Positions 1-64,000 of a DNA stretch of 64,000 nt are shown piece by piece. Each line of letters opens with the position of its first letter. The first letter of the stretch is position 1. The position numbers and the translations under genes were made by a program. The DNA is taken from assembly GCF_945952405.1 (NCBI RefSeq), contig NZ_CAMFIA010000004.1:124001-188000 (forward strand). Reading direction: 5' to 3'. The notes under the pieces were generated by a model, which was given only the letters and a program-made list of their open reading frames with translations, was not told the DNA's origin and ran no database searches. Source of the DNA: an uncultured Stenotrophomonas sp. GTDB taxonomy: Bacteria > Pseudomonadota > Gammaproteobacteria > Xanthomonadales > Xanthomonadaceae.

Positions 1-1087
1 CCGGCAGCACCCGGTCCGGGAACAGCAGCTCCATCACCGTGGCAGCGAAACCGAACAGCACGCTGGCCAGTACCGCGACCACCGGCACCTGGCGCGGATC
101 GGTCCAGCCGAGCACGGCCGGGGCTTCGCGGCGCTGCGCCAGCGAATACATCATGCGCGAGGCGCCGTAGAGATTGGCATTGAGCGCCGACAGCAGCGCG
201 ATCACCGCGATCAGGGTGATGGCGGTGCCGGCGCCCGGAATGCGCGCAATGTCCAGCACCGCGGCGAACGGCGACTTCAGCGCCTCGCTGGTCCACGGCA
301 CCACGGCAATGATCACGCTCAGCGAGCCGATGTAGAACACCAGGATGCGCCAGGCCACGGTGCGGATGGCACGGGCGATGCTGCGCTCGGGATCTTCGGT
401 TTCCGCCGCTGCCACGGCCACGATCTCGGTGCCACCGAAGGCAAACACCACCACCAGCAGTGCAGCGCCGATGCCGGCCAGGCCCTTCGGCGCGAAGCCG
501 CCATGCTCGGTGAAATTACTCAGCCCCGGCGAGGTCACCTGCGGCAGCCAGCCCATCAGCAGCGCCACGCCGATGGCGATGAACGCCAGGATGGCCGCCA
601 CCTTGAGGATGGCGAACCAGAATTCGAATTCGCCGAAGTTCTTCACGCCGAGCAGGTTGATCGCGGTGAAGAACAGCATGAAGGCCAGTGCCGCCATCGG
701 TACTGGTACTGCCGGCCATACGGTGGCCAGCAGCCCGGCCGCACCGACCGCTTCGGCCGCGATCACGATCACCAGCTGCACCCACCACAACCAGCCGACG
801 GTGGCGCCGGCGGTGGCGCCCATGGCGTCGGCGGCATACACCGAGAACGCGCCGCTGGTCGGTTTGGCCGCCGCCATCTCACCCAGTGCGTTCATCACGA
901 TGATCACCAGCGCACCGGCCACCAGGTACGACACCAGCACCGCCGGACCGGCCGCCTGTACGCCCACGCCCGAGCCCAGGAACAGCCCGGCGCCGATGGC
1001 GCTGCCCAGGCCCATCATGATCAGCTGGCGGGGCTTGAGCGAATGTCCGAGACGGGACGGCGAAGCGGTCGGAATCGAGTTGGGCAT
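1..1087 (-). CDS. Amino acid permease (APC superfamily, AAT type), C-terminus cut by window edge
   Basis: Inner-membrane transporter for an amino acid, probably proton-coupled; the substrate cannot be told from sequence. The frame opens at an ATG at 1087 (MPNSIPTASPS) and stays open to the window edge, giving 362 codons of a family usually about 450-470 residues, so the last TM helices are missing. The first helix carries the family signature GLGSAIGAGLFLGSG near residues 27-41, followed by about ten hydrophobic segments and the conserved FGGTEIVAVAAAE stretch. The PAS-AraC regulator lies 82 nt upstream on the same strand, so the two may be co-transcribed or the regulator may control the transporter (inference). 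Family call is firm, substrate unknown. Confidence 0.9.
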   Translation of the reverse strand, partial: MPNSIPTASPSRLGHSLKPRQLIMMGLGSAIGAGLFLGSGVGVQAAGPAVLVSYLVAGALVIIVMNALGEMAAAKPTSGAFSVYAADAMGATAGATVGWLWWVQLVIVIAAEAVGAAGLLATVWPAVPVPMAALAFMLFFTAINLLGVKNFGEFEFWFAILKVAAILAFIAIGVALLMGWLPQVTSPGLSNFTEHGGFAPKGLAGIGAALLVVVFAFGGTEIVAVAAAETEDPERSIARAIRTVAWRILVFYIGSLSVIIAVVPWTSEALKSPFAAVLDIARIPGAGTAITLIAVIALLSALNANLYGASRMMYSLAQRREAPAVLGWTDPRQVPVVAVLASVLFGFAATVMELLFPDRVLP

Positions 1088-1169
1088 CGGCGGGGCTGGC
1101 GGCGGGCTACAGGGGCGACACCTTACCCTGTCCCGTGCCCACGGGGATAGGCACAGCGCAGCAGGCGGC

Positions 1170-1892
1170 TCAGGCCAGCGCAGGCTCGCCGAGGGTCCCG
1201 CCAATACGGGCACGGTAGGCGCGCGGCGAGAAACCGGTTTCAGCCTTGAACTTGCGGGTGAACGCGCTCTGGTCGCTGAAACCGCAGGCCTGGCCGATGC
1301 AGGCAATGCTGTCGTCGCCATGCAGCAGGTGCATGGCCATCTGGATCCGCAACCGGGTCAGCACCTGCTGCGGGGTCATCTGGAACACCTTGCGGAAACT
1401 GCGCTCCAGCTTGGACAGCGAGAAGCCGGTGATGTCCAGCAGGGTCTGCATGCGCACATTCTCGGCGTAGTGCGCGTTGAGGTGGGCCAGGGCCAGCCGC
1501 AGCTGTTCGTACTGGGTGCCCAGGCTGTCCTTCTGGCCGAGATCGCGGGAAATGCCGATCAGGCCCTCGATGGCGCCGTCGACCAGCAGCGGCCGCTTGC
1601 AGGTCAGGCACCAGCCCGGTTCGCGGTTGGCGAACAGATGCAGCTCCATCAGGTTCTCGATCACCTCGCCGGACAGCACGCGGGCGTCCTGGTCGACGTA
1701 GTCGGCACTGAGCCCGGTCGGGTAGATCTCGGCGGCGGTACGCCCGATCACATCCTTGCGCGCGCGCAGGCCCAGCCGCCGCAGCATGGTCTGGTTGACG
1801 TGGGTGTAACGCCCCTGGCGGTCCTTGATGAAGAACAGCACGTCCGGGATGGCGTCGAACAGGGCTTCGATGTCGGCGGGCTCGACTCGCAT
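1170..1892 (-). CDS. AraC-family regulator with N-terminal PAS domain
   Basis: Predicted cytoplasmic DNA-binding regulator of 240 residues. An N-terminal PAS sensor (about residues 5-115, including IPDVLFFIKDRQGRYTHVN and the NREPGW stretch) is followed by a C-terminal AraC/XylS double helix-turn-helix (about 140-235, with CGFSDQSAFTRKFKAETGFSP). The start at 1892 opens directly on the PAS domain; the frame runs further upstream but that part has no conserved sequence. The ligand is unknown; aromatic or amino acid ligands are common for PAS-AraC proteins. It lies 82 nt upstream of the permease gene, which is its most likely target (inference). Confidence 0.88.
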   Translation of the reverse strand: MRVEPADIEALFDAIPDVLFFIKDRQGRYTHVNQTMLRRLGLRARKDVIGRTAAEIYPTGLSADYVDQDARVLSGEVIENLMELHLFANREPGWCLTCKRPLLVDGAIEGLIGISRDLGQKDSLGTQYEQLRLALAHLNAHYAENVRMQTLLDITGFSLSKLERSFRKVFQMTPQQVLTRLRIQMAMHLLHGDDSIACIGQACGFSDQSAFTRKFKAETGFSPRAYRARIGGTLGEPALA

Positions 1893-1999
1893 GCGGCAAG
1901 CATAGCCGAGGCACCTTGCCGGTGCGATCACCCTTGCGGGACTTGCACTTAACGCGGCCAGGGCCACCGTGGGGGCCAGCCCCCAGCGGAGACCCGGTC

Positions 2000-2251
2000 A
2001 TGCCCCGAGGTGACAAGGCCGCCTATACCGAAAAGCAGAAGCGCCAGGCCGGACACATCGAAGAAAGCGAACGCGAACGCGGCGCCAGTGAAAGCACGGC
2101 CGAACGCATCGCCTGGGCCACCGTGAACAAGCAGGATGGGGGTGGCAAGCGCAGTGGCAGTGGGCGCAAGGCAGCGAAGAAGGCACCGGCGAAAAAGGCC
2201 GCCAGCAAGGCAGTGGCGAAAAAGGCGGCGCATACCCGCACGCGCGGCTGA
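2000..2251 (+). CDS. Small basic protein with conserved N-terminus and Lys/Ala-rich tail
   Basis: An 83-residue protein. The first 50 residues (MPRGDKAAYTEKQKRQAGHIEESERERG, here cut short, then ERIAWATVNKQDGGGK) match a short family in many Proteobacteria that is often labelled 'plasmid stabilization protein' without direct evidence. The C-terminus is a histone-H1-like run of KKAPAKKA and KKAA repeats that suggests nucleic-acid binding. The start at 2000 has a purine-rich stretch (GCGGAG) upstream; the frame extends upstream but only the ATG at 2000 fits the family N-terminus. It is a single gene between two minus-strand genes. Confidence 0.8.
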   Translation: MPRGDKAAYTEKQKRQAGHIEESERERGASESTAERIAWATVNKQDGGGKRSGSGRKAAKKAPAKKAASKAVAKKAAHTRTRG

Positions 2252-2260
2252 GCGCGTCGG

Positions 2261-2959
2261 TCAGGGCGGCAGCGTCTTCATCCAGGCTGCAACCTCGGCT
2301 GCAGCTGCGTCGGCGCGTGCCTGCAGCAGCAGATGTGGCCCCTGCAACGACACATGGCGGGCATCGGGCAACAAGGCCTGCAGTTCGGCCACGCTGGGCG
2401 GCCACAGCAGGCGGTCCTGCCGGGCATGCAGGCACAGCGTTGGCAACACAAGTTCCGGCAGCAGTGCACGAACATCCACCTGCAGCGTGGCTGCAGCACG
2501 CCGGCGCAGGGTTGCCGCCGGCACCTGGGTGATTGCCAGGCCCAGCTCACGCAGGTTCGTGCGCGTCCGCCACTGCCCCAGCAGCAATCGGGCGATCAAC
2601 GCCAGTGGCGGCAACGGCCACGCTTGGGTCAGTATCCGTGCGCTCGCCGCAGGCAACGGCACCGGCCTCCGTGCGAAGGTCGTACTCAGTACCAACCCTC
2701 GCAATCCGGGCGGTCCAGCCACCGCCAGTTCGATGGCCAGGGGACCGGCGAAGGATTCGGCCAGCAGTACAAAGGGAGATGCCGGAAGGTGCGGGCGCAG
2801 GATCGACGCCAGCGTGGCGTAGTCCTGCGGCCCCTGCGCGGGCATCGGCAGCACCTGCACCCCCAGGCCCTGCGCCTGCATCGCCTCCACGAAGCGTGTC
2901 GACAACAGGCCGGTGCCATCCAGTCCAGGCAGCATCACGACATTCGTCACATCGATCAC
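2261..2959 (-). CDS. Alpha/beta-fold hydrolase with atypical nucleophile elbow
   Basis: A 232-residue cytoplasmic protein with the alpha/beta-hydrolase layout: an oxyanion-type MLPGLDGTG near the N-terminus, a nucleophile region VLLAESFAGPLA with Ser69, and a C-terminal GPHLLLQ giving a candidate catalytic His. The usual GxSxG elbow is replaced by AESFAG, so both glycines flanking Ser at -2 and +2 are alanine. No signal peptide. Substrate unknown. It ends 9 nt from the convergent small basic protein gene. Confidence 0.82.
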   Translation of the reverse strand: MIDVTNVVMLPGLDGTGLLSTRFVEAMQAQGLGVQVLPMPAQGPQDYATLASILRPHLPASPFVLLAESFAGPLAIELAVAGPPGLRGLVLSTTFARRPVPLPAASARILTQAWPLPPLALIARLLLGQWRTRTNLRELGLAITQVPAATLRRRAAATLQVDVRALLPELVLPTLCLHARQDRLLWPPSVAELQALLPDARHVSLQGPHLLLQARADAAAAEVAAWMKTLPP

Positions 2960-3081
2960 CCTTCAGGTCTCTTCGCACGGCTTCCTGCCTGCAGCTTCGC
3001 TCATTGGCTCAACGTAAGGAAGTTCACGGCGGCGCACGCAGCGCGCTACCCTGATGATCCCGACGGAACGGAGAAGGCGGA

Positions 3082-3369
3082 ATGCGCAAGCCACGCTGGC
3101 TCAGCTGGGCCGGCATTGCCGTATGCACACTCTATCTCGCGCTGACCGTCTGGCTGGTGCTCGATGCACAGACCAACAGTGATCCCAAGAGCGCCTACAT
3201 CCTCATGGAGCTGCCGGTGATGCTGCAGACCGCAGCGCTCGACGTCATCGACATGCGTGCGTGGCTTTCCGGAAAAACCTGGATGACCGTCTACCTTCTG
3301 GTGGTGCCCCCGACCCTGGCCGTTCTGTATGCGGCTGGGGCCATGCTCGGCAGTGTCCTGGAACAATGA
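3082..3369 (+). CDS. Small two-helix membrane protein, unknown function
   Basis: A 95-residue protein with two hydrophobic segments, about residues 8-28 (WAGIAVCTLYLALTVWLVL) and 67-88 (TVYLLVVPPTLAVLYAAGAM), separated by a polar loop. GGAG lies about 10 nt before the ATG. No family recognised. The reading frame is closed by a proper stop and it is the only long plus-strand frame in the gap between two minus-strand genes. Confidence 0.62.
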   Translation: MRKPRWLSWAGIAVCTLYLALTVWLVLDAQTNSDPKSAYILMELPVMLQTAALDVIDMRAWLSGKTWMTVYLLVVPPTLAVLYAAGAMLGSVLEQ

Positions 3370-3408
3370 TGACGGTGTGTCCGCCGGCCTGATCAGGCAA
3401 TGGAAATA

Positions 3409-3427
3409 CGGCCGCTCAGGGCGGCCG
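3409..3427 (-). terminator. Hairpin in the convergent gap, possible weak terminator
   Basis: A perfect 7-bp stem, CGGCCGC / GCGGCCG with a 5-nt loop, between the ends of the small membrane protein gene and the chemoreceptor gene. On the minus strand it is followed by TATTTCC, a poor U-tract, so termination is plausible but unproven. Confidence 0.4.
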
Positions 3428-3455
3428 CATTCCCTTCACGGAGTCAGCAGCCTGC

Positions 3456-5579
3456 TCAGGCCACGCGACGCGGCACGCCCGGAACCGCTGCGCCTTCCAC
3501 CTTGAACACCGACACCGAGGTGGTCAGTGCGTGCGCCTGTTCCTCCAGCGCCCGGCTGGCGGCGGTGGCTTCCTCCACCAGGGCGGCGTTCTGCTGGGTC
3601 ACCTGATCCATCTGCACCACCACCTGGTTGACCTGCTCGATGCCGGCGGCCTGCTCCTTGCTGGCTGCAGCGATGTCGCTCATCAGCTGGGTCGTGCGTG
3701 AACTTGCCTGTGCTACGCGTGCAATCGCCGCTTCCGACTCGACCGTCACCGCCAGGCCGCTCTGCACCTTGGCGGCGGCATCTTCGATCAGTTCCTTGAT
3801 TTCCTTGGCGGCGACACCGGCACGCTGCGCGAGCGTGCGCACTTCGCTGGCGACAACCGCAAAGCCACGGCCCTGCTCACCGGCCCGCGCGGCTTCCACC
3901 GCGGCATTCAAGGCCAGGATGTTGGTCTGGAAGGCGATGCCATCGATCACCGTGGAGATTTCCGAGATGCGTGCCGACGACTGGTCGATCTCGCCCATCA
4001 CCGATGCCATCTGTGCCATGGCCTGTTCGGTCTCGCGCACCGCGGCACCGGCGGCATGCGCTTCGCTGTCGGCCTGGCGTGCCAGTTCGGCATTCTGGCG
4101 CACGGTCGAGGTCAGTTCCTCCATCGAGGCGGCCGCCTCTTCCAGGTTCGCCGCCTGCTGCTCGGTGCGGCGCGACAGATCATTGTTGCCGGCGGCCAGT
4201 TCCTGCGCCGCATTGTTGATGCTGTCGGCTGCCACCTGGATGCCACGCACGATGCCGGTCAGCTGGGCGGTGGTGGTGTTGGCATCGTCGCGCATGCGCG
4301 CGAACACGCCGTCGTACTCGCCGTCCATGCGTGCAGTCAGGTCGCCGTGCGAGATCGCGCGCAGCACGTCGGAGACGTCGGCGATGCTGGCCTGCGAACT
4401 GGCCATCATGCCATTGAGGTGCTCGACCATCGCCTTGAACTGGTACTGGAACGCGGCGGCATCGCCGCGCATGCTGAAGTCACCGGCGCGCGCAGCGCGG
4501 GCCAGTTCATCGATCTGCGCGTTGATCGCCATCAGGCTCTGCTTGACCGCAGCCAGGGTGCGGGTCAAAGCGCCCTTCTCGCCCGGGTAATCCGGCAGGT
4601 CACGGCTGAGGTCACCGATGGCATAGCGCTGCATCACCTCGGCCATCAGCAGTTCCACCTGCACGTGCGACTCGACCAGGGTGTTGGTGGCCTGCACCAT
4701 GCGCCCGAAATCGCCGGGGAAGGCACTGGCATCCATCCGATAGCGGATCGCACCGGCCTCATGCTGCTCGGCCATCTGCAGCTGCGCGCCGATCGCGGCC
4801 TGCACGCTCTGGCGCACGCTGGCCATCGCCTCGCCGAGCTGGGTCAGCTCGTCGCGGCCGCCGAGGCGGAACTCCTGGTCCAGCTGGCCCTTGGACAGGC
4901 GCTCGGCCAGGTTCACCGCACGCGCCAGCGGGCCAGTCAGGCTGCGGCCGATCATCACCGAAGCAGCAATGCCGACCAGCAGCGCAACGCCGCCCAGCAC
5001 CAGCAGCTGCAGCAGGCTGCGCTCGCCCAGGCGGATCGCCTCGGCAGCGGCATCCCGGCTTTCCTTCTCTTCGAAGTCGACACCGTCGGACAGCGCCTTG
5101 TTCCAGCCATTCGCGGCTTCCTGCACCGGCCCCAGGGTCAGCGCCACGGCACCGGGATAATCGCCCTGCTCCATCAGCTCGCTGGTCTGCTTGTTGAGCG
5201 GGCGCGCAATGGCACGCTTGGCCGCAATGGTCTCAGCGATGGCCTTGCCTGCCGCATCGCTGGGCAGTGTCTGGTAGGCGTTCCAGCTGGCCTCGTAGCG
5301 TTTCACCAACTCGGCGATGCGCGTTTCGTCGTGGCCACGGTCGTCACCCTGGCGGATCAGCATCTCGCGGCGCACCACCATCATCTGGTTGTTGGCGTCG
5401 AGCATCTGCGACAGCAGGCGCACCTTGGCCACGCTGACATCGACCACCTGCTGCATCGCGCGCTTCTGCACGACGCTGGCGGTGGCTCCGGTGGCGACCA
5501 CGGCCGCGACCAGCAGCAGCAACAGGCCAAAGCCCAGCCCAAGACGCCAGGCAACCCTGACATTCCTCAAGTAGTTCAT
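3456..5579 (-). CDS. Methyl-accepting chemotaxis protein
   Basis: Inner-membrane chemoreceptor that passes a ligand signal to CheA/CheW. It has TM1 (about residues 12-32), a periplasmic domain of four-helix-bundle type, TM2 (about 188-210), HAMP, and a long cytoplasmic signalling domain whose hairpin tip reads [20 protein letters not shown]. No C-terminal CheR-binding pentapeptide is seen; the protein ends VPGVPRRVA. The start at 5579 ([11 protein letters not shown]) is preferred over an ATG four codons earlier because GGA sits 7 nt upstream of it. No other che gene is nearby, so it is an orphan receptor; the ligand is unknown. A candidate sigma-28 promoter lies just upstream. Confidence 0.95.
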
Positions 5580-5608
5580 CGGTACATCCAAAACGGGGGG
5601 ATGCGCCC

Positions 5609-5636
5609 CTATCGGCCGCGCAAGCGCCGCACTTGA
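5609..5636 (-). promoter_or_regulatory. Candidate sigma-28 (FliA) promoter of the chemoreceptor
   Basis: On the minus strand, TCAAGTGC is followed after 12 nt by GCCGATAG, about 30 nt before the MCP start. The second element matches 7 of 8 positions of the sigma-28 -10 consensus GCCGATAA. The first matches TAAAGTTT only partly and the spacing is one longer than ideal. Chemoreceptor genes are classic FliA targets. Confidence 0.5.
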
Positions 5637-5781
5637 TACGCCGTTGGCGCCCGGGGTGGATGCGGTTCAGGCATGTGACGAGCGGCGCTGGCGATGCCGC
5701 GCTCAGCCGCGCGTCAGCGACTTCACGCGGAATGCTCGTGCCGGGCAGGCAAGGTGGAGCGGTATCCTGAGGGAGTTGTCC

Positions 5782-6738
5782 ATGCTTTCAGCCCGTGTCG
5801 CCGTACTGTCGCTCACCCTGCTGGCCCCGGCCGTCTTCGCCCAGGCGGCGCCAGCCGGCCTGCCGGCCCCGATTGCGGAGAAGGCCGGCCCCGATACCGC
5901 GCCCAGGTCGGCCCTGCACGCCCAGGTCCTGCTGGATCGCGCCAACTTCTCGCCTGGCCAGATTGATGGCGAGGTCGGCAGCAACCAGCGCCGCGCGGTC
6001 GCCGGCTTCCAGGCCGCACGCGGCCTGAGCGTGAGCGGCGAGCTGGACGAGGCCACCTGGCGCGCCCTGCAGGCCGATACGGTCCAGCCGCTGGCCAGCT
6101 ACACGCTGACCCCAGCCGATGTCGCCGGTCCGTTCCAGGCCATTCCCAAAGGGCCGGCCGCACAGGCCAGGCTGAAGTCATTGGGCTACAGCAGTGTGGA
6201 AGAAGCCCTGGGCGAGCGCTTCCACGCGTTCCCCGGGCTGCTCAAGGCCCTGAATCCAGGCGTGGACCTGGCCAGGGCAGGCAACCCGATCCAGGTGCCC
6301 AACATCGCGCCGGCGGCATTGCCGAAGGCAGCGAAGATCGTGGTCGACAAATCCGATTCCACCCTGCAGCTGCTGGATGCGCAGGGCAAGGTGATCGCGC
6401 AGGTGCCGGTGTCGTCCGGCAGCCAGCACGACCCGTTGCCGATCGGCGAATGGAAGATTCTGGGTGTCTACCGTGACCCGCCGTTCCACTACAACCCCAA
6501 GCTGTTCTGGGATGCCCGCAAGGGCGAGAAGAAGGCCACGCTGCCGCCGGGACCGAACAATCCGGTCGGGCGGGTCTGGATCGACCTGTCCAAGCCGCAC
6601 TACGGCCTGCATGGCACGCCCGAACCCGGCCATGTCGGCAAGACCGAATCACATGGCTGCGTGCGCATGACCAACTGGGATGCAGTGCGCGTCGCCGACG
6701 CCGTGGACACCACCGTGCCCGTGCTGATGCAGGAGTGA
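5782..6738 (+). CDS. L,D-transpeptidase with peptidoglycan-binding domain
   Basis: Exported cell-wall enzyme of 318 residues. A signal peptide (cleavage after about PAVFAQA) precedes a PG_binding_1-type domain (NFSPGQIDGEVGSNQRRAVAGF) and a C-terminal YkuD catalytic domain with the signature HGTPEPGHVGKTESHGCVRM; Cys293 is the nucleophile. It should make 3-3 crosslinks or attach proteins to peptidoglycan. The start at 5782 has GGGAG about 7 nt upstream; the frame continues upstream without homology. The M23 peptidase gene starts 4 nt after its stop, so the two form an operon of wall enzymes. Confidence 0.93.
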   Translation: MLSARVAVLSLTLLAPAVFAQAAPAGLPAPIAEKAGPDTAPRSALHAQVLLDRANFSPGQIDGEVGSNQRRAVAGFQAARGLSVSGELDEATWRALQADTVQPLASYTLTPADVAGPFQAIPKGPAAQARLKSLGYSSVEEALGERFHAFPGLLKALNPGVDLARAGNPIQVPNIAPAALPKAAKIVVDKSDSTLQLLDAQGKVIAQVPVSSGSQHDPLPIGEWKILGVYRDPPFHYNPKLFWDARKGEKKATLPPGPNNPVGRVWIDLSKPHYGLHGTPEPGHVGKTESHGCVRMTNWDAVRVADAVDTTVPVLMQE

Positions 6739-6742
6739 GCCG

Positions 6743-7414
6743 ATGCGTCTTTCCCATCTGATCGTGCTGGGCGTTCTGCTGGGGCTGGGCGCGGGCGGGT
6801 GGCTGCGCCGCGATGCGGCTGAGCCGGTCGCCGCATCGCACCCAGCAGCGCAGCCGCCGGTGGCCGCGGCAGCGCTGAAGGAACCGGTCGCGCGTGTCAC
6901 GGCCCCACCCGCCATCGCCGCGCCTTCGATCGCGCAGGCGGCCGATGCACCGCGCGGCCTGCTGCTGCCGGTGCGCGGAGTGCTGGCCTCGCAACTGCGC
7001 GACACCTTCACCGATGCGCGCAGCGAGGGCCGCGTGCACGATGCGATCGACATCATGGCCGACGCCGGCACGCCGGTGCTGGCGGTGGCGGATGGCACGG
7101 TGGAAAAGCTGTTCGACAGCGAGCGCGGTGGCCTGACGATCTATCAGTTCGAGCCCAGCGGGCGCTGGTGCTATTACTACGCGCACCTGCAGCGCTACGC
7201 CGATGGCCTGGCCGAAAAGCAGTCAATCAAGCGCGGGCAGGTGATCGGTTACGTGGGCAGCACCGGCAACGCCAGCGCCGAGGCCCCGCACCTGCACTTC
7301 GAGGTGCACATGCTTGGACCGGAAAAACAGTGGTGGAAGGGAGAGTCGATCAACCCCTATCCCCTGCTGAAGCACGCGGCTGCGTCTGCCGATGCTGCCA
7401 GCGGCGCAGGCTGA
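6743..7414 (+). CDS. M23 family metallopeptidase (LytM-type)
   Basis: A 223-residue envelope protein anchored or exported by an N-terminal hydrophobic segment (SHLIVLGVLLGLGAGGWL), then an Ala/Pro-rich linker and an M23 domain. Zinc-ligand motifs are intact: VHDAIDIMADAGTPV supplies His and Asp, and HLHFEVHM supplies the second His pair. It probably cleaves peptide crossbridges or regulates amidases. It follows the L,D-transpeptidase by 4 nt. Its last 65 nt overlap the 3' end of the convergent gene on the other strand. Confidence 0.9.
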   Translation: MRLSHLIVLGVLLGLGAGGWLRRDAAEPVAASHPAAQPPVAAAALKEPVARVTAPPAIAAPSIAQAADAPRGLLLPVRGVLASQLRDTFTDARSEGRVHDAIDIMADAGTPVLAVADGTVEKLFDSERGGLTIYQFEPSGRWCYYYAHLQRYADGLAEKQSIKRGQVIGYVGSTGNASAEAPHLHFEVHMLGPEKQWWKGESINPYPLLKHAAASADAASGAG

Positions 7415-8060
7415 AGGTGAAAACCGCCAGCACCGCGCCCGGAATCAGCAGCAACAGTGCTGCCATCTTCCAGAAAAAGAACGGCCACAGCCAGGCGTAG
7501 TCCAGGTCGGTCAGCTTCAGCAGGTCCAGTGGCGGCTGCACTTCAATGGCCGCCGCCCGGCCTGCAAGCGCCGGGTCCACCGCCAGCACGGTCACCCGCA
7601 GCCATGAGCGGCCCTGCGGCAGCGCGTCAGCGCGGCCATAGCCGAAATAGGAGGCGGCGAAGCGATCCGGCTCGACCGACTGCAGTGCGCGGTTGACGCC
7701 CTGCCCGGCCACGCCCGAGCGCGTGCCGGCACGGAAGTCGGCGTGATCGGTCGGGGTTTCGATGCGCAGCAGCACGTCAGGCTCAGGCGCCGAGGAATCA
7801 ATCCCTGCGGAAGCAGGCGCTGTCGCGGCGGCCGTGACCCGGTCCTCCTCCGCGTAGCGCAGGCGCAGCCGCAGGCGGTCATCGATCAAGCGGTAGACGC
7901 TGAGTTCGGCGCTGGCACCCGGGCTCAACGCCAGCGGCAGGGTCTGGGTCCGCGAGGCCAGATGATTGCCGAGGGCGCCCAGCGCCAGCACCAGGCAGGC
8001 CAGGCCCCACAGGCTCCAGAGTGCCCACAGGACACCCCACATCAGCGTCCGCCCTTTCAT
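7350..8060 (-). CDS. Membrane protein of unknown function with two TM segments
   Basis: A 236-residue protein with a Trp-rich N-terminal TM segment (MWGVLWALWSLWGLACLVLA), a roughly 150-residue extracytoplasmic domain and a second TM near residues 192-215, then a short basic tail. No family recognised. Gaps of hydrophobicity and the ATG at 8060 support a real gene. Its 3' end overlaps the M23 peptidase gene by 65 nt tail to tail, which is unusual but both frames look coding: the peptidase C-terminus follows a conserved domain and this frame carries the second TM. Confidence 0.72.
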   Translation of the reverse strand: MKGRTLMWGVLWALWSLWGLACLVLALGALGNHLASRTQTLPLALSPGASAELSVYRLIDDRLRLRLRYAEEDRVTAAATAPASAGIDSSAPEPDVLLRIETPTDHADFRAGTRSGVAGQGVNRALQSVEPDRFAASYFGYGRADALPQGRSWLRVTVLAVDPALAGRAAAIEVQPPLDLLKLTDLDYAWLWPFFFWKMAALLLLIPGAVLAVFTFSLRRWQHRQTQPRASAGDRG

Positions 8061-8112
8061 GCTGGCATCCCGGTCATCGCTGTACGTTCCGCTGGGCCCC
8101 CGGGCACAGTAA

Positions 8113-8138
8113 CGAAAAAGCCCCGCTTGCGCGGGGCT
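8113..8138 (-). terminator. Rho-independent terminator after purA
   Basis: On the minus strand, an 8-bp stem AGCCCCGC / GCGGGGCT with a 4-nt loop is followed by TTTTTC. It lies about 50 nt past the purA stop. Confidence 0.85.
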
Positions 8139-8186
8139 CCTTCATCCAGCAATGGCGGGCAAGGCCCGCTGCCAGCGGTCATCCAC

Positions 8187-9686
<1,500 letters not shown>

Positions 9687-9723
9687 TCACCGGCCGGTCA
9701 GCCGCCCGCCTGGAGGTCCGGAA

Positions 9724-9763
9724 CGGGGTCCGATCCCTTTCCGCAGGAAGGGATCGGACCCCG
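9724..9763. repeat. Perfect 16-bp inverted repeat (REP-like palindrome)
   Basis: CGGGGTCCGATCCCTT and its exact complement flank an 8-nt spacer TCCGCAGG, immediately after the DUF2065 stop codon. Unlike the GTAG palindromes elsewhere in the window, it has no GTAG head. Palindromes of this type are scattered in Stenotrophomonas and Xanthomonas genomes from memory; copy number could not be checked. Confidence 0.7.
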
Positions 9764-9764
9764 G

Positions 9765-9950
9765 CTAATGTCGCACCCACCACAGCAGGCTCAGCCCGGC
9801 CAGCAGGACCAGCCCGCCGAAACTGCGCAGGGCCGGGCTGGGCATGTCGAGCAGGCGTTCAGCCATGCGCTTCCAGGCGAACGGTGCAACGAACAGGAAC
9901 AGGCCTTCCAGCACCGCGACCAGGCAGATGGCGGCGAACAGATCTTTCAT
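9765..9950 (-). CDS. DUF2065 (YjeT-like) small membrane protein
   Basis: A 61-residue protein of unknown function with two TM helices: residues 3-24 and about 43-58 (ALRSFGGLVLLAGLSLLWWV). The WKRM motif before the second helix and the position between hflC and purA identify the YjeT/DUF2065 family. The start at 9950 gives the family N-terminus MKDLFAAICL and has GGAG upstream. A terminator separates it from hflC. Confidence 0.88.
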   Translation of the reverse strand: MKDLFAAICLVAVLEGLFLFVAPFAWKRMAERLLDMPSPALRSFGGLVLLAGLSLLWWVRH

Positions 9951-9968
9951 CGGGGACTCCGGAAAAAG

Positions 9969-9999
9969 CACGGGGCCCGGCATCTGGCCGGGCCCCGTG
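9969..9999 (-). terminator. Strong rho-independent terminator after hflC
   Basis: A perfect 13-bp stem CACGGGGCCCGGC with its complement, a 5-nt loop ATCTG, then CTTTTTCC on the minus strand. It lies 18 nt past the hflC stop and before the DUF2065 start codon. Confidence 0.9.
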
Positions 10000-10017
10000 G
10001 GGTAATGCCCTGCGACC

Positions 10018-10881
10018 TCAGCGGTCGTTCTTCAGGTACTGCAGGAACGGGTCGTTCTTGTCGAGCACGATCACGCCGTTGCCGTCGGTCATGGAGCCAC
10101 GGTAGGCCTCCAGGCTGCGGTAGAACGCATAGAACGACGGGTCGGCCGAGCCGGCCTTGCCGTAGATGCGGGCAGCGTCGGCATCGCCTTCACCGCGCAG
10201 GCGCTGCGCGTCACGCTCGGCTTCGGCGATCAGCACGGTGCTGTCACGGTCGGCCTGGGCGCGGATGGTCAGCGACTGTTCCTCGCCTTCCGCACGCAGC
10301 TTCGCCGCTTCCTGCTTGCGCTGGGCGCGCATGCGCTCGTACACGTCGTTGATGACCTGGCTGTCGGTCGGCAGGTCGACCTGCTTGATGCGCAGGTCGA
10401 TCATCTGCATGCCGAGGCCGGCCACGGCTTCGTTGATCCCCTTCAGCTGCTCGGCGATCAGCTCGCTGCGGTCGCCGGAAACCAGCTGCTGCAGGGTGCG
10501 CGAGTTGATCTGGTTGCGCAGCGAGTCGGTGATGATCGGCGCCAGGCGGGCATTGGCGATGCGCGGATCGCCGCCGGTGGCACGGAAGTAGTCACCCACA
10601 TTGGAGATGTAGCCGATGGCGAAGAAGTCGACGCTGACGTCCTTCTGCTCGGCGGTGAAGTAACGCGCCGGCGCGGTATCCAGCACCTGGAAGCGGCGGT
10701 CGAAGACCTTCACCGTTTCCACCACCGGCACCTTGAAGTGCAGGCCCGGCTTGATGTCCGAACGCACCACCTTGCCCAGGTTCAGGACCATGGCGGTCTG
10801 GTCCTCACGGACCACGTACACCGAGCCGAGCAGGCCCAGCACCACCGCCACGATCACGGCGATCCAGATAGGACTCTTCAT
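10018..10881 (-). CDS. hflC: HflC, membrane SPFH protein, FtsH modulator
   Basis: Forms with HflK the periplasmic-facing SPFH complex that encloses FtsH and limits its access to membrane substrates. 287 residues with an N-terminal TM anchor (IWIAVIVAVVLGLLGSVYVV), the SPFH/band-7 domain, then a coiled coil rich in Ala, Glu and Arg (AQRKQEAAKLRAEGEEQ). The ATG overlaps the hflK stop by 4 nt (ATGA), indicating translational coupling. Length and order are normal. Confidence 0.96.
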   Translation of the reverse strand: MKSPIWIAVIVAVVLGLLGSVYVVREDQTAMVLNLGKVVRSDIKPGLHFKVPVVETVKVFDRRFQVLDTAPARYFTAEQKDVSVDFFAIGYISNVGDYFRATGGDPRIANARLAPIITDSLRNQINSRTLQQLVSGDRSELIAEQLKGINEAVAGLGMQMIDLRIKQVDLPTDSQVINDVYERMRAQRKQEAAKLRAEGEEQSLTIRAQADRDSTVLIAEAERDAQRLRGEGDADAARIYGKAGSADPSFYAFYRSLEAYRGSMTDGNGVIVLDKNDPFLQYLKNDR

Positions 10882-12011
10882 CGGCTGCCCTCCTCACGGC
10901 CGCTCGGTCGCCCGCTCGGGCGGCCTACCGGCCGGCCCGGATCGCGGGACTGTTCCACCGCCGCGCCCGGCAGCGACGGCATCACCACCTCCGGGTTCGG
11001 CACTGCGGCCGGGGCCGAAGTGCTGGGACGGGTATCGCCGGTCATCGGCACGTAGATCAGCTGGCGGCCATCGCCACCGATCACCTTGCGGTTCTCGCTC
11101 AGCACCTGCTGCACGGTTTCCAGCCACAGGCGCTTGCGGGTCACTTCCGGGGCGTCCTTGTACTGGGCCTGCAACAGGCTGAAGCGCTGCGCATCACCCT
11201 CGGCCTTGGAGACCACGGCCTGCTTGTAGCCTTCGGCGGTGGTACGGGCACGCGAGGCCTGGCCACGGGCTTCCGGCACGACCTTGGCCGCGTAGGCCTG
11301 GGCTTCGTTGATCAGGCGTTCCTTGACCTGCTGGGCACCGTTGACCTCGTCGAAGGCCGGCTTCACTTCCTCCGGCGGACGGGCGTCCTGCAGGGTCAGA
11401 CCGGTCACGGTCAGGCCGGTCTTGAACGCGCGCAGCAGCGCCTGCAGGCGCTCCTCGGCGGCCACGGCCAGCGGGCCGCGGTTGTTCAGCACGGCATTGA
11501 GGTCGGCACGGCCGACTTCCTCGCGTACCGCGCTCTGTGCCGACTGCTCCAGCACCTGGTTGGCATCCACGGTGCCGAACAGGTACTGCTGCGGGTCATC
11601 GATGCGGTACTGGACGTTCAGCGAGACGTTGACGATGTTCTCGTCGCGGGTCAGCACCGGCACCTGGATCGAGAAGGTCTTGATCTCGGTGGCGTTGACC
11701 TTGGTGACCGATTCGATCGGCCACGGCAGCTTGAAGTTCGGGCCGGGCTGCAGGATCCGCGAGAACTGGCCGAAGCGCAGTACCACGCCACGCTGCTGCT
11801 CGCCGATCAGCTGGAAGCTGGAGAACAGCACCAGCAACACCACTGCGGCCACCACCCAACGCACGATGCCGCCGTCGAACAGGTCCTTCAGCGGCCCGGG
11901 CAATCCGCCCCAGCCACCACCATTGCCACCGCCGCGCGACCCGAACGGCCCGCGTCGCTTGTCCTCGGGGCCTTGTCCGCCCTTGTTGCCGCCGGGTGTA
12001 TTCCAGGCCAT
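10878..12011 (-). CDS. hflK: HflK, membrane SPFH protein, FtsH modulator
   Basis: Partner of HflC in the FtsH-associated SPFH complex. 377 residues: a Gly/Arg-rich cytoplasmic leader, a TM helix (about residues 51-71, VRWVVAAVVLLVLFSSFQLI), the band-7 domain (RGVVLRFGQFSRILQPGPNFK) and a C-terminal helical part. The C-terminus is odd: a short Pro/Gly/Arg repeat (GRPVGRPSGRPSGREEG) produced by a near-repeated DNA stretch around 10898-10945. The start is followed by the family MAWNTPGGNKGGQGP. A TATGAT about 70 nt upstream may be its -10 element. Confidence 0.95.
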   Translation of the reverse strand: MAWNTPGGNKGGQGPEDKRRGPFGSRGGGNGGGWGGLPGPLKDLFDGGIVRWVVAAVVLLVLFSSFQLIGEQQRGVVLRFGQFSRILQPGPNFKLPWPIESVTKVNATEIKTFSIQVPVLTRDENIVNVSLNVQYRIDDPQQYLFGTVDANQVLEQSAQSAVREEVGRADLNAVLNNRGPLAVAAEERLQALLRAFKTGLTVTGLTLQDARPPEEVKPAFDEVNGAQQVKERLINEAQAYAAKVVPEARGQASRARTTAEGYKQAVVSKAEGDAQRFSLLQAQYKDAPEVTRKRLWLETVQQVLSENRKVIGGDGRQLIYVPMTGDTRPSTSAPAAVPNPEVVMPSLPGAAVEQSRDPGRPVGRPSGRPSGREEGSR

Positions 12012-12164
12012 GCACGCTCCATCAAGATTTGGGCTGCGGCGCGGGCCCTTCCCGCGGCGCCAGCCGTGAAACCATCACCGATCATACAAGATGGGGCGGA
12101 TCGGCAGGATCGAAAGGGGGCCGACGGGGTAAGGTGGCGTTTTCCTCGAAGTCAGGCAACGCCG

Positions 12165-13160
12165 ATGGCCCCCACCACCCCGTTCACCGCCTTCCGCATC
12201 GAAAACGACGACGCCGGCTACCGTAGCGGCCTGGCCCAGCTGGGTGTCGATGACCTCAACCCCGGCCAGGTGCTGATCCGCGCCGGGTGGTCCTCGGTCA
12301 ACTACAAGGACGCCCTGGCCGGCACCGGCAAGGGCAGGATCCTGCGCCGCTTCCCGCTGGTGGGCGGCATCGACGTGGCCGGCACCGTGGTCGCCAGCAC
12401 CGATCCGGACTGGCGTGAAGGCGATGCGGTGCTGGCCACCGGCTGCGGCCTCAGCGAGACCCGCGATGGCGGCTACAGCCAGTACGTGCGGCTGGAGTCA
12501 CGCGCGGTGATCGCCCAGCCGCCCGGCTTGAGCCCGCGCGAGGCGATGGTGCTGGGAACGGCCGGCTTCACCGCGGCACTGGCCCTGTTGCGCATGCAGG
12601 ACAACCGCCAGGTTCCGGACCTCGGGCCGCTGGCGGTCACCGGCGCCAGTGGCGGTGTCGGCGCACTGGCGCTGTCGATCTTCAGCCGCGCCGGCTACAC
12701 CGTGCATGCGGTCAGTGGCAAACCGGACCAGGCCGATTTCATGCGCGCCATCGGCGCCGCCGAGGTGCTGCCGCGCGAGGCCCTGGCCGATACCGGCCCG
12801 CTGCAGTCGGCCCGTTTCGGCGGTGGCCTCGACAATGCCGGCGGCCGCATGCTCGCCAGCCTGCTGGCACAGACCGTGCCCTACGGCAGCGTGGTCAGTG
12901 CCGGGCTGGCGGCCAGCCCTTCGCTGGAGATGACGGTGATGCCGTTCATCCTGCGCGGGGTGTCGCTGCTGGGGGTGTCCTCGGCCAATGCCCCCCGCCG
13001 GCTGCGCGAGGTGGTGTGGTCGCGCCTGGGGGGCGAATGGAAGCCACAGCAGCTGGACCGCATCTGCACCGCCGAGGTCGGCCTCGATGAGCTGCCTGCC
13101 GTGTTCGAGCGGATGCTGGCCGGTCGTTCGCTGGGCCGCACCGTGGTGCGGATCGACTGA
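12165..13160 (+). CDS. MDR-family oxidoreductase, AcuI/YhdH type (acrylyl-CoA reductase-like)
   Basis: Zinc-independent NADPH-dependent reductase of the medium-chain dehydrogenase superfamily; 331 residues. The AcuI/YhdH features are visible: SSVNYKDALAGTGKGRI in the N-terminal domain, PLVGGIDVAGTV, the nucleotide-binding VTGASGGVGALALSI, and the C-terminal RILAGRSLGRTVV-like end (MLAGRSLGRTVVRID). Family members reduce acryloyl-CoA, so it may detoxify acrylate or serve propionate metabolism, fitting the propionate pathway elsewhere in the window (inference). The start at 12165 fits the family length. Confidence 0.9.
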   Translation: MAPTTPFTAFRIENDDAGYRSGLAQLGVDDLNPGQVLIRAGWSSVNYKDALAGTGKGRILRRFPLVGGIDVAGTVVASTDPDWREGDAVLATGCGLSETRDGGYSQYVRLESRAVIAQPPGLSPREAMVLGTAGFTAALALLRMQDNRQVPDLGPLAVTGASGGVGALALSIFSRAGYTVHAVSGKPDQADFMRAIGAAEVLPREALADTGPLQSARFGGGLDNAGGRMLASLLAQTVPYGSVVSAGLAASPSLEMTVMPFILRGVSLLGVSSANAPRRLREVVWSRLGGEWKPQQLDRICTAEVGLDELPAVFERMLAGRSLGRTVVRID

Positions 13161-13204
13161 ACGTCGCAGGCAGGCGACGGACGGCAGACGCGCCCCTCCC
13201 GTCG

Positions 13205-13236
13205 GTAATGTGCCCGCACTACACTGCGGGCATTAC
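13205..13236 (+). promoter_or_regulatory. Hairpin immediately before the response-regulator RBS
   Basis: GTAATG(TG)CCCGCA pairs with TGCGGGCATTAC, a 12-bp stem with a 2-nt bulge and loop CTACAC. It ends 2 nt before the GGGGAA ribosome-binding site of the response regulator at 13249. It could be an RNA structure that tunes translation or an operator; neither is proven. Confidence 0.45.
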
Positions 13237-13248
13237 ATGGGGAACAAC

Positions 13249-13620
13249 ATGGCACGCATTCTGATCGTCGACGACTCACCGTCGCAGCTGTTGGGGATAC
13301 AGCGCATCGTCGAGAAGCTCGGGCACCAGATCCTGACCGCGACCGATGGCGCGGCCGGCGTCGAAACCGCCAAGGCCGAACTGCCCGACCTGGTCCTGAT
13401 GGACGTGGTGATGCCCAACCTCAATGGTTTCCAGGCCACCCGCACGCTTGCCCGCGATGAAGCGACCCGGCATATCCCGGTGATCCTGGTGACCACCAAG
13501 GACCAGGACACCGACCGCATGTGGGGCATGCGCCAGGGCGCCAAGGCCTACATCACCAAGCCGTTCTCGGAAGACGAACTGTCCGAAGTGCTGGAGCGGG
13601 TGTTCGCCGGCCAGGGCTGA
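13249..13620 (+). CDS. Single-domain response regulator (PilH/CheY-like)
   Basis: A 123-residue receiver domain without output domain. It has the acidic pair in LIVDDSPSQ, the phospho-acceptor Asp in LVLMDVVMPNLNGF, the Thr in VTTKDQDTD and the Lys in YITKPFSEDEL. It most resembles PilH-type regulators of twitching motility or CheY-like diffusible regulators; no kinase is adjacent. The start at 13249 is chosen over an ATG four codons earlier because GGGGAA lies 4-5 nt upstream. A palindrome pair follows the stop. Confidence 0.9.
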   Translation: MARILIVDDSPSQLLGIQRIVEKLGHQILTATDGAAGVETAKAELPDLVLMDVVMPNLNGFQATRTLARDEATRHIPVILVTTKDQDTDRMWGMRQGAKAYITKPFSEDELSEVLERVFAGQG

Positions 13621-13630
13621 GGCGCGCGCG

Positions 13631-13706
13631 GTAGTGCCGGCCGCTGGCCGGCAACCACGCATCACCGTCCCGGGTAATGAAATTGCCGGCCAGCGGCCGG
13701 CACTAC
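13631..13706. repeat. SMAG/REP inverted pair (GTAGTGCCGG class)
   Basis: Two 23-nt palindromic units, each beginning GTAG on its own strand, at 13631-13653 (+) and 13684-13706 (-). They are exact reverse complements of each other, separated by 30 nt. The head GTAG and the GCCGGCC-TGGCCGGC hairpin match the S. maltophilia SMAG class. It sits between the convergent response regulator and cbpA genes. Confidence 0.88.
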
Positions 13707-13714
13707 CGGAAGGC

Positions 13715-13734
13715 GTGCGGACCAAGGTCCGCAC
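13715..13734. repeat. Perfect 9-bp palindrome GTGCGGACC-AA-GGTCCGCAC
   Basis: Second palindrome type 8 nt after the GTAG pair and 15 nt before the cbpA stop. It may act as a terminator-like structure for cbpA but has no U-tract. Confidence 0.6.
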
Positions 13735-13749
13735 CCACCAGCATCGGCC

Positions 13750-14637
13750 TCAGATGGATTCGCCAAAGGCCTTGGCCAGATTGCGATAGGCCTTCTTCTG
13801 CGCCTCGTCGGTCGCAGCGGGCGCCACGATTTCCAGCTCCACGATCTGGTCGCCGTCCGGGTTGCCCGGCAGGCCGCGGCCACGCAGGCGCAGCTTGCGG
13901 CCGGCGTCGGAATCGGCCGGGATCTTCAGTTCCACCGTGCCGCCCAGCGTCGGGACGCTCAGGCTGGTGCCCAGCGCGGCCTGCCACGGCGTGACCGGCA
14001 GCGTGTAGAGGATGTTGCGGCCATCGACCTCGAACTGCGGGTGCGCGGCATATTCCACTTCCAGCAGCAGGTTGCCGCCGTGGTTGCCCTGCCCGGCCAG
14101 GCGGATCACCTGGCCCGGGCGGATGCCCTTGGGCACGCGCACGTCCAGCTGCTTGCCATTGACGGTAATGCGCAGGCTGTCGCCACCGTAGGCCGCTTCC
14201 AGCGGCACCGACAGCTTGGCGCGGGTGTCGCGGTTGGGGGCGTGGCCCTGGCTGCTGAAGCCCGGCCCCGGACCGGCACCGCCACGCTGGCGTGCGAACA
14301 GGCTTTCGAAGAAGTCGCTGAAACCGCCGTTGGGGCCGCCGCCGCCGAACACTTCCTCGAAATTGAAGCCACCGGCACCACCGTAGTTCGGCGGCACGTT
14401 GAACTCCTCGCCCGGGCGGTAGCCCTGCGCCCGCAGCTGGTCGTAGGCCGCGCGCTTCTCCGGATCACGCAGCGCTTCATAGGCCTCGTTGACCGCCTTG
14501 AACTTGTCTTCGGCCCCGGCCTCCTTGCTGACGTCCGGGTGGTACTTGCGTGCCAGCCGGCGGTAGGCGGTCTTGATCTCCGCCTCGCCCGCGCTCGGTT
14601 CCACCCCCAGGGTGGCGTAGTAATCCTTGAATTCCAT
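13750..14637 (-). CDS. cbpA: DnaJ-type cochaperone CbpA
   Basis: J-domain cochaperone for DnaK and, in E. coli, a curved-DNA-binding nucleoid protein. 295 residues: J domain at 1-70 with HPD at 33-35, a Gly/Phe-rich linker (GGAGGFNFEEVFGGGG), and two C-terminal beta-sandwich substrate domains. There is no cysteine-rich zinc domain, which separates it from DnaJ. The partner modulator CbpM is not visible next to it. Start MEFKDYYATLGV is the family N-terminus. Confidence 0.93.
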   Translation of the reverse strand: MEFKDYYATLGVEPSAGEAEIKTAYRRLARKYHPDVSKEAGAEDKFKAVNEAYEALRDPEKRAAYDQLRAQGYRPGEEFNVPPNYGGAGGFNFEEVFGGGGPNGGFSDFFESLFARQRGGAGPGPGFSSQGHAPNRDTRAKLSVPLEAAYGGDSLRITVNGKQLDVRVPKGIRPGQVIRLAGQGNHGGNLLLEVEYAAHPQFEVDGRNILYTLPVTPWQAALGTSLSVPTLGGTVELKIPADSDAGRKLRLRGRGLPGNPDGDQIVELEIVAPAATDEAQKKAYRNLAKAFGESI

Positions 14638-14898
14638 CCAGCTACCTCGATTCGCTTCGGCCGCGCCGGTGGCGCCGCCCCGGGTTCATTCTACGCGCCG
14701 GCGATGCTACGCCGCGCCTCGTGCGGCCCCGGTGAGGCCGACTGATCCTGCGCAATGCGGTTGCCATCCCCATGCCCCAGCCTGTGGCTGGAAGCCCGCG
14801 CCGCAAAGCCTGAAGATGGGGCCTGCACGCCGGTTTTCCAATGTCTTGACACCCCTGTCCCATCCGGCCCTCTAGCCTGCCCCTGCAAGGAGTTCCCC

Positions 14899-15381
14899 AT
14901 GACCATCCATGTCGGTGACCGCATTCCGGAAGTGACCCTCAAGCGCATTCGCGAGGGCATCGAAACGCTCGATACGCATTCGCTGTTCGATGCGCGCAAG
15001 GTGGTGCTGTTCGCCGTGCCCGGTGCGTTCACCCCGACCTGCTCGGCCCGGCACCTGCCCGGTTACGTCGAGAAGTTCGAGGCATTCCGCCAGCGCGGCA
15101 TCGACGTCTACTGCATGGCGGTCAACGATCCCTTCGTGATGAAGGCCTGGGCCGCCACGCAGGACGTGCCCGATGGCCTGCTGATGCTGTCCGACGGCAA
15201 TGCCGAACTGACCCGCGCGCTCGGCCTGGAGCTCGACGCAAGCGCATCGGGCATGGGCATCCGCTCGCGCCGCTTCGCCCTGTACGTGGTCGATGGCGTG
15301 GTGCGTGCGGCCTGGATCGAACAGCCCGGCCAGTTCGAGGTGTCTTCCGCCGAGTACGTGCTGGAGCACCTGCCCACCTGA
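14899..15381 (+). CDS. Peroxiredoxin, Prx5/redoxin type
   Basis: Thiol peroxidase of 160 residues that reduces H2O2 and alkyl hydroperoxides. The peroxidatic Cys48 is in the signature PGAFTPTCSARHLPGY; residues VNDPFVMKAWA and SDGNAELTRALGL are typical of the Prx5 group. No glutaredoxin domain is fused. AAGGAG lies 6 nt before the ATG. The bacterioferritin gene follows after 29 nt, a logical pairing of peroxide removal with iron storage. Confidence 0.94.
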   Translation: MTIHVGDRIPEVTLKRIREGIETLDTHSLFDARKVVLFAVPGAFTPTCSARHLPGYVEKFEAFRQRGIDVYCMAVNDPFVMKAWAATQDVPDGLLMLSDGNAELTRALGLELDASASGMGIRSRRFALYVVDGVVRAAWIEQPGQFEVSSAEYVLEHLPT

Positions 15382-15410
15382 TTCCCCACCGCAGAAGGAA
15401 ACGGCCAGCC

Positions 15411-15986
15411 ATGTCCAGCAAGCCAGCCAAAGCATCCAAGCCCGCCGCGAAGATTCCCGGCATCAGCGACCGCAAGACCCTGCGCGAGCGTGCCCGGCGC
15501 AACCTCGAGGACGGGGCGATCACCGACAGCTACAGCGCCGACCGCAAGGTGGTGATCAAGCTGCTCAACGACGCCCTGGCCACCGAGTACGTGTGCGTGC
15601 TGCGCTACTACCGGCACTATTTCATGGCCAAGGGCATGCTGGCCGACGCGGTCAAGGCCGAGTTCCTGGAACACGCGCAACAGGAACAGGCGCATGCCGG
15701 CAAGCTGGCCGAGCGCATCGTGCAGCTGGGAGGCGAACCGGACTTCAATCCGGATACGCTGACTGCGCGCTCGCATGCCGAATACAAGGAAGGCAGCGAC
15801 CTGCGCGACATGGTCCGCGAAAACCTGGTGGCCGAACGCATCGCGATCGACAGCTACCGCGAGATGATCAACGTCATCGGCGACCGCGACACCACCACCA
15901 AGCGCATCCTTGAAGAGATCCTGGCCCAGGAAGAAGAGCACGCCGACGAATTCGCCGACCTGCTGGATGGCTGGATCGGGGAATAG
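15411..15986 (+). CDS. Bacterioferritin / ferritin-like iron-storage protein
   Basis: Ferritin-like protein of 191 residues that oxidises and stores Fe(II). The di-iron ligands are present in two helices pairs: NDALATEYVCVLRYYRHY with EFLEHAQQEQAHAGKLAERI, and ENLVAERIAIDSYREMI with ILAQEEEHADEFADLL. A 40-residue Lys/Ala-rich leader (SKPAKASKPAAK) precedes the fold, longer than in E. coli Bfr and reminiscent of the DNA-binding tails of Dps-type proteins. AAGGAA is the RBS. It may bind DNA through its tail (inference). Confidence 0.9.
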   Translation: MSSKPAKASKPAAKIPGISDRKTLRERARRNLEDGAITDSYSADRKVVIKLLNDALATEYVCVLRYYRHYFMAKGMLADAVKAEFLEHAQQEQAHAGKLAERIVQLGGEPDFNPDTLTARSHAEYKEGSDLRDMVRENLVAERIAIDSYREMINVIGDRDTTTKRILEEILAQEEEHADEFADLLDGWIGE

Positions 15987-16002
15987 CGGCCCAACGCTCC
16001 CT

Positions 16003-16058
16003 GTAGAGTCGAGCCATGCTCGACTGGTTCTCTCGAGTCGAGCATGGCTCGACTCTAC
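16003..16058. repeat. SMAG/REP inverted pair (GTAGAGTCGAG class)
   Basis: Exact inverted pair of 23-nt units at 16003-16025 (+) and 16036-16058 (-), separated by 10 nt. Each unit folds as GAGTCGAGC-CAT-GCTCGACT. It lies between the convergent bacterioferritin and PBP1C genes and probably ends transcription from both sides or stabilises the mRNAs. Confidence 0.88.
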
Positions 16059-16071
16059 AGGGGCCCGGCAC

Positions 16072-18453
16072 CTACCTGAGGACGTTGAACCTTACCTGCG
16101 TCCACGCGCCATCGGCAGCCAGCGCAGTGAGCGTATGCGCGCCCGGCTCGGCGAACTCACGCTGCATCAGCTGGGCACCGCGGGTCTGCGCGATCCAGCG
16201 GCCATCCAGCAGCCAGTCCACCGCCTGCTCGCTGCCCAGCGCGCGCAGCTGCAGGCGCACGCCGTGCTCGGCATTCGGCGCACGCGCCAGCGTGGCGCCA
16301 TCATTCAGGCCATCCACATGCAGGGCCACGCTGGCTTCACGGCCATCGTCGCGGCAGTCCGGCGCCAACGGAGGCAACCGCGACGCCTCACGCGTGGCCT
16401 GCGACAACCATGGCGACAGCAGTGCCGGCCAGCGTGCGACCTCACGTGCTACTTCTTCATGCGGAGCCCGGCAATCGGCGGACACGCGCAGGCCACTGCG
16501 CGCGTCGGCCAGGTAGCGCTGGCGGCCAGGCTGCCATCGCCGCGCCTCGCGCTCGGGGAACGTGGGGGGCGCGGCACCTTCCAGCAGGTACGCCTGCATC
16601 CGGCGCTGGCACAACGCCGCCGGCAGGCCCTCGGCCCGTTCGCCGGTCGGCCAGCAGATGTCCTCCTGGCTGACGCTGCCCGGCATCGGTGCGGCCGCCG
16701 AATCGCCGCGCTGGCGCGGCAGGCTGTCCACCACCTCGAACATCAGCGGCAGTGCGGTGACCGCACCATACTGCCCCGGCAACGGCGTGCCGTCCGGCCG
16801 CCCGACCCACACGCCCACGGTGTAATGGCGGGTACTGCCAATCGCCCAGGCATCACGGTAGCCGTAGCTGGTGCCGGTCTTCCAGGCCACGCGCGGGCGG
16901 CCACCGACGTCGAAGGTGCCGACGCTGTAGCCCGGGCGCGGATTCGATTCCAGCATCTCGCGCACGATCCAGCTGGCCCCGGGCGAGGCCAGCCGCCGTT
17001 CGATCAAGGGCTCGTCATCGGTGTAGCGGACGCGGCCGGCGATGCCATTGCGGTTGAACGCGGCGAAGGCACCGACCAGGTCCTCCAGCCGCGCACCGGT
17101 ACCGCCAAGGATCAGCGACAGGTTGGGCGTGCTGCCCGGCGGGAAGCGCAGCTGGATGCCGGAGTGCGACAGACGCGCGGCGAAGCGCGCGGCGCCGACC
17201 CGCTGCAGCAGGTCCACCGAGGGCACGTTGAGCGACAGGCGCAGCGCAGTGGACGCACCGACCGGCCCATTGAAGGACATGTCGAAATTGCCGGGCCGAT
17301 AACTGCCGAAGCTCTGCGGCGCATCCACCAGCAGGCTTTCCGAATGGATCAGGCCATCATCCAGCGCCATTGCATAGAGGAACGGCTTGAGCGTGGAGCC
17401 GGGCGAGCGCCATGCCTGCACCATGTCCACATGACCCAGGCGCTGGCGGTCGCCGAAGGACAAGGTGCCGACATAGGCACGCGCCTGCAGGGTCTGGTTG
17501 TCGACCACAAGCAGCGCCGCCGAGGTACGCTCGGGCAGCGTCGAGAAATAGCTGGCCACGCGTTCTTCCAGCGTGCGCTGCAGGCCGATGTCGATGCTGC
17601 TCTGGATGCGCGCCTGGCCCGGATGCGTCGAATGCAGGCGCTGCGCCAGCAGCGCAGCATGCAGCGGTGGCCGCAGCGAGCGCGCCACCACGTTCTCGAT
17701 GCGCGCATCCTGCACTTCTTCCGGGGTCCACGCCCCCAGTTCGGCCATGCGTGACAGCACCTTGTCGCGTGCCTTCTGCGCCGCCTGCGGGTGGCGGTCC
17801 GGGCGCAGCCGGCTCGGCGCCTGCGGCAGCACCGCCAGCAGCGCGGCTTCGGCATGCGACAACTGCGCGGCCGGCTTGCCGAGATAGGCCCAGCTGGCGG
17901 CCTCCACGCCCTCGATGGTGCCACCGTAGGGCGCGCGCTCCAGGTACAGCGCCAGGATCTGTTGCTTGCTCAGGTGCACTTCCAGCTGCACCGCGCGCAG
18001 CATCTGCTTGAGCTTGCCCCACGGCGTGCGCGAGTGCGGGTCGAGGATGCGTGCCACCTGCATGGTCAGGGTCGAGCCACCGGACACGATGCGCCCTCCC
18101 CGCAGCAGCTGGCCGCCGGCACGCAGGATCGCCAGCGGGTTGATGCCGGGATGGGTCCAGAACCAGCGATCCTCGTAGGTCAGCAGCGCCTGCAGGTACA
18201 ACGGCGAGACGCTGTCGACCGAGGCGGGATAGCGCCACACGCCCTCGGCATCGGCGAACGCACGCAGTGGCGTGCCATCGGCAGCCACCACCAGGGTACT
18301 GGTGTCGCGCTGCTTCGGCAGCGGCGGCGGGAACGCCAGATCCAGCACCAGCAGCAGGGCCAGCAGGCCCGCCGTGCCCCAGCGCAGCCACGGCCACAGC
18401 GGTTGCAGCCAGCGGCGCAGGGCCGCCAGCCGGGGCGGCATCGCGCGCTTCAT
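16072..18453 (-). CDS. pbpC: Penicillin-binding protein 1C
   Basis: Bifunctional class A peptidoglycan synthase of 793 residues. It has an N-terminal TM anchor (about 23-43), a GT51 glycosyltransferase domain (TYEDRWFWTHPGINP, SGGSTLTMQVAR), a transpeptidase domain with SxxK at Ser353 (SPGSTLKP), SLN and WKTGTSYG, and a C-terminal BiPBP_C domain. PBP1C is known to pair with bacterial alpha-2-macroglobulin, whose gene lies 49 nt upstream on the same strand, suggesting wall repair after envelope breach. The start at 18453 (MKRAMPPRLA) gives the anchor directly. Confidence 0.96.
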   Translation of the reverse strand: MKRAMPPRLAALRRWLQPLWPWLRWGTAGLLALLLVLDLAFPPPLPKQRDTSTLVVAADGTPLRAFADAEGVWRYPASVDSVSPLYLQALLTYEDRWFWTHPGINPLAILRAGGQLLRGGRIVSGGSTLTMQVARILDPHSRTPWGKLKQMLRAVQLEVHLSKQQILALYLERAPYGGTIEGVEAASWAYLGKPAAQLSHAEAALLAVLPQAPSRLRPDRHPQAAQKARDKVLSRMAELGAWTPEEVQDARIENVVARSLRPPLHAALLAQRLHSTHPGQARIQSSIDIGLQRTLEERVASYFSTLPERTSAALLVVDNQTLQARAYVGTLSFGDRQRLGHVDMVQAWRSPGSTLKPFLYAMALDDGLIHSESLLVDAPQSFGSYRPGNFDMSFNGPVGASTALRLSLNVPSVDLLQRVGAARFAARLSHSGIQLRFPPGSTPNLSLILGGTGARLEDLVGAFAAFNRNGIAGRVRYTDDEPLIERRLASPGASWIVREMLESNPRPGYSVGTFDVGGRPRVAWKTGTSYGYRDAWAIGSTRHYTVGVWVGRPDGTPLPGQYGAVTALPLMFEVVDSLPRQRGDSAAAPMPGSVSQEDICWPTGERAEGLPAALCQRRMQAYLLEGAAPPTFPEREARRWQPGRQRYLADARSGLRVSADCRAPHEEVAREVARWPALLSPWLSQATREASRLPPLAPDCRDDGREASVALHVDGLNDGATLARAPNAEHGVRLQLRALGSEQAVDWLLDGRWIAQTRGAQLMQREFAEPGAHTLTALAADGAWTQVRFNVLR

Positions 18454-18502
18454 TGCCGGGTGCCGGTGGGACGGGCCGCGCCGTCGCGGCCCGTCCGCGC
18501 GG

Positions 18503-21500
18503 TCACGGCTGCACCACCGTGATCGTGGTCGGATTGCTGCGGCCGACGCCACGCAGCTGCGGCCGGTACATGTCCTCCACCAGCGGCGGCGGCACCGAGT
18601 AGGTGCCCGGGGTCACCGCACGCACCAGGTAGAACACGTTGGCCTTGCTGCCACGCGAGAGTTTCAGCGCGGCCACGTAGCGGTCGTCGCGGAACTCCTC
18701 GTGCTTGGTATCGGCGGCTTCGCCGCGGTCGCTGATGGTGATGCCATCAACCACCACGTCCGCCCACTGCTTGGCATCGCCCAGGTTGAAGTTCTCGATC
18801 TCCAGGCCGGCCGGCAACAGATCGGTCAGCAGTGCATCAGGCATCGTGGTATCAGCAGTGACCGTAACGCGCACGATCAGGGCTTCGCCCTCCTTCAGCG
18901 GGCGTGGCGACCACGGCTTGCCATCGGTGCCGAAGTAGCTGCGCTCGACCCCCAGCACGCTGGTGTCCGGCGCCGGCGCAGTACGCGGGATGCCGGCGAC
19001 ATCGATGCTGGCGAACATCGGCGGCTGGCCCTGCGGGGTGAAGCGCACGCCACTGGCCAGCTCGCCCGCGCTGAAGTTGCGGCCGAACAGCTTGCGCTCG
19101 CCGATCGCTTCGGTGTTGCCACCGATCACCAGCTCACCGGCCACCAGTGCCTTCTGGTTGGCGGCCAGTGCCTTGCCAAGGCGGGCGATGGCCACCTGCT
19201 CCTGCGTGCTCAGCCACATCCAGCCGGCATTGCGGCGCGCATCCAGGCCACGGCCGAGGTCAACCGCACGTGCATCCCAGGCCGGCTTGGCCAGCTTGTT
19301 CTCGTGGGTCAGCGCGATCATCAGCGCGTCATCACGGATCGCACTGCCGTAGTCACCGAAGTACGACGGGCGTTCGCTGCTGGACTTGGCGAAGGCCGCC
19401 GCCAGTGCCGCCTGGCCACGCTTGGCATCACCCTGCAGCGACAGCGCCACGCCCAGATGGACCAGCGACAGGCCGCCGACCGCCTTGCCGCGCTCGTTGT
19501 CATACAGCGTGCGCAGGGTTCCCAGCGGCGCGCGGTTGACCCGGGCCAGCACATAGCCGGAATACGCCTGGTTGGCGAACTTCAGCTTCTCGCGGTCGTC
19601 CTGGCCGTAGAACGGGTTGCCACCGGACAGCAGGTCCTCGCTGAGGCGGTTGAGCGCCTTCTGCAGCACATTGTCGGGCACGGCGAACCCCGCGTCCTTG
19701 GCATCCAGCAGGAACTCGGTGATGTACGGCGTCAGCCAGGGGTTCACGTAACCGTCGTCACCCCACATCGAGAAGTTGCCGTTCGCCACCTGCATCGACG
19801 CCAGGCGGCCGAACGCGCCTTCCATGCGTTCACGGCGGGTCTTGGCATCCAGGCCATCGGCACCGAGCATCGACGACGTTGCCTGGTCCAGGATCAGTGC
19901 GGCGTAGCCCTTGCTGGTGGTCTGCTCGGCACAGCCGTAGGGATAGTTCAGCGCCCCCTGCAGCGCGCTGGCGAACGGGATCGGCGGCAGCGGGCTGACC
20001 AGCAGGCGGGCATTCACCGAGTCCGGCATCAGGCCGTCGGTCAGGCTGTTGTCCAGGCTGACCGCGGCCAGTGGATCGAGCGTGCGCACCTGCGAACGCA
20101 ACACCTGCGGCCAGGCCGCACGTACCGGCAGGTCGTAGCTGCGATCGGCCTTGAAGCCGTTGCCGTCCACCCGCACCCGGACCTTGGCCACGCTGTGGCC
20201 CTCGCGTGCCGACAGCGGGAAGCTCAACGTGGTCTTGGCATCGGCATTCAACTGCAGGCTGCGGCTGCCCTCGCCCAGGTTCAGCGGGCCCACGCTGTCC
20301 ACCCGCACGTTGAACTGGCCCGGCTTGCCGGTGAAGTTCTGCACGTCCAGGGTCACGGTGCTGCGGTCACCCGGTGCGAGCACACGCGGCATGCTGGCCT
20401 CGGCCAGGATCGGCGCACGCACCACGGTTTCCACATCGCGCTTGCCATACTGGTCATCGCTGTAGACCAGCGCCGACACCCGCAGGGTGCCGTTGAAATC
20501 CGGCACTTTCAGGCGGATCCGGGCAATGCCCTTGGCATCCAGCTGGACCGGGCCGGAGAACAGGTCCACGGTCTGCACGCGCGCGGTCGGGCGCTTGGCC
20601 TGCGGCAGCGCCTGCAACGCCATGTCGCCACCGAACTTGAGCTTGCCACTGCCGCCATCGAAGCTCTCGATCACCCGGCTGTAGATGTCGTACGCATCGA
20701 TGCCGAGGCGACGCTGGGCGAAGAAGTGGGCACCGGCATCAGGCACCGGGAAGCGGGTGATGTTGAGGATGCCCACGTCCACCGCCGAGACCGTGACGTG
20801 CGCGGTCTTGCCAGCCAGCTGCGGCGCGCTGACCGTTACCGGCAGGTCCTGCTCCGGACGCATCTGCTTGGGCGCGACCAGGCCGACGGCAACGGTGCGG
20901 CCCTTGCGGTCCATCGGCACGTGCACCACGCCCACGGCGCGGGCCGGGGTGATCTTGCTCGGCGCGCTGCCGCCACGGAACACCAGCGCGGTGATGTAGA
21001 CATCGTGGCGCTCCCAGTCGGCGGTGACCGGGATCTTGAAGGTCGAACCCGGCTTGGCCTCGATGTCCTGCACGTACAGCATGCGGTCGGTCTCGACCAT
21101 CAGGATGCCCTTGCCGGCGTGCGGCGGGGTCACCGTCACCTCCAGGGTGTCACCGGCCTTGTAGCCGGTCTTGTCCAGGCCCAGCTTGACCTTGTCCGGG
21201 CGTGCATCCAGGCCGCGGTTGTCATCGCCCCAGCTCCAGCCGGCACGGAACGGATAGCGGCTGGTCAGGCCGGTGGCCGGATCGAACACGTCCACCCGGT
21301 ACTCGCCCCACTCCACCGGGAAGTCGAACGCGACCGCGCTGCTGCCGGCATCGACGGTGCGGGTTTCCTTGTTCTCGAAGCGCCGGGTGAAATCGTAATC
21401 CCAGCGGTTGTCATTGAAGGTCCAGTGATAGTCGCGCAGTTCGCGCACCAGGGTGATCTTCAGGCCCTTGGCCGGCTGCGGCGTACCCGCAGCATCCACG

Positions 21501-23425
21501 CGCATCAGCTCGAAGCGCGCATTGCCATTGGAATCAGCACCGTCCTCCGGGTTGAACAGCGGGCGCACGCCAACCAGGGCGTTGGCCGGCCACATCACCC
21601 GCTTCACGGTGCGGGTGACGGTGCGGCCACCGGTTTCGTACAGGCTGCCGGACAGCACCACGGCGACCGGCGCCTTGGCCTTGGCGGCCTCTTCCGGCAA
21701 CGCCACGTCTTCGCGCAGCTGGCCATTGGCCGGCAGCGTGGTATCGATCACGTCCTTGGCTTCGCGCGGCAGCTGCAGGGTCGGGTCACCGAAGAAATAG
21801 CCCGGCAGCCCCTCCACCGGCTTCTGCTCGGCGGCCACCGCCATGCGCGCGGTGAAGCGGTTGCCGTCGGCCGGTGCCCCGTACAGATAGGCGCCATTGG
21901 CCTGCAGGCGCAGGTCTTCGCCCGGCTTGAGCGTCTTCTGCGCGCTGTCCAGGTCCAGCTTCATGCGCTCGGGCAGGAACTCCTCGATGCGCAGGGTCAT
22001 GCCCTGGATCGCTTCCTTGCTGGCCGGGTCGGTGCGGAACTCGACCTGCCAGCGCCCGGTCGGCGCCTCGGCGGGGATCACCTGCTCGAAACTGACGTAG
22101 CCCTGGTCGCCCGGCTGCAGGCGGGTCTCGCGGAAAGTCTTGCCGTCGGGTTGCTTCAGGCGCAGGAAGAGTGGCTGGACGCTCTTACCAGGCCCGCCGA
22201 CCGGCTTGCCGTCGTTGTCGCGCAGCAGCGCGGACAGGCGCACCGTCTCGCCCGGGCGGTACAGGTCGCGGCCGGACCACGCGTAGACGTCGAACCAGGC
22301 ATTGTCACGGCCGGCCACGGCGAATTCGCTCAGGTCCAGCGCGGGCTGGTTGAACGGCAGGAAGCTGGTGTCCTTGCCACTGCTGGCGACCAGCACGTGG
22401 GTGGCATCCAGGGTGTAGTTCAGCAGCGCATTGCCGTTGCCATCGGTACTGCCCTTCAGCACCACCTCGCCCTTGGCATCCAGCACGCGCAGGTCGATGC
22501 CCTTCAGCGGCGCGCCATCCTTCAGGCCGGCGGTGTGCACGAACAGCTTGTCCTTGTAGGCACGGGTGTGCAGACCGATGTCGCTGACCGAGAAGAACGC
22601 GGTATCGAACTCGCCTTCGTAATCACCGGTGCGCTTGAGCAGGGCGAAATACAGGCCCGGCTCCTGCAGTTCCTTGATGTCCTGGGTCGGCAGGTAGGTC
22701 AGCACCCGCTCGTTCTTCTTGCCGCCCAGGATGAAGCGATTGACATAGACCGGCTCGGCCAGCTTGTTGATCGGGCTGCGCTCGTAGTCACTGCTCAGCT
22801 CCCAGCTGCCACGGCGGCCGCCGCGCTGGTACTGGCTGAAGAAGGTCGGCAGGTCCTTCTCGCGCACGCGCAGGAACTCGACGTCCACTTCCGGCACGTT
22901 CACCGAGACCACCGGCAGGCCGCGGCTGTCCTTGGCCGGCAGCACGCTGCCCTGCGAGGCGAAGCCAACCACCGGCTTCAGCTCGCCGCTGAACACCTTC
23001 TGCTTCAGCTCCTTGCCCAGGCGGCTGCCATCGGCCGCCAGCAGGTCGGGCGAAACCACCAGGCTGAACTCCTTGCCGGCCTCGACGAACGGATAGCGCA
23101 GGGTCAGGCCGTCATCGGACAGGGTCCAGCTGCTGTCGTCGGTGCCGACCTTCTCCTCGAAGCGCACCAGCTTGTCGAAATCCTGGGTGCCGACCAGCGG
23201 TCGCGAGAACTCCAGCGCCAGCGACAGGCCTTCATTCTTCTGGTCCGGGTACGCGCGCAGCAGGGTGAATTCCTTCACCTGCTCGGCCTTGGTGGTGATC
23301 GCCTCACCACTGGCCTTGGGCAACTGCCCACTGTCGTTGCGGCAGCCGGCCAGGCCCAGCAACAGGCCTCCTGCCAGTACCGCCGCCGCCCATCCCCACC
23401 GCTTCCGCCGTGCCGGACCGCTCAT
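18503..23425 (-). CDS. Bacterial alpha-2-macroglobulin lipoprotein (YfhM-like)
   Basis: A 1640-residue periplasmic protease trap. The lipoprotein signal ends at the lipobox LAGC with Cys28. MG domains follow, and the thioester motif is intact: YPYGCAEQTTS near residue 1165, inside an alpha/alpha-toroid TED domain (residues about 1140-1430). The C-terminal receptor-like domain is present. On cleavage the thioester should crosslink the attacking protease. AAGGAG lies 7 nt before the ATG and TATAAT about 27 nt upstream. The gene precedes pbpC as in E. coli. Confidence 0.96.
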   Translation of the reverse strand: MSGPARRKRWGWAAAVLAGGLLLGLAGCRNDSGQLPKASGEAITTKAEQVKEFTLLRAYPDQKNEGLSLALEFSRPLVGTQDFDKLVRFEEKVGTDDSSWTLSDDGLTLRYPFVEAGKEFSLVVSPDLLAADGSRLGKELKQKVFSGELKPVVGFASQGSVLPAKDSRGLPVVSVNVPEVDVEFLRVREKDLPTFFSQYQRGGRRGSWELSSDYERSPINKLAEPVYVNRFILGGKKNERVLTYLPTQDIKELQEPGLYFALLKRTGDYEGEFDTAFFSVSDIGLHTRAYKDKLFVHTAGLKDGAPLKGIDLRVLDAKGEVVLKGSTDGNGNALLNYTLDATHVLVASSGKDTSFLPFNQPALDLSEFAVAGRDNAWFDVYAWSGRDLYRPGETVRLSALLRDNDGKPVGGPGKSVQPLFLRLKQPDGKTFRETRLQPGDQGYVSFEQVIPAEAPTGRWQVEFRTDPASKEAIQGMTLRIEEFLPERMKLDLDSAQKTLKPGEDLRLQANGAYLYGAPADGNRFTARMAVAAEQKPVEGLPGYFFGDPTLQLPREAKDVIDTTLPANGQLREDVALPEEAAKAKAPVAVVLSGSLYETGGRTVTRTVKRVMWPANALVGVRPLFNPEDGADSNGNARFELMRVDAAGTPQPAKGLKITLVRELRDYHWTFNDNRWDYDFTRRFENKETRTVDAGSSAVAFDFPVEWGEYRVDVFDPATGLTSRYPFRAGWSWGDDNRGLDARPDKVKLGLDKTGYKAGDTLEVTVTPPHAGKGILMVETDRMLYVQDIEAKPGSTFKIPVTADWERHDVYITALVFRGGSAPSKITPARAVGVVHVPMDRKGRTVAVGLVAPKQMRPEQDLPVTVSAPQLAGKTAHVTVSAVDVGILNITRFPVPDAGAHFFAQRRLGIDAYDIYSRVIESFDGGSGKLKFGGDMALQALPQAKRPTARVQTVDLFSGPVQLDAKGIARIRLKVPDFNGTLRVSALVYSDDQYGKRDVETVVRAPILAEASMPRVLAPGDRSTVTLDVQNFTGKPGQFNVRVDSVGPLNLGEGSRSLQLNADAKTTLSFPLSAREGHSVAKVRVRVDGNGFKADRSYDLPVRAAWPQVLRSQVRTLDPLAAVSLDNSLTDGLMPDSVNARLLVSPLPPIPFASALQGALNYPYGCAEQTTSKGYAALILDQATSSMLGADGLDAKTRRERMEGAFGRLASMQVANGNFSMWGDDGYVNPWLTPYITEFLLDAKDAGFAVPDNVLQKALNRLSEDLLSGGNPFYGQDDREKLKFANQAYSGYVLARVNRAPLGTLRTLYDNERGKAVGGLSLVHLGVALSLQGDAKRGQAALAAAFAKSSSERPSYFGDYGSAIRDDALMIALTHENKLAKPAWDARAVDLGRGLDARRNAGWMWLSTQEQVAIARLGKALAANQKALVAGELVIGGNTEAIGERKLFGRNFSAGELASGVRFTPQGQPPMFASIDVAGIPRTAPAPDTSVLGVERSYFGTDGKPWSPRPLKEGEALIVRVTVTADTTMPDALLTDLLPAGLEIENFNLGDAKQWADVVVDGITISDRGEAADTKHEEFRDDRYVAALKLSRGSKANVFYLVRAVTPGTYSVPPPLVEDMYRPQLRGVGRSNPTTITVVQP

Positions 23426-23432
23426 GTCGTCA

Positions 23433-23484
23433 CTCCTTGATCGAGGCGGCCATTATAGGCAGGCCGCGTCAAGGTGTTGACGCG
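23433..23484 (-). promoter_or_regulatory. Promoter and operator-like palindrome for the A2M-pbpC pair
   Basis: On the minus strand, a perfect TATAAT (23452-23457) precedes RBS AAGGAG (23433-23438). Just upstream is an 8-bp inverted repeat CGCGTCAA-n4-TTGACGCG (23465-23484) covering the -35 region. The nearest -35-like hexamers are poorly placed, which suggests activator or repressor control at the palindrome. It could also serve as the end of the upstream operon, whose last stop is 15 nt away. Confidence 0.55.
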
Positions 23485-23498
23485 AATTCGGCAATGGC

Positions 23499-26225
23499 TC
23501 AGCCCACGGCCAATACGCGGGTGGTACTGGCCGAGGTCCTGGTGTCGATCTGCAGCAGCCGGCCCTGCGGGTCGTGCAGCCACACGCGGCCGCCCTGCTC
23601 GCCTGCGCGGACCCCCACGCCGGGCGGCCATTCGATCTGTGCCAGCAGGCCACCATCGGCGACACGGACCAGGAAGCAATGGGTGGCGTCCGCCATCGGC
23701 ACCGTCACCAGCAGCCCCGAATCAAGCATCTTCATCGCGCCACCGGCCCGCACCTGCGCCGCCCCCGCGTCCAGCAAGCGGCAGGCATGACCGCCACTAC
23801 TGCTGCTGATCAGCAACTGCAGGCTGTCGCCGTCGCCTGCGGCCAGCTGCACCTGCAGCGCCCCATGCCGCGGGCAGGCCACCAGCTCGGCAACGTCCTG
23901 GATGGGCACCGGCTCCTGGGCAATGCGTCGACGGCGCTCCGTCGTATAGGCCCACGGCGAGACCCGGCCGGGCTCGGGCACCAGCCAGACCTCGCGTTCA
24001 CGGAAGAAGCCATGGGCAACCGGCGCCGCAGGAAGATCCACGTGCCACAGCACCTCATGCAGGCTGCTGCACACATCCAGCAGGCGGATGTCCCGCCCGC
24101 TCTGAACCGTCCAACGGGTGCCATCGAAAACAGGGGACATGGCATCGGCAACCAGGCTGCCCAGTTCCCGCGACTGCCCGGTCACCAGATCCAGGCGCGC
24201 CACATGGCAGACCTGCTCGCGTTCGGCCACGGCCAGCGCAACCTCGCCACTCTGCGCGAGAACCAGCCGGCTGGCAGGAGATCGATGACGCTGCAGCACC
24301 CTGCCGCGCGCGTCCAGCATCGCCACACCCGCTTCACCCAGCGCCACCAGGCAGCGCTCGCCCTCCAACACCACGACATCGCGGAGCGCCAGGGCCGAGC
24401 TGCCGGCAAGCTGCATGCGCAGCCGCAGCGGCTCACCGCGCTGGGCCAGCGGCTGGCTTGCCAGCTGCGGGGCCACGCTCCAGTCCGGCACATCGGCACT
24501 CAGCACCGTGTTCCTGGAGAGTTTCAGCAGGCCCTTGAGGCGCTCCAGCGGTACATCGGCCACGTTGGCCGCCCGGTCCGCCGCCAGTGCCGGCAGCAGG
24601 TGACCGGCCATCGCGCGGATGGCCGGCGTAGGCTGCTGCATCTGCAGCAGCGCGTCTGCCGCCGCCAGGCGTTGCGCTGGATCGCCGTCCGCAGCAACCA
24701 GTGCTTCGATCCGGCGCGCATGCTCGACCAGGGTTGCGGGCAACAGCGCGGTACGCACCATCAGCGCCCGCGCCGAAAGCAGCTGCCCGCTGCGCTCGGC
24801 ATCGAGCAACCAGCCCAACGCCTCTTCGCGGGCATCCGGCAATGGCCATGCGGTCTCCACCGCTTCCAGCCACTCCCCCTGCTGCTGGCGCTGTCGCGCC
24901 CATTCCAACCGCAGCCGGTCGGCCAGCGGCGCATGCTCATGCTGCAGCTGTACGACGGCTTCGGCGAAGGCATTGTCGCGCCGTGCCACCAGCACGGCGC
25001 GCTGGTGATCGCCTGCCAGCAGGAGCAAGCGGATCAGAACCGGCGCCGACAGGTCCCAGCCCACCGCCAGCTCGGCGGCCTCCCGCGCACGCCCGTGCCG
25101 GACCAGATAGTCCAGCGCTTCGGTGCGGGCGCCGAGAAGTTCAGCCAGCACGAACAGGGCCTCGTCCACCCGCCCACGGCGATCGAGCTGCTCGAACGCG
25201 GCACGATACATGCGCTGCAGGTTCTGCACGAGGTCATCGTCCAGCGCGATTGACGACCGCCCGCCCCTGCGTGCGCCCACCTGCAGCGAATCACGCCGCC
25301 CCGGAACGCCGAATGCCGGGCCGGTTTCTGGAACGGATGCATCCAGGTCCAGCGGGAGCGCATTGCGCAACCCCTCGTCGAGGTCTCCGCGTTCGAACAT
25401 GCTCATCATCCTGCGCAGATGTGCGCTCTGGCGATGGCCCAACGCCGTACCGATCCGGGTCAGCATGGCCAGCCGGGCCAGCTGCCGTCGCCAGGCCGAA
25501 GGACGCTGCGGCGGGTGCCGGGCCTGCAACCCGGAAGCCGGTTGACCACCGGAAGCGCGCGCGAGTTTTCCCGCCAGGCGTCCCAGCAGGCCGACGGTAG
25601 CGCCCGCCACGGCATCCCGTCCCCACCGCGCGGCGCGGCGCAGCACAGGCCCTTCCGCCGGGGCAGCAGGCTCACCCCGCATCACCTGCATCAGTGACTC
25701 GGTTGCCGCGCTGCGCGGCCCCACCTTGCCGCCGACCAGACCGCGCACATCGCTGCCCGGCAGTTTCACGGCCGCCGGCAATGGCGGTGGCCGCAGTGGA
25801 TACACCGTGGCCAGTGCCAGCGTGCTGAAATCCAGCAGCGACGACAGGTCGAGGGGCTCCCCCTCATGCAGCCTGCGCGGCTGTGGCTGCGCGCCCTGCA
25901 CCAGGACCAGATCGGCGCTGGGCAGCGCTCGACGCTCGCCGGCGGTCAGGGGAGCGGCATGCAGCACGCCATCGATGCGGCACAGCGCGAGGCCGGGGGC
26001 GCTGTCGCACTGCAGTGACAAGGGCTGTGCCAGGCACAGCAGGTCGCCATCGGCGAAACGCCATGCGCGGCTGCCGGTCGCCCAGGCCTGCAGCAGGCGC
26101 CGGTCGCGCTGCGCAACAGACACGCCCTGTGCCGGGAACCAGAAAGCGGCCACGCTCTGCCATCCCCGCCACAACGGATGACGCACATTGGATACCGCCA
26201 ATGCACTCCCCGACATCTCATCCAT
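23499..26225 (-). CDS. bpX6-like domain protein with helical middle and C-terminal propeller-like region
   Basis: Last gene of the MoxR operon; 908 residues, no signal peptide. The N-terminal 190 residues (RHPLWRGWQSVAAFW, FADGDLLCLAQPL) resemble the bpX6 domain of MoxR/vWA/beta-propeller ternary systems, recalled rather than searched. Residues about 350-560 are helical and TPR-like (AEAVVQLQHEH, EALFVLAELLGARTEALDYLV). The C-terminal third shows beta-strand repeats of propeller type (SGEVALAVAERE, GTRWTVQSGRDIRLLD). The start at 26225 overlaps the previous stop by 8 nt through ATGGATGA, the same type of join as MoxR to bpX5. It is probably a scaffold or target-recognition subunit (inference). 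Confidence 0.78.
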   Translation of the reverse strand: MDEMSGSALAVSNVRHPLWRGWQSVAAFWFPAQGVSVAQRDRRLLQAWATGSRAWRFADGDLLCLAQPLSLQCDSAPGLALCRIDGVLHAAPLTAGERRALPSADLVLVQGAQPQPRRLHEGEPLDLSSLLDFSTLALATVYPLRPPPLPAAVKLPGSDVRGLVGGKVGPRSAATESLMQVMRGEPAAPAEGPVLRRAARWGRDAVAGATVGLLGRLAGKLARASGGQPASGLQARHPPQRPSAWRRQLARLAMLTRIGTALGHRQSAHLRRMMSMFERGDLDEGLRNALPLDLDASVPETGPAFGVPGRRDSLQVGARRGGRSSIALDDDLVQNLQRMYRAAFEQLDRRGRVDEALFVLAELLGARTEALDYLVRHGRAREAAELAVGWDLSAPVLIRLLLLAGDHQRAVLVARRDNAFAEAVVQLQHEHAPLADRLRLEWARQRQQQGEWLEAVETAWPLPDAREEALGWLLDAERSGQLLSARALMVRTALLPATLVEHARRIEALVAADGDPAQRLAAADALLQMQQPTPAIRAMAGHLLPALAADRAANVADVPLERLKGLLKLSRNTVLSADVPDWSVAPQLASQPLAQRGEPLRLRMQLAGSSALALRDVVVLEGERCLVALGEAGVAMLDARGRVLQRHRSPASRLVLAQSGEVALAVAEREQVCHVARLDLVTGQSRELGSLVADAMSPVFDGTRWTVQSGRDIRLLDVCSSLHEVLWHVDLPAAPVAHGFFREREVWLVPEPGRVSPWAYTTERRRRIAQEPVPIQDVAELVACPRHGALQVQLAAGDGDSLQLLISSSSGGHACRLLDAGAAQVRAGGAMKMLDSGLLVTVPMADATHCFLVRVADGGLLAQIEWPPGVGVRAGEQGGRVWLHDPQGRLLQIDTRTSASTTRVLAVG

Positions 26226-28035
26226 TGGACGCTCCTCGCCGGCCATCCAACAGCGTCAGCAGGCTTCTGCCGGCAACGGTCATCACCTGCAGCCGGCCAT
26301 CGATATCCACCCACGCAAGGCGTCGTCCACAGGGCGACACGCTGGCGGTCGCGACAGCGACCGGGGATCGGTGCAGCATCCGTTGTCCCTGTGGATGGAT
26401 CAGCATCAGGCTCCGACGGTCACTGCCCAGCACCAGCAAACGCGGGCTGGCTTCATGTTCATCCTCTTCAAGCAGGCCAATGACCTTGAAACCAGGCGCA
26501 AGACGAACGTCCTGGCGGTCAACCACGGTTTCGCGTTGCACACGGTAGAAGCCACACAGGCGCCCTCCGTCGCCGTCGGGCCGCTCCAGCGCGAAGCACA
26601 GCGGGTCGCTCCAGCTGCGTGGGGCCGCCAACCAGACGTTCTTCAGATTGCTTACGCCTGGCAGCATGATGATGACCTTGGACTTGCCCAGGCGGCTCCG
26701 CCGGCTGATCACCACTTCCGCGGCCCGGTACTGCGCGAACAGCAGCTCCCCCTGCCCGGCCTCGCGCATCGCCACGACCACTTCAGCCAGCCGCACCAGC
26801 TCAGGCGTGCCGCCAGCCTTGCGCGACCATTGCAGCAGGCGGCCGGCATTGTCGACCACATGCAGGTTGCGCTGATCATGCCCGGTGAACACCTCGATCG
26901 CCGGTAGCCAGCGGCCGACACCCGGGTGGATCGTCAGCGCGTCCGCGGAAGGTCGCCGTATCACCCCGCCTGGACGTTGCCAGAAAACCAGATGGGCATC
27001 GTCGCCGACGACCCCTCCCAGGTTCTTTTCCCCCACGTGCGCACAGAGCATGCGTTGTCCCCTGGTCCAATCCTGCAACCGCAGGATCGGAGGCTTGCGC
27101 TGGTTGTCATGCCCGATCCGCAGGATGCATGCCGAATGCGCCTGTCCTTCGGCGAAGGCGACGGCAACATTGCGCCCACTGCTACTGAACTGTGGGGGCT
27201 GGCGCAGCGACAACCGCGACGCCGTGGACATCACCCGATCGCCTTTCACCACCTGCAGCCATTGCCCCTGCAGCAATCGCGATGACGCCATCGGCGCCGG
27301 CAATGGCAGGGTCAGTTCGCGCGGGCGCGCAGCCGGTCCCAGCGCAACCTGCAGGGTCGCGTCGAAGGTGCGGCGCGCGCGGACCACATGGCTTGCGCCG
27401 AGCACCTGTGCGGCACTGCTGTCGGCCGCCAGCAGCCACAGCTCCGCCACGCCGGGCTGCTGCTCCTGCAGATCCACGGCCCAGTCCCGACACTGCGCGG
27501 GGCCCGCGGCTTCATGGCTGCGCTCATGCAACAGCCTGAGCAGCATGTCCTGGGCCGAAGCATCGTGCAGCTCACCCGGGCGGTGCAGCACTCCCCACAG
27601 CAGCCGGGCACGGCTGTCGCGTGCACGACGCTGCAACAGGATCCACATCGCCACGTGCACCAGGCGAGGCTCTCCCCATTGGCGCGGGCCGGCATCGAAC
27701 AGGGCAACCACGCACGGTTCGTTGCGCACCTGATGGAACTGGGGCGCCAGGAACAGATGTTCGCCCTGCGCCGCGCGCCGGATGAACTCGTCGGGCATTG
27801 CGTCGGCCAGCCCCCACTCGCTGAGCAGCAAGCGCTCATAGCTGCCACGGGCGGCGACTCCGGAATAGCCGTCGGCAGTGGCCGGTGCGTGCTGCACCTG
27901 GCTGATTCCGCTGCCCAGCAGGGGATCCAGCCGCAGCAGCAGGTCGCCCAGCATCGCCGCAATCTCCGGGTCGAACACCTGCAACCAGGGCTGCCAGGGC
28001 AGCAGGTCGCGCGGCAGCTCCAGCACAGCGGTCAT
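26218..28035 (-). CDS. Degenerate vWA-like domain fused to a beta-propeller
   Basis: Third gene of the operon; 605 residues, cytoplasmic. The N-terminal part holds RGSYERLLLSEWGLADAMP, the conserved vWA-partner lead-in, and then CVVALFDAGPRQWGEP. Asp114 aligns with the first MIDAS Asp but DxSxS is replaced by DxGxR, so metal binding is doubtful. From about residue 250 onward the protein looks like a beta-propeller (GRNVAVAFAEGQAHSACILR, DNAGRLLQWSRKAGG, CGRRLAWVDIDGRLQVM). It would bridge the MoxR ATPase to a target. It overlaps the bpX5-like stop by 4 nt (ATGA). bpX2 is an alternative name for the N-terminal part. Confidence 0.75.
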   Translation of the reverse strand: MTAVLELPRDLLPWQPWLQVFDPEIAAMLGDLLLRLDPLLGSGISQVQHAPATADGYSGVAARGSYERLLLSEWGLADAMPDEFIRRAAQGEHLFLAPQFHQVRNEPCVVALFDAGPRQWGEPRLVHVAMWILLQRRARDSRARLLWGVLHRPGELHDASAQDMLLRLLHERSHEAAGPAQCRDWAVDLQEQQPGVAELWLLAADSSAAQVLGASHVVRARRTFDATLQVALGPAARPRELTLPLPAPMASSRLLQGQWLQVVKGDRVMSTASRLSLRQPPQFSSSGRNVAVAFAEGQAHSACILRIGHDNQRKPPILRLQDWTRGQRMLCAHVGEKNLGGVVGDDAHLVFWQRPGGVIRRPSADALTIHPGVGRWLPAIEVFTGHDQRNLHVVDNAGRLLQWSRKAGGTPELVRLAEVVVAMREAGQGELLFAQYRAAEVVISRRSRLGKSKVIIMLPGVSNLKNVWLAAPRSWSDPLCFALERPDGDGGRLCGFYRVQRETVVDRQDVRLAPGFKVIGLLEEDEHEASPRLLVLGSDRRSLMLIHPQGQRMLHRSPVAVATASVSPCGRRLAWVDIDGRLQVMTVAGRSLLTLLDGRRGASNG

Positions 28036-28457
28036 GCCATCTCCCGGCAGCGGCGCAGCTGCTGCATCCAGTCCAGGCTTACAGGAAGCAGCCCCGACAG
28101 CGGCACCACCAACGCCGGTTGTGCCAGCAGCAGCAGCGGCTCGGTGCGGTAGCGTGCAGCCAGCCCGGCTGCCAGCAGATCAACCGCCACGTCCGGCTGC
28201 TGGGTCGTCGGCAGCCACAGCGAAGCCGCTACCGGGCTTGGCGCAACGTACTGCACGCCCTCCACCCAGGGCAGGCGATCCGCCGGCGCAGCCAGCATCA
28301 GCAGGTCCGGCCCGGCCACCGCCAGCAGGCCGGGGTCGGCATTGCGCTCCAGCCTGCGCTGCAGCACTGCCAGCAGCGCGTGTGCGGGTTCCCCCAGTGC
28401 AATCACGCCTTGTGCGGCAGGCGGCTCGACGGTTGCCCGCCAGCCCCACTCATGCAT
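28032..28457 (-). CDS. bpX5-like small protein of the MoxR operon
   Basis: Second gene of the operon; 141 residues. Diagnostic segments are LPWVEGVQYVAPSP, LWLPTTQQPDVAVDLLAAGL and PLLLLAQPALVVPL, which I recall from the bpX5 domain of predicted MoxR ternary systems. The ATG at 28457 (MHEWGWRATVE) overlaps the MoxR stop by 8 nt, and its stop overlaps the next start by 4 nt. The frame extends upstream inside the MoxR gene but that part is only a shadow. No catalytic motif is visible; probably a structural subunit. Confidence 0.75.
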   Translation of the reverse strand: MHEWGWRATVEPPAAQGVIALGEPAHALLAVLQRRLERNADPGLLAVAGPDLLMLAAPADRLPWVEGVQYVAPSPVAASLWLPTTQQPDVAVDLLAAGLAARYRTEPLLLLAQPALVVPLSGLLPVSLDWMQQLRRCREMA

Positions 28458-29559
28458 CGGCACTGACCTGCTCCGCCAGCTGCCCCCGGGCCGCGGCCAG
28501 CTCGGGCCCCAATGCCGCCCGGGTGAAGTTGGCATCGATCTCGCGAAGGACCGCCTCGGCACGACGTCCGCGCTCCGCAGCGTCGGCCTGCAGGCACTCC
28601 TGCGCGGCCTGCAGCAGCCGGTCCTCCCGCGAGCGCGGTTGCAGTACGGCCGCTTCCGCAGCACTGCGCAGGATCGGGTTGGCCGTTGCAAGCAACGAAT
28701 CACGAAGCAGGTCCTGCGCCTTGCGCTGTGCTTCGGCCGTGGGCAGCACATACATCAGCGGCCACAGGTCCGCCTCGGTCGCAGACTCTCGGCCCGCCAG
28801 TACGGCTGCTGCGGCAACCAGGCGCTGCGTCTTGACGATCCGCCGGTCGGACAGTTCCAGCCCGTCTGCACGCAGTCGCCGCAGTTCCTGCGCCAGTCGT
28901 GGACGCACCCGCGACATATCCACCTGCGGCACCCGCGTGGCCAGCAGATCCAGATCCGCCAACGATGTCGACGGCGGCAGCGTGGTCGACTCGCTGGCCC
29001 AACCGCCTTCCAGCAGCAGCTCCAGCCGATCGTCGCTGACCGGCCCGACGAACAGCCGCAGCATGAAGCGATCGGCGAATGCTGCCAGTGCCGGGTCTTC
29101 CGGCAGGCCGTTGGCAGCCGCCACGCAGACCCGTAGCGGGCAGGCGATATCGGTATGGCCGCGGCGGAAGCGCCGTTCGTTGAGAACGCCCAGCAGCGTA
29201 TTGAGGATGGCGGTGGAGCCGAGGAAGACCTCGTCCAGGAACGCCACGTCCGCCTCGGGCAGCATGCCCTGCACATCGGCTTCGACACGCCCTTCGCGCA
29301 GGCGGCGCAGGTCGATCGGTCCAAACAGTTCGGACGGTTCGGTGAACCGGCCCAGCAGGTATTCGAAGTAGCGCCCGCCCAGGCCTGCCGCAACCCGCCG
29401 CACCACCGCACTCTTGGCCGTACCTGGTGGTCCAACCACCAGCAGGTGTTCGCCGGCCACGGCCGCAAGCAGCATCAGTTCAGCCAACTGTTCGCGGTCA
29501 ATCAGACCGCGGGTTGCATGATGGACGGTATCGCGCAGGCGAGCAGCAGCATGGGGCAT
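28450..29559 (-). CDS. MoxR-family AAA+ ATPase
   Basis: First gene of the four-gene operon; 369 residues. It has Walker A GPPGTAKS (43-50), Walker B VAFLDE (105-110), the MoxR insert with ERRFRRG, a sensor-1 Asn at AAANGLPED (Asn150), and FADRF with the candidate arginine finger Arg163. The C-terminal lid includes the helical AAA_lid (DRRIVKTQRLVAAAAVLAGR). It is closer to the RavA-like branch than to the short MoxR/BatA branch. MoxR ATPases act as remodelling chaperones with vWA partners; here the partner is the degenerate vWA-propeller protein two genes downstream. Confidence 0.93.
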   Translation of the reverse strand: MPHAAARLRDTVHHATRGLIDREQLAELMLLAAVAGEHLLVVGPPGTAKSAVVRRVAAGLGGRYFEYLLGRFTEPSELFGPIDLRRLREGRVEADVQGMLPEADVAFLDEVFLGSTAILNTLLGVLNERRFRRGHTDIACPLRVCVAAANGLPEDPALAAFADRFMLRLFVGPVSDDRLELLLEGGWASESTTLPPSTSLADLDLLATRVPQVDMSRVRPRLAQELRRLRADGLELSDRRIVKTQRLVAAAAVLAGRESATEADLWPLMYVLPTAEAQRKAQDLLRDSLLATANPILRSAAEAAVLQPRSREDRLLQAAQECLQADAAERGRRAEAVLREIDANFTRAALGPELAAARGQLAEQVSADA

Positions 29560-29717
29560 GGTGGCATCCGGCCGGGTTCAAGCAGGCAGCATCCGCCGCA
29601 CTGCCGGGTGAAAGGCCCTGCACTTTAGCCGAGTGCGATGACCGGCGATAGCACGCGCGTATACGCCCGCCACAGGGCCCTCCATGCCATGTCGGCTGAT
29701 ACCCGTAGCGGCATCCG

Positions 29718-31178
29718 CTACTCGGGCAGATACAGGTCCACGTAGTCGGTCACTGGCTTCGCGGCCAGCGCGACCGGGTCCAGCGAGGCGGCCAGGATGC
29801 GCTGCTGCTGGGCGGTCGGGAAGCGGTGGGCCAGGTGCCGGCGGAACTTGTCCATCAGCAAGGGGATTCCCTCCTCGCGGCGACGGGCGTGGCCGAGCGG
29901 GTACTCCACCAGCACTTCCGGCAGTTCGCTGCCATCGCTGAAGCGCACGCTCAGGCCATTGGCAATGCTGCGCTTGTCCGGGTCCAGGTAGTCGGCACTG
30001 AGCTGTGCGTCCTCATGGCAGGCCATCTTCGCGCGCAGCGCGTCGATGCGCGGGTCGGCGGCAACGTCATCCTCGTAGTCCTCGGCCACCAGCCGTCCAT
30101 GCAGCAGCGCGATGGCGACCATGTACTGCACGCAGTGGTCGCGGTCGGCCGGATTATGCAGCGGCCCCTGCTTGTCGATGATGCGGATGCAGGCCTGCTG
30201 GGTGCGGATGGCGATATGCGCGATGTCCTCGACCCGCCGCCCTGCCGCACGCAGCTGCTGGTGCAGCACGATGGCCGCCTCCACTGCGGTCTGGCCATGG
30301 AACTCGGCCGGGTAGCTGATCTTGAACAGCACGTTCTCCATCACGTAGCTGCCCAGCGGTCGCCCCAGGGTCAGCGCCTGGCCGTGCATGGACACCGCCT
30401 CGAAGCCCCAGGTGGGCGCACTCAACACGCTGGGATAACCCATCTCGCCACTGGCTGCCATCAGCGCCAGCCGCACGCCACGGCTGGTCGCGTCGCCCGC
30501 CGCCCAGCTCTTGCGCGAGCCGGTGTTCGGCGCGTGCCGGTAGGTCCGCAGCGCCTGGCCATCGACCCAGGCCAGCGACAGCGCATTGAGCATGCGCTCG
30601 CGATCCAGCCCGAGCAGATGTGCCACGACCGCCGTGGTCGCCACCTTGACCAGCACCACATGGTCGAGCCCGACCCGGTTGAAGGAATTCTGCAGCGCCA
30701 GCACGCCCTGGATTTCGTGCGCCTTGATCATCGCCAGCAGCACGTCATGCAGGGTCGGCGGCGGCCGGCGCAGGGCCTGCGCGTTGCGCCCCAGCCAATC
30801 GCAGACGGACAGGATGCCACCGAGGTTGTCCGAGGGGTGGCCCCATTCGGCCGCCAGCCAGGTGTCGTTGAAATCGAGCCAACGCACCATCGCGCCAAGA
30901 TTGAACGCGGCCTGCACCGGATCGAGTACGTAATGGGTGCCCGGCACGCGTGCGCCGTTGACCACGCTGATGCCCGGCACCAGCGGCCCCAGCAGCTTGC
31001 TGCAGGCCGGGAAGGACAGTGCTTCCAGGCCACAGCCCAGCGTATCGAGCAGGCAATGGTGCGCGGTCTGGAACGCCAGTGGCGAGTCGATGCGCGCCTC
31101 GCGCACGTAATCGACGATGTCGACCAGCAGCGCATCCCACGCTGCACGCTCGTTGGAAGGGGGCTGGCTGCTCGACAT
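29718..31178 (-). CDS. prpD: 2-methylcitrate dehydratase PrpD
   Basis: Dehydrates 2-methylcitrate to 2-methyl-cis-aconitate in propionate breakdown. About 486 residues of the MmgE/PrpD fold, with WLDFNDTWLAAEWGHPSDN, KAHEIQGVLA and YRHAPNTGSRKSWAAGDATSR. AGGAG precedes two adjacent ATGs; the second (31178) has the better 7-nt spacing, the first (31181) is possible. Last gene of the prp operon, 17 nt after prpF. The operon also encodes the alternative AcnD/PrpF route, so both dehydration systems are present. Confidence 0.96.
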   Translation of the reverse strand: MSSSQPPSNERAAWDALLVDIVDYVREARIDSPLAFQTAHHCLLDTLGCGLEALSFPACSKLLGPLVPGISVVNGARVPGTHYVLDPVQAAFNLGAMVRWLDFNDTWLAAEWGHPSDNLGGILSVCDWLGRNAQALRRPPPTLHDVLLAMIKAHEIQGVLALQNSFNRVGLDHVVLVKVATTAVVAHLLGLDRERMLNALSLAWVDGQALRTYRHAPNTGSRKSWAAGDATSRGVRLALMAASGEMGYPSVLSAPTWGFEAVSMHGQALTLGRPLGSYVMENVLFKISYPAEFHGQTAVEAAIVLHQQLRAAGRRVEDIAHIAIRTQQACIRIIDKQGPLHNPADRDHCVQYMVAIALLHGRLVAEDYEDDVAADPRIDALRAKMACHEDAQLSADYLDPDKRSIANGLSVRFSDGSELPEVLVEYPLGHARRREEGIPLLMDKFRRHLAHRFPTAQQQRILAASLDPVALAAKPVTDYVDLYLPE

Positions 31179-31197
31179 CATCGATCTCCTCTGCGGG

Positions 31198-32376
31198 TTA
31201 TCCGGCCGGCACCCGCACCTTGCCTTCCATCAGCACGCGGGCGCTGCGGCTCATGATGGCCTTGGTCACCGTCCACTGCCCGTCAACACGCCCGGCCTGC
31301 GCACCCACGCGCAGCGTGCCGGACGGATGGCCGAAGGTCACCGCTTCGCGCTCACCGCCACCGGCGGCACGGTTGACCAGGGTGCCCGGAATCGCCGCCG
31401 CCGTGCCGATCGCCACGGCGGCGGTGCCCATCATCGCGTGGTGAAGCTTGCCCATCGACAGTGCACGTGCGTGCAGGTCGATGGCCGACGCCGGAATCGC
31501 CTTGCCGCTGGACGACACGTAGTCCTGCGCCGGCGCCACGAAGGCCACCTTCGGCGTGTGCTGCCGGGTCGCCGCCTCTTCCAGCGTCGAGATCAGGCCC
31601 ATGCGCAGTGCACCGTGGGCACGGATGGTCTCGAACTTCTGCAGCGCCGCCTTGTCCTCGTTGATCGCCGGCTGCAGTTCGGTTCCGCTGTAACCCAGAT
31701 CGGCGGCATTGAGGAAGATGGTCGGGATACCGGCGGTGATCATCGTCACCTCGAAGCTGCCGACACCGGGCACGTCCAGGGTGTCCACCGTATTGCCGGT
31801 CGGAAACATCGCACCAGCGTCCCCGTCATCGGACGGATCGATGAATTCCAGCTGGATCTCGGCGGCCGGGAAGGTCACGCCATCCAGTTCGAAATCACCG
31901 GTTTCCTGCACTTCGCCATCGCGCATCGGCACGTGCGCGATGATGGTCTTGCCGATGTTGGCCTGCCAGATGCGCACGCGGCACAGGCCATCGCGCGGCA
32001 CGCGGGCCGGATCGACCAGGCCGTTGGCGATCGCGAACGGGCCCACTGCGGTGCTGAGGTTGCCGCAGTTGCCACTCCAGTCGACGAAGGCGGTCTCGAT
32101 CGAGACCTGGCCGTACAGGTAATCCACGTCATGGTCCGGCACCGAGGCGGTCGAGATGATCACGCACTTGCTGGTGCTGGAGGTCGCGCCCCCCATGCCA
32201 TCGGTGTGCTTGCCATACGGATCGGGCGAACCGATCACGCGCATCAACAGGGCATCACGCGCGGCGCCCGGCACCTGCGCGGCTTCGGGCAGGTCCTGCA
32301 GGCGGAAGAACACGCCCTTGCTGGTGCCACCACGCATGTAGGTGGCGGGAATACGGAGTTGCGGGAGAAAGGCCAT
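31198..32376 (-). CDS. prpF: 2-methylaconitate cis-trans isomerase PrpF
   Basis: Isomerises the trans-2-methylaconitate made by AcnD to the cis form. 392 residues of the diaminopimelate-epimerase-like fold; PATYMRGGTSKGVFFR at the N-terminus and WSGNCGNLSTAVGPFAI are typical. No cofactor. It lies downstream of acnD, separated by a 51-nt gap with a hairpin and U-tract. Confidence 0.95.
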   Translation of the reverse strand: MAFLPQLRIPATYMRGGTSKGVFFRLQDLPEAAQVPGAARDALLMRVIGSPDPYGKHTDGMGGATSSTSKCVIISTASVPDHDVDYLYGQVSIETAFVDWSGNCGNLSTAVGPFAIANGLVDPARVPRDGLCRVRIWQANIGKTIIAHVPMRDGEVQETGDFELDGVTFPAAEIQLEFIDPSDDGDAGAMFPTGNTVDTLDVPGVGSFEVTMITAGIPTIFLNAADLGYSGTELQPAINEDKAALQKFETIRAHGALRMGLISTLEEAATRQHTPKVAFVAPAQDYVSSSGKAIPASAIDLHARALSMGKLHHAMMGTAAVAIGTAAAIPGTLVNRAAGGGEREAVTFGHPSGTLRVGAQAGRVDGQWTVTKAIMSRSARVLMEGKVRVPAG

Positions 32377-32399
32377 GGATCAGTTCCTTGCAATGAAAA

Positions 32400-32419
32400 A
32401 CGGCCCGTTGCCGGGCCGT
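32400..32419 (-). terminator. Intra-operon hairpin between acnD and prpF
   Basis: On the minus strand a 7-bp stem CGGCCCG with 4-nt loop is followed by TTTTTC. It looks like a real rho-independent terminator inside the prp operon, so prpF and prpD may be expressed at lower level than prpB-prpC-acnD. Confidence 0.7.
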
Positions 32420-32427
32420 CGAATGGC

Positions 32428-35046
32428 TTACGCCACCTTGGCGCCTTCCAGGAAGTCCTGGGCGAATCGCTGCAGCACGCCACCGGCTTCGTAGATTGCC
32501 ACCTCCTCGTCGCTGTCCAGGCGACAGGTGACCGGCACGATCAGGTCCTGCCCATCGCGGCGATGGATGACCAGGGTCAGGTCGGCGCGTGGCGTGCGTT
32601 CACCGATCACATCGAACGTCTCGGTGCCGTCGATGCCCAGGGTCAGGCGGGTGGTACCCGGCTTGAACTCCAGCGGCAACACGCCCATCCCGATCAGGTT
32701 GGTGCGGTGGATGCGTTCGAACCCTTCGGCCACGATCGCTTCCACGCCGGCCAGGCGCACGCCCTTGGCGGCCCAGTCGCGCGAGCTGCCCTGGCCGTAA
32801 TCGGCACCGGCAATGATGATCAGCGGCTGCTTGCGCTCCATGTAGGTCTCGATCGCCTCCCACATGCGCATCACCCGGCCCTCCGGCTCGACACGCGCCA
32901 GCGAACCCTGCTTCACGCTGCCGTCGTCGTTGCGCACCATCTCGTTGAACAGCTTCGGGTTGGCGAAGGTGGCGCGCTGCGCGGTCAGGTGGTCACCCCG
33001 ATGGGTGGCGTAGGAATTGAAGTCTTCTTCCGGCAGGCCCATCTTCGCCAGGTACTCGCCCGCCGCGCTGGATGCCAGGATCGCATTGGACGGCGACAGG
33101 TGGTCGGTGGTGATGTTGTCCGGCAGCACCGCCAGCGCGCGCATCCCCGCCAGCGTGCGCTCGCCGGCCAGTGCCCCCTCCCAGTAGGGCGGACGGCGGA
33201 TGTAGGTGCTCTGCGGGCGCCAGTCGTACAGCGGGCTGACCGCGGCGGCGTGCTCCACGCGCACGTTGAACATCGGGTTGTAGACGCTGCGGAACTGTTC
33301 CGGCTTCACCGCCGCTTTGACCACCGCATCGATCTCGGCATCGCTCGGCCAGATGTCCTTCAGGCGCACCGGGTTGCCATCGGCATCCACGCCCAGCACA
33401 TCCTTTTCGATGTCGAAGCGGACCGTGCCGGCGATAGCATAGGCGATCACCAGTGGCGGCGAGGCCAGGAAGGCCTGCTTCGCATACGGGTGGATGCGGC
33501 CATCGAAGTTGCGGTTGCCCGACAGCACGGCCGTGGAGTACAGGTCGCGGTCGATGATCTCCTGCTGGATCTGCGGGTCCAGCGCACCGCTCATGCCGTT
33601 GCAGGTGGTGCACGCGAAGGCGACGATGCCGAAGCCCAGCTTCTCCAGGTCCGGCAGCAGGCCGGCCTCCTCCAGGTACAGCTGCACCGCTTTCGAGCCC
33701 GGCGCCAGCGACGACTTCACCCACGGCTTGCGCAGCAGGCCGCGCTCGTTGGCCTTGCGTGCCAGCAGGCCGGCAGCGATCACGTTGCGCGGGTTGGAGG
33801 TATTGGTGCAGCTGGTGATGGCGGCGATGATCACCGCGCCGTCCGGCATCAGGCCCTGCGACTGTTCGGCCTTGCCGGCTTCAAGCTTGGCCGCGTCGGC
33901 GATGCCGCGCTCGGCCAGCTCGGCCACCGGCAGGCGGCGATGCGGGTTGCTCGGGCCGGCCATGTTGCGCACCACGCTGGACAGGTCGAAGCGCAGCACG
34001 CGCTCATACTGTGCAGTGGACAGTGCATCGGCCCACAGGCCGGTGCTACGCGCGTAGTTCTCCACCAGCGCCACCTGCGATTCCTCGCGCCCGGTCAGGC
34101 GCAGGTAATCGATGGTCTGCGCATCGATGTAGAACATCGCAGCGGTTGCGCCGTATTCCGGGCACATGTTGGAGATGGTGGCGCGGTCACCGATGGTCAG
34201 TGCCGCGGCACCTTCGCCGAAGAATTCAAGCCAGGCGCCGACCACCCGCTCCTTGCGCAGGAACTCGGTCAGGGCCAGCACCACGTCGGTCGCGGTGATC
34301 CCGGGCTGCGGCCGGCCGCTCAGTTCGACGCCGACGGTGTCCGGCAGGCGCATCCACGAGGCACGGCCCAGCATCACGTTCTCGGCCTCCAGGCCGCCAA
34401 CGCCGATCGCGATCACGCCCAGTGCATCGACGTGCGGGGTATGGCTGTCGGTACCCACGCAGGTATCCGGGAACGCCACGCCGTCCTGCACGTAGACCAC
34501 CGGGGACATCTTCTCCAGGTTGATCTGGTGCATGATGCCGTTGCCCGGCGGAATCACGTCCACGTTCTGGAACGCCAGCTTGGTCCAGTCGATGAAGTGG
34601 AAACGGTCTTCGTTGCGGCGATCCTCGATCGCACGGTTCTTCTCGAACGCCTGCGGATCGAAGCCACCGCACTCGACCGCCAGCGAGTGGTCGACGATCA
34701 GCTGCACCGGCACTACCGGATTGACCTTGGCCGGATCGCCGCCCTTGTCGGCAATCGCGTCACGCAGGCCGGCCAGGTCGACCAGCGCGGTCTGGCCGAG
34801 GATGTCATGGCATACCACGCGCGCCGGGAACCAGGGGAAATCGAGGTCGCGACGGCGCTCGATCAGCTGCTGCAGCGACGCTTCCAGCGTGGCCGGATCG
34901 CAGCGGCGCACCAGGTTCTCGGCCAGCACGCGCGAGGTGTACGGCAGGGTCGCGTAGGCGCCGGGCTGGATCGCATCGACGGCGGCACGCGCGTCGAAAT
35001 AGTCCAGCGAGCTGCCGGGGAGGTTCTTGCGGTAATCGGTATTCAT
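32428..35046 (-). CDS. acnD: Fe/S-dependent 2-methylisocitrate dehydratase AcnD
   Basis: Aconitase-family enzyme that dehydrates 2-methylcitrate. 872 residues, the usual length. The [4Fe-4S] ligands are visible: Cys in AITSCTNTSNP, and the pair in FACTTCNGMSG. The substrate-loop GTDSHTPHVDALGVI and C-terminal domain (IIAGADYGQGSSRDWAAKG) are intact. The start MNTDYRKNLPGSSLDYFDAR at 35046 fits the family; the longer frame upstream runs into prpC. It follows prpC by 97 nt. Confidence 0.96.
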   Translation of the reverse strand: MNTDYRKNLPGSSLDYFDARAAVDAIQPGAYATLPYTSRVLAENLVRRCDPATLEASLQQLIERRRDLDFPWFPARVVCHDILGQTALVDLAGLRDAIADKGGDPAKVNPVVPVQLIVDHSLAVECGGFDPQAFEKNRAIEDRRNEDRFHFIDWTKLAFQNVDVIPPGNGIMHQINLEKMSPVVYVQDGVAFPDTCVGTDSHTPHVDALGVIAIGVGGLEAENVMLGRASWMRLPDTVGVELSGRPQPGITATDVVLALTEFLRKERVVGAWLEFFGEGAAALTIGDRATISNMCPEYGATAAMFYIDAQTIDYLRLTGREESQVALVENYARSTGLWADALSTAQYERVLRFDLSSVVRNMAGPSNPHRRLPVAELAERGIADAAKLEAGKAEQSQGLMPDGAVIIAAITSCTNTSNPRNVIAAGLLARKANERGLLRKPWVKSSLAPGSKAVQLYLEEAGLLPDLEKLGFGIVAFACTTCNGMSGALDPQIQQEIIDRDLYSTAVLSGNRNFDGRIHPYAKQAFLASPPLVIAYAIAGTVRFDIEKDVLGVDADGNPVRLKDIWPSDAEIDAVVKAAVKPEQFRSVYNPMFNVRVEHAAAVSPLYDWRPQSTYIRRPPYWEGALAGERTLAGMRALAVLPDNITTDHLSPSNAILASSAAGEYLAKMGLPEEDFNSYATHRGDHLTAQRATFANPKLFNEMVRNDDGSVKQGSLARVEPEGRVMRMWEAIETYMERKQPLIIIAGADYGQGSSRDWAAKGVRLAGVEAIVAEGFERIHRTNLIGMGVLPLEFKPGTTRLTLGIDGTETFDVIGERTPRADLTLVIHRRDGQDLIVPVTCRLDSDEEVAIYEAGGVLQRFAQDFLEGAKVA

Positions 35047-35101
35047 GGGCTGGCGGAGTACTTGGGGCGGGCCGGGTGCCGGCGATGCGGCGGCGAAAGC
35101 A

Positions 35102-35126
35102 TCCGGCCGGCACAGGGCCGGCCGGA
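35102..35126. repeat. Perfect 10-bp hairpin between prpC and acnD
   Basis: TCCGGCCGGC and GCCGGCCGGA with a 5-nt loop in the 97-nt gap. No U-tract on either strand, so it is probably an mRNA-stability or processing structure rather than a terminator. Confidence 0.5.
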
Positions 35127-35143
35127 CGGATACAGCAGGTGGA

Positions 35144-36301
35144 TCAGACGCGCTTGTCGATGGCGACGAAGTCGCGGTCTTCCGGCCCGATGTAGTTGGC
35201 GCTCGGGCGGATGATCTTGCCGTCGATGCGCTGCTCGACGATGTGCGCGCTCCAGCCGGCGGTGCGGGCAATCACGAACAGGGGGGTGAACATGGCGGTC
35301 GGCACGCCCATCATGTGGTAGCTGACGGCGCTGAACCAGTCCAGGTTCGGGAACATCTTCTTGATGTCCCACATCACCGATTCCAGACGCTCGGCGATGT
35401 CGTACATCTTCATGCTCGACTGCTCTTCGGACAGCTCGCGGGCCACGTCCTTGATCACCTTGTTGCGCGGATCGGAGACGGTGTAGACCGGGTGGCCGAA
35501 GCCGATCACCACTTCCTTGCGCTCGACGCGGGCCTTGATGTCTTCCTCGGCCTCGTCCGGGTTGTCGTAGCGCTTCTGCACTTCGAACGCCACTTCGTTG
35601 GCGCCACCGTGCTTCGGGCCACGCAGCGCACCGATGCCACCGCAGATCGCACTGTACATGTCGCTGCCGGTGCCGGCGATGACACGGCAGGTGAAGGTCG
35701 AAGCGTTGAACTCGTGTTCGGCGTACAGGATCAGCGAGGTGTGCATCGCCTTCACCCACGAATCCTGCGGCTTCTCGCCATGCAACAGGTGCAGGAAATG
35801 ACCACCGATGGAGTCGTCATCGGTTTCCACGTCGATGGCACGACCGTTGTGGCTCCAGTGGTACCAGTACAGCAGCATCGAACCGAGGCAGGCCATCAGC
35901 TTGTCGGCGATGTCGCGCGCGCCCGGATGGTTGTGGTCATCCTTCTCCGGTGCCACGCAGCCGAGCACGGACACGCCGGTGCGCATCACGTCCATCGGGT
36001 GTGCCGACGGCGGCAGCTCTTCCAGTGCCGCCTTCACCGCGGCCGGAATGCCACGCAGCGACTTCAGCTTGGCCTTGTACGAAACCAGCTCGGCGCGGGT
36101 CGGCAGCTTGCCGTGCACCAGCAGGTAGGCGATTTCCTCGAACTCGCTGGTATTGGCCAGGTCCAGGATGTCATAGCCACGGTAGTGCAGGTCGTTGCCA
36201 CTGCGGCCGACGCTGCACAGCGCGGTGTTGCCGGCGGCGGTGCCGGACAGGGCGACGGACTTCTTCGGCTTGAAGGTCGGGGTTGCGGTCGTATCGTTCA
36301 T
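35144..36301 (-). CDS. prpC: 2-methylcitrate synthase PrpC
   Basis: Condenses propionyl-CoA with oxaloacetate. 385 residues of the citrate synthase family, with [16 protein letters not shown], the catalytic His in [17 protein letters not shown] and [10 protein letters not shown], and a C-terminal [13 protein letters not shown]. 36 nt after prpB. Confidence 0.96.
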
Positions 36302-36337
36302 GTTTCCCTCCGAAAACTTGATGGTGCAGGGTACTGC

Positions 36338-37231
36338 TTATTTCTTGGCGGCGAACAGTGCATCGAGCTGCTGCTCGAAGGCGTGGTAGCCGATGCGGTC
36401 GTAGAGCTCCTCGCGGGTCTGCATGGTCTCCACCACGTTGCGCTGGTGGCCATCGCGGCGCACCGCCTGGTAGACCGCCTCGGCCGCCTTGTTGGCCGCA
36501 CGGAACGCCGACAGCGGGAACAGCTGGATGGCGACGCCGGCCGAGGCCAGTTCATCGCGGCTGAACAGCGGAGTGGCACCGAATTCGGTGATGTTGGCCA
36601 GGACCGGCACCTTCACCGCATCGACGAAGCGGCGGTAGGTGTCCAGGTCGTAGGCGGCCTCGGCGAAGATGCCGTCGGCACCGGCCTCGACGCAGGCGAT
36701 GGCGCGCTCGATGGCCTTGTCCACGCCGTCCACCTGGATGGCGTCGGTGCGTGCGATCAGGAAGAAATCCGGATCGGTCTTGGCATCGGCAGCCGCCTTC
36801 ACCCGATCGACCATTTCACCCTGCGAGACGATTTCCTTGCCCGGACGGTGACCGCAGCGCTTGGCGCCGACCTGGTCCTCGATGTGGCAGGCAGCGGCGC
36901 CCGCCTTGATCAGCGACTTGACGGTGCGTGCGATGTTGAACGCGCTCGGGCCGAAGCCGGTATCGATATCCACCATCAACGGCAGGTCGCAGACATCGGT
37001 GATGCGGCGCACGTCCACCAGCACGTCTTCCAGCGTGTTGATGCCCAGGTCCGGCAGGCCCAGCGAACCTGCAGCCACGCCGCCGCCGGACAGGTAGATG
37101 GCGCGGAAGCCGGCGCGCTTGGCCAGCAGGGCGTGGTTGGCGTTGATCGCGCCGATCACCTGCAGCGGCGATTCGGCAGCCAGCGCTTCGCGGAAGCGGG
37201 CACCGGCGGAGGAAAGGGTGGAAGCAGTCAT
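36338..37231 (-). CDS. prpB: 2-methylisocitrate lyase PrpB
   Basis: Cleaves 2-methylisocitrate to pyruvate and succinate, the last step of the methylcitrate cycle. 297 residues of the isocitrate lyase/PEP mutase fold. The metal-binding DIDTGFG, the active-site loop [14 protein letters not shown] and the C-terminal helix are intact. The start at 37231 ([13 protein letters not shown]) is preferred because it gives the family N-terminus and a reasonable leader downstream of the sigma-54 promoter. First gene of the operon, divergent from prpR. Confidence 0.96.
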
Positions 37232-37265
37232 GCGGCAATCCAGGTTGAAGAACAGGAAGTGAGGC

Positions 37266-37280
37266 GCAAGCACCATGCCA
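37266..37280 (-). promoter_or_regulatory. Sigma-54 promoter of the prp operon
   Basis: On the minus strand, TGGCAT-n5-TTGC with exactly 10 nt between the invariant GG and GC dinucleotides. This is nearly the full consensus TGGCAC-n5-TTGC. Transcription would start near 37254, giving a leader of about 23 nt before prpB. PrpR carries the GAFTGA loop needed to activate sigma-54, so the match is functionally coherent. Confidence 0.85.
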
Positions 37281-37324
37281 AGCTGCAAGCGGTTGATTTC
37301 ATAGGCATGACCGGCGTACCGACA

Positions 37325-37364
37325 TGAAACATATGAAACATTGAAACAGATGTATCATGAAACA
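37325..37364. promoter_or_regulatory. TGAAACA repeat array, likely PrpR binding region
   Basis: Four direct copies of TGAAACA start at 37325, 37334, 37342 and 37358 (spacing 9, 8 and 16 nt), with flanks that make ATGAAACAT twice in tandem. The array lies between the sigma-54 promoter and prpR, about 70-110 nt upstream of the predicted prpB transcription start, where an enhancer binding site is expected. Confidence 0.65.
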
Positions 37365-37385
37365 CCCTGCCCGCCCTCTGCCGCC

Positions 37386-38969
37386 ATGTACCTGCCCCGC
37401 TCGCCCCTGCGCCATGCCGATGCCGACCCCGGCCGACCGGTGATCTGGACGGTCAGCGTCTCGCGGTTGACCGGCCTGCTCGGCGACGTCATTCCCGAGT
37501 TCGACCGTCGCGCGCGCATCGAGCAGATCAACCTCGGCTTCGAAGACGCGGTGGACGTGATCGGCCAGCGCCTGCGCCGCGAGCACTGCGACGTGGTGAT
37601 CGCCGGCGGCTCCAATGCGGCATGGCTGCGCAGCCGCCTGGAGCTGCCGCTGGTGCCGATCCAGGCCAACGGCTTCGACCTGATGGAAGCGCTGGCGCGC
37701 GCACGCCGCATCGCCAGCCGCATCGGCCTGGTCACCCACGCCAGCGACGTACCGGTGTTCAGCAACTTCCAGCAGAGCTTCGGCCTGGAGATCGAGCACC
37801 GCCGCTTCGTGACCCGTGAAGATGCGCGCGACTGCATCGCCGACCTGCGTGCCAACGGTATCGAGGTGATCGTCGGTACCGGCATGGCCATCGACCACGC
37901 CGAGCAGGCCGGCCTGCCCGGCGTGCTGCTGTACTCGGCCGATTCGGTGCGCCAGGCCTTCGAGCACGCACTGGAACTGACCCAGGCGCTGACCCGTTCC
38001 GGTGGCAACCGGCCGGCCCCACGCCGGCGCGTTGCAGTGCGCAGCGACGTCCATGAGCTGCTCGGTGACAGCGAGTCGATGGCACAGGTGCGCGCGCAGA
38101 TCGCGCTGTATGCCCCGCATGACAGCACGGTACTGGTCAGCGGAGAAACCGGCACCGGCAAGGAGCTGGTCGCACGGCAGCTGCACGCGGCCAGTGGTCG
38201 CCGCGGCCGCTTCGTGGCGCTCAACTGCGGCGCGATCAGCGAGTCGTTGCTGGAAGCGGAGCTGTTCGGCTACAGCGATGGCGCCTTCACCGGCGCACGC
38301 CGTGGTGGCCGCGTCGGCCTGGTCGAGGCGGCCGACGGCGGCACCCTGTTCCTGGATGAGATCGGCGAACTGCCCCTGCCGCTGCAGACCCGACTGCTGC
38401 GGGTACTGGAAGAGCGCGAAGTGCTGCGCGTAGGCGCCACCGAACCCACCCCGGTCGACCTGCGCGTGGTCGCCGCGACGCTGCAGTCGCTGGAGCAGCG
38501 CGCAGCCGCCGGCAGCTTCCGCCGCGATCTCTACTACCGCCTCGCGGCACTGCGTATCGCGCTGCCGACGCTGCGTGCTCGCCGTGCTGACATCCCGCTG
38601 CTGGCACAGCATTTCTTCCGACAGCTGCGTGGCGTCGATGCGCCGCTGGATCAGGAGGCGCTGGCCCTGCTGAGCGCCGCCGAGTGGCCCGGCAACGTGC
38701 GCGAACTGCGCAACCTGGTCGATCGGCTGCGCATCCACTGGCAGCCGGGCGAAGGCCTGATCGATGCCGCCCGCTTGCTGCAGCTGGCACCCGAACTGGC
38801 ACGCGAGGGCGCCGTTTCACTGCCGGCGGAAAGCCACGGCAAGCGCCCATCACGCGCGCAGCTGGAAACACTGCTGCAGGAACACCGCAATGACCGCGAA
38901 GGCATGGCGCAGGTGCTGGGCGTATCGCGCACCACGCTGTGGCGCTGGCTGCGCGCGGAGGGGTTGTAA
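37386..38969 (+). CDS. prpR: Propionate catabolism operon regulator PrpR
   Basis: Sigma-54 enhancer-binding activator of 527 residues. The N-terminal PrpR_N sensor domain ([21 protein letters not shown]), which senses 2-methylcitrate in enterics, is followed by an AAA+ domain with Walker [10 protein letters not shown] (about 251-259), GAFTGA (about 299-304), Walker [15 protein letters not shown], and a C-terminal Fis-type HTH ([18 protein letters not shown]). The start at 37386 gives the E. coli-like N-terminus; ATG at 37350 is possible but lies inside the repeat array. Divergent from prpB. Confidence 0.94.
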
Positions 38970-38975
38970 CCCCTT

Positions 38976-38999
38976 GTAGAGCCGAGCCCATGCTCGGCT
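38976..38999 (+). repeat. SMAG/REP unit (GTAGAGCCGAG class), single
   Basis: A 24-nt palindromic unit beginning GTAG, GAGCCGAGC-CCAT-GCTCGGCT, 6 nt after the prpR stop. It has no inverted partner of the same class nearby. Confidence 0.8.
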
Positions 39000-39050
39000 T
39001 GCCGCTCCCCCGCGAAGTGCAGCCGACGGTCACGCAGCACGCGCCCGCCC

Positions 39051-39073
39051 ATCCACGCATGGCGTGAATCTAC
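39051..39073 (-). repeat. SMAG/REP unit (GTAGATCCACG class), single
   Basis: A 23-nt palindrome whose GTAG head is on the minus strand (GTAGATTCACGCCATGCGTG, then GAT). Its sequence class is that of the pair at 45646-45735, not that of the nearby unit at 38976, so the two are not an ordinary dimer. Confidence 0.8.
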
Positions 39074-39095
39074 TGGCCGGGGTGGCCGCCCTCCA

Positions 39096-39695
39096 TCACG
39101 GGTACAGCAGGCGCTTGCTCCAGCGGCCTTCGGCGCCGGCCTCATAGCACCAGCGCTCATGCAGGCGGAACTGCGCGCCGTACCAGAACTCGATGCGATC
39201 AGGCACCACGCGCAGGCCACTCCAGCCATCCGGACGCGGCACGTCCCGGCCCTCGAAGCGGGCCTCGATGTCGGCCACGCGCGCGTCGAATTCCTCGCGT
39301 GTCGCCAGCGTCTTCGACTGCTGCGAGGCCCATGCGCCGATCTGGCTCATGCGCGGGCGGCTGGCGAAATAGGCGTCGGCTTCAGCGTCGGCCACCTGTT
39401 CAACGCGGCCTTCGATGCGCACCTGGATGCCGGCCTCGCGCAGGCTGCGCCACAGGAACAGCAGCGCGGCCTGCGGATTGGCCAGCAACTCCTGGCCCTT
39501 GTGGCTGTCCAGGTGGGTGTAGAACACGAAACCGCGCTCGTCGAACGCCTTCAGCAGCACGGTGCGGGCCGAGGGACGGCCGTGCACGTCGGCGGTGGCC
39601 ACGGTCATCGCGTTCGGCTCGACCTCGCGGCTCTGTTTGGCCTCTTCGAACAGGGCGGCAAACGTGGACAGGGCTTCGGCGTACAGGTCGCTCAT
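39096..39695 (-). CDS. pdxH: Pyridoxine/pyridoxamine 5'-phosphate oxidase
   Basis: FMN enzyme that makes pyridoxal 5'-phosphate from PNP or PMP. 199 residues, the common short form. FMN and substrate segments are visible: [58 protein letters not shown] and the C-terminal RLHERWCYE with WSKRLLYP. Single gene, divergent from the kinase gene with 40 nt between starts. Confidence 0.96.
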
Positions 39696-39698
39696 GAT

Positions 39699-39729
39699 TG
39701 CGTTCTTCTCACACGGATTGGGCTATTGT
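39699..39729 (+). promoter_or_regulatory. Candidate promoter of the P-loop kinase
   Basis: TTGCGT, 19 nt, TATTGT, with the -10 ending 6 nt before the ATG at 39736. That geometry would put the transcription start at or next to the start codon, giving a leaderless mRNA. No ribosome-binding site is visible. Confidence 0.45.
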
Positions 39730-39735
39730 GGCTGC

Positions 39736-40563
39736 ATGGCCGCTGCTGCGTATATGCCCCAGGTGAAAGGATTCCCCGAAACATTGGCCGAGCAGGCGCT
39801 GGATGATGCGCTGGGCAGCGGCGCAGCGGTTCCAGTATTGGCGATCAGCGGCCTGCAGGGGAGCGGCAAATCGACGCTGGCCGCGCAGGTGGTGGCGCGC
39901 GCCCAGGCGCGCGGCCTGAACGCTGCCACGCTGTCGATCGATGACGTCTACCTGACCCGCGCGCAGCGCCAGCGGCTGGCCCGCCAGGTGCATCCGCTGC
40001 TGATCACCCGTGGCCCACCCGGCACCCACGACCTGGCACTGGCCCACGCCGTGTTCGACGCCGCCGCCGCACGCCAGCCGTTCGCGCTGCCGCGCTTCGA
40101 CAAGCTGGCCGACGAACGCCTGCCCGAGGCGCTGTGGCCGCGGCTGCAGCAGCCGCTGGACCTGCTGGTGTTCGAGGGCTGGTTCCTCGGCACGCCCGCA
40201 CAGGATGACGATGCGCTGGACAGCCCGCTGAACGCGCTGGAACGCGAAGCCGACGCCGATGGCCGCTGGCGGCGCTGGTGCAACCAGGCGCTGGCCCGCG
40301 ACTACCCGGCACTGTGGCAGCGCTGTGACCGCCTGTGGTTCCTGCAGCCACCGGATTTCTCGGTGGTGCCGCGCTGGCGCTGGCAACAGGAGCAGAACCT
40401 GCAGTCGGCGCAGCCGGGCCGGCACGGCATGAGCCGGCCGCAGCTGGAGCGCTTCGTGCAGTACTACGAGCGGGTCAGCCGGCAAGCGCTGCACACCCTG
40501 CCCGGGCGCGCCGACCATGTGGTGGTGCTGGACGGCCAGCGCCAGGTGCAGGCCGTGCGCTGA
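39736..40563 (+). CDS. P-loop kinase, D-glycerate 3-kinase-like
   Basis: A 275-residue cytoplasmic kinase with Walker A GLQGSGKS (39-46), LSIDDVYLTRAQR and RGPPGTHDLALA. These three together match the plant/bacterial glycerate kinase GLYK group within the uridine-kinase-like superfamily. The substrate could be D-glycerate, but pantothenate- or uridine-kinase-like activity cannot be excluded. The start at 39736 has no Shine-Dalgarno; see the promoter. It converges on the dodecin gene. Confidence 0.83.
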   Translation: MAAAAYMPQVKGFPETLAEQALDDALGSGAAVPVLAISGLQGSGKSTLAAQVVARAQARGLNAATLSIDDVYLTRAQRQRLARQVHPLLITRGPPGTHDLALAHAVFDAAAARQPFALPRFDKLADERLPEALWPRLQQPLDLLVFEGWFLGTPAQDDDALDSPLNALEREADADGRWRRWCNQALARDYPALWQRCDRLWFLQPPDFSVVPRWRWQQEQNLQSAQPGRHGMSRPQLERFVQYYERVSRQALHTLPGRADHVVVLDGQRQVQAVR

Positions 40564-40569
40564 AGGCGC

Positions 40570-40773
40570 CTATTCCACCAGGAAGGTCACCCGCAGGTTG
40601 ACCCGCCATTCGGTGATGTCGCCGCTGCCGTTGGTGACGACCTTGGTCTCGTTCACCCAGGCGCCCTGGATGCCCTTGACCGTCTCCGAGACCTTCTTCA
40701 GCCCGCTGCGCACCGCATCCTCCACGCTCTTTGGCGAGGACGCGGTGATTTCGATGACCTTGGCGACCGTCAT
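40570..40773 (-). CDS. Dodecin
   Basis: A 67-residue flavin-binding protein that forms a dodecameric shell and stores or buffers flavin. The family signature is clear: VAKVIEITASSPKSVEDAVRSGLKK, VKGIQGAWVNE and WRVNLRVTFLVE; Trp39 is the flavin-stacking residue. The start at 40773 gives the family length. The upstream extension of the frame is not conserved. Confidence 0.95.
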   Translation of the reverse strand: MTVAKVIEITASSPKSVEDAVRSGLKKVSETVKGIQGAWVNETKVVTNGSGDITEWRVNLRVTFLVE

Positions 40774-40871
40774 GGCCTGTACTCCGGCTGGCGCGGGAAA
40801 CCCCGCAGGAAGGACCACCCTGACGTGAAGAACGTAAAGGCCGGGGCACGGAGGTGTTAGCATCAGAGGGC

Positions 40872-41414
40872 ATGAATCCCGCTCCGAACCTGATCCTGAT
40901 CGGCCCGATGGGCGCCGGCAAAACCTGCATCGGCCGCCGCCTGGCCGAGCGCTTCACGCTGGCATTCGTCGATGTCGACCAGGCCATCGTCGATGCCGTC
41001 GGCGCCAGCATCCCGGCCATCTTCGAGCACTCGGGCGAAACCGGCTTCCGCAGCCATGAACGCGAAGCCCTTGCCCGCGTGCTGGAAGGCCAGGGCCAGC
41101 TGGTCTCCACCGGTGGCGGCGCGATACTGGACCCGGACAACCGCGCACTGATCGCCCAACGCGGCTTCGTGGTCTACCTGCGGGTCAGCGTGGCGGCCCA
41201 GCTGGAACGCCTGGCCCGCGACAAGGGCCGGCCCCTGCTGCAGCGCCCGGACCGCGAGCAGGTGCTGCACGACCTCGCCGCGCACCGCGACCCGCTGTAC
41301 CGTGCGCTGGCCGACCTCACCCTCGATACCGACCCGTACACCGCTGCCGATGCGACCGCCCAGCTTGTGGTCAAGCTGGCCACGCAATGGCAGCGCCAGG
41401 ACCTGACCGCATGA
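40872..41414 (+). CDS. aroK: Shikimate kinase
   Basis: Phosphorylates shikimate in aromatic amino acid synthesis. 180 residues with Walker A GPMGAGKT (11-18), the shikimate-binding [21 protein letters not shown] and the lid [11 protein letters not shown]. The start at 40872 has AGAGGG upstream. Overlaps aroB by 4 nt (ATGA), the standard aroK-aroB pair. Confidence 0.97.
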
Positions 41415-42523
41415 CCTCCCCCGCCCTGCTGCAGGTCGCCGTTGGCGGCGACCGCCCCTACTCCATCACCATCGGCGCCGGTGCACAGGCCGATGGCGCT
41501 GCGCTGGCCGCACATGTGCGTGGCCGCCACGTACTGCTGCTCAGCGACAGCGAGGTCGCCCCGCGCTACCTGTCCGCAGTGAAACAGGCCCTGCTGGCGG
41601 CGCGTCCGCAGCTGATCATCGGCGAACACGTGCTGCCCGCGGGCGAAGCCTCCAAGACCCTGGCCGAATTCGGCCGCGCGATCGAGGCCCTGGCATCGCT
41701 CGGTGCCACCCGCGATGCCTGCGTGTTCGCCCTGGGTGGCGGCGTGGTCGGTGATCTCGCCGGTTTCGCCGCGGCCTGCTGGATGCGCGGCGTGGATTGC
41801 GTGCAGCTGCCGACCACCCTGCTGGCGATGGTCGATTCGTCGGTGGGCGGCAAGACCGCGGTCGACATCCCGGCCGGCAAGAATCTGGTCGGCGCCTTCC
41901 ATCCGCCGCGCGCGGTGATCGCAGATACCCGTGTGCTGGCCACGCTGCCGCCACGCGAACTGCGGGCGGGCCTGGCCGAAGTGGTGAAGTACGGCGCCCT
42001 GGGCGATGCCGACTTCTTCGACTGGCTGCAGCACAACGCCGAGGCGCTGGTCGCCGGCGAAGACAATGTGCTTGCCGAAGCCATCGCGCGCAGCTGCCGG
42101 CACAAGGCCGCCATCGTCGAGCGCGATCCGTTCGAGCAGGGCGAGCGCGCACTGCTCAACCTCGGCCACACCTTCGGCCATGCCATCGAGACCGAACAGG
42201 GTTATTCCGCGCCGGGCCGCGATGCGCTGAACCACGGCGAGGCGGTCGCGGTGGGCATGGTGCTGGCCGCGAAGCTGTCCACCCAGCTCGGCCTGGCCGG
42301 GGATGCCGACCGTGCACGCCTGCAAGCGCTGCTGGAACGCCTCGGCCTGCCGGTGGCGATCCCGGCTGGACTGGATCCACAGGCACTGCTCGGCCGCATG
42401 CGGCTGGACAAGAAGAACGTGGCCGGACGCCTGCGTTTGGTGCTGTGGCGGGGCATGGGCCGCGCCGAAGTGGTGGCGGACGTCGATGAAGCCGCCGTGC
42501 TGACGGTGCTGGGCGAAGGCTGA
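41411..42523 (+). CDS. aroB: 3-dehydroquinate synthase
   Basis: Second enzyme of the shikimate pathway, converts DAHP to 3-dehydroquinate, NAD- and metal-dependent. 370 residues with [33 protein letters not shown], the metal ligands in [11 protein letters not shown] and HGEAVAVGM. Starts inside the aroK stop. A REP pair follows the stop. Confidence 0.97.
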
Positions 42524-42526
42524 GTG

Positions 42527-42601
42527 GTCGTGCCGGCCGCTGGCCGGCATCCAGGTCAGATCCCCAGGTTCCTGGGGTTGCCGGCCAGCGTCCGGCACTA
42601 C
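42527..42601. repeat. SMAG/REP inverted pair, slightly diverged
   Basis: Units at 42527-42549 (+) and 42579-42601 (-). The left head is GTCG rather than GTAG and the right unit has one internal change, so this is a decaying copy of the GTAGTGCCGG class. The 29-nt spacer holds its own palindrome CCCCAGG-TT-CCTGGGG (42562-42577). Confidence 0.82.
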
Positions 42602-42632
42602 CGCGTTGCGGCAAGGCTCACCGTTGCCCCGC

Positions 42633-42638
42633 TACAAT
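42633..42638 (+). promoter_or_regulatory. TACAAT -10 element close to the WGR gene start
   Basis: TACAAT ends 6 nt before the ATG at 42645, so a transcript would begin at the start codon (leaderless). The -35 is unclear. Confidence 0.4.
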
Positions 42639-42644
42639 CGGCCC

Positions 42645-42884
42645 ATGCACGTCTACCTGCAACATCCCGACGCCGGTGCGCAGGCACCGCGCTTCCTGCG
42701 CCTGAGCCTGCTGCCGGACCTGTTCGGCGGCTGGGAACTGCTGCGCGAGAGCGGTCGCGTCGGCAGCCGCTCGCAGCTGCGGCGCGAGCTGTTCCTGCAG
42801 GCCGACGAAGCCCGCCACGCCTTCGAGAAGGCCCGCGACGCCGAACTGCATCGCGGCTTCCAGATCCTTTCGCACGGCGACTGA
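42645..42884 (+). CDS. WGR-domain mini-protein
   Basis: A 79-residue protein that is almost only a WGR domain: [18 protein letters not shown], with [12 protein letters not shown] domains occur in PARP and other nucleic-acid enzymes and as isolated small bacterial proteins of unknown role. The central WGR is changed to SGR here. No Shine-Dalgarno; the nearby TACAAT suggests leaderless translation. The hemE gene follows after about 25-35 nt, so they may be co-transcribed. Confidence 0.78.
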
Positions 42885-42918
42885 CGCCGCTGCCCCTTTC
42901 GTCCAAGGAATGCCCATC

Positions 42919-43992
42919 GTGACCAGCCCTCTCCGCAACGATCGCCTGCTGCGCGCCCTGCGCCGCGAACCGGTGGACTGCACCCCCGTCTGGCTGATGC
43001 GCCAGGCCGGCCGTTACCTGCCGGAATACCGCGCGACCCGGGCCAAGGCCGGCAGCTTCCTGGCCATGGCCAAGACCCCGGAGATCGCCTGCGAAGTCAC
43101 CCTGCAGCCGCTGCGCCGCTTCCCGCTGGACGCGGCGATCCTGTTCTCGGACATCCTCACCATTCCCGATGCGATGGGCCTGGAGCTGTACTTCGTCGAA
43201 GGCGAAGGCCCGAAGTTCCGCCACCCGGTGCGTGATGAAGCCGCCATCGCCAGGCTGGCGGTGCCGGACATGGAACAGGACCTGGGCTACGTGATGGACG
43301 CGGTGCGCCTGATCCGCCGTGAACTGGACGGCCAGGTGCCGCTGATCGGCTTCTCCGGCAGCCCGTGGACGCTGGCCTGCTACATGGTGGAGGGCGGTGG
43401 CAGCAAGGATTTCTCGCGCATCAAGGCGATGGCGCTCAACCACCCGCAGGCCCTGCACCGCCTGCTGGACGTCACCACCGAAGCGGTGATCGCCTACCTC
43501 GGCGCGCAGCGCGCGGCCGGTGCGCAGGCACTGCAGGTGTTCGACACCTGGGGCGGCGTGCTTTCGCCGGCGATGTACCGTGAGTTCTCGCTGCGCTACC
43601 TGCAGCGCATTGCCGAAGGGCTGGACCGTGGCGAGGGCAGCGAGCGCACCCCGCTGATCCTGTTCGGCAAGGGCACCGGCCTGCACCTGGAAGCGCTGTC
43701 GCAGACCGGTGCGGATGCGTTGGGCCTGGACTGGACGCTGGACCTGGATGAAGCGATGCGCCGGACCGGTGGCCGCGTTGCCCTGCAGGGCAACCTCGAC
43801 CCGACCACGCTGTACGCCTCGCCGGATGCGATCGCCGCCGCCGCCGCGCGCGTGCTGGATACCTATGCCGCCGGCAACGGCGGTTCGCGCGAAGGCCATG
43901 TGTTCAACCTCGGCCACGGCATGTCGCCGGACATGGACCCGGCCCACGTGCAGGTGCTGGTCGACGCGGTGCACGCGCACAGCCAGCGCTGA
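42919..43992 (+). CDS. hemE: Uroporphyrinogen decarboxylase
   Basis: Decarboxylates uroporphyrinogen III to coproporphyrinogen III in heme synthesis. About 357 residues with [33 protein letters not shown] and [13 protein letters not shown]. The GTG at 42919 is preferred because AAGGA lies 9 nt upstream; the ATG at 42910 sits directly on the Shine-Dalgarno but would add only three residues. Confidence 0.95.
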
Positions 43993-44012
43993 GCACCACG
44001 CAGGCAGGCATA

Positions 44013-44030
44013 GCGCGATCTTGATCGCGC
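44013..44030. promoter_or_regulatory. Palindrome GCGCGATC-TT-GATCGCGC upstream of the exporter gene
   Basis: An 8-bp palindrome 55 nt before the mdtD-like start, with a further GCGCGATC copy at about 44044. It could be a repressor site for the exporter or the end of hemE transcription; no U-tract is present. Confidence 0.35.
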
Positions 44031-44084
44031 CATGACCCGCATTGCGCGATCATGGCGGCCCCCACGCTGCACCGGCCGCACGCC

Positions 44085-45494
44085 ATGCCCACATCGCCAT
44101 CGACCTACAACCGCCACCGCCCGCTGCTGTGGCTGGTGTCCCTGGCGATCTTCATGCAGATGCTGGATTCGACCATCGTCAACACGGCATTGCCGGCGAT
44201 GGCCGCAAGCCTGGGCGAGAGCCCGCTGCAGATGCAATCGGTGGTGTTCAGCTACGCATTGGCGGTGGCCACCTTCATCCCCGCTTCCGGCTGGATCGCC
44301 GACCGCTACGGCACGCGGCGCACCTTCCTGGTGGCGATCATCCTGTTCACCCTCGGCTCGCTGGCCTGCGCGCTGGCCCAGCACCTGCACCAGCTGGTCG
44401 GTGCGCGGGTGCTGCAGGGCATCGGCGGCGCAATGCTGCTGCCGGTCGGCCGCCTGGCAGTGATGCGCTCGGTGTCGCGCGAGGATTTCCTGCGTGCCAT
44501 GAGCTTCATCGCCATCCCGGCCCTGGTCGGCCCGTTGATCGGCCCGACCCTGGGCGGCTGGCTGGTCGAAATCGCCTCGTGGCATTGGGTATTCCTGATC
44601 AACCTGCCGATCGGCGTGATCGGTTTCATCGCTGCGATGAAGATCATGCCGGACCACTACGCCAGCCATCGCACCCGCTTCGACCTGCGCGGCTACACCA
44701 TGCTGGCCTTCGCGATGGTGGTGCTGTCGCTGGCGCTGGACGGCATTTCCGGGCTCGGCACGCCGCATGCGCTGGTGATGCTGATGACCGTCGCCGGCCT
44801 GGCGGCGCTGGTCGGCTACTGGCTGCATGCCGCCAACTCGACCGCACCCTTGTTCTCGCTGGCATTGTTCCGCGTGCCCAGCTACCGCATCGGCATCCTC
44901 GGCAACCTGTTCTCGCGCATCGGCAGCAGTGCCATGCCGATGCTGATCCCGCTGCTGCTGCAGGTGGGCCTCGGCCTCGGCCCGATGAACGCCGGCCTGA
45001 TGATGGTGCCGGTGGCGGCCGCCGGCATGGTCTCGAAGAAGCTGGCGGTGAAGCTGGTCGAGCGCTATGGCTACCGCCGCGTGCTGATGGTCAACACCGT
45101 GCTGGTGGGCCTGGCGATGGCCAGCTTCATCCTGATGACGCCGGGCCAGCACCTGGCGTGGCGCCTGCTGCAGCTGGCGTTCTTCGGCGCGGTCAATTCG
45201 CTGCAGTTCACCGTGATGAACACCGTGACCCTGCGCGATCTCGACCGCGAGTTCGCCAGTTCCGGCAACAGCCTGCTGTCGATGGTGATGATGCTGGCCG
45301 CCGGTTTCGGTGCCGCCGCAGCGGGCAGCCTGCTGGCCGCGTTCGGCAGCCACCTGGACAGCAACAGTGCGACCGCCGCGCTGCACGCGACGTTCCTGTG
45401 CGTGGGTGCGATCACCCTGACGTCGACGATGATCTTCTGGCAGCTGCCCGATACCAAGCCCGAGCCGCGGCAGGTCGAACACGTGGCGGAGTGA
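44085..45494 (+). CDS. mdtD: MFS multidrug exporter of the DHA2 family, MdtD-like
   Basis: Inner-membrane proton-coupled exporter, about 469 residues with about 14 TM helices. Motifs: DSTIVNTALPAMA (motif D1), GWIADRYGTRR (motif A), GARVLQGIGGAMLLPVGR (motif B) and PLIGPTLGGWLVE (motif C). It follows E. coli MdtD closely over the first half. The start at 44085 gives the E. coli length; ATG at 44052 would add 11 residues. No regulator or periplasmic adaptor gene is adjacent, so it likely works alone. Confidence 0.9.
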   Translation: MPTSPSTYNRHRPLLWLVSLAIFMQMLDSTIVNTALPAMAASLGESPLQMQSVVFSYALAVATFIPASGWIADRYGTRRTFLVAIILFTLGSLACALAQHLHQLVGARVLQGIGGAMLLPVGRLAVMRSVSREDFLRAMSFIAIPALVGPLIGPTLGGWLVEIASWHWVFLINLPIGVIGFIAAMKIMPDHYASHRTRFDLRGYTMLAFAMVVLSLALDGISGLGTPHALVMLMTVAGLAALVGYWLHAANSTAPLFSLALFRVPSYRIGILGNLFSRIGSSAMPMLIPLLLQVGLGLGPMNAGLMMVPVAAAGMVSKKLAVKLVERYGYRRVLMVNTVLVGLAMASFILMTPGQHLAWRLLQLAFFGAVNSLQFTVMNTVTLRDLDREFASSGNSLLSMVMMLAAGFGAAAAGSLLAAFGSHLDSNSATAALHATFLCVGAITLTSTMIFWQLPDTKPEPRQVEHVAE

Positions 45495-45500
45495 GGTTCG

Positions 45501-45519
45501 GCAGGGCCTGCGGCCCTGC
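45501..45519. terminator. Hairpin after the mdtD-like gene
   Basis: GCAGGGC-CTGCG-GCCCTGC starts 7 nt after the stop codon. Terminator-like stem without a U-tract. Confidence 0.4.
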
Positions 45520-45645
45520 ACCCGCTACAGGCAACGGCAACTGCTGAAGCAACAGCAGGCTTCCTGCGGGTTGGCGAGGTGCTGTGGGTGTGCGGGGCCG
45601 CCGTAAACCCACAGCACCCCGCCTTCGACGGTTTCCCGGTAGCCA

Positions 45646-45735
45646 GTAGATCCACGCCATGCGTGGAGGAATCTCCGTCGGAATCGAATATTTCGAATTG
45701 AAATCGAAATGCATCCACGCATGGCGTGGATCTAC
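45646..45735. repeat. SMAG/REP inverted pair (GTAGATCCACG class)
   Basis: Units at 45646-45667 (+) and 45713-45735 (-), separated by 45 nt of AT-richer DNA holding TCGAATATTTCGA. Rest of the roughly 280-nt gap between the exporter and the first sensor kinase gene shows no coding sequence or promoter that I can support. Confidence 0.85.
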
Positions 45736-45774
45736 TGGCCACCGGGACAGGTCTGGGGGAGCCTACCGATGCAC

Positions 45775-48700
45775 CTACCGTCCCATCACCCTGGCGATCG
45801 CTTCCACCAGCAGTTCACCGGTCACCGGCTTGCGCAGGAAGCCGCCGATGCCGGCCGCTTCCACCTGCTGCTGCAGGTCGGGATCGGTGCGTGCGGTCAC
45901 CGCCAGCAGCGGCAGCATGTAGCCCTGGTTGCGCAGGTGCTGGGCCAGTTCGAAGCCACTCAGGCCCGGCAGGTCCAGGTCGAGCAGTCCGACATCGAAG
46001 TCACCGGCACTGATCTCGCGCAGGGCTGCCAGGGCATGGCCGGCGTGCACCACCTCGTGCCCGCGCGCGTTCAACAGCCCGCGCACCACGTCGGCCACGG
46101 TGGCGTCATCCTCGACCAGCAGCACCCGCAACGGCGGCATGTTGGCGGCCTCCTCGCGATGCGCCGCTTCCTCCGCGCCGGCATTGGCATCGACCACCAG
46201 CGGCAACGGCAGGGTCACGCCGAAGCAGGTACCACGGCCCAGCTGGCTTTCCACCTGGATGCGGCCCTGCATCGCCTGCGCCAGCTCGCGGCAGATCGCC
46301 AGGCCCAGGCCACTGCCGCCGTACTGCGCGGCGGTGCGGGCGCCGTCGGCCTGTTCGAAGCGGCGGAACAGGCGCTGCTGCTGTTCCTGGCTGATGCCCG
46401 GCCCGGTGTCGCGCACTTCGAACTGCAGCGCGCGCAGCTCGGCATCGCTGCGCGCATGCAGGGTGATGGTGCCGCGGCTGGTGAACTTGACCGCGTTCGA
46501 GAGCAGGTTGAGCAGGATCTGTCGCACCCGCATCGCATCGCCGGTGGCCTGCAGGCCAGGCGGCAGCTGGTTGTCGAGGGTGAAGCGCAGGCCCTTCTGC
46601 GCGGCCAGCGGCCCCATCAGCGCGGCCAGGTCCTGCAGCAGGCAGCTCAGTGCGAACGGCTTGGACTGCAGCTCCAGGCGGCCGGATTCGATCCGCGCCA
46701 GGTCCAGCGCATCGTTGACCAGATGCAGCAGGTGTTCGCCGGCGTGGCGGATCGACTGTGTATAGCCGCGCTGCTGCGGGTCCAGCGGCGAGGCCAGCAG
46801 CAGTTCGCTCATGCCGAGTACGCCGGTCATCGGCGTGCGGATCTCGTGGCCCAGGTTGGCCAGGAACCGGGTCTTGGCCGCCGAGGCCTGTTCGGCCAGT
46901 TCCTGCTTGTGCAGGGCCAGCTGGTAGGCGTGCCGGCGCTGCAGGCGACGGCGGTACAGCCAGGCGAACCAGCTGGTCAGCAACAGCGCGATCGAGGCCA
47001 GCACCAGCAATCCGGACAGGCTGCGCCACCACGGCGGCTGCACGCGGAACTCCAGGCTCTGCACCCGCGACCAGACGTGGTCGGCCGAACGTGCCTGCAC
47101 TTCCAGCCGATAGCTGCCCGGCGGCAGGCGCGAGAACAGGCGCTCGCCGGCCGGCCCCACTTCAACCCAGTCCGGATCGTAGCCGGCCAGCCGGTAGCGG
47201 TAGCTGTTGGACGCCGAATCGGCGAACGACAGCAAGCGCGCGACAATGCGCAGATCACGATCACCGTCGGCGATCTGCAGGGGCGTGTCGTGGGTCAGGT
47301 CGAGCACCTGCTCGTTGCGGCGCACCTCGACCCGTTCGATCACCAGCGGCGCGCGACGCACCGACGGCCGCACCTGCTCCGGGTCGAACACCACCACCCC
47401 GGCCGGGGTGCCCGCCACCAGGTGGCCATCACCCGACATCACCAGGGTGTGCTCGCGGAATTCCTGGCTGGGCAGGCCATCATGCACGCCGTACAGGCGC
47501 ACGCTCTGGCCATCGGCGCCAATCCGCACCAGACCACGCGCACTGGTGGCCCAGGCCACGCCCTGGGCATCGACCACCAGCCCGGACGCGGAAATCGCCG
47601 GATAGCCCTGCTCGGCGCCGATCACCGCCTGCCGTTCCAGCCGGCCCTGGCTCCAGCGGTAGCGCGAAACGCGGCCATCCTCGGACAGCCAGACCTGGCC
47701 ATCGCGGCCCACATGCAGTGCGTGGATCGGCGTTGCTGGCGCCCCCGGCACGGGCTGGAAGCGCTCGCTTTCCGGCAACCACTGCAGCAGGCCCCGGCTG
47801 CTCGCCAGCCAGATGTGATCCTGCGGCCCGCATTCCACGTCCAGGTTGAGCTGGCCCTGCTGCAGGCCGCGCTGGCCATTTTCCAGCTGGCGGCGCAGGC
47901 GCCCGTCGAGGTCGCGCTGCTGCAGGCCCGATGGCAGCATCAGCCACAGGCTGTCGCCATCACAGGTCATCATCGATTCGATGACCCCTTCCATGGTCGC
48001 ATCGGCACCGGCATCGCGGCCCCAGCGGCGCAGATCGCGATGCTTCGGGTCATAGCGCAACAGCGCGTCGTTCGAACCGATCCAGACCTGCCCGCGGCGG
48101 TCCTCGCGCACCGAGGTCAGCCAGTGCATGCCGTTGACCCAGGTGCGGTGCTGTTCGATGCTGCCGGTCTTCGGATCGAACCGGTCCAGCGCACCGTGGC
48201 TGCCGACCGTCCAGATCCCGCCATTGCTGGAAGGGCTGGTGCCCAGCACGAAGGCATTGCGCAGCGAGCGGGGATCGTCCTCCAGCCGCGACAGCACCGA
48301 GAACTGCCACCAGCGCGGCAGCAGGTGCCACAGTCCGGCATTGGTACTGGCCAGCCAGATACCGCCCTCACGATCCTCGTAGGCACCGGTCCAGTTCGGA
48401 CGCACCGGACCACGTGCCACCGCACTGTACAGCGGCACGGTCTGGTACTGGCCATCGACCGCGCGGCCGAGGCCGGTGCGGGTATCCAGCCAGTTCCCGC
48501 CCTGTTCGTCGCGCAGCATCATGCCCAGCACCTGCTCCCCTTCGGGAAGCTTCCACGGCGGTGCTTCGAAGTGACCGTCGGGGCGGCGCACGGTGGCGCC
48601 AGCCATCGTGCTGATCCACAGGCTGCCGTCCGGCTCGGCGGTCAGGCCATTGATCAGCAGGCTGGGAATGACATCGGCACCGATACGCTCGAAATCGGTG

Positions 48701-49302
48701 CCGGTCCAGCGCGCGACGCCATGCTTGGTACCGATCCACAGGCTGCCGTCAGCCAGCGTCGCCAGATACGGAACCGACGCGGCCGGCAGGCTGCGCGGAT
48801 TGTTCGCCTCCGGCAGGAAGCGCTGCAGCCGGTCCTGGTTGTCCAGCCGGTACAGGCCGCCCTCATGGGTCCCGAACCAGATCGAACCATCCGGCGTGGT
48901 CGCCAGGCTCCAGACCGTATTGGTCCCCATCAGCGGCTGGCTGCTGCGGTCGTAGAAGTGCAGTTGCCGGCGGTCGGCCGACATCCGCACCAGGCCGGCA
49001 TTCTCGGTACCGATCCAGAGCTGGTTGCGCGCATCGACCAGCACCGTCCAGATGCGGTTGTCGCGCAGCCCATCCTCCGAACGCCAGATCCGGTAGTTGC
49101 GGCCGTCGTAGCGGGCAAGGCCATCGTTGGTGGCGATCCACAGGTAGCCGTAGCGGTCCTCGGCCATGCGGTTGACGGTGTTGGACGGCAGGCCATCGAA
49201 CACCGTCACCTGCCGCGGGCTCGGCGGCACCGGCTGTGCGGCGGCGGGTGACAGGCAGCACAGGAGGACCAGCAGCAGCATTGCCGCCCGCAGATACGCC
49301 AC
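45775..49302 (-). CDS. Hybrid sensor kinase with periplasmic two-component propeller (paralogue 1)
   Basis: About 1175 residues: a signal peptide or TM anchor (LRAAMLLLVLLCCLSPAAAQ), a periplasmic double Reg_prop beta-propeller with many WIATNDGLARYDG-type repeats, a Y_Y_Y domain, a TM helix (about 758-780), HisKA with His819 (NLGHEIRTPMTGVLG), HATPase ([13 protein letters not shown]) and a C-terminal receiver ([22 protein letters not shown]). It senses an unknown periplasmic ligand; no partner regulator is adjacent. The GTG at 49302 is chosen because AGGAGG sits 6 nt upstream; a longer TTG start would overlap the upstream gene's stop by 4 nt. Confidence 0.9.
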   Translation of the reverse strand: MAYLRAAMLLLVLLCCLSPAAAQPVPPSPRQVTVFDGLPSNTVNRMAEDRYGYLWIATNDGLARYDGRNYRIWRSEDGLRDNRIWTVLVDARNQLWIGTENAGLVRMSADRRQLHFYDRSSQPLMGTNTVWSLATTPDGSIWFGTHEGGLYRLDNQDRLQRFLPEANNPRSLPAASVPYLATLADGSLWIGTKHGVARWTGTDFERIGADVIPSLLINGLTAEPDGSLWISTMAGATVRRPDGHFEAPPWKLPEGEQVLGMMLRDEQGGNWLDTRTGLGRAVDGQYQTVPLYSAVARGPVRPNWTGAYEDREGGIWLASTNAGLWHLLPRWWQFSVLSRLEDDPRSLRNAFVLGTSPSSNGGIWTVGSHGALDRFDPKTGSIEQHRTWVNGMHWLTSVREDRRGQVWIGSNDALLRYDPKHRDLRRWGRDAGADATMEGVIESMMTCDGDSLWLMLPSGLQQRDLDGRLRRQLENGQRGLQQGQLNLDVECGPQDHIWLASSRGLLQWLPESERFQPVPGAPATPIHALHVGRDGQVWLSEDGRVSRYRWSQGRLERQAVIGAEQGYPAISASGLVVDAQGVAWATSARGLVRIGADGQSVRLYGVHDGLPSQEFREHTLVMSGDGHLVAGTPAGVVVFDPEQVRPSVRRAPLVIERVEVRRNEQVLDLTHDTPLQIADGDRDLRIVARLLSFADSASNSYRYRLAGYDPDWVEVGPAGERLFSRLPPGSYRLEVQARSADHVWSRVQSLEFRVQPPWWRSLSGLLVLASIALLLTSWFAWLYRRRLQRRHAYQLALHKQELAEQASAAKTRFLANLGHEIRTPMTGVLGMSELLLASPLDPQQRGYTQSIRHAGEHLLHLVNDALDLARIESGRLELQSKPFALSCLLQDLAALMGPLAAQKGLRFTLDNQLPPGLQATGDAMRVRQILLNLLSNAVKFTSRGTITLHARSDAELRALQFEVRDTGPGISQEQQQRLFRRFEQADGARTAAQYGGSGLGLAICRELAQAMQGRIQVESQLGRGTCFGVTLPLPLVVDANAGAEEAAHREEAANMPPLRVLLVEDDATVADVVRGLLNARGHEVVHAGHALAALREISAGDFDVGLLDLDLPGLSGFELAQHLRNQGYMLPLLAVTARTDPDLQQQVEAAGIGGFLRKPVTGELLVEAIARVMGR

Positions 49303-49397
49303 CGATTGCCTCCTCACGCTGCCCTGATCATTCCCGCGCTGCGGGCGTCGGCATGGTAAACCGAAAGTCCCGCCGTTCACGCCCGGCCGCACGGTGT

Positions 49398-52300
49398 TCA
49401 AGTCGCGGTCTGGCGTTTGGTGCGGGCCTGGGCGATGGCGGCCACCAGCATGTCACCGGTCACCGGTTTGCGCAGGAAACCGTCGAAACCGGCGTCCAGC
49501 ACCTGCGTCTCGGCATAGGCATCAGACCGTGCGGTGACGGCAACCAGCGGCAGCTCATAGCCCAGCGTGCGCAGTTGGCGGGCGATGGCGGTGCCGTCCA
49601 GCGCCGGCAGGTCGAGGTCGAGCAGCCCGACATCGAAGCCGTCGGTGGCAACTTCCGACAGTGCGCCGAGGCCATGCAGTACATGCACCACGTCATGCCC
49701 ACGGCCACGCAGCAGGCCGGCGATGACTTCGGCCACGGTGGCATCGTCCTCGACCAGCAGGATGCGCAGCGGCGGCAGCACCGGCAGCGCCGGAGCCTCC
49801 CCCGCAGCGCTGGCCGCCTGCCGGGTCCAGGGCAACGGCAGGCACACCTGGAAGCGCGCGCCCTTGCCCGGTTGGCTGTCCACTTCGATACGCCCGCCCA
49901 TCGCCACGGCCAGTTCCTGGCAGATCGCCAGGCCCAGCCCGCTGCCGCCATAGCGCGATGCCGTGCGCGGCCCTTCGGCCTGCTCGAAGCGGTGGAACAG
50001 GCGCTCCTGCTGCTCGGCGTTGATGCCCGGGCCGCTGTCGTACACCTCGAAACAAAGACCGGCGCCGTTGTCCTCCAGCCGCACCGCCAGCCCGACATGG
50101 CCGCGCTCGGTGAACTTGATCGCATTGCCAAGCAGATTCAGCAGGATCTGGCGCACGCGCATCTCGTCGCCGCTGATGCTGACCGGCCCCGCAGGATCCT
50201 CGCCGCGCTGGAATTCCAGCGCGCGCTGCTTCGCCATCGGCTGCGTCAGCGCCTGCACCTGGTCGAGCAGGCCGGCCAGATCGAACGGGCGCAGGTCCAG
50301 TTCCAGCCGCCCCGCCTCGATGCGCGCAAGGTCCAGCGCATCGTTGACCAACCGCAGCAGATGGCTGCCGGCCTGCTGGATCGACCCCGCATAGCCGCGC
50401 TGCACCGCGTCCAGCGGCGTCGCCAGCAGCAGCTCGCTCATGCCCATCACGCCGGTCATCGGCGTACGCACCTCGTGGCCCAGCGTGGCCAGGAACCGGC
50501 TCTTGGCCTGCGAGGCCTGCTCGGCCAGCTCCTGCTTGTGCACCGTCAACTGCCATTGCTGGCGACGACGCAGGCGCGCGCGGATCGACCAGGCCAGGAT
50601 GAGCAGCAGCAGCGAACCGATCAGGATGTAGCCGAAAATCGCCAGGCCACTGCGCCACCACGGCGGCAGCACCTTCACCTGCAACCGCTGCGAAGGCGTC
50701 CATGTGCCACTTGCGGTGGCCGCCTGCACTTCGACGATGTAGCTGCCGGTAGGCAGGCGCGAAAGCGTGCGCTGGCCGTCACCGCCCTGCTCCACCCAGT
50801 TCTGGTCATACCCGCGCACCCGGAACCGGTAACGGTTGCCCTGCGGGTTGGCATACGACAGCAGGCGTGCGTCGATCTGCAGATCACGATCATCCGGCCC
50901 CAGCAACAGGGTGCCGGTGCCCGGCAGCGGCTGCCAGCCGCGTGCATCGTCGCGGCGCACGCGCACCTCGGCAATCACCAGCGACGACGCGGGCAGCGCA
51001 ACGTCGGCGGCATTCACATCGAAGGCAACCAGGCCGGTCTGGGCCACCGCAAGTACGCGACCATCGGCACTCACCGCCGGCGGCCGGCTGGTGAATTCGG
51101 CATCGGACAGGCCATCGCGCTCGTTGAACAGCTGCAGGCGTCGTGCCTTGGGGTCCCAGCGCAGCAGGCCACGCGGCGTGGTCGCCCACAGCCGGCCGTT
51201 GTCGGCCAGCGCCAGGCCGCCCATGCTGACCGGGGGCACCCCGGCGCTGCCATCGATGCGCTGGATCAGGCGCAGGCTCATGCCATCCCACTGGTAACGT
51301 TCAAGCGCGCCCTGGCGGGCCAGCCACAGTTGTTGTGGATCAACCCACACCAGATCGTAGATCAACCCCCGCGAGACACCCGCCACCGCCTCGAAGCGCC
51401 CCGCCTGTTCGCGCCACAGCCCCATGTCTCCCATCACCCAGGCCTTGCCGTGGGCATCGAAGCGGATCTGCTCGATCGGGGAGTCGGCCGCCTTGCGGAA
51501 GTCGTCCAGCGGGTAGCTGCGCAGCACACGGCCCTCCGCGTTGCGCTGCTGCAGGCCCAGGTTCATCACCGACAGCCAGACCGTGCCATCGGGCGCCTGC
51601 CGCATCAGGTCGATGCGCTGGCGCAGGTCCGCGCCGCCATCGATATGCCAATCGTGCAGCGCGCCGGTGCGCGGGTCATACACGCTGATACGGCCGGCAC
51701 GGCCCAGCCACAGGCGCCCGTCCGGCCGCGGCAGCACCGACCACACCGCACCACTGCCGATCTCGCGCTCACTGGCCAGCAGGTGCAGCGTGCCCCGGGC
51801 ATCCAGCTGGTACACGCCATGCGCCGAACCTACGTAGTAGTTCAGGCCGTCGCTGGCCGCGCTCAGCAGGTACTGGCTGTCCAGCGGTTTGCCATCGAGC
51901 TGGTTCCAGATCGAGAAACGGCGCCAGTCCGGTGGCAGGTAGGCCAGGCCCTGGGTCAGCAGCGCCACCCACAGACCGCCCTCATGGTCCTGCAACAGAT
52001 CAAGCACCCCACTCTGCGCGGTGAGGAAGCCACTGCCACGGTCGCCTTCGAGCCGCCACAGCGCAGCGGCATCGCCGCGCAGCAGACCGTCGGACGTACC
52101 TGCCCAGTAGCCGCCCTGGCGGTCGGCCAGCACCAGCGCCGAACGCAGCCCGGTGCTGCCACTCCAGCGCGGGCGACTGACCCGGTCCTGCGCATCGATG
52201 CGGTACAGCCCGTCATTCTGGCTGCCGATCCAGATCGAGCCATCCGGATCACGGCTCAGCCGCAGCACGCTCAACGCGCCCAGCTCGTGCGGCGCCACGC

Positions 52301-52943
52301 GCTCGAATGCGCTGCCATTCCAGCGTGCCAGCCCGGCCTCGGTGCCGATCCACAGGCGCCCCTGTGCATCGACCAGGCTGCTGTAGATGGTGTTGCTGGG
52401 CAGGCCGTCCGTGCGCGCCGGGTCGTGCTTGAAGAAGCGCAGGCTGCCGTCCTCGCCGAAGCGGCAGACGCCCTGGCTGCTGGTGCCGATCCACAACGCA
52501 TCGCCGGCATAGGCCAGGGTCCAGAACTGGCTCAGGCAGGGCCCATTGACCGCATCGAACGTCTTGAACCGCTCACGGTCCGCATCCAGCCGGGCCACGC
52601 CCTTGCCGTTGATGCCCACCCAGACGCGATCGAGCGGATCGACCAGCAGGGTTTCGATCTCGTTGCCGGGCAACGAGCCCGGCTGGTCCGGATCATGCTC
52701 CCAGACCCGTAGGGTGTTGCCGTCGTAACGCACCAGGCCGCCATCGGTGGCGGCCCATATGTGGCCCTGGCGGTCCTCGGCCAGCGCCAGCACCATGCGC
52801 GAGGGCATGCCTTCGGCGGCGCCAAAGCGGCGCAGGCGTGGTGTTTCTGCCATGTCCAGGGCCGCAGCCGCCGCGGCGAACGCCATCAGCAGCAGCCCCG
52901 TTCCCGCGATGCCCAGGCACCACAGGCGCCAGCCGCTCGTCAT
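49398..52943 (-). CDS. Hybrid sensor kinase with periplasmic two-component propeller (paralogue 2)
   Basis: 1181 residues, same architecture as its downstream neighbour: N-terminal TM or signal (residues 6-28), propeller domain with repeats such as [15 protein letters not shown], a Y_Y_Y domain, TM near 755-785, HisKA with His823 ([15 protein letters not shown]), HATPase ([12 protein letters not shown]) and receiver ([29 protein letters not shown]). The pair clearly arose by tandem duplication. The start has GGGGG 6 nt upstream. The two genes are almost adjacent (95 nt between the stop at 49398 and the next GTG) and probably form one operon. Confidence 0.92.
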
Positions 52944-53108
52944 CCTGAACCCCCTGTCCTGTCCCGATTGTCACACAGGGCCGGGTTCATGGCTGCAACA
53001 GGCTGTTTCCGCGGGCGGCCCCACCACGAACTGTTGCAGCCATGCACGCATCGTTGGCAGGGGCCTGTGCGTATGATCGCAACGTCCCCCTTCCGGAGCC
53101 CGCCATCG

Positions 53109-53741
53109 ATGCGTCCCTGCCTGGCCCTGCTGCCGATGCTGCTCGCCACCGCGCCCGCCTGGGCGGATGCAGACACCTACCGCCTGGATCCGGTGCACAC
53201 ACGGGTGCTGTTCACCATCGACCACGCGGGGTATTCACAGGCCATGGGCACGGTCTCCGGAAGTGAAGGCCACCTGCAGTTCGATCCCGACAACTGGCGC
53301 GACGCCAGCCTGGACGTCGAAGTCCCGGTGGCGCGATTGGACCTGGGTGACGCCAAGTGGAACCAGGCCACGCTGGCGCGCAGCCTGCTCGATGGCGAAC
53401 GCTTCCCGAGTGCCCGATTCGTCTCCACCCGGGTCGAACCCATCGATGCCAGGCACGCTCGCGTGGTTGGCACCCTGACCCTGCGCGGGGTCAGCCAGGA
53501 AGTCACCCTGGACGTCACCCTCAACGCCATCAAGCGTTACCCACTGCCGCCGTTCCGGCGCACCGCCGGTTTTTCCGCCAGCACCACGCTGAGCCGGCGC
53601 GCATTCGGCATCACCGCCTGGCCGGGCGTCATCGGTGATGCCGTGCAACTGAGGATCGAGGCTGAAGCCACCCTCGACCGCAGCGATACCCCGGGAACTC
53701 CCGCTCCCGTTCCCCACTCCGACCCCAAGACGGCCCGCTAG
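53109..53741 (+). CDS. YceI-family periplasmic lipid-binding protein
   Basis: A 210-residue exported protein with signal peptide (cleavage after about PAWADA) and the YceI lipocalin-like barrel (YRLDPVHTRVLFTIDHAG, LTLRGVSQEVTLDVTLNAI, GDAVQLRIEAEA). YceI proteins bind polyprenyl or ubiquinone-like lipids. The start at 53109 has CGGAG upstream. First gene of a yceI-cybB-yceI operon (gaps of 10 and 3 nt). Confidence 0.9.
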   Translation: MRPCLALLPMLLATAPAWADADTYRLDPVHTRVLFTIDHAGYSQAMGTVSGSEGHLQFDPDNWRDASLDVEVPVARLDLGDAKWNQATLARSLLDGERFPSARFVSTRVEPIDARHARVVGTLTLRGVSQEVTLDVTLNAIKRYPLPPFRRTAGFSASTTLSRRAFGITAWPGVIGDAVQLRIEAEATLDRSDTPGTPAPVPHSDPKTAR

Positions 53742-53751
53742 AGGACCTTTC

Positions 53752-54324
53752 ATGACCGCCAAGAACACCCCCGCCGCCTGGGGGAGTGTCAGCCAGATCC
53801 TGCATTGGTTGATCGCATTGCTGATCCTCGCCCTGGGCGTGGTCGGCCTGACCATGGGCGAACTGCCCAAGACCCCCAAGTACTTCTGGGTCTACACCGC
53901 GCACAAGTCGATCGGCATCACCGTACTGGCCCTGGTGCTGTTCCGCCTCGGCTGGCGCGTGTATGCCGGCGCCCCCAAGCCGGTGCCCGGCGTACCCGGC
54001 TGGCAGGAACGCATCGCCAGTGCCACCCACGTGCTGTTGTACGTGCTGATGTTCGCCATTCCGCTGTCGGGCTGGTTGTATGACTCGGCCAGTGGCCTGC
54101 GCCCGTTCCGCTGGTTCGGCCTGGTCGACGTGCCCAAGCTGAGCGGTCCGGACCCGCAGGTCGTCGCGGTGTCGCATGCCATCCACGAATACGGCTTCTG
54201 GCTGTTGATCGCGGTGGTGCTGGCGCATGCCGGCGCCGCCTTCTACCACCACCTGTTCCAGCGCGATGCAACGCTGTCCCGCATGTTGCCGCGCGGCTGG
54301 CTCGCCTCCCCTCAGAAGGACTGA
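53752..54324 (+). CDS. Cytochrome b561
   Basis: Inner-membrane diheme b-type cytochrome of 190 residues with four TM helices. The heme-ligand His residues are at QILHWLIALL, TAHKSIGITV, SATHVLLYVLM and VLAHAGAAFYHHL. It likely passes electrons between quinol and the periplasm, and its position between two yceI genes suggests a quinone-related role (inference). Confidence 0.93.
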   Translation: MTAKNTPAAWGSVSQILHWLIALLILALGVVGLTMGELPKTPKYFWVYTAHKSIGITVLALVLFRLGWRVYAGAPKPVPGVPGWQERIASATHVLLYVLMFAIPLSGWLYDSASGLRPFRWFGLVDVPKLSGPDPQVVAVSHAIHEYGFWLLIAVVLAHAGAAFYHHLFQRDATLSRMLPRGWLASPQKD

Positions 54325-54327
54325 CCG

Positions 54328-54900
54328 ATGAACCTGAAACTGACCACCCCGGCCGCCGTGGCCGCCGCCCTGGCCGGCATGCTGGCCACCGCCCCGGTGC
54401 TCGCCGCCGACTACGCGCAGGCGCCCGGCGCCGGTTCGATCCTGGTGTTTGCCACCAAGTACGATGGTGAGGTGTTCACCGGCAGCTTCCCGGGCTTTGC
54501 CACCAAGCTCAGCTTCGATCCGGCCAATCCGGCCGCCGGCTCGCTGGACGTGGTGATCCCGCTGGCCGGCGCCAAGAGCGGCAACAGCGACCGCGACTCG
54601 ACCCTGCAGACCGCCGATTTCTTCAACGTCGGCAAGTTCGCCACCGCACGCTACACCGCCAAGGGCTTCCGCGCGGTCGGCAACGACCAGTTCGCCGCCG
54701 ATGGCACGCTGGAACTGCGCGGCGTCAGCAAGCCGGTCACCCTGACCTTCACCTGGAAGCCGGGCGCGCACCCGGTGCTGACCGGCAAGGCCACGGTCAA
54801 GCGCCTGGACTTCGGCGTTGGCGGCGGCGACTGGGCCGACACCAAGACCATCCCGGACGAAACCGCGATCAGCACGGTCGTGAAGTTCGACGCGAAATAA
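54328..54900 (+). CDS. YceI-family periplasmic protein
   Basis: A 190-residue exported protein with signal peptide (residues 1-26, ending PVLAADY) and the YceI barrel (SILVFATKYDGEVFTGSF, LELRGVSKPVTLTFTWK). Only 3 nt after the cytochrome b561 stop. A second, diverged YceI in the same operon. Confidence 0.93.
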   Translation: MNLKLTTPAAVAAALAGMLATAPVLAADYAQAPGAGSILVFATKYDGEVFTGSFPGFATKLSFDPANPAAGSLDVVIPLAGAKSGNSDRDSTLQTADFFNVGKFATARYTAKGFRAVGNDQFAADGTLELRGVSKPVTLTFTWKPGAHPVLTGKATVKRLDFGVGGGDWADTKTIPDETAISTVVKFDAK

Positions 54901-54910
54901 AAGGCTTCTG

Positions 54911-54975
54911 GTAGTGCCGGCCGCTGGCCGGCATCAACGGGCATCGGGTGGTTGCCGGCCAGCGGCCGGCACTAC
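54911..54975. repeat. SMAG/REP inverted pair (GTAGTGCCGG class)
   Basis: Exact 23-nt units at 54911-54933 (+) and 54953-54975 (-). The right unit ends at the base before the glutaredoxin-like gene's stop codon, so the repeat abuts the coding end. Same class and sequence as the pair at 13631. Confidence 0.88.
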
Positions 54976-55206
54976 CTACGGGCCTGCAGCCAGCCAGGCC
55001 TGCACGGCGGCCGCGTCGAACGGCCAGTCCAGCTCGCGATCGCCACGCTCGTCGCGCAGCACCGGCACCCGCGCGCCGTAGCGCGCCTCCAGCGCCGGCT
55101 GATCATCCAGGAACACCGATTCGAACTCCGGCGCCCGCGCCTTGGCCAGCTCGGCCAGGGCCATGTCGCACAGGTGACAGTCATCACGCTGGATCAGGGT
55201 CAACAC
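54976..55206 (-). CDS. Small glutaredoxin-like protein (DUF836 type)
   Basis: A 76-residue thioredoxin-fold protein with the redox motif CHLC (residues 10-13) and the cis-Pro region RVPVLRD. Probably a thiol-disulfide or electron-transfer protein; the partner is unknown. It is divergent from sdaA. Leader is short. Confidence 0.8.
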   Translation of the reverse strand: MLTLIQRDDCHLCDMALAELAKARAPEFESVFLDDQPALEARYGARVPVLRDERGDRELDWPFDAAAVQAWLAAGP

Positions 55207-55259
55207 CGGTCAGGCTCCCAGGACGGAAATGCTGCGCCGCAGCCATCGGATGGCCCGGC

Positions 55260-55280
55260 AAGCCGCTAGAATAGCGGCTT
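55260..55280. promoter_or_regulatory. Perfect 9-bp palindrome with TAGAAT inside, upstream of sdaA
   Basis: AAGCCGCTA-GAA-TAGCGGCTT lies between the divergent glutaredoxin-like and sdaA genes. The loop region contains TAGAAT, a plausible -10 for sdaA, so the palindrome could be an operator over the promoter. No -35 of good quality was found. Confidence 0.45.
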
Positions 55281-55305
55281 GTCCGGTACCCGCAGTTTGG
55301 CATCC

Positions 55306-56688
<1,383 letters not shown>

Positions 56689-56691
56689 GTT

Positions 56692-56753
56692 GCAGCGCCG
56701 GGCCCATGCTCGGCTGATCGGGTGCGCGTAGCCGAGCGTGGGCTCGGCTCCAC
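56692..56753. repeat. Degenerate SMAG/REP inverted pair
   Basis: Units at 56692-56715 (+) and 56730-56753 (-) of the GAGCCGAGC class with altered heads (GCAG and GTGG) and internal changes. Weaker than the other pairs but positioned likewise, 3 nt after sdaA. Confidence 0.7.
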
Positions 56754-56815
56754 ATCAGGCAGCACCGTCACCGCGTTCCGGCTAGGCTTGGGCTTCCCCT
56801 GCCGCGGACTGTCCC

Positions 56816-57811
56816 ATGCGCGTGATCGCTACCGCCCTGCTTGCCTGCCTGCCGCTGTGCGCCCTCGCCGCCCCGACCTATGGTCCGCGGCTGGAGGGCT
56901 TCGACTACGGCTATCCAGTGAAGACGTTCACGCTGGAATCGCAGCGGCAGCCGCTGGACATGGCCTACCTGGACATCCTGCCCAAACGCCGCGCCATCGG
57001 TGTGGTGGTGCTGCTGCACGGCAAGAATTTCTGTGCGGCCACCTGGCAGCAGACCATTGCCCCGCTGCTGAACGCCGGCTACCGGGTGATCGCGCCGGAC
57101 CAGGTCGGCTTCTGCAAATCCAGCAAGCCCGAGCGCTACCAGTACACGCTCGCGCAGCTGGCGGCCAATACCCACGCCCTGCTGCAGCAGTTGCAGCTGG
57201 GCGACGTGCCGGTGCACCTGGTCGGCCATTCGATGGGCGGCATGCTGGCGGTGCGCTATGCGCTGATGTACCCGCAGGACCTGCGCAGCCTGTCACTGGT
57301 CAACCCGATCGGGCTGGAGGACTGGAAGGCGCTGGGCGTGCCGTGGCGCAGCGTGGATGCCTGGTACGCCGGCGAGATGAACATCGGCTACGAGAGCATC
57401 CGCCGCTACCAGCTGGACGTGTACTACGACGGCCAATGGAAGCCGGCCTATGAAACCTGGGCGCGGATGCAGTCGGGCATGTACGAAGGCCCGGGCAGGC
57501 AGGCCGTTGCATGGAGCCAGGCACTGGCTTCGGACATGGTGTTCAACCAGCCGGTGGTTTACGAACTGAAGAACCTGCAGGTGCCGACCACCTTGTTCAT
57601 CGGCCAGAAGGACCGTACCGCGATCGGTCGTGACCTGGCACCGCCTGCGGTGAAGGCGACGCTGGGCCAGTATCCGGTGCTGGGCAGGACCGCAGCCGCC
57701 GCGATTCCCGGCGCGACGCTGGTCGAGTTCGCCGAGCTCGGCCATTCGCCGCAGGTGCAGGATCCGAAGCAGTTCAACGCCGCCTTGTTGAAGGTATTGA
57801 AGGCGCATTGA
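56816..57811 (+). CDS. Secreted alpha/beta hydrolase
   Basis: A 331-residue hydrolase with a signal peptide (residues 1-19, ending CALAAP). The catalytic triad is visible: nucleophile Ser139 in VGHSMGGML, Asp in GQKDRTAIG, and His in LGHSPQVQ. The oxyanion lead VVLLHGKNF is typical. Probably periplasmic; substrate unknown. Confidence 0.9.
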   Translation: MRVIATALLACLPLCALAAPTYGPRLEGFDYGYPVKTFTLESQRQPLDMAYLDILPKRRAIGVVVLLHGKNFCAATWQQTIAPLLNAGYRVIAPDQVGFCKSSKPERYQYTLAQLAANTHALLQQLQLGDVPVHLVGHSMGGMLAVRYALMYPQDLRSLSLVNPIGLEDWKALGVPWRSVDAWYAGEMNIGYESIRRYQLDVYYDGQWKPAYETWARMQSGMYEGPGRQAVAWSQALASDMVFNQPVVYELKNLQVPTTLFIGQKDRTAIGRDLAPPAVKATLGQYPVLGRTAAAAIPGATLVEFAELGHSPQVQDPKQFNAALLKVLKAH

Positions 57812-57827
57812 GCCGGAGCGCGCCGCT

Positions 57828-57851
57828 GTAGAGCCGAGCCTGCGCTCGGCT
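57828..57851 (+). repeat. SMAG/REP unit (GTAGAGCCGAG class), single
   Basis: A 24-nt palindrome with intact GTAG head between two convergent genes (hydrolase and homoserine dehydrogenase). Confidence 0.8.
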
Positions 57852-57878
57852 CATCACGCCACAGGGTATCGCCCGGCG

Positions 57879-58949
57879 CTACAGGCCCGTGATCCGCAGC
57901 ACGTCATCCAGCAGTGCGGCGGCGGTGACTTCCGCACCGGCGCCCGGTCCCTGGATCAACAACGGCTGGCGCTGATAGCGGTCGCTGTGGATGGCCACGC
58001 GGTTGTCGGTGCCCGCGCCCTGCGCCAACGGATGATCGGCCGGCAGCTCACGCAGGCCGACCTGCGCACCATCGCCATCGACTCGGCCGACGAATCGCAG
58101 CACGCGGCCATTGCTGCGGGCCTGCTGCCAGCGCGCCTGCAGCGGCGCATCCAGCTGTTCCAGCGCGGCCACCGCGTCCTCCAGCGGCAACGCGGCCAGC
58201 GCAGCAGGTACCAGCGAATCCACCTGCACCTGTGCGGCATCCAGCGCCAGCCCACTGCTGCGGGCCAGGATCAGCAGCTTGCGGCGTACATCCTCACCGG
58301 ACAGGTCCAGCCGCGGATCGGGCTCGGTGTAACCGGCCGCCAGCGCCTCGCGCACCGCCGCCGAGAACGGCGAGCGGCCGTCATAGCGATGGAACAGCCA
58401 TGCCAGCGAGCCGGACAGCACGCCTTCGATGGCGTGGATATGATCGCCGCCGGCCACCAGCGCGCGCAGGCTGCTCAGCAACGGCAATCCCGCACCTACG
58501 GTGGCACTGTCGCCATAGCGCGCGCCACTGTCGGCGCAGCTGTCGGCGATGGCCTGTGCACGCGCCAGCTGCGCGCCACGGCCCAGCTTGTTCGCGGTCA
58601 CCACATGCACGCCCCGCGCCAGCCACTGCACGTGGCGGGCAGCCACATCCTCACTGGCCGTGGCATCGACCACCACATCGCCGCGTTCCAGCCCTTCCGC
58701 GCTGGCCCAGGGCGGCGAGCTGTGGCCATCGCGCGGTGCACGCCGTGCCAGTTCCAGCGGCAGTGCAAGGTCACGATCGATCGCCAGCGCCGTGCGCGAG
58801 TTGGCCAGCCACTGCACGCTGGGCAGTTCCAGCCCGCGTGCCTGCAGCGACTGGTAGCGCTGCACGAAGGCCGAGCCCACCGTACCGGTTCCGAGCAATG
58901 CCAGGCGTCCCGCGCCCAGCGCGGGAATCTCGGCGGCGAGCGCACTCAT
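57879..58949 (-). CDS. hom: Homoserine dehydrogenase
   Basis: Reduces aspartate semialdehyde to homoserine. 356 residues with an N-terminal NAD(P) motif GTGTVGSAF (20-27) and the homoserine-dehydrogenase domain (VTANKLGRGAQLARA, GAGLPLLSSLR, EGVLSGSLAWLF). It lacks the C-terminal ACT domain of the usual 430-residue enzyme, so threonine feedback is not expected. Last gene of the met operon, overlapping metB by 4 nt. Confidence 0.94.
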   Translation of the reverse strand: MSALAAEIPALGAGRLALLGTGTVGSAFVQRYQSLQARGLELPSVQWLANSRTALAIDRDLALPLELARRAPRDGHSSPPWASAEGLERGDVVVDATASEDVAARHVQWLARGVHVVTANKLGRGAQLARAQAIADSCADSGARYGDSATVGAGLPLLSSLRALVAGGDHIHAIEGVLSGSLAWLFHRYDGRSPFSAAVREALAAGYTEPDPRLDLSGEDVRRKLLILARSSGLALDAAQVQVDSLVPAALAALPLEDAVAALEQLDAPLQARWQQARSNGRVLRFVGRVDGDGAQVGLRELPADHPLAQGAGTDNRVAIHSDRYQRQPLLIQGPGAGAEVTAAALLDDVLRITGL

Positions 58950-60181
58950 GCATCCACCGCCTGTTTGCGGCGGGCCGCCGCATCGATCACGGCTTCGGCG
59001 CGCTGCAGCGCGGCGCCGAGATCGGCCAGCAGGTCACGCTCGGCCTCGATGCCGACCGACAGCCGCAGCAGGCCTTCGCTGATACCTGCAGCCGCACGCG
59101 CTTCGGCGCTCATCGCCGCATGGGTCATGGTGGCCGGGTGGGCGATCAGGCTTTCGACGCCGCCCAGCGATTCCGCCAGGGTGAAACAACGCAGCCCGTC
59201 GACAAAAGCACGCACCGCCGCATGCGGATCATCACCGGCGCAGTGCGCCAGTTCGAACGACAGCATCGCACCGAAACCACTCTGCTGGCGTGCGGCGATG
59301 GCGTGGCCCGGATGATCGGCCAGGCCCGGGTAGTACACCCTGCCGACCGCCGGGTGCTGGTCCAGCAGGGCGACGATCGACGCGGTGTTCTCCTGGTGCA
59401 CGCGCAGACGGGCATCCAGCGTGCGCAGGCCGCGCAGGGTCAGGAAGGCATCGAACGGCGAACCGGTCAGGCCCAGCGCGTTGCCCCACCACACCAGCTG
59501 CTCATGCAGTGCCGGATCACGCGCGACCACCGCACCGCCCACCACATCGCTGTGGCCGTTGATGTACTTGGTGGTGGAGTGCAGCACCAGGTCGGCGCCG
59601 AACGACAGCGGCTGCTGCAGGGCCGGCGACAGGAAAGTGTTGTCGACCACCACCAGGGCGCCGGCCTTGTGCGCGGCATCGATGACGAAGCGCAGGTCGG
59701 TGATCCGCAGCAGCGGGTTCGACGGAGTCTCCAGCAGCACCAGCTTCGGCCCGCTGGCCAGTGCCTGCGCCAGTGCGCGCGGATCGGTCAGGTCGGCAGT
59801 GACCAGCTCGAAGTGCCCCTTCCTGGCCAGCGCGTTGAACAGGCGCCAGCTGCCACCGTAGGCATCATGCGGCACCACCAGGGTATCGCCGGGCTGCAGC
59901 AGCGCATTGAGCACCAGGTTGATCGCGCCCATGCCGGTGGCGGTGATGACGCCACCGGCGCCGCCTTCCAGTTCCGCCAGCGCTTCACCCAACAGGTCGC
60001 GGGTCGGATTGCCACTGCGCGTGTAGTCGTACTGGCGCTTGTTGCCGAAACCTTCAAAGCTGAAGTTCGACGACAGCACGATCGGCGGGGTGACCGCTCC
60101 ATGCGCGGTGTCCCGATCGATGCCGGCGCGGACGGCGGCAGTGGTGCGACTACAGGACGGCTCGTGGGCGTGCAGGCTCAT
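58946..60181 (-). CDS. metB: Cystathionine gamma-synthase-type Cys/Met PLP enzyme
   Basis: 411-residue PLP enzyme that joins the activated homoserine with cysteine to make cystathionine. The family motifs TRSGNPTRDLLG, the PLP lysine in HSTTKYINGHSDVVGG, and TLAESLGGVESL are intact. O-acylhomoserine sulfhydrylase is a possible alternative, but sequence and operon favour MetB. It overlaps both neighbours by 4 nt. Confidence 0.92.
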   Translation of the reverse strand: MSLHAHEPSCSRTTAAVRAGIDRDTAHGAVTPPIVLSSNFSFEGFGNKRQYDYTRSGNPTRDLLGEALAELEGGAGGVITATGMGAINLVLNALLQPGDTLVVPHDAYGGSWRLFNALARKGHFELVTADLTDPRALAQALASGPKLVLLETPSNPLLRITDLRFVIDAAHKAGALVVVDNTFLSPALQQPLSFGADLVLHSTTKYINGHSDVVGGAVVARDPALHEQLVWWGNALGLTGSPFDAFLTLRGLRTLDARLRVHQENTASIVALLDQHPAVGRVYYPGLADHPGHAIAARQQSGFGAMLSFELAHCAGDDPHAAVRAFVDGLRCFTLAESLGGVESLIAHPATMTHAAMSAEARAAAGISEGLLRLSVGIEAERDLLADLGAALQRAEAVIDAAARRKQAVDA

Positions 60182-61209
60182 GCGGACTCTCCAGAAGTGC
60201 GGAAGGCGGTGGTGAGGATCGCGTCGATGCGATCGGTTTCTTTGAGGAAGGCGTCGTGGCCGTAGGGCGAGCGCAGCACGCGCAGGCTGCCGCGCGGGCC
60301 CAGCCCTTCGACCAGGCCGACCAGGTCGGCCAGCGGCACCAGGCGGTCACCCTCCACGGCCACCACTACGGTCGGCGGCAGGATCGCGGTGGGATCAACG
60401 CGATGCAGGTCGATCGACTCGGACAGGCGCAGGTAGGCCGTCACCGGCGTGCGCGCGACGTACTGTGCGCCTGCTGCATCGAGGTAGTCCTCGGCGGCCA
60501 CGCGCACGCGACCGTTGATGACTTCCGGCGCGGCATCGAAGCGCTCGCCGAATTCTTCCGGGGTGCGGTAGCTGAGCATGGCGAACTGACGCGCCAGGGC
60601 CAGGCCGTGGTCCTCGCCGCACTGCAGCTGGCCGAGCGCGACTGCGCGGCGCTGCAGGGCACGCCAGGCCGCGGCGTACGGATGCGGCCGATGCGCACCG
60701 CTGGCCAGCACCAGCTGGCGCACGCGGGCGCGGTGACGGATGGCGAACTGCTGGCCCACCAGCGCGCCGTAGGAGTAGCCCACGAACGCCTTCACTGCGC
60801 GGATGCCGAGATGATCCAGCAGCAGCGCCAATGCATCGGCCTGGTCAGCGGTATCGATCGGCACATCCAGTGCGCCGTCGGCACCGATGAAATCGAAAGC
60901 CAGCACCCGCAGCTGCTGCGGATCCAGCGCGCGGCCACTGCCAACCAGGTCTTCGGCCCAGCCCTTCTCGCTGAACTGCGCGTTGGAGGCCACGTGGCGA
61001 TGGGCGGAAATCCCGCCGGCCAGCACCACCACCGGCGCGTTGGCCGGGCCGACCCATTCATAGCGCAGGCGCACCGCGCTGGGGCCGGCGTGACGCATCG
61101 ACAGCACTGCGGCGAACTCGCCGCGCTCGGCATGCACGCGGTGTTCGACCGGCACGCTGACGGGGACAAAGGGTTCGGAGCGGATGGCAGTACTGGCGGC
61201 GAAGCTCAT
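60178..61209 (-). CDS. metX: Homoserine O-acyltransferase, MetX family
   Basis: 343-residue alpha/beta-hydrolase-fold acyltransferase that activates homoserine. Nucleophile Ser146 is in GYSYGALVGQQFA, whereas typical MetX has GGSMGG; the triad Asp is in EGDRLVPLADL and His in YGHDAFLKE. Acetyl- or succinyl-CoA donor cannot be settled by eye; the Xanthomonadaceae have MetX-like enzymes with succinyl use. The start at 61209 gives MSFAASTAIR. A SAM riboswitch lies upstream. Confidence 0.9.
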   Translation of the reverse strand: MSFAASTAIRSEPFVPVSVPVEHRVHAERGEFAAVLSMRHAGPSAVRLRYEWVGPANAPVVVLAGGISAHRHVASNAQFSEKGWAEDLVGSGRALDPQQLRVLAFDFIGADGALDVPIDTADQADALALLLDHLGIRAVKAFVGYSYGALVGQQFAIRHRARVRQLVLASGAHRPHPYAAAWRALQRRAVALGQLQCGEDHGLALARQFAMLSYRTPEEFGERFDAAPEVINGRVRVAAEDYLDAAGAQYVARTPVTAYLRLSESIDLHRVDPTAILPPTVVVAVEGDRLVPLADLVGLVEGLGPRGSLRVLRSPYGHDAFLKETDRIDAILTTAFRTSGESA

Positions 61210-61237
61210 GGCGGGATCCGGTTGGGGAATCGGCCAT

Positions 61238-61256
61238 CGAGCCTTCGCGGGGCTCG
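61238..61256 (-). promoter_or_regulatory. Expression-platform hairpin of the SAM riboswitch
   Basis: CGAGCC-n7-GGCTCG between the aptamer and the metX start, about 29 nt before the ATG. No U-tract, so it could hide the ribosome-binding region or be part of a terminator-like switch. A second hairpin ATGCAC-n5-GTGCAT lies at 61265-61281. Confidence 0.45.
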
Positions 61257-61288
61257 CGTTCGAGATGCACGTGCGGTGCATGGTTCGA

Positions 61289-61404
61289 ACCATCTTCCGG
61301 TGGACGCCACGGTCCCCGCAGGATTTGGCACCTACGCAGTCGCTTGCGCGCCTGCGGGCTGCCCCGGCTTCAAAGGGCCTGTCCCTCTGCCGGTCTCGAT
61401 GGTG
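61289..61404 (-). promoter_or_regulatory. SAM-I (S-box) riboswitch upstream of metX
   Basis: The aptamer is recognised by its core: AGAGGGACAGGCCCTTTGAAG and then GCCGGGGCAGCC, followed after the variable part by GGTGCCAAATCCTGC. Outer stem P1 pairs ACCATC (61399-61404) with GATGGT (61289-61294). Its 5' end coincides with the predicted transcription start. It should lower metX-metB-hom expression when S-adenosylmethionine is plentiful. The gap between metX and the M23-like gene (about 350 nt) is otherwise explained by this element and its promoter. Confidence 0.88.
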
Positions 61405-61409
61405 GTGCC

Positions 61410-61438
61410 ACGATGCCAGCCCCTTCCGGCACTGTCAA
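61410..61438 (-). promoter_or_regulatory. Sigma-70 promoter of the metX operon
   Basis: TTGACA (61433-61438), a 17-nt spacer, and CATCGT (61410-61415) on the minus strand. Transcription would begin near 61403, exactly where the riboswitch starts. Confidence 0.7.
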
Positions 61439-61561
61439 TCCCTTCATGCGGATAAAGCGATGAATATTTTTGTCCAGCACACCGTGGTCGGCCGACGGGG
61501 TGCCTTGCCCTTGTTCAGGATCGGCTACAGTCACGGCGATCCCTGCCCGCTGGAACCGCCG

Positions 61562-62446
61562 ATGCCACGCCTGCCCCTGACCTGCCTGCTGCTGTTCCTG
61601 CTGGCGAGCACGACCACCCATGCGGGTGACTGGCGCCAGGGCTGGGGCCTGATACCGCAGACCACCGCCAGCGCCAGCGGCGGGACTGCACAGGACGCGG
61701 CGCCCATGGCCCAGCTGCGCCTGCAGCCGATCGGCGAGCAGTGGCAGGCCCGGATCGACAACGGCCTGGCCGGACCGCTGCAGGTCGAGCTGCGCGCCGC
61801 GCCCGGGCACCCGGTCGAGGGCCTGCCCGTGCAGTCGCTGATCCAGGGAGGCGGCAGCCTGGTGGTCGGCCACCTGCCCGCACCGCTCAACGGCCGGATG
61901 CTGGACCTGCGCCTGCAATCGGTGCCGGGCACTCCTGCCGCGCAGGCCGAGGATGTCGCCTACCGCCTGCCGTTCGAGGCCGCCCGCCTGCGCGTGGACC
62001 AGGCGCCGCAGGGTCGCTTCAGCCACGCCGACGAGGAGAACCGCGACGCGGTGGACTTCGCCCTGCCCGAGGCCACGCTGGTGCTGGCGGCACGCGAAGG
62101 CACGGTGATGCAGATCCAGGATGGCTTCCGTGGCAACGGCCTGGACCGTGATCGCGATGGAACCCGCGCCAACTTCATCCGCGTGCTGCACAGCGACGGC
62201 AGCATGGCCCTCTACGGCCACCTGCAGGCCGGCGGCATGCGCGTGCGCCGTGGCCAGGCCGTGCAGGCCGGGCAGCCGATCGGCCTGTCCGGCAACAGTG
62301 GCTACAGCAGCGCCCCGCACCTGCACTTCGTGGTGCAGGTCAACCGCGGCATGGCCCTGCGTTCGGTGCCGGTACGCATCTTCGCCGGGCAGGGCCAGCT
62401 GCAGTTCGCCCGCCAGGCCGAGGCCGAAGGCGGCATCGGGCGCTGA
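61562..62446 (+). CDS. M23-like metallopeptidase, secreted
   Basis: 294 residues with signal peptide (ending TTTHAGD). The C-terminal M23 domain has HLHFVVQVN and GHLQAGGM. The first ligand segment reads RFSHADEENRDAVDF: Asp is present, but the residue four before it is Arg, so a His further upstream (SHADEE) must act as the ligand or the site is degenerate; this variant is common in a subgroup with the ENRxAVDF motif. The start at 61562 gives the signal peptide. Possibly cell-wall linked. Confidence 0.85.
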   Translation: MPRLPLTCLLLFLLASTTTHAGDWRQGWGLIPQTTASASGGTAQDAAPMAQLRLQPIGEQWQARIDNGLAGPLQVELRAAPGHPVEGLPVQSLIQGGGSLVVGHLPAPLNGRMLDLRLQSVPGTPAAQAEDVAYRLPFEAARLRVDQAPQGRFSHADEENRDAVDFALPEATLVLAAREGTVMQIQDGFRGNGLDRDRDGTRANFIRVLHSDGSMALYGHLQAGGMRVRRGQAVQAGQPIGLSGNSGYSSAPHLHFVVQVNRGMALRSVPVRIFAGQGQLQFARQAEAEGGIGR

Positions 62447-62460
62447 CCGGCCCCGGCCGG

Positions 62461-62466
62461 TATAAT
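62461..62466 (+). promoter_or_regulatory. TATAAT -10 element of prfC
   Basis: A perfect TATAAT, preceded by CGG, lies 46 nt before the prfC ATG. No -35 of good quality. A stem GGGCGCTT/AAGCGCCC (62468-62494) follows in the leader. Confidence 0.55.
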
Positions 62467-62512
62467 CGGGCGCTTATCTCTTTGAAAAGCGCCCCGGGCG
62501 GGCGCCACTGCC

Positions 62513-64000
62513 ATGTCCGAAGTCGCCACCGAAGCGTCGCGTCGCCGCACCTTCGCCATCATTTCCCACCCTGACGCCGGCAAGACCACGCTGACCGAGA
62601 AGCTGCTGCTGTTCGGAGGCGCGATCCAGATGGCCGGTTCGGTCAAGGGCCGCAAGGCGGCCCGCCACGCCACCTCCGACTGGATGGCGCTGGAAAAGGA
62701 ACGCGGCATCTCCGTCACCTCTTCGGTGATGCAGTTCCCGTACGAAGGCAAGATCGTCAACCTGCTCGACACCCCCGGCCACGCCGACTTCGGCGAGGAC
62801 ACCTACCGCGTGCTGACCGCGGTGGACTCGGCGCTGATGGTGATCGACGTGGCCAAGGGCGTGGAAGAGCGCACCATCAAGCTGATGGAAGTGTGCCGCC
62901 TGCGCGACACCCCGATCATGACCTTCATCAACAAGCTCGACCGCGAGGGCAAGGACCCGATCGAGCTGCTGGATGAAGTGGAAACCGTGCTCGGCATCCA
63001 GTGCGCACCGGTGACCTGGCCGATCGGCATGGGCCAGCGCCTGAAGGGCGTGGTCCACCTGCTGACCGGCGAAGTGCACCTGTATGAGCCGGGCCGCAAC
63101 TTCACCCGCCAGGATTCGACCATCTTCCCGTCCATCGATGCGCCCGGCCTGGCCGAAAAGATCGGCGCACAGATGCTGGCCGACCTGCGCGATGAACTGG
63201 AGCTGGTGCAGGGCGCCAGCCACCCGTTCGACCTGCAGGCCTACCGCGATGGCAAGCAGACCCCGGTGTTCTTCGGCTCGGGCGTGAACAACTTCGGCGT
63301 GCAGCCGCTGCTGGACTTCTTCGTCGAGCACGCACCGGCGCCGCAGGCGCGCGCCACCACCGGCCGCGAGATCGCCCCGGAAGAGAACAAGCTGACCGGC
63401 TTCGTCTTCAAGATCCAGGCCAACATGGACCCGCAGCACCGTGACCGCGTGGCTTTCATGCGCATCTGCTCGGGCCGCTTCAGCGCCGGCATGAAGACCT
63501 TCCACGTGCGCACCGGCAAGGAAATGAAGCTGGCCAACGCACTGACCTTCATGGCCAGCGATCGCGAGATCGCCGCCGAGGCGTGGCCGGGCGATGTGAT
63601 CGGTATCCACAACCACGGCACCATTTCCATCGGCGACACCTTCACCGAGGGCGAAGCCGTCACCTTCACCGGCATCCCCAACTTCGCTCCGGAACTGTTC
63701 CGCCGCGCGCGCCTGCGCGATCCGCTCAAGCTCAAGCAGTTGCAGAAGGGCCTGGCGCAGTTGTCCGAAGAAGGCGCGACCCAGTTCTTCCGCCCCTTGA
63801 CCAGCAACGACCTGATCCTGGGTGCGGTCGGCGTGCTGCAGTTCGACGTGGCCGCCTACCGCCTGAAGGACGAGTACGGCGTGGAAGCGACCTTCGAACC
63901 GGTCAGCGTGACCACCGCGCGCTGGGTTCACTGCAGCAACGAGAAGAAGATGGAAGAGTTCCGCGAGAAGAATGCGCTGAACCTGGCCCTGGATGCGGCC
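62513..64000 (+). CDS. prfC: Peptide chain release factor 3, C-terminus cut by window edge
   Basis: GTPase that recycles RF1 and RF2 from the ribosome after termination. 496 codons lie inside the window, of about 534 expected. G-domain motifs are intact: SHPDAGKT (19-26), DTPGHADF and NKLDREG, and the RF3 domain continues ([31 protein letters not shown]). The start at 62513 gives [20 protein letters not shown], the family N-terminus. Confidence 0.97.

Follow-up and report, generated by a model that had tools for sequence, protein, structure and literature searches.

A Four-Gene MoxR, bpX5, Propeller and bpX6 Operon of Stenotrophomonas with Fast-Diverging Propeller Proteins, Assigned to a Predicted Conflict Class

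Operon Organization and Family Assignment

Do four overlapping genes on the minus strand (29559-23499) of the window, that is, the whole stretch of 64,000 nucleotides of Stenotrophomonas DNA analysed here, encode a conflict system or a chaperone for the host? Each gene overlaps the next, by 8 nt at the MoxR/bpX5 junction (ATGCATGA), 4 nt at the bpX5/third gene junction (ATGA) and 8 nt at the third gene/bpX6 junction (ATGGATGA), and these are exactly the overlaps and junctions given in the initial annotation (Table 1). The same gene order with all four parts was found in 72 of 80 fetched loci elsewhere, the other 8 being cut by contig ends, and these 72 loci and the window operon form the set of 73 complete operons. 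Two patterns in the helical repeat of bpX6 found 122 loci, of which the best 80 were taken as the named set, and a set chosen in this way leans to close relatives. With the window included, a start codon lies -15 to +20 nt from the preceding stop in 66, 68 and 72 of the 73 operons at the three successive junctions, and start-stop coupling is conserved across operons.

Table 1. Features of the operon and its accessory segment (window coordinates).
Feature	Coordinates	Strand	Basis or remark
Accessory segment, prpD to yfhM	23499..29717	-	comparison with empty-site relatives
MoxR-family AAA+ ATPase (bpMoxR), 369 aa	28450..29559	-	ORF and PF20030
bpX5 protein, predicted adaptor, 141 aa	28032..28457	-	ORF and PF19921
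Third protein, alpha/beta (degenerate vWA-like) domain and C-terminal beta-propeller, 605 aa	26218..28035	-	AlphaFold2
vWA-like segment, residues 96-245, conserved DAGPxQ around D114	27301..27750	-	conserved columns
First propeller, residues 272-600, interpreted as seven blades	26236..27222	-	AlphaFold2 model
bpX6 protein, 908 aa	23499..26225	-	ORF, PF19922 and AlphaFold2
Disordered hypervariable linker, residues 135-241 of bpX6 protein	25503..25823	-	pLDDT mostly <50
Helical repeat (solenoid), residues 330-578 of bpX6 protein	24492..25238	-	model
Second propeller, residues 595-905 of bpX6 protein	23511..24443	-	blades 4-6 hypervariable

The MoxR protein carries Walker A (GPPGTAKS) and Walker B (FLDE) motifs and matches PF20030 (bpMoxR) at 288 bits, while the next best MoxR of the window genome reaches 61.7 bits; this Pfam family (cut-off 27) is only weakly diagnostic by itself, as it exceeds this threshold in 12 of the 14 genomes used as controls. 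The P-loop GxxxTAKS is present in the MoxR of 70 of 73 operons, and MoxR is the slowest-evolving of the operon parts, with a median pairwise identity of 67.8%. An assignment as RavA orthologue was rejected at 164 bits against the NCBIfam equivalog model NF010054 (cut-off 681). The bpX5 protein matches PF19921 at 124 bits over residues 3-136, and the bpX6 protein matches PF19922 at 164 bits over residues 14-180 (Pfam cut-off 27 for both). The complete Walker motifs of MoxR, the identity of the second protein as bpX5 and that of the fourth as bpX6 with a propeller, the last visible in its AlphaFold2 model, had all been claimed from the letters and are confirmed.

Structure of the Propeller Proteins

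The third protein has no Pfam match at E values up to 10 within the filters of HMMER. Homologues numbered 145 at E<=0.001, of which 120 were listed and 81 of those aligned, and the AlphaFold2 model from an 82-row alignment (mean pLDDT 87.3) has an alpha/beta domain at the N-terminus and a beta-propeller at the C-terminus. When PDB sequences were profile-searched with this protein, the named matches were WD40-type propeller proteins or alignments to the propeller part, and fold searches return propellers as well; the latter test propellers only, and the absence of a vWA chain from the matches listed for the N-terminal domain does not count against a vWA. The strand and helix order of the N-terminal domain in the model is compatible with vWA, and D114 falls opposite the MIDAS aspartate in a comparison with 24 PF13519 vWA sequences, a match that is non-significant (probability 0.2%, E 0.29) and no better than the controls, 4 of 11 unrelated control alignments giving a lower E. 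The vWA identity of this domain could not be shown; the propeller of the initial reading is upheld by the model.

The bpX6 protein is modelled (pLDDT 78.9) as a bpX6 domain that a disordered linker joins to a helical repeat and a propeller. Identity across operons is 15.4% in the linker (columns 180-245), and its median is 49.7% in the helical repeat (columns 245-585). The two propellers showed no clear relatedness by profile (probability 5.4%). With the strand phasing of both propellers assigned by hand from model strands, the first propeller, which is the most variable folded part, varies preferentially on the face of the DA/BC loops (two-sided p of 0.003 for all operons, 0.024 for Pseudomonadaceae and 0.009 for Lysobacterales), whereas the same one-face test on the bpX6 propeller gave no bias in these three sets (p of 0.89, 0.22 and 0.86), its variation being biased by sector and residing mainly in blades 4-6.

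Relation to Known MoxR Systems

MoxR-vWA-beta-propeller ternary systems are subsystem 4, a predicted conflict class, of Kaur et al. (2020, eLife 9:e52696, PMC7159879), which in the passages on this class names it in Xanthomonas and Pseudomonas. The window operon has in common with the class a GxxxTAKS MoxR, the extra small gene bpX5, a divergent, putatively vWA-like protein ending in a propeller (a vWA not being Pfam-detectable in the window), and a third component with a variable N-terminal part, a helical (TPR-like) repeat and a propeller, here the bpX6 protein. Unlike the third component of the class, that of the window is without a membrane-spanning segment: its linker has an amphipathic stretch and no 19-residue stretch with mean hydropathy >=1.6, and so no TM-like segment. 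Such a segment occurs in the linker of 41 of 73 operons overall, in 27 of 28 from Pseudomonadaceae and in 1 of 23 from Lysobacterales, and it is taken to characterise only some members of the class, with the class membership of the window operon resting on the remaining features. In addition, seven blades are read here against about four in PMC7159879, and among the folded parts the propellers vary most strongly, variability not being restricted to the N-terminal region. The resemblance to a predicted ternary conflict system noticed initially is supported, and the operon is a member, devoid of the membrane segment, of the predicted MoxR-vWA-beta-propeller ternary class. For this class, the literature searched yielded no demonstrated function and no experimental test.

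Several other systems share the MoxR core. As described in the literature, the VMAP and iSTAND ternary conflict systems combine a MoxR-vWA core, of which the vWA is putative in the window, with variable partners as found there, and carry VMAP or iSTAND proteins, often with enzyme effectors, none of which was recognised in the window operon. Likewise, the RavA-ViaA pair of E. coli joins a MoxR-clade ATPase to a partner, with the vWA in ViaA, and RavA is the nearest NCBIfam model to the window MoxR, although far under its cut-off; ViaA is not known to have a propeller or a bpX partner. NorQ-NorD-type chaperones serve one conserved host client encoded nearby, whereas window-type operons have no constant neighbour. 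NorQ-NorD and other MoxR-vWA metal-insertion chaperones resemble the window operon in pairing an AAA+ motor with a vWA co-chaperone, the latter being putative in the window.

Distribution and Genomic Context

The operon is rare, and a presence/absence comparison places it far from universal conservation: bpX6 was present in 2 of 91 genomes of the genus, and carriage was patchy in the family (7/149) and the class (4/369, with at most 9 candidates scored per genome). Of 58 non-own genomes that match prpD, 46 were inspected at the prpD-yfhM site, which is empty in 43 of these 46 relatives. Alignment to 8 empty-site relatives breaks off no more than a few nt from the prpD stop codon and is regained 1-16 nt past the bpX6 stop. 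No fifth gene accompanies the operon constantly, as even the most frequent family of immediate neighbours occurs in 9 of 81 loci, and thus no client operon is obvious; broad regulator families recur beside the operon across clades, and no secretion, toxin or immunity genes were recognised by eye among the recurrent neighbours. Carriers include Lysobacter, Myxococcus and Pseudomonas, and many of these taxa are predatory or plant- or soil-dwelling.

Database records with the operon include no phage match and one partial plasmid match, and the operon tree mostly tracks taxonomy, in contrast to many mobile defence systems. A known PADLOC defence system was rejected, the best E value being 0.0094 (MoxR) and the other three proteins remaining unmatched at E up to 1, as was a defence island in the window, where none of the 10 neighbours had a PADLOC match at E 1e-5; at other loci, 10 neighbours gave one good match (an IetA-like ATPase) and one weak match. 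The reading as mobile defence is weakened by the tree and by the lack of a defence island in the window. One region of genome plasticity in P. syringae clade 2b-a contains the bpX5, bpX6, ravA and 6ND4-like groups, as reported in PMC9677677.

Divergence and Segment Exchange

The motor and its partners evolve at different rates. Against a flanking yardstick of reciprocal best hits from our own gene calls, which may lean to conserved genes, MoxR divergence is 0.65 times the flanking median and exceeds it in 3 of 17 disjoint syntenic pairs, whereas the third protein (2.93 times) and the bpX6 protein (3.01 times) exceed it in 15 and 16 of these pairs, respectively. In 178 comparisons with single flanking orthologues, the third protein was the more divergent in 155, bpX6 in 162 and MoxR in 63. 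Exceptions are the pairs L107/L131 and L086/L099, in which the third protein is no faster than its neighbours, and L080/L081, in which bpX6 is not. Median dN/dS is 0.066 for MoxR, 0.259 for both the third protein and bpX6, and 0.112 for the flanks; by segment, the medians over disjoint pairs are 0.29 in propeller 1, 0.25 in propeller 2, 0.19 in the helical part and 0.06 in MoxR. These values do not prove diversifying selection, since dN/dS averaged over pairs remains under 1 both for whole genes and for segments.

Between strains, some segments of the propellers seem to have been exchanged. Among ten pairs picked by eye, L072/L074 has a propeller-1 dS of 0.49-0.75, where MoxR and the vWA-like N-terminus have 0.19-0.22, and L093/L094 has a bpX6 propeller dS of 0.07-0.09 against 0.47-0.97 elsewhere in the operon. 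Among the 17 disjoint pairs, dS is more than twice the flank dS for propeller 1 in 6/17, propeller 2 in 5/16, the helical part in 6/17 and MoxR in 1/17, so that raised dS is not confined to the propellers.

Predicted Function and Alternative Explanations

The best reading, to which a probability of roughly 0.5 is given, is that the four proteins form a single ATP-driven remodelling machine, a member of the predicted MoxR-vWA-beta-propeller conflict class, with the propellers as specificity modules and a phage or rival as the likely target. Rarity and fast-changing partners are indirect signs of a role in conflict. The propellers would bind a fast-changing protein of a phage or rival and may be coupled to the MoxR ring by bpX5 and the vWA-like domain, and ATP hydrolysis would tear apart or sequester the bound target. 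No conserved catalytic set was recognised by eye outside MoxR, and therefore remodelling itself is taken as the effect. The window version would act in the cytosol, since it is without the membrane-like segments of its Pseudomonas relatives. A bolder form, offered tentatively as a rather doubtful extension, would be an immune machine devoid of enzyme effectors, in which the variable top face of propeller 1 and blades 4-6 of propeller 2 read a fast-changing foreign protein, the conserved MoxR ring takes the captive apart, and swaps of propeller segments give new specificity, similar to restriction systems swapping specificity subunits; the window would then hold the cytosolic form of a machine that is membrane-anchored in Pseudomonas.

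It is also possible, though less likely, that the operon encodes a chaperone dedicated to an accessory complex of the host, in the manner of RavA-ViaA or NorQ-NorD, whose propellers hold the client while MoxR completes or repairs it, the operon being rare as the client is rare. Studied MoxR-vWA pairs act in complex assembly or metal insertion, as the relevant passages of PMC7159879 describe, the taxonomic signal of the operon tree and flanks common to close relatives agree with such a role, and the fast change of the partners could instead follow a fast-changing host client. However, no client gene stands as a constant neighbour, the RavA model score is far below its cut-off, and a MoxR that in 14 of 17 pairs does not outpace the median of the flanks, beside partners that are about threefold faster, is unexpected for a conserved client.

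Exchange-like patterns in propeller segments, one variable face and carriers such as Lysobacter, Myxococcus and Pseudomonas would suit a rivalry or kin-recognition device, in which the propellers recognise competitor-delivered proteins or self-markers and not phages; with secretion, toxin and immunity genes missing by eye from the recurrent neighbours, this is considered unlikely. Less probable still is that the partners are under relaxed constraint and in slow decay, so that their fast change means little: split frames at two loci (L113 and L104) and the absence of the operon from most genus members point that way, yet the four parts persist in every fetched locus not cut by a contig end, whole-gene dN/dS is near 0.26, and the variation is uneven, favouring one face in the first propeller and a sector in the second.

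New here, from 73 operons, are the rarity, the empty sites, the lack of a constant fifth gene and of a phage match, the partner divergence, the face and sector variation and the exchange-like propeller segments. With a conserved motor, propeller proteins that are about threefold faster, one-face bias and exchange-like segments, surfaces to swap or mutate are identified, and the computational conflict prediction made for this class in 2020 becomes testable. If the propellers are specificity modules, the operon would represent a mode of defence without a recognised nuclease, protease or toxin, as well as a bacterial parallel to AAA+ machines acting on propeller proteins, such as Midasin acting on Rsa4.

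Sequence Composition

In the window, no tRNA was found, and neither was an Rfam RNA at 23000-30000. A search upstream of MoxR gave no sigma-70-type promoter, the sole match preceding yfhM. Recent foreign origin was rejected on GC content, which is 66-72% in the operon and 64-72% across the window. Compared with its direct neighbours, the operon has a somewhat more negative GC skew.

Composition of the operon and family membership

The initial annotation had described the locus as a four-gene overlapping operon, and the junctions ATGCATGA, ATGA and ATGGATGA, corresponding to overlaps of 8, 4 and 8 nt, confirm this. Of the families claimed for it, bpMoxR, bpX5 and bpX6 were recovered by Pfam, while the 605-aa third protein had no match. 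PADLOC models gave no convincing match for any of the four proteins. RavA was the nearest NCBIfam model for MoxR, with a score far below the model cut-off, and this identity was rejected. The same genome encodes three more MoxR-family ATPases (contigs C10, C20 and C8; L002-L004), whose scores of only 45-62 bits still exceed the bpMoxR cut-off; PF20030 alone is therefore not diagnostic of the class.

Positions of the operon genes and of other features in the window and in homologous or related loci (L-numbers)
Feature	Position	Strand	Remark
MoxR, window	28450-29559	minus	bpMoxR, 288 bits (Pfam, cut-off 27)
bpX5, window	28032-28457	minus	bpX5 family, 124 bits (Pfam, cut-off 27)
Third protein, 605 aa, window	26218-28035	minus	no Pfam match
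bpX6 protein, 908 aa, window	23499-26225	minus	bpX6 family, 164 bits (Pfam, cut-off 27)
Hybrid sensor, window	45775-49401	minus	~1,200 aa
Hybrid sensor, window	49398-52943	minus	~1,200 aa
Gene at prpD-yfhM site, L132	13229-14377	plus	~380 aa, weak propeller matches
Gene at prpD-yfhM site, L134	1539-2675	minus	~380 aa, weak propeller matches
STM4011-STM4015 cluster, L060	1486-6493		complete, divergent beside operon
AAA ATPase, L073	4945-6309		divergent, 96 bits to PADLOC IetA
Third gene and bpX6, L113	7854-9990 and 9932-12939		overlapping frames
bpX5, L104	7653-8149		overlapping frames

Distribution and genomic site

The comparison of presence and absence proposed with that annotation showed that the operon is not universally conserved in the genus, bpX6 being present in 2 of 91 genomes; bpX6 also occurs in 4 of 369 class genomes, and bpX5 in 7 of 149 family genomes (own genome included in each count). 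None of 50,697 phage records matched bpX6, and 72,556 plasmid records gave one partial match covering 30% of the query.

The operon is flanked by prpD and by the alpha-2-macroglobulin gene yfhM. Of the 91 genus genomes, 59 (the own genome among them) have a detected prpD gene. The site was inspected in 46 of the 58 others: 43 have an empty site with yfhM directly after prpD (gap 96-361 nt) and one (L133) has a different neighbourhood. The remaining two (L132 and L134) carry another gene in opposite orientation with weak propeller matches. This position is possibly a hot spot of propeller genes. By eye, the N-terminus of the gene's product resembles a WGR domain; Pfam and NCBIfam gave no WGR match. 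Compared with eight relatives, similarity breaks off no more than a few nt from the prpD stop and restarts 1-16 nt past the bpX6 stop, leaving the TATAAT box of yfhM intact. In the second genus carrier, where prpD was not found in the genome, the operon likewise lies directly before yfhM, and identity to the window is 75% for MoxR, 50% for bpX5, 38% for the third protein, 50% for bpX6 and 84% for yfhM.

Homologous loci and neighbouring genes

Encoding loci found in GTDB genomes numbered 122; in the window plus the best 80 of these, all four parts occur in the same order in 73 of 81 loci, the other eight being cut by contig ends. Among the five Myxococcota loci, four have MoxR separated from bpX5 by other genes, at a distance of ~2-3.4 kb. 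No constant fifth gene was found within 10 kb across these 81 loci (neighbour families labelled by eye). Within that distance, LysR-like regulators occur in 21 loci (19 of these Pseudomonadaceae), receiver-domain proteins in 16 and histidine kinases in eight, at varying distance and strand. The LysR-like family is also the most frequent immediate neighbour (9/81), while other immediate-neighbour families reach at most six loci each and are confined to one or two genera, except one in three loci.

In Myxococcota L123, L126, L128 and L129, a convergent receiver-domain gene begins 10-16 nt after bpX6. In Pseudoxanthomonas L060, the operon adjoins all five genes of the STM4011-STM4015 cluster, which encode two radical SAM proteins, a hydrolase, STM4014 and STM4015, and each family was confirmed. 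The same families recur in L056, L057, L058 and L068, with STM4015 confirmed in Xanthomonas L056 and the other loci assigned by protein clustering. This cluster is possibly an operon partner, or the two possibly share a common insertion site. The IetA-like ATPase beside the operon in Lysobacter L073 has relatives in L061, L072, L074 and L084. In Pseudomonas sp. KNUC1026 (L113) the third gene and bpX6, and in Pseudomonas sp. TH15 (L104) bpX5, appear broken into overlapping frames, and these operons are possibly decaying copies.

Phylogeny and rates of change

Grouping in the tree of joined operon proteins is mostly taxonomic. Clades are formed by Pseudomonadaceae (28), Xanthomonas (6), Variovorax (4) and Oxalobacteraceae (4). 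Stenotrophomonas sp. PS02289 (L052) is the sister of the window, with support 1.0. Lysobacter (8) breaks taxonomy, being scattered through a clade of 23 with Stenotrophomonas, Xanthomonas and Tahibacter; Sphaerotilaceae and Chitinibacteraceae likewise are not clades, and Proteus and Achromobacter are paired across classes. We read this as an operon mostly inherited in place, with frequent loss and some transfers. Proteus L107/L131 differ from most other pairs: dS is 0.88 in the neighbours and lower in the operon (0.70 for the helical part and 0.11-0.48 for most parts), as if the operon moved recently between these lineages.

Median pairwise identity is 67.8% for MoxR, 44.0% for bpX5, 32.3% for the third protein (vWA-like part 44.0%, propeller 23.2%) and 38.8% for the bpX6 protein (bpX6 part 37.9%, linker 15.4%, helical part 49.7%, propeller 31.9%). 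Scaled to the median of the neighbours (four or more orthologues per pair), divergence in 17 disjoint pairs was 0.65 for MoxR (above 1 in 3/17 pairs), 2.94 for bpX5 (9/11), 2.93 for the third protein (15/17) and 3.01 for bpX6 (16/17). Median dN/dS, from 242 close pairs of which 202-235 were usable for each gene, was 0.066 for MoxR, 0.201 for bpX5 and 0.259 for both the third protein and bpX6, against 0.112 in 532 neighbour comparisons.

Variation of the propellers and the bpX6 linker

In the first propeller (73 sequences), mean entropy is 3.11 for the 13 DA/BC loops, which share one face, and 2.59 for the 12 AB/CD loops (two-sided permutation p 0.003; Pseudomonadaceae 0.024, Lysobacterales 0.009). 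Length varies in several DA/BC loops, for example BC3 (4-25), BC5 (2-19) and DA4 (3-17), not in DA1, DA3, DA6 and BC6, and is nearly constant in most AB/CD loops, AB2 and AB5 being variable. The bpX6 propeller, with a hot sector in blades 4-6, has no face bias in the same test (p 0.89) and thus serves as an internal control: the bias is not general to propellers here.

Between Lysobacter L072 and L074, MoxR and the vWA-like N-terminus have dS 0.19-0.22, and the first propeller has dS 0.49-0.75 with dN 0.41-0.68. For the Pseudomonas pair L093/L094, the remaining operon shows dS 0.47-0.97, against 0.07-0.09 in the bpX6 propeller, which is 96-100% identical between the two. Over the 17 disjoint pairs, dS exceeds twice that of the flanks in six for the first propeller, likewise six for the helical part, and one for MoxR, and dN/dS is 0.29 and 0.25 in the propellers versus 0.06 in MoxR; elevated propeller dN/dS is the clearer signal. 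We read these exchange-like propeller patterns as recombination plus fast amino-acid change, the dN/dS evidence stopping short of above-neutral selection.

A transmembrane-like linker segment is present in 41 of 73 bpX6 proteins (27/28 Pseudomonadaceae versus 1/23 Lysobacterales), the lone Pseudomonadaceae exception being the split-frame L113; the window linker has no such segment, only an amphipathic stretch. Since 31 of the 41 have two segments, which would leave both ends on the same membrane side, the remainder of the machine could lie in the cytosol both with and without such segments.

Possible function

PMC7159879 defines the class, names Xanthomonas and Pseudomonas as carriers, and terms these systems enigmatic, conventional effectors being absent. 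PMC9677677 describes a region of genome plasticity in P. syringae clade 2b-a with bpX5, bpX6, ravA and 6ND4-like groups, and PMC12839542 and PMC10907252 deal with related MoxR-vWA systems. No experiment on the propeller class appeared among the papers listed by searches of an open-licence library, in line with the earlier statement that no function was known to have been shown for this type.

Beyond the observed parts, order, coupling, rarity and rates of the operon, a MoxR ring coupled via the vWA-like domain and bpX5 might act on a propeller-held target, remodelling or sequestering it. Kaur et al. (PMC7159879) see a possible effector in the third component's variable N-terminal region, whereas here remodelling or sequestering would itself be the effect. 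By eye, no catalytic-type residue set appears among the 95%-conserved columns of bpX5 and the bpX6 domain; conserved charged residues do occur in the 605-aa protein, in its N-terminal part, which might possess a so-far unrecognised activity. Phage defence seems somewhat likelier than rivalry between bacteria, and a chaperone for a host client is a real rival to a conflict role. The window also encodes two tandem hybrid sensor proteins that overlap by 4 nt, each with regulator propellers, Y_Y_Y, histidine kinase and receiver domains.
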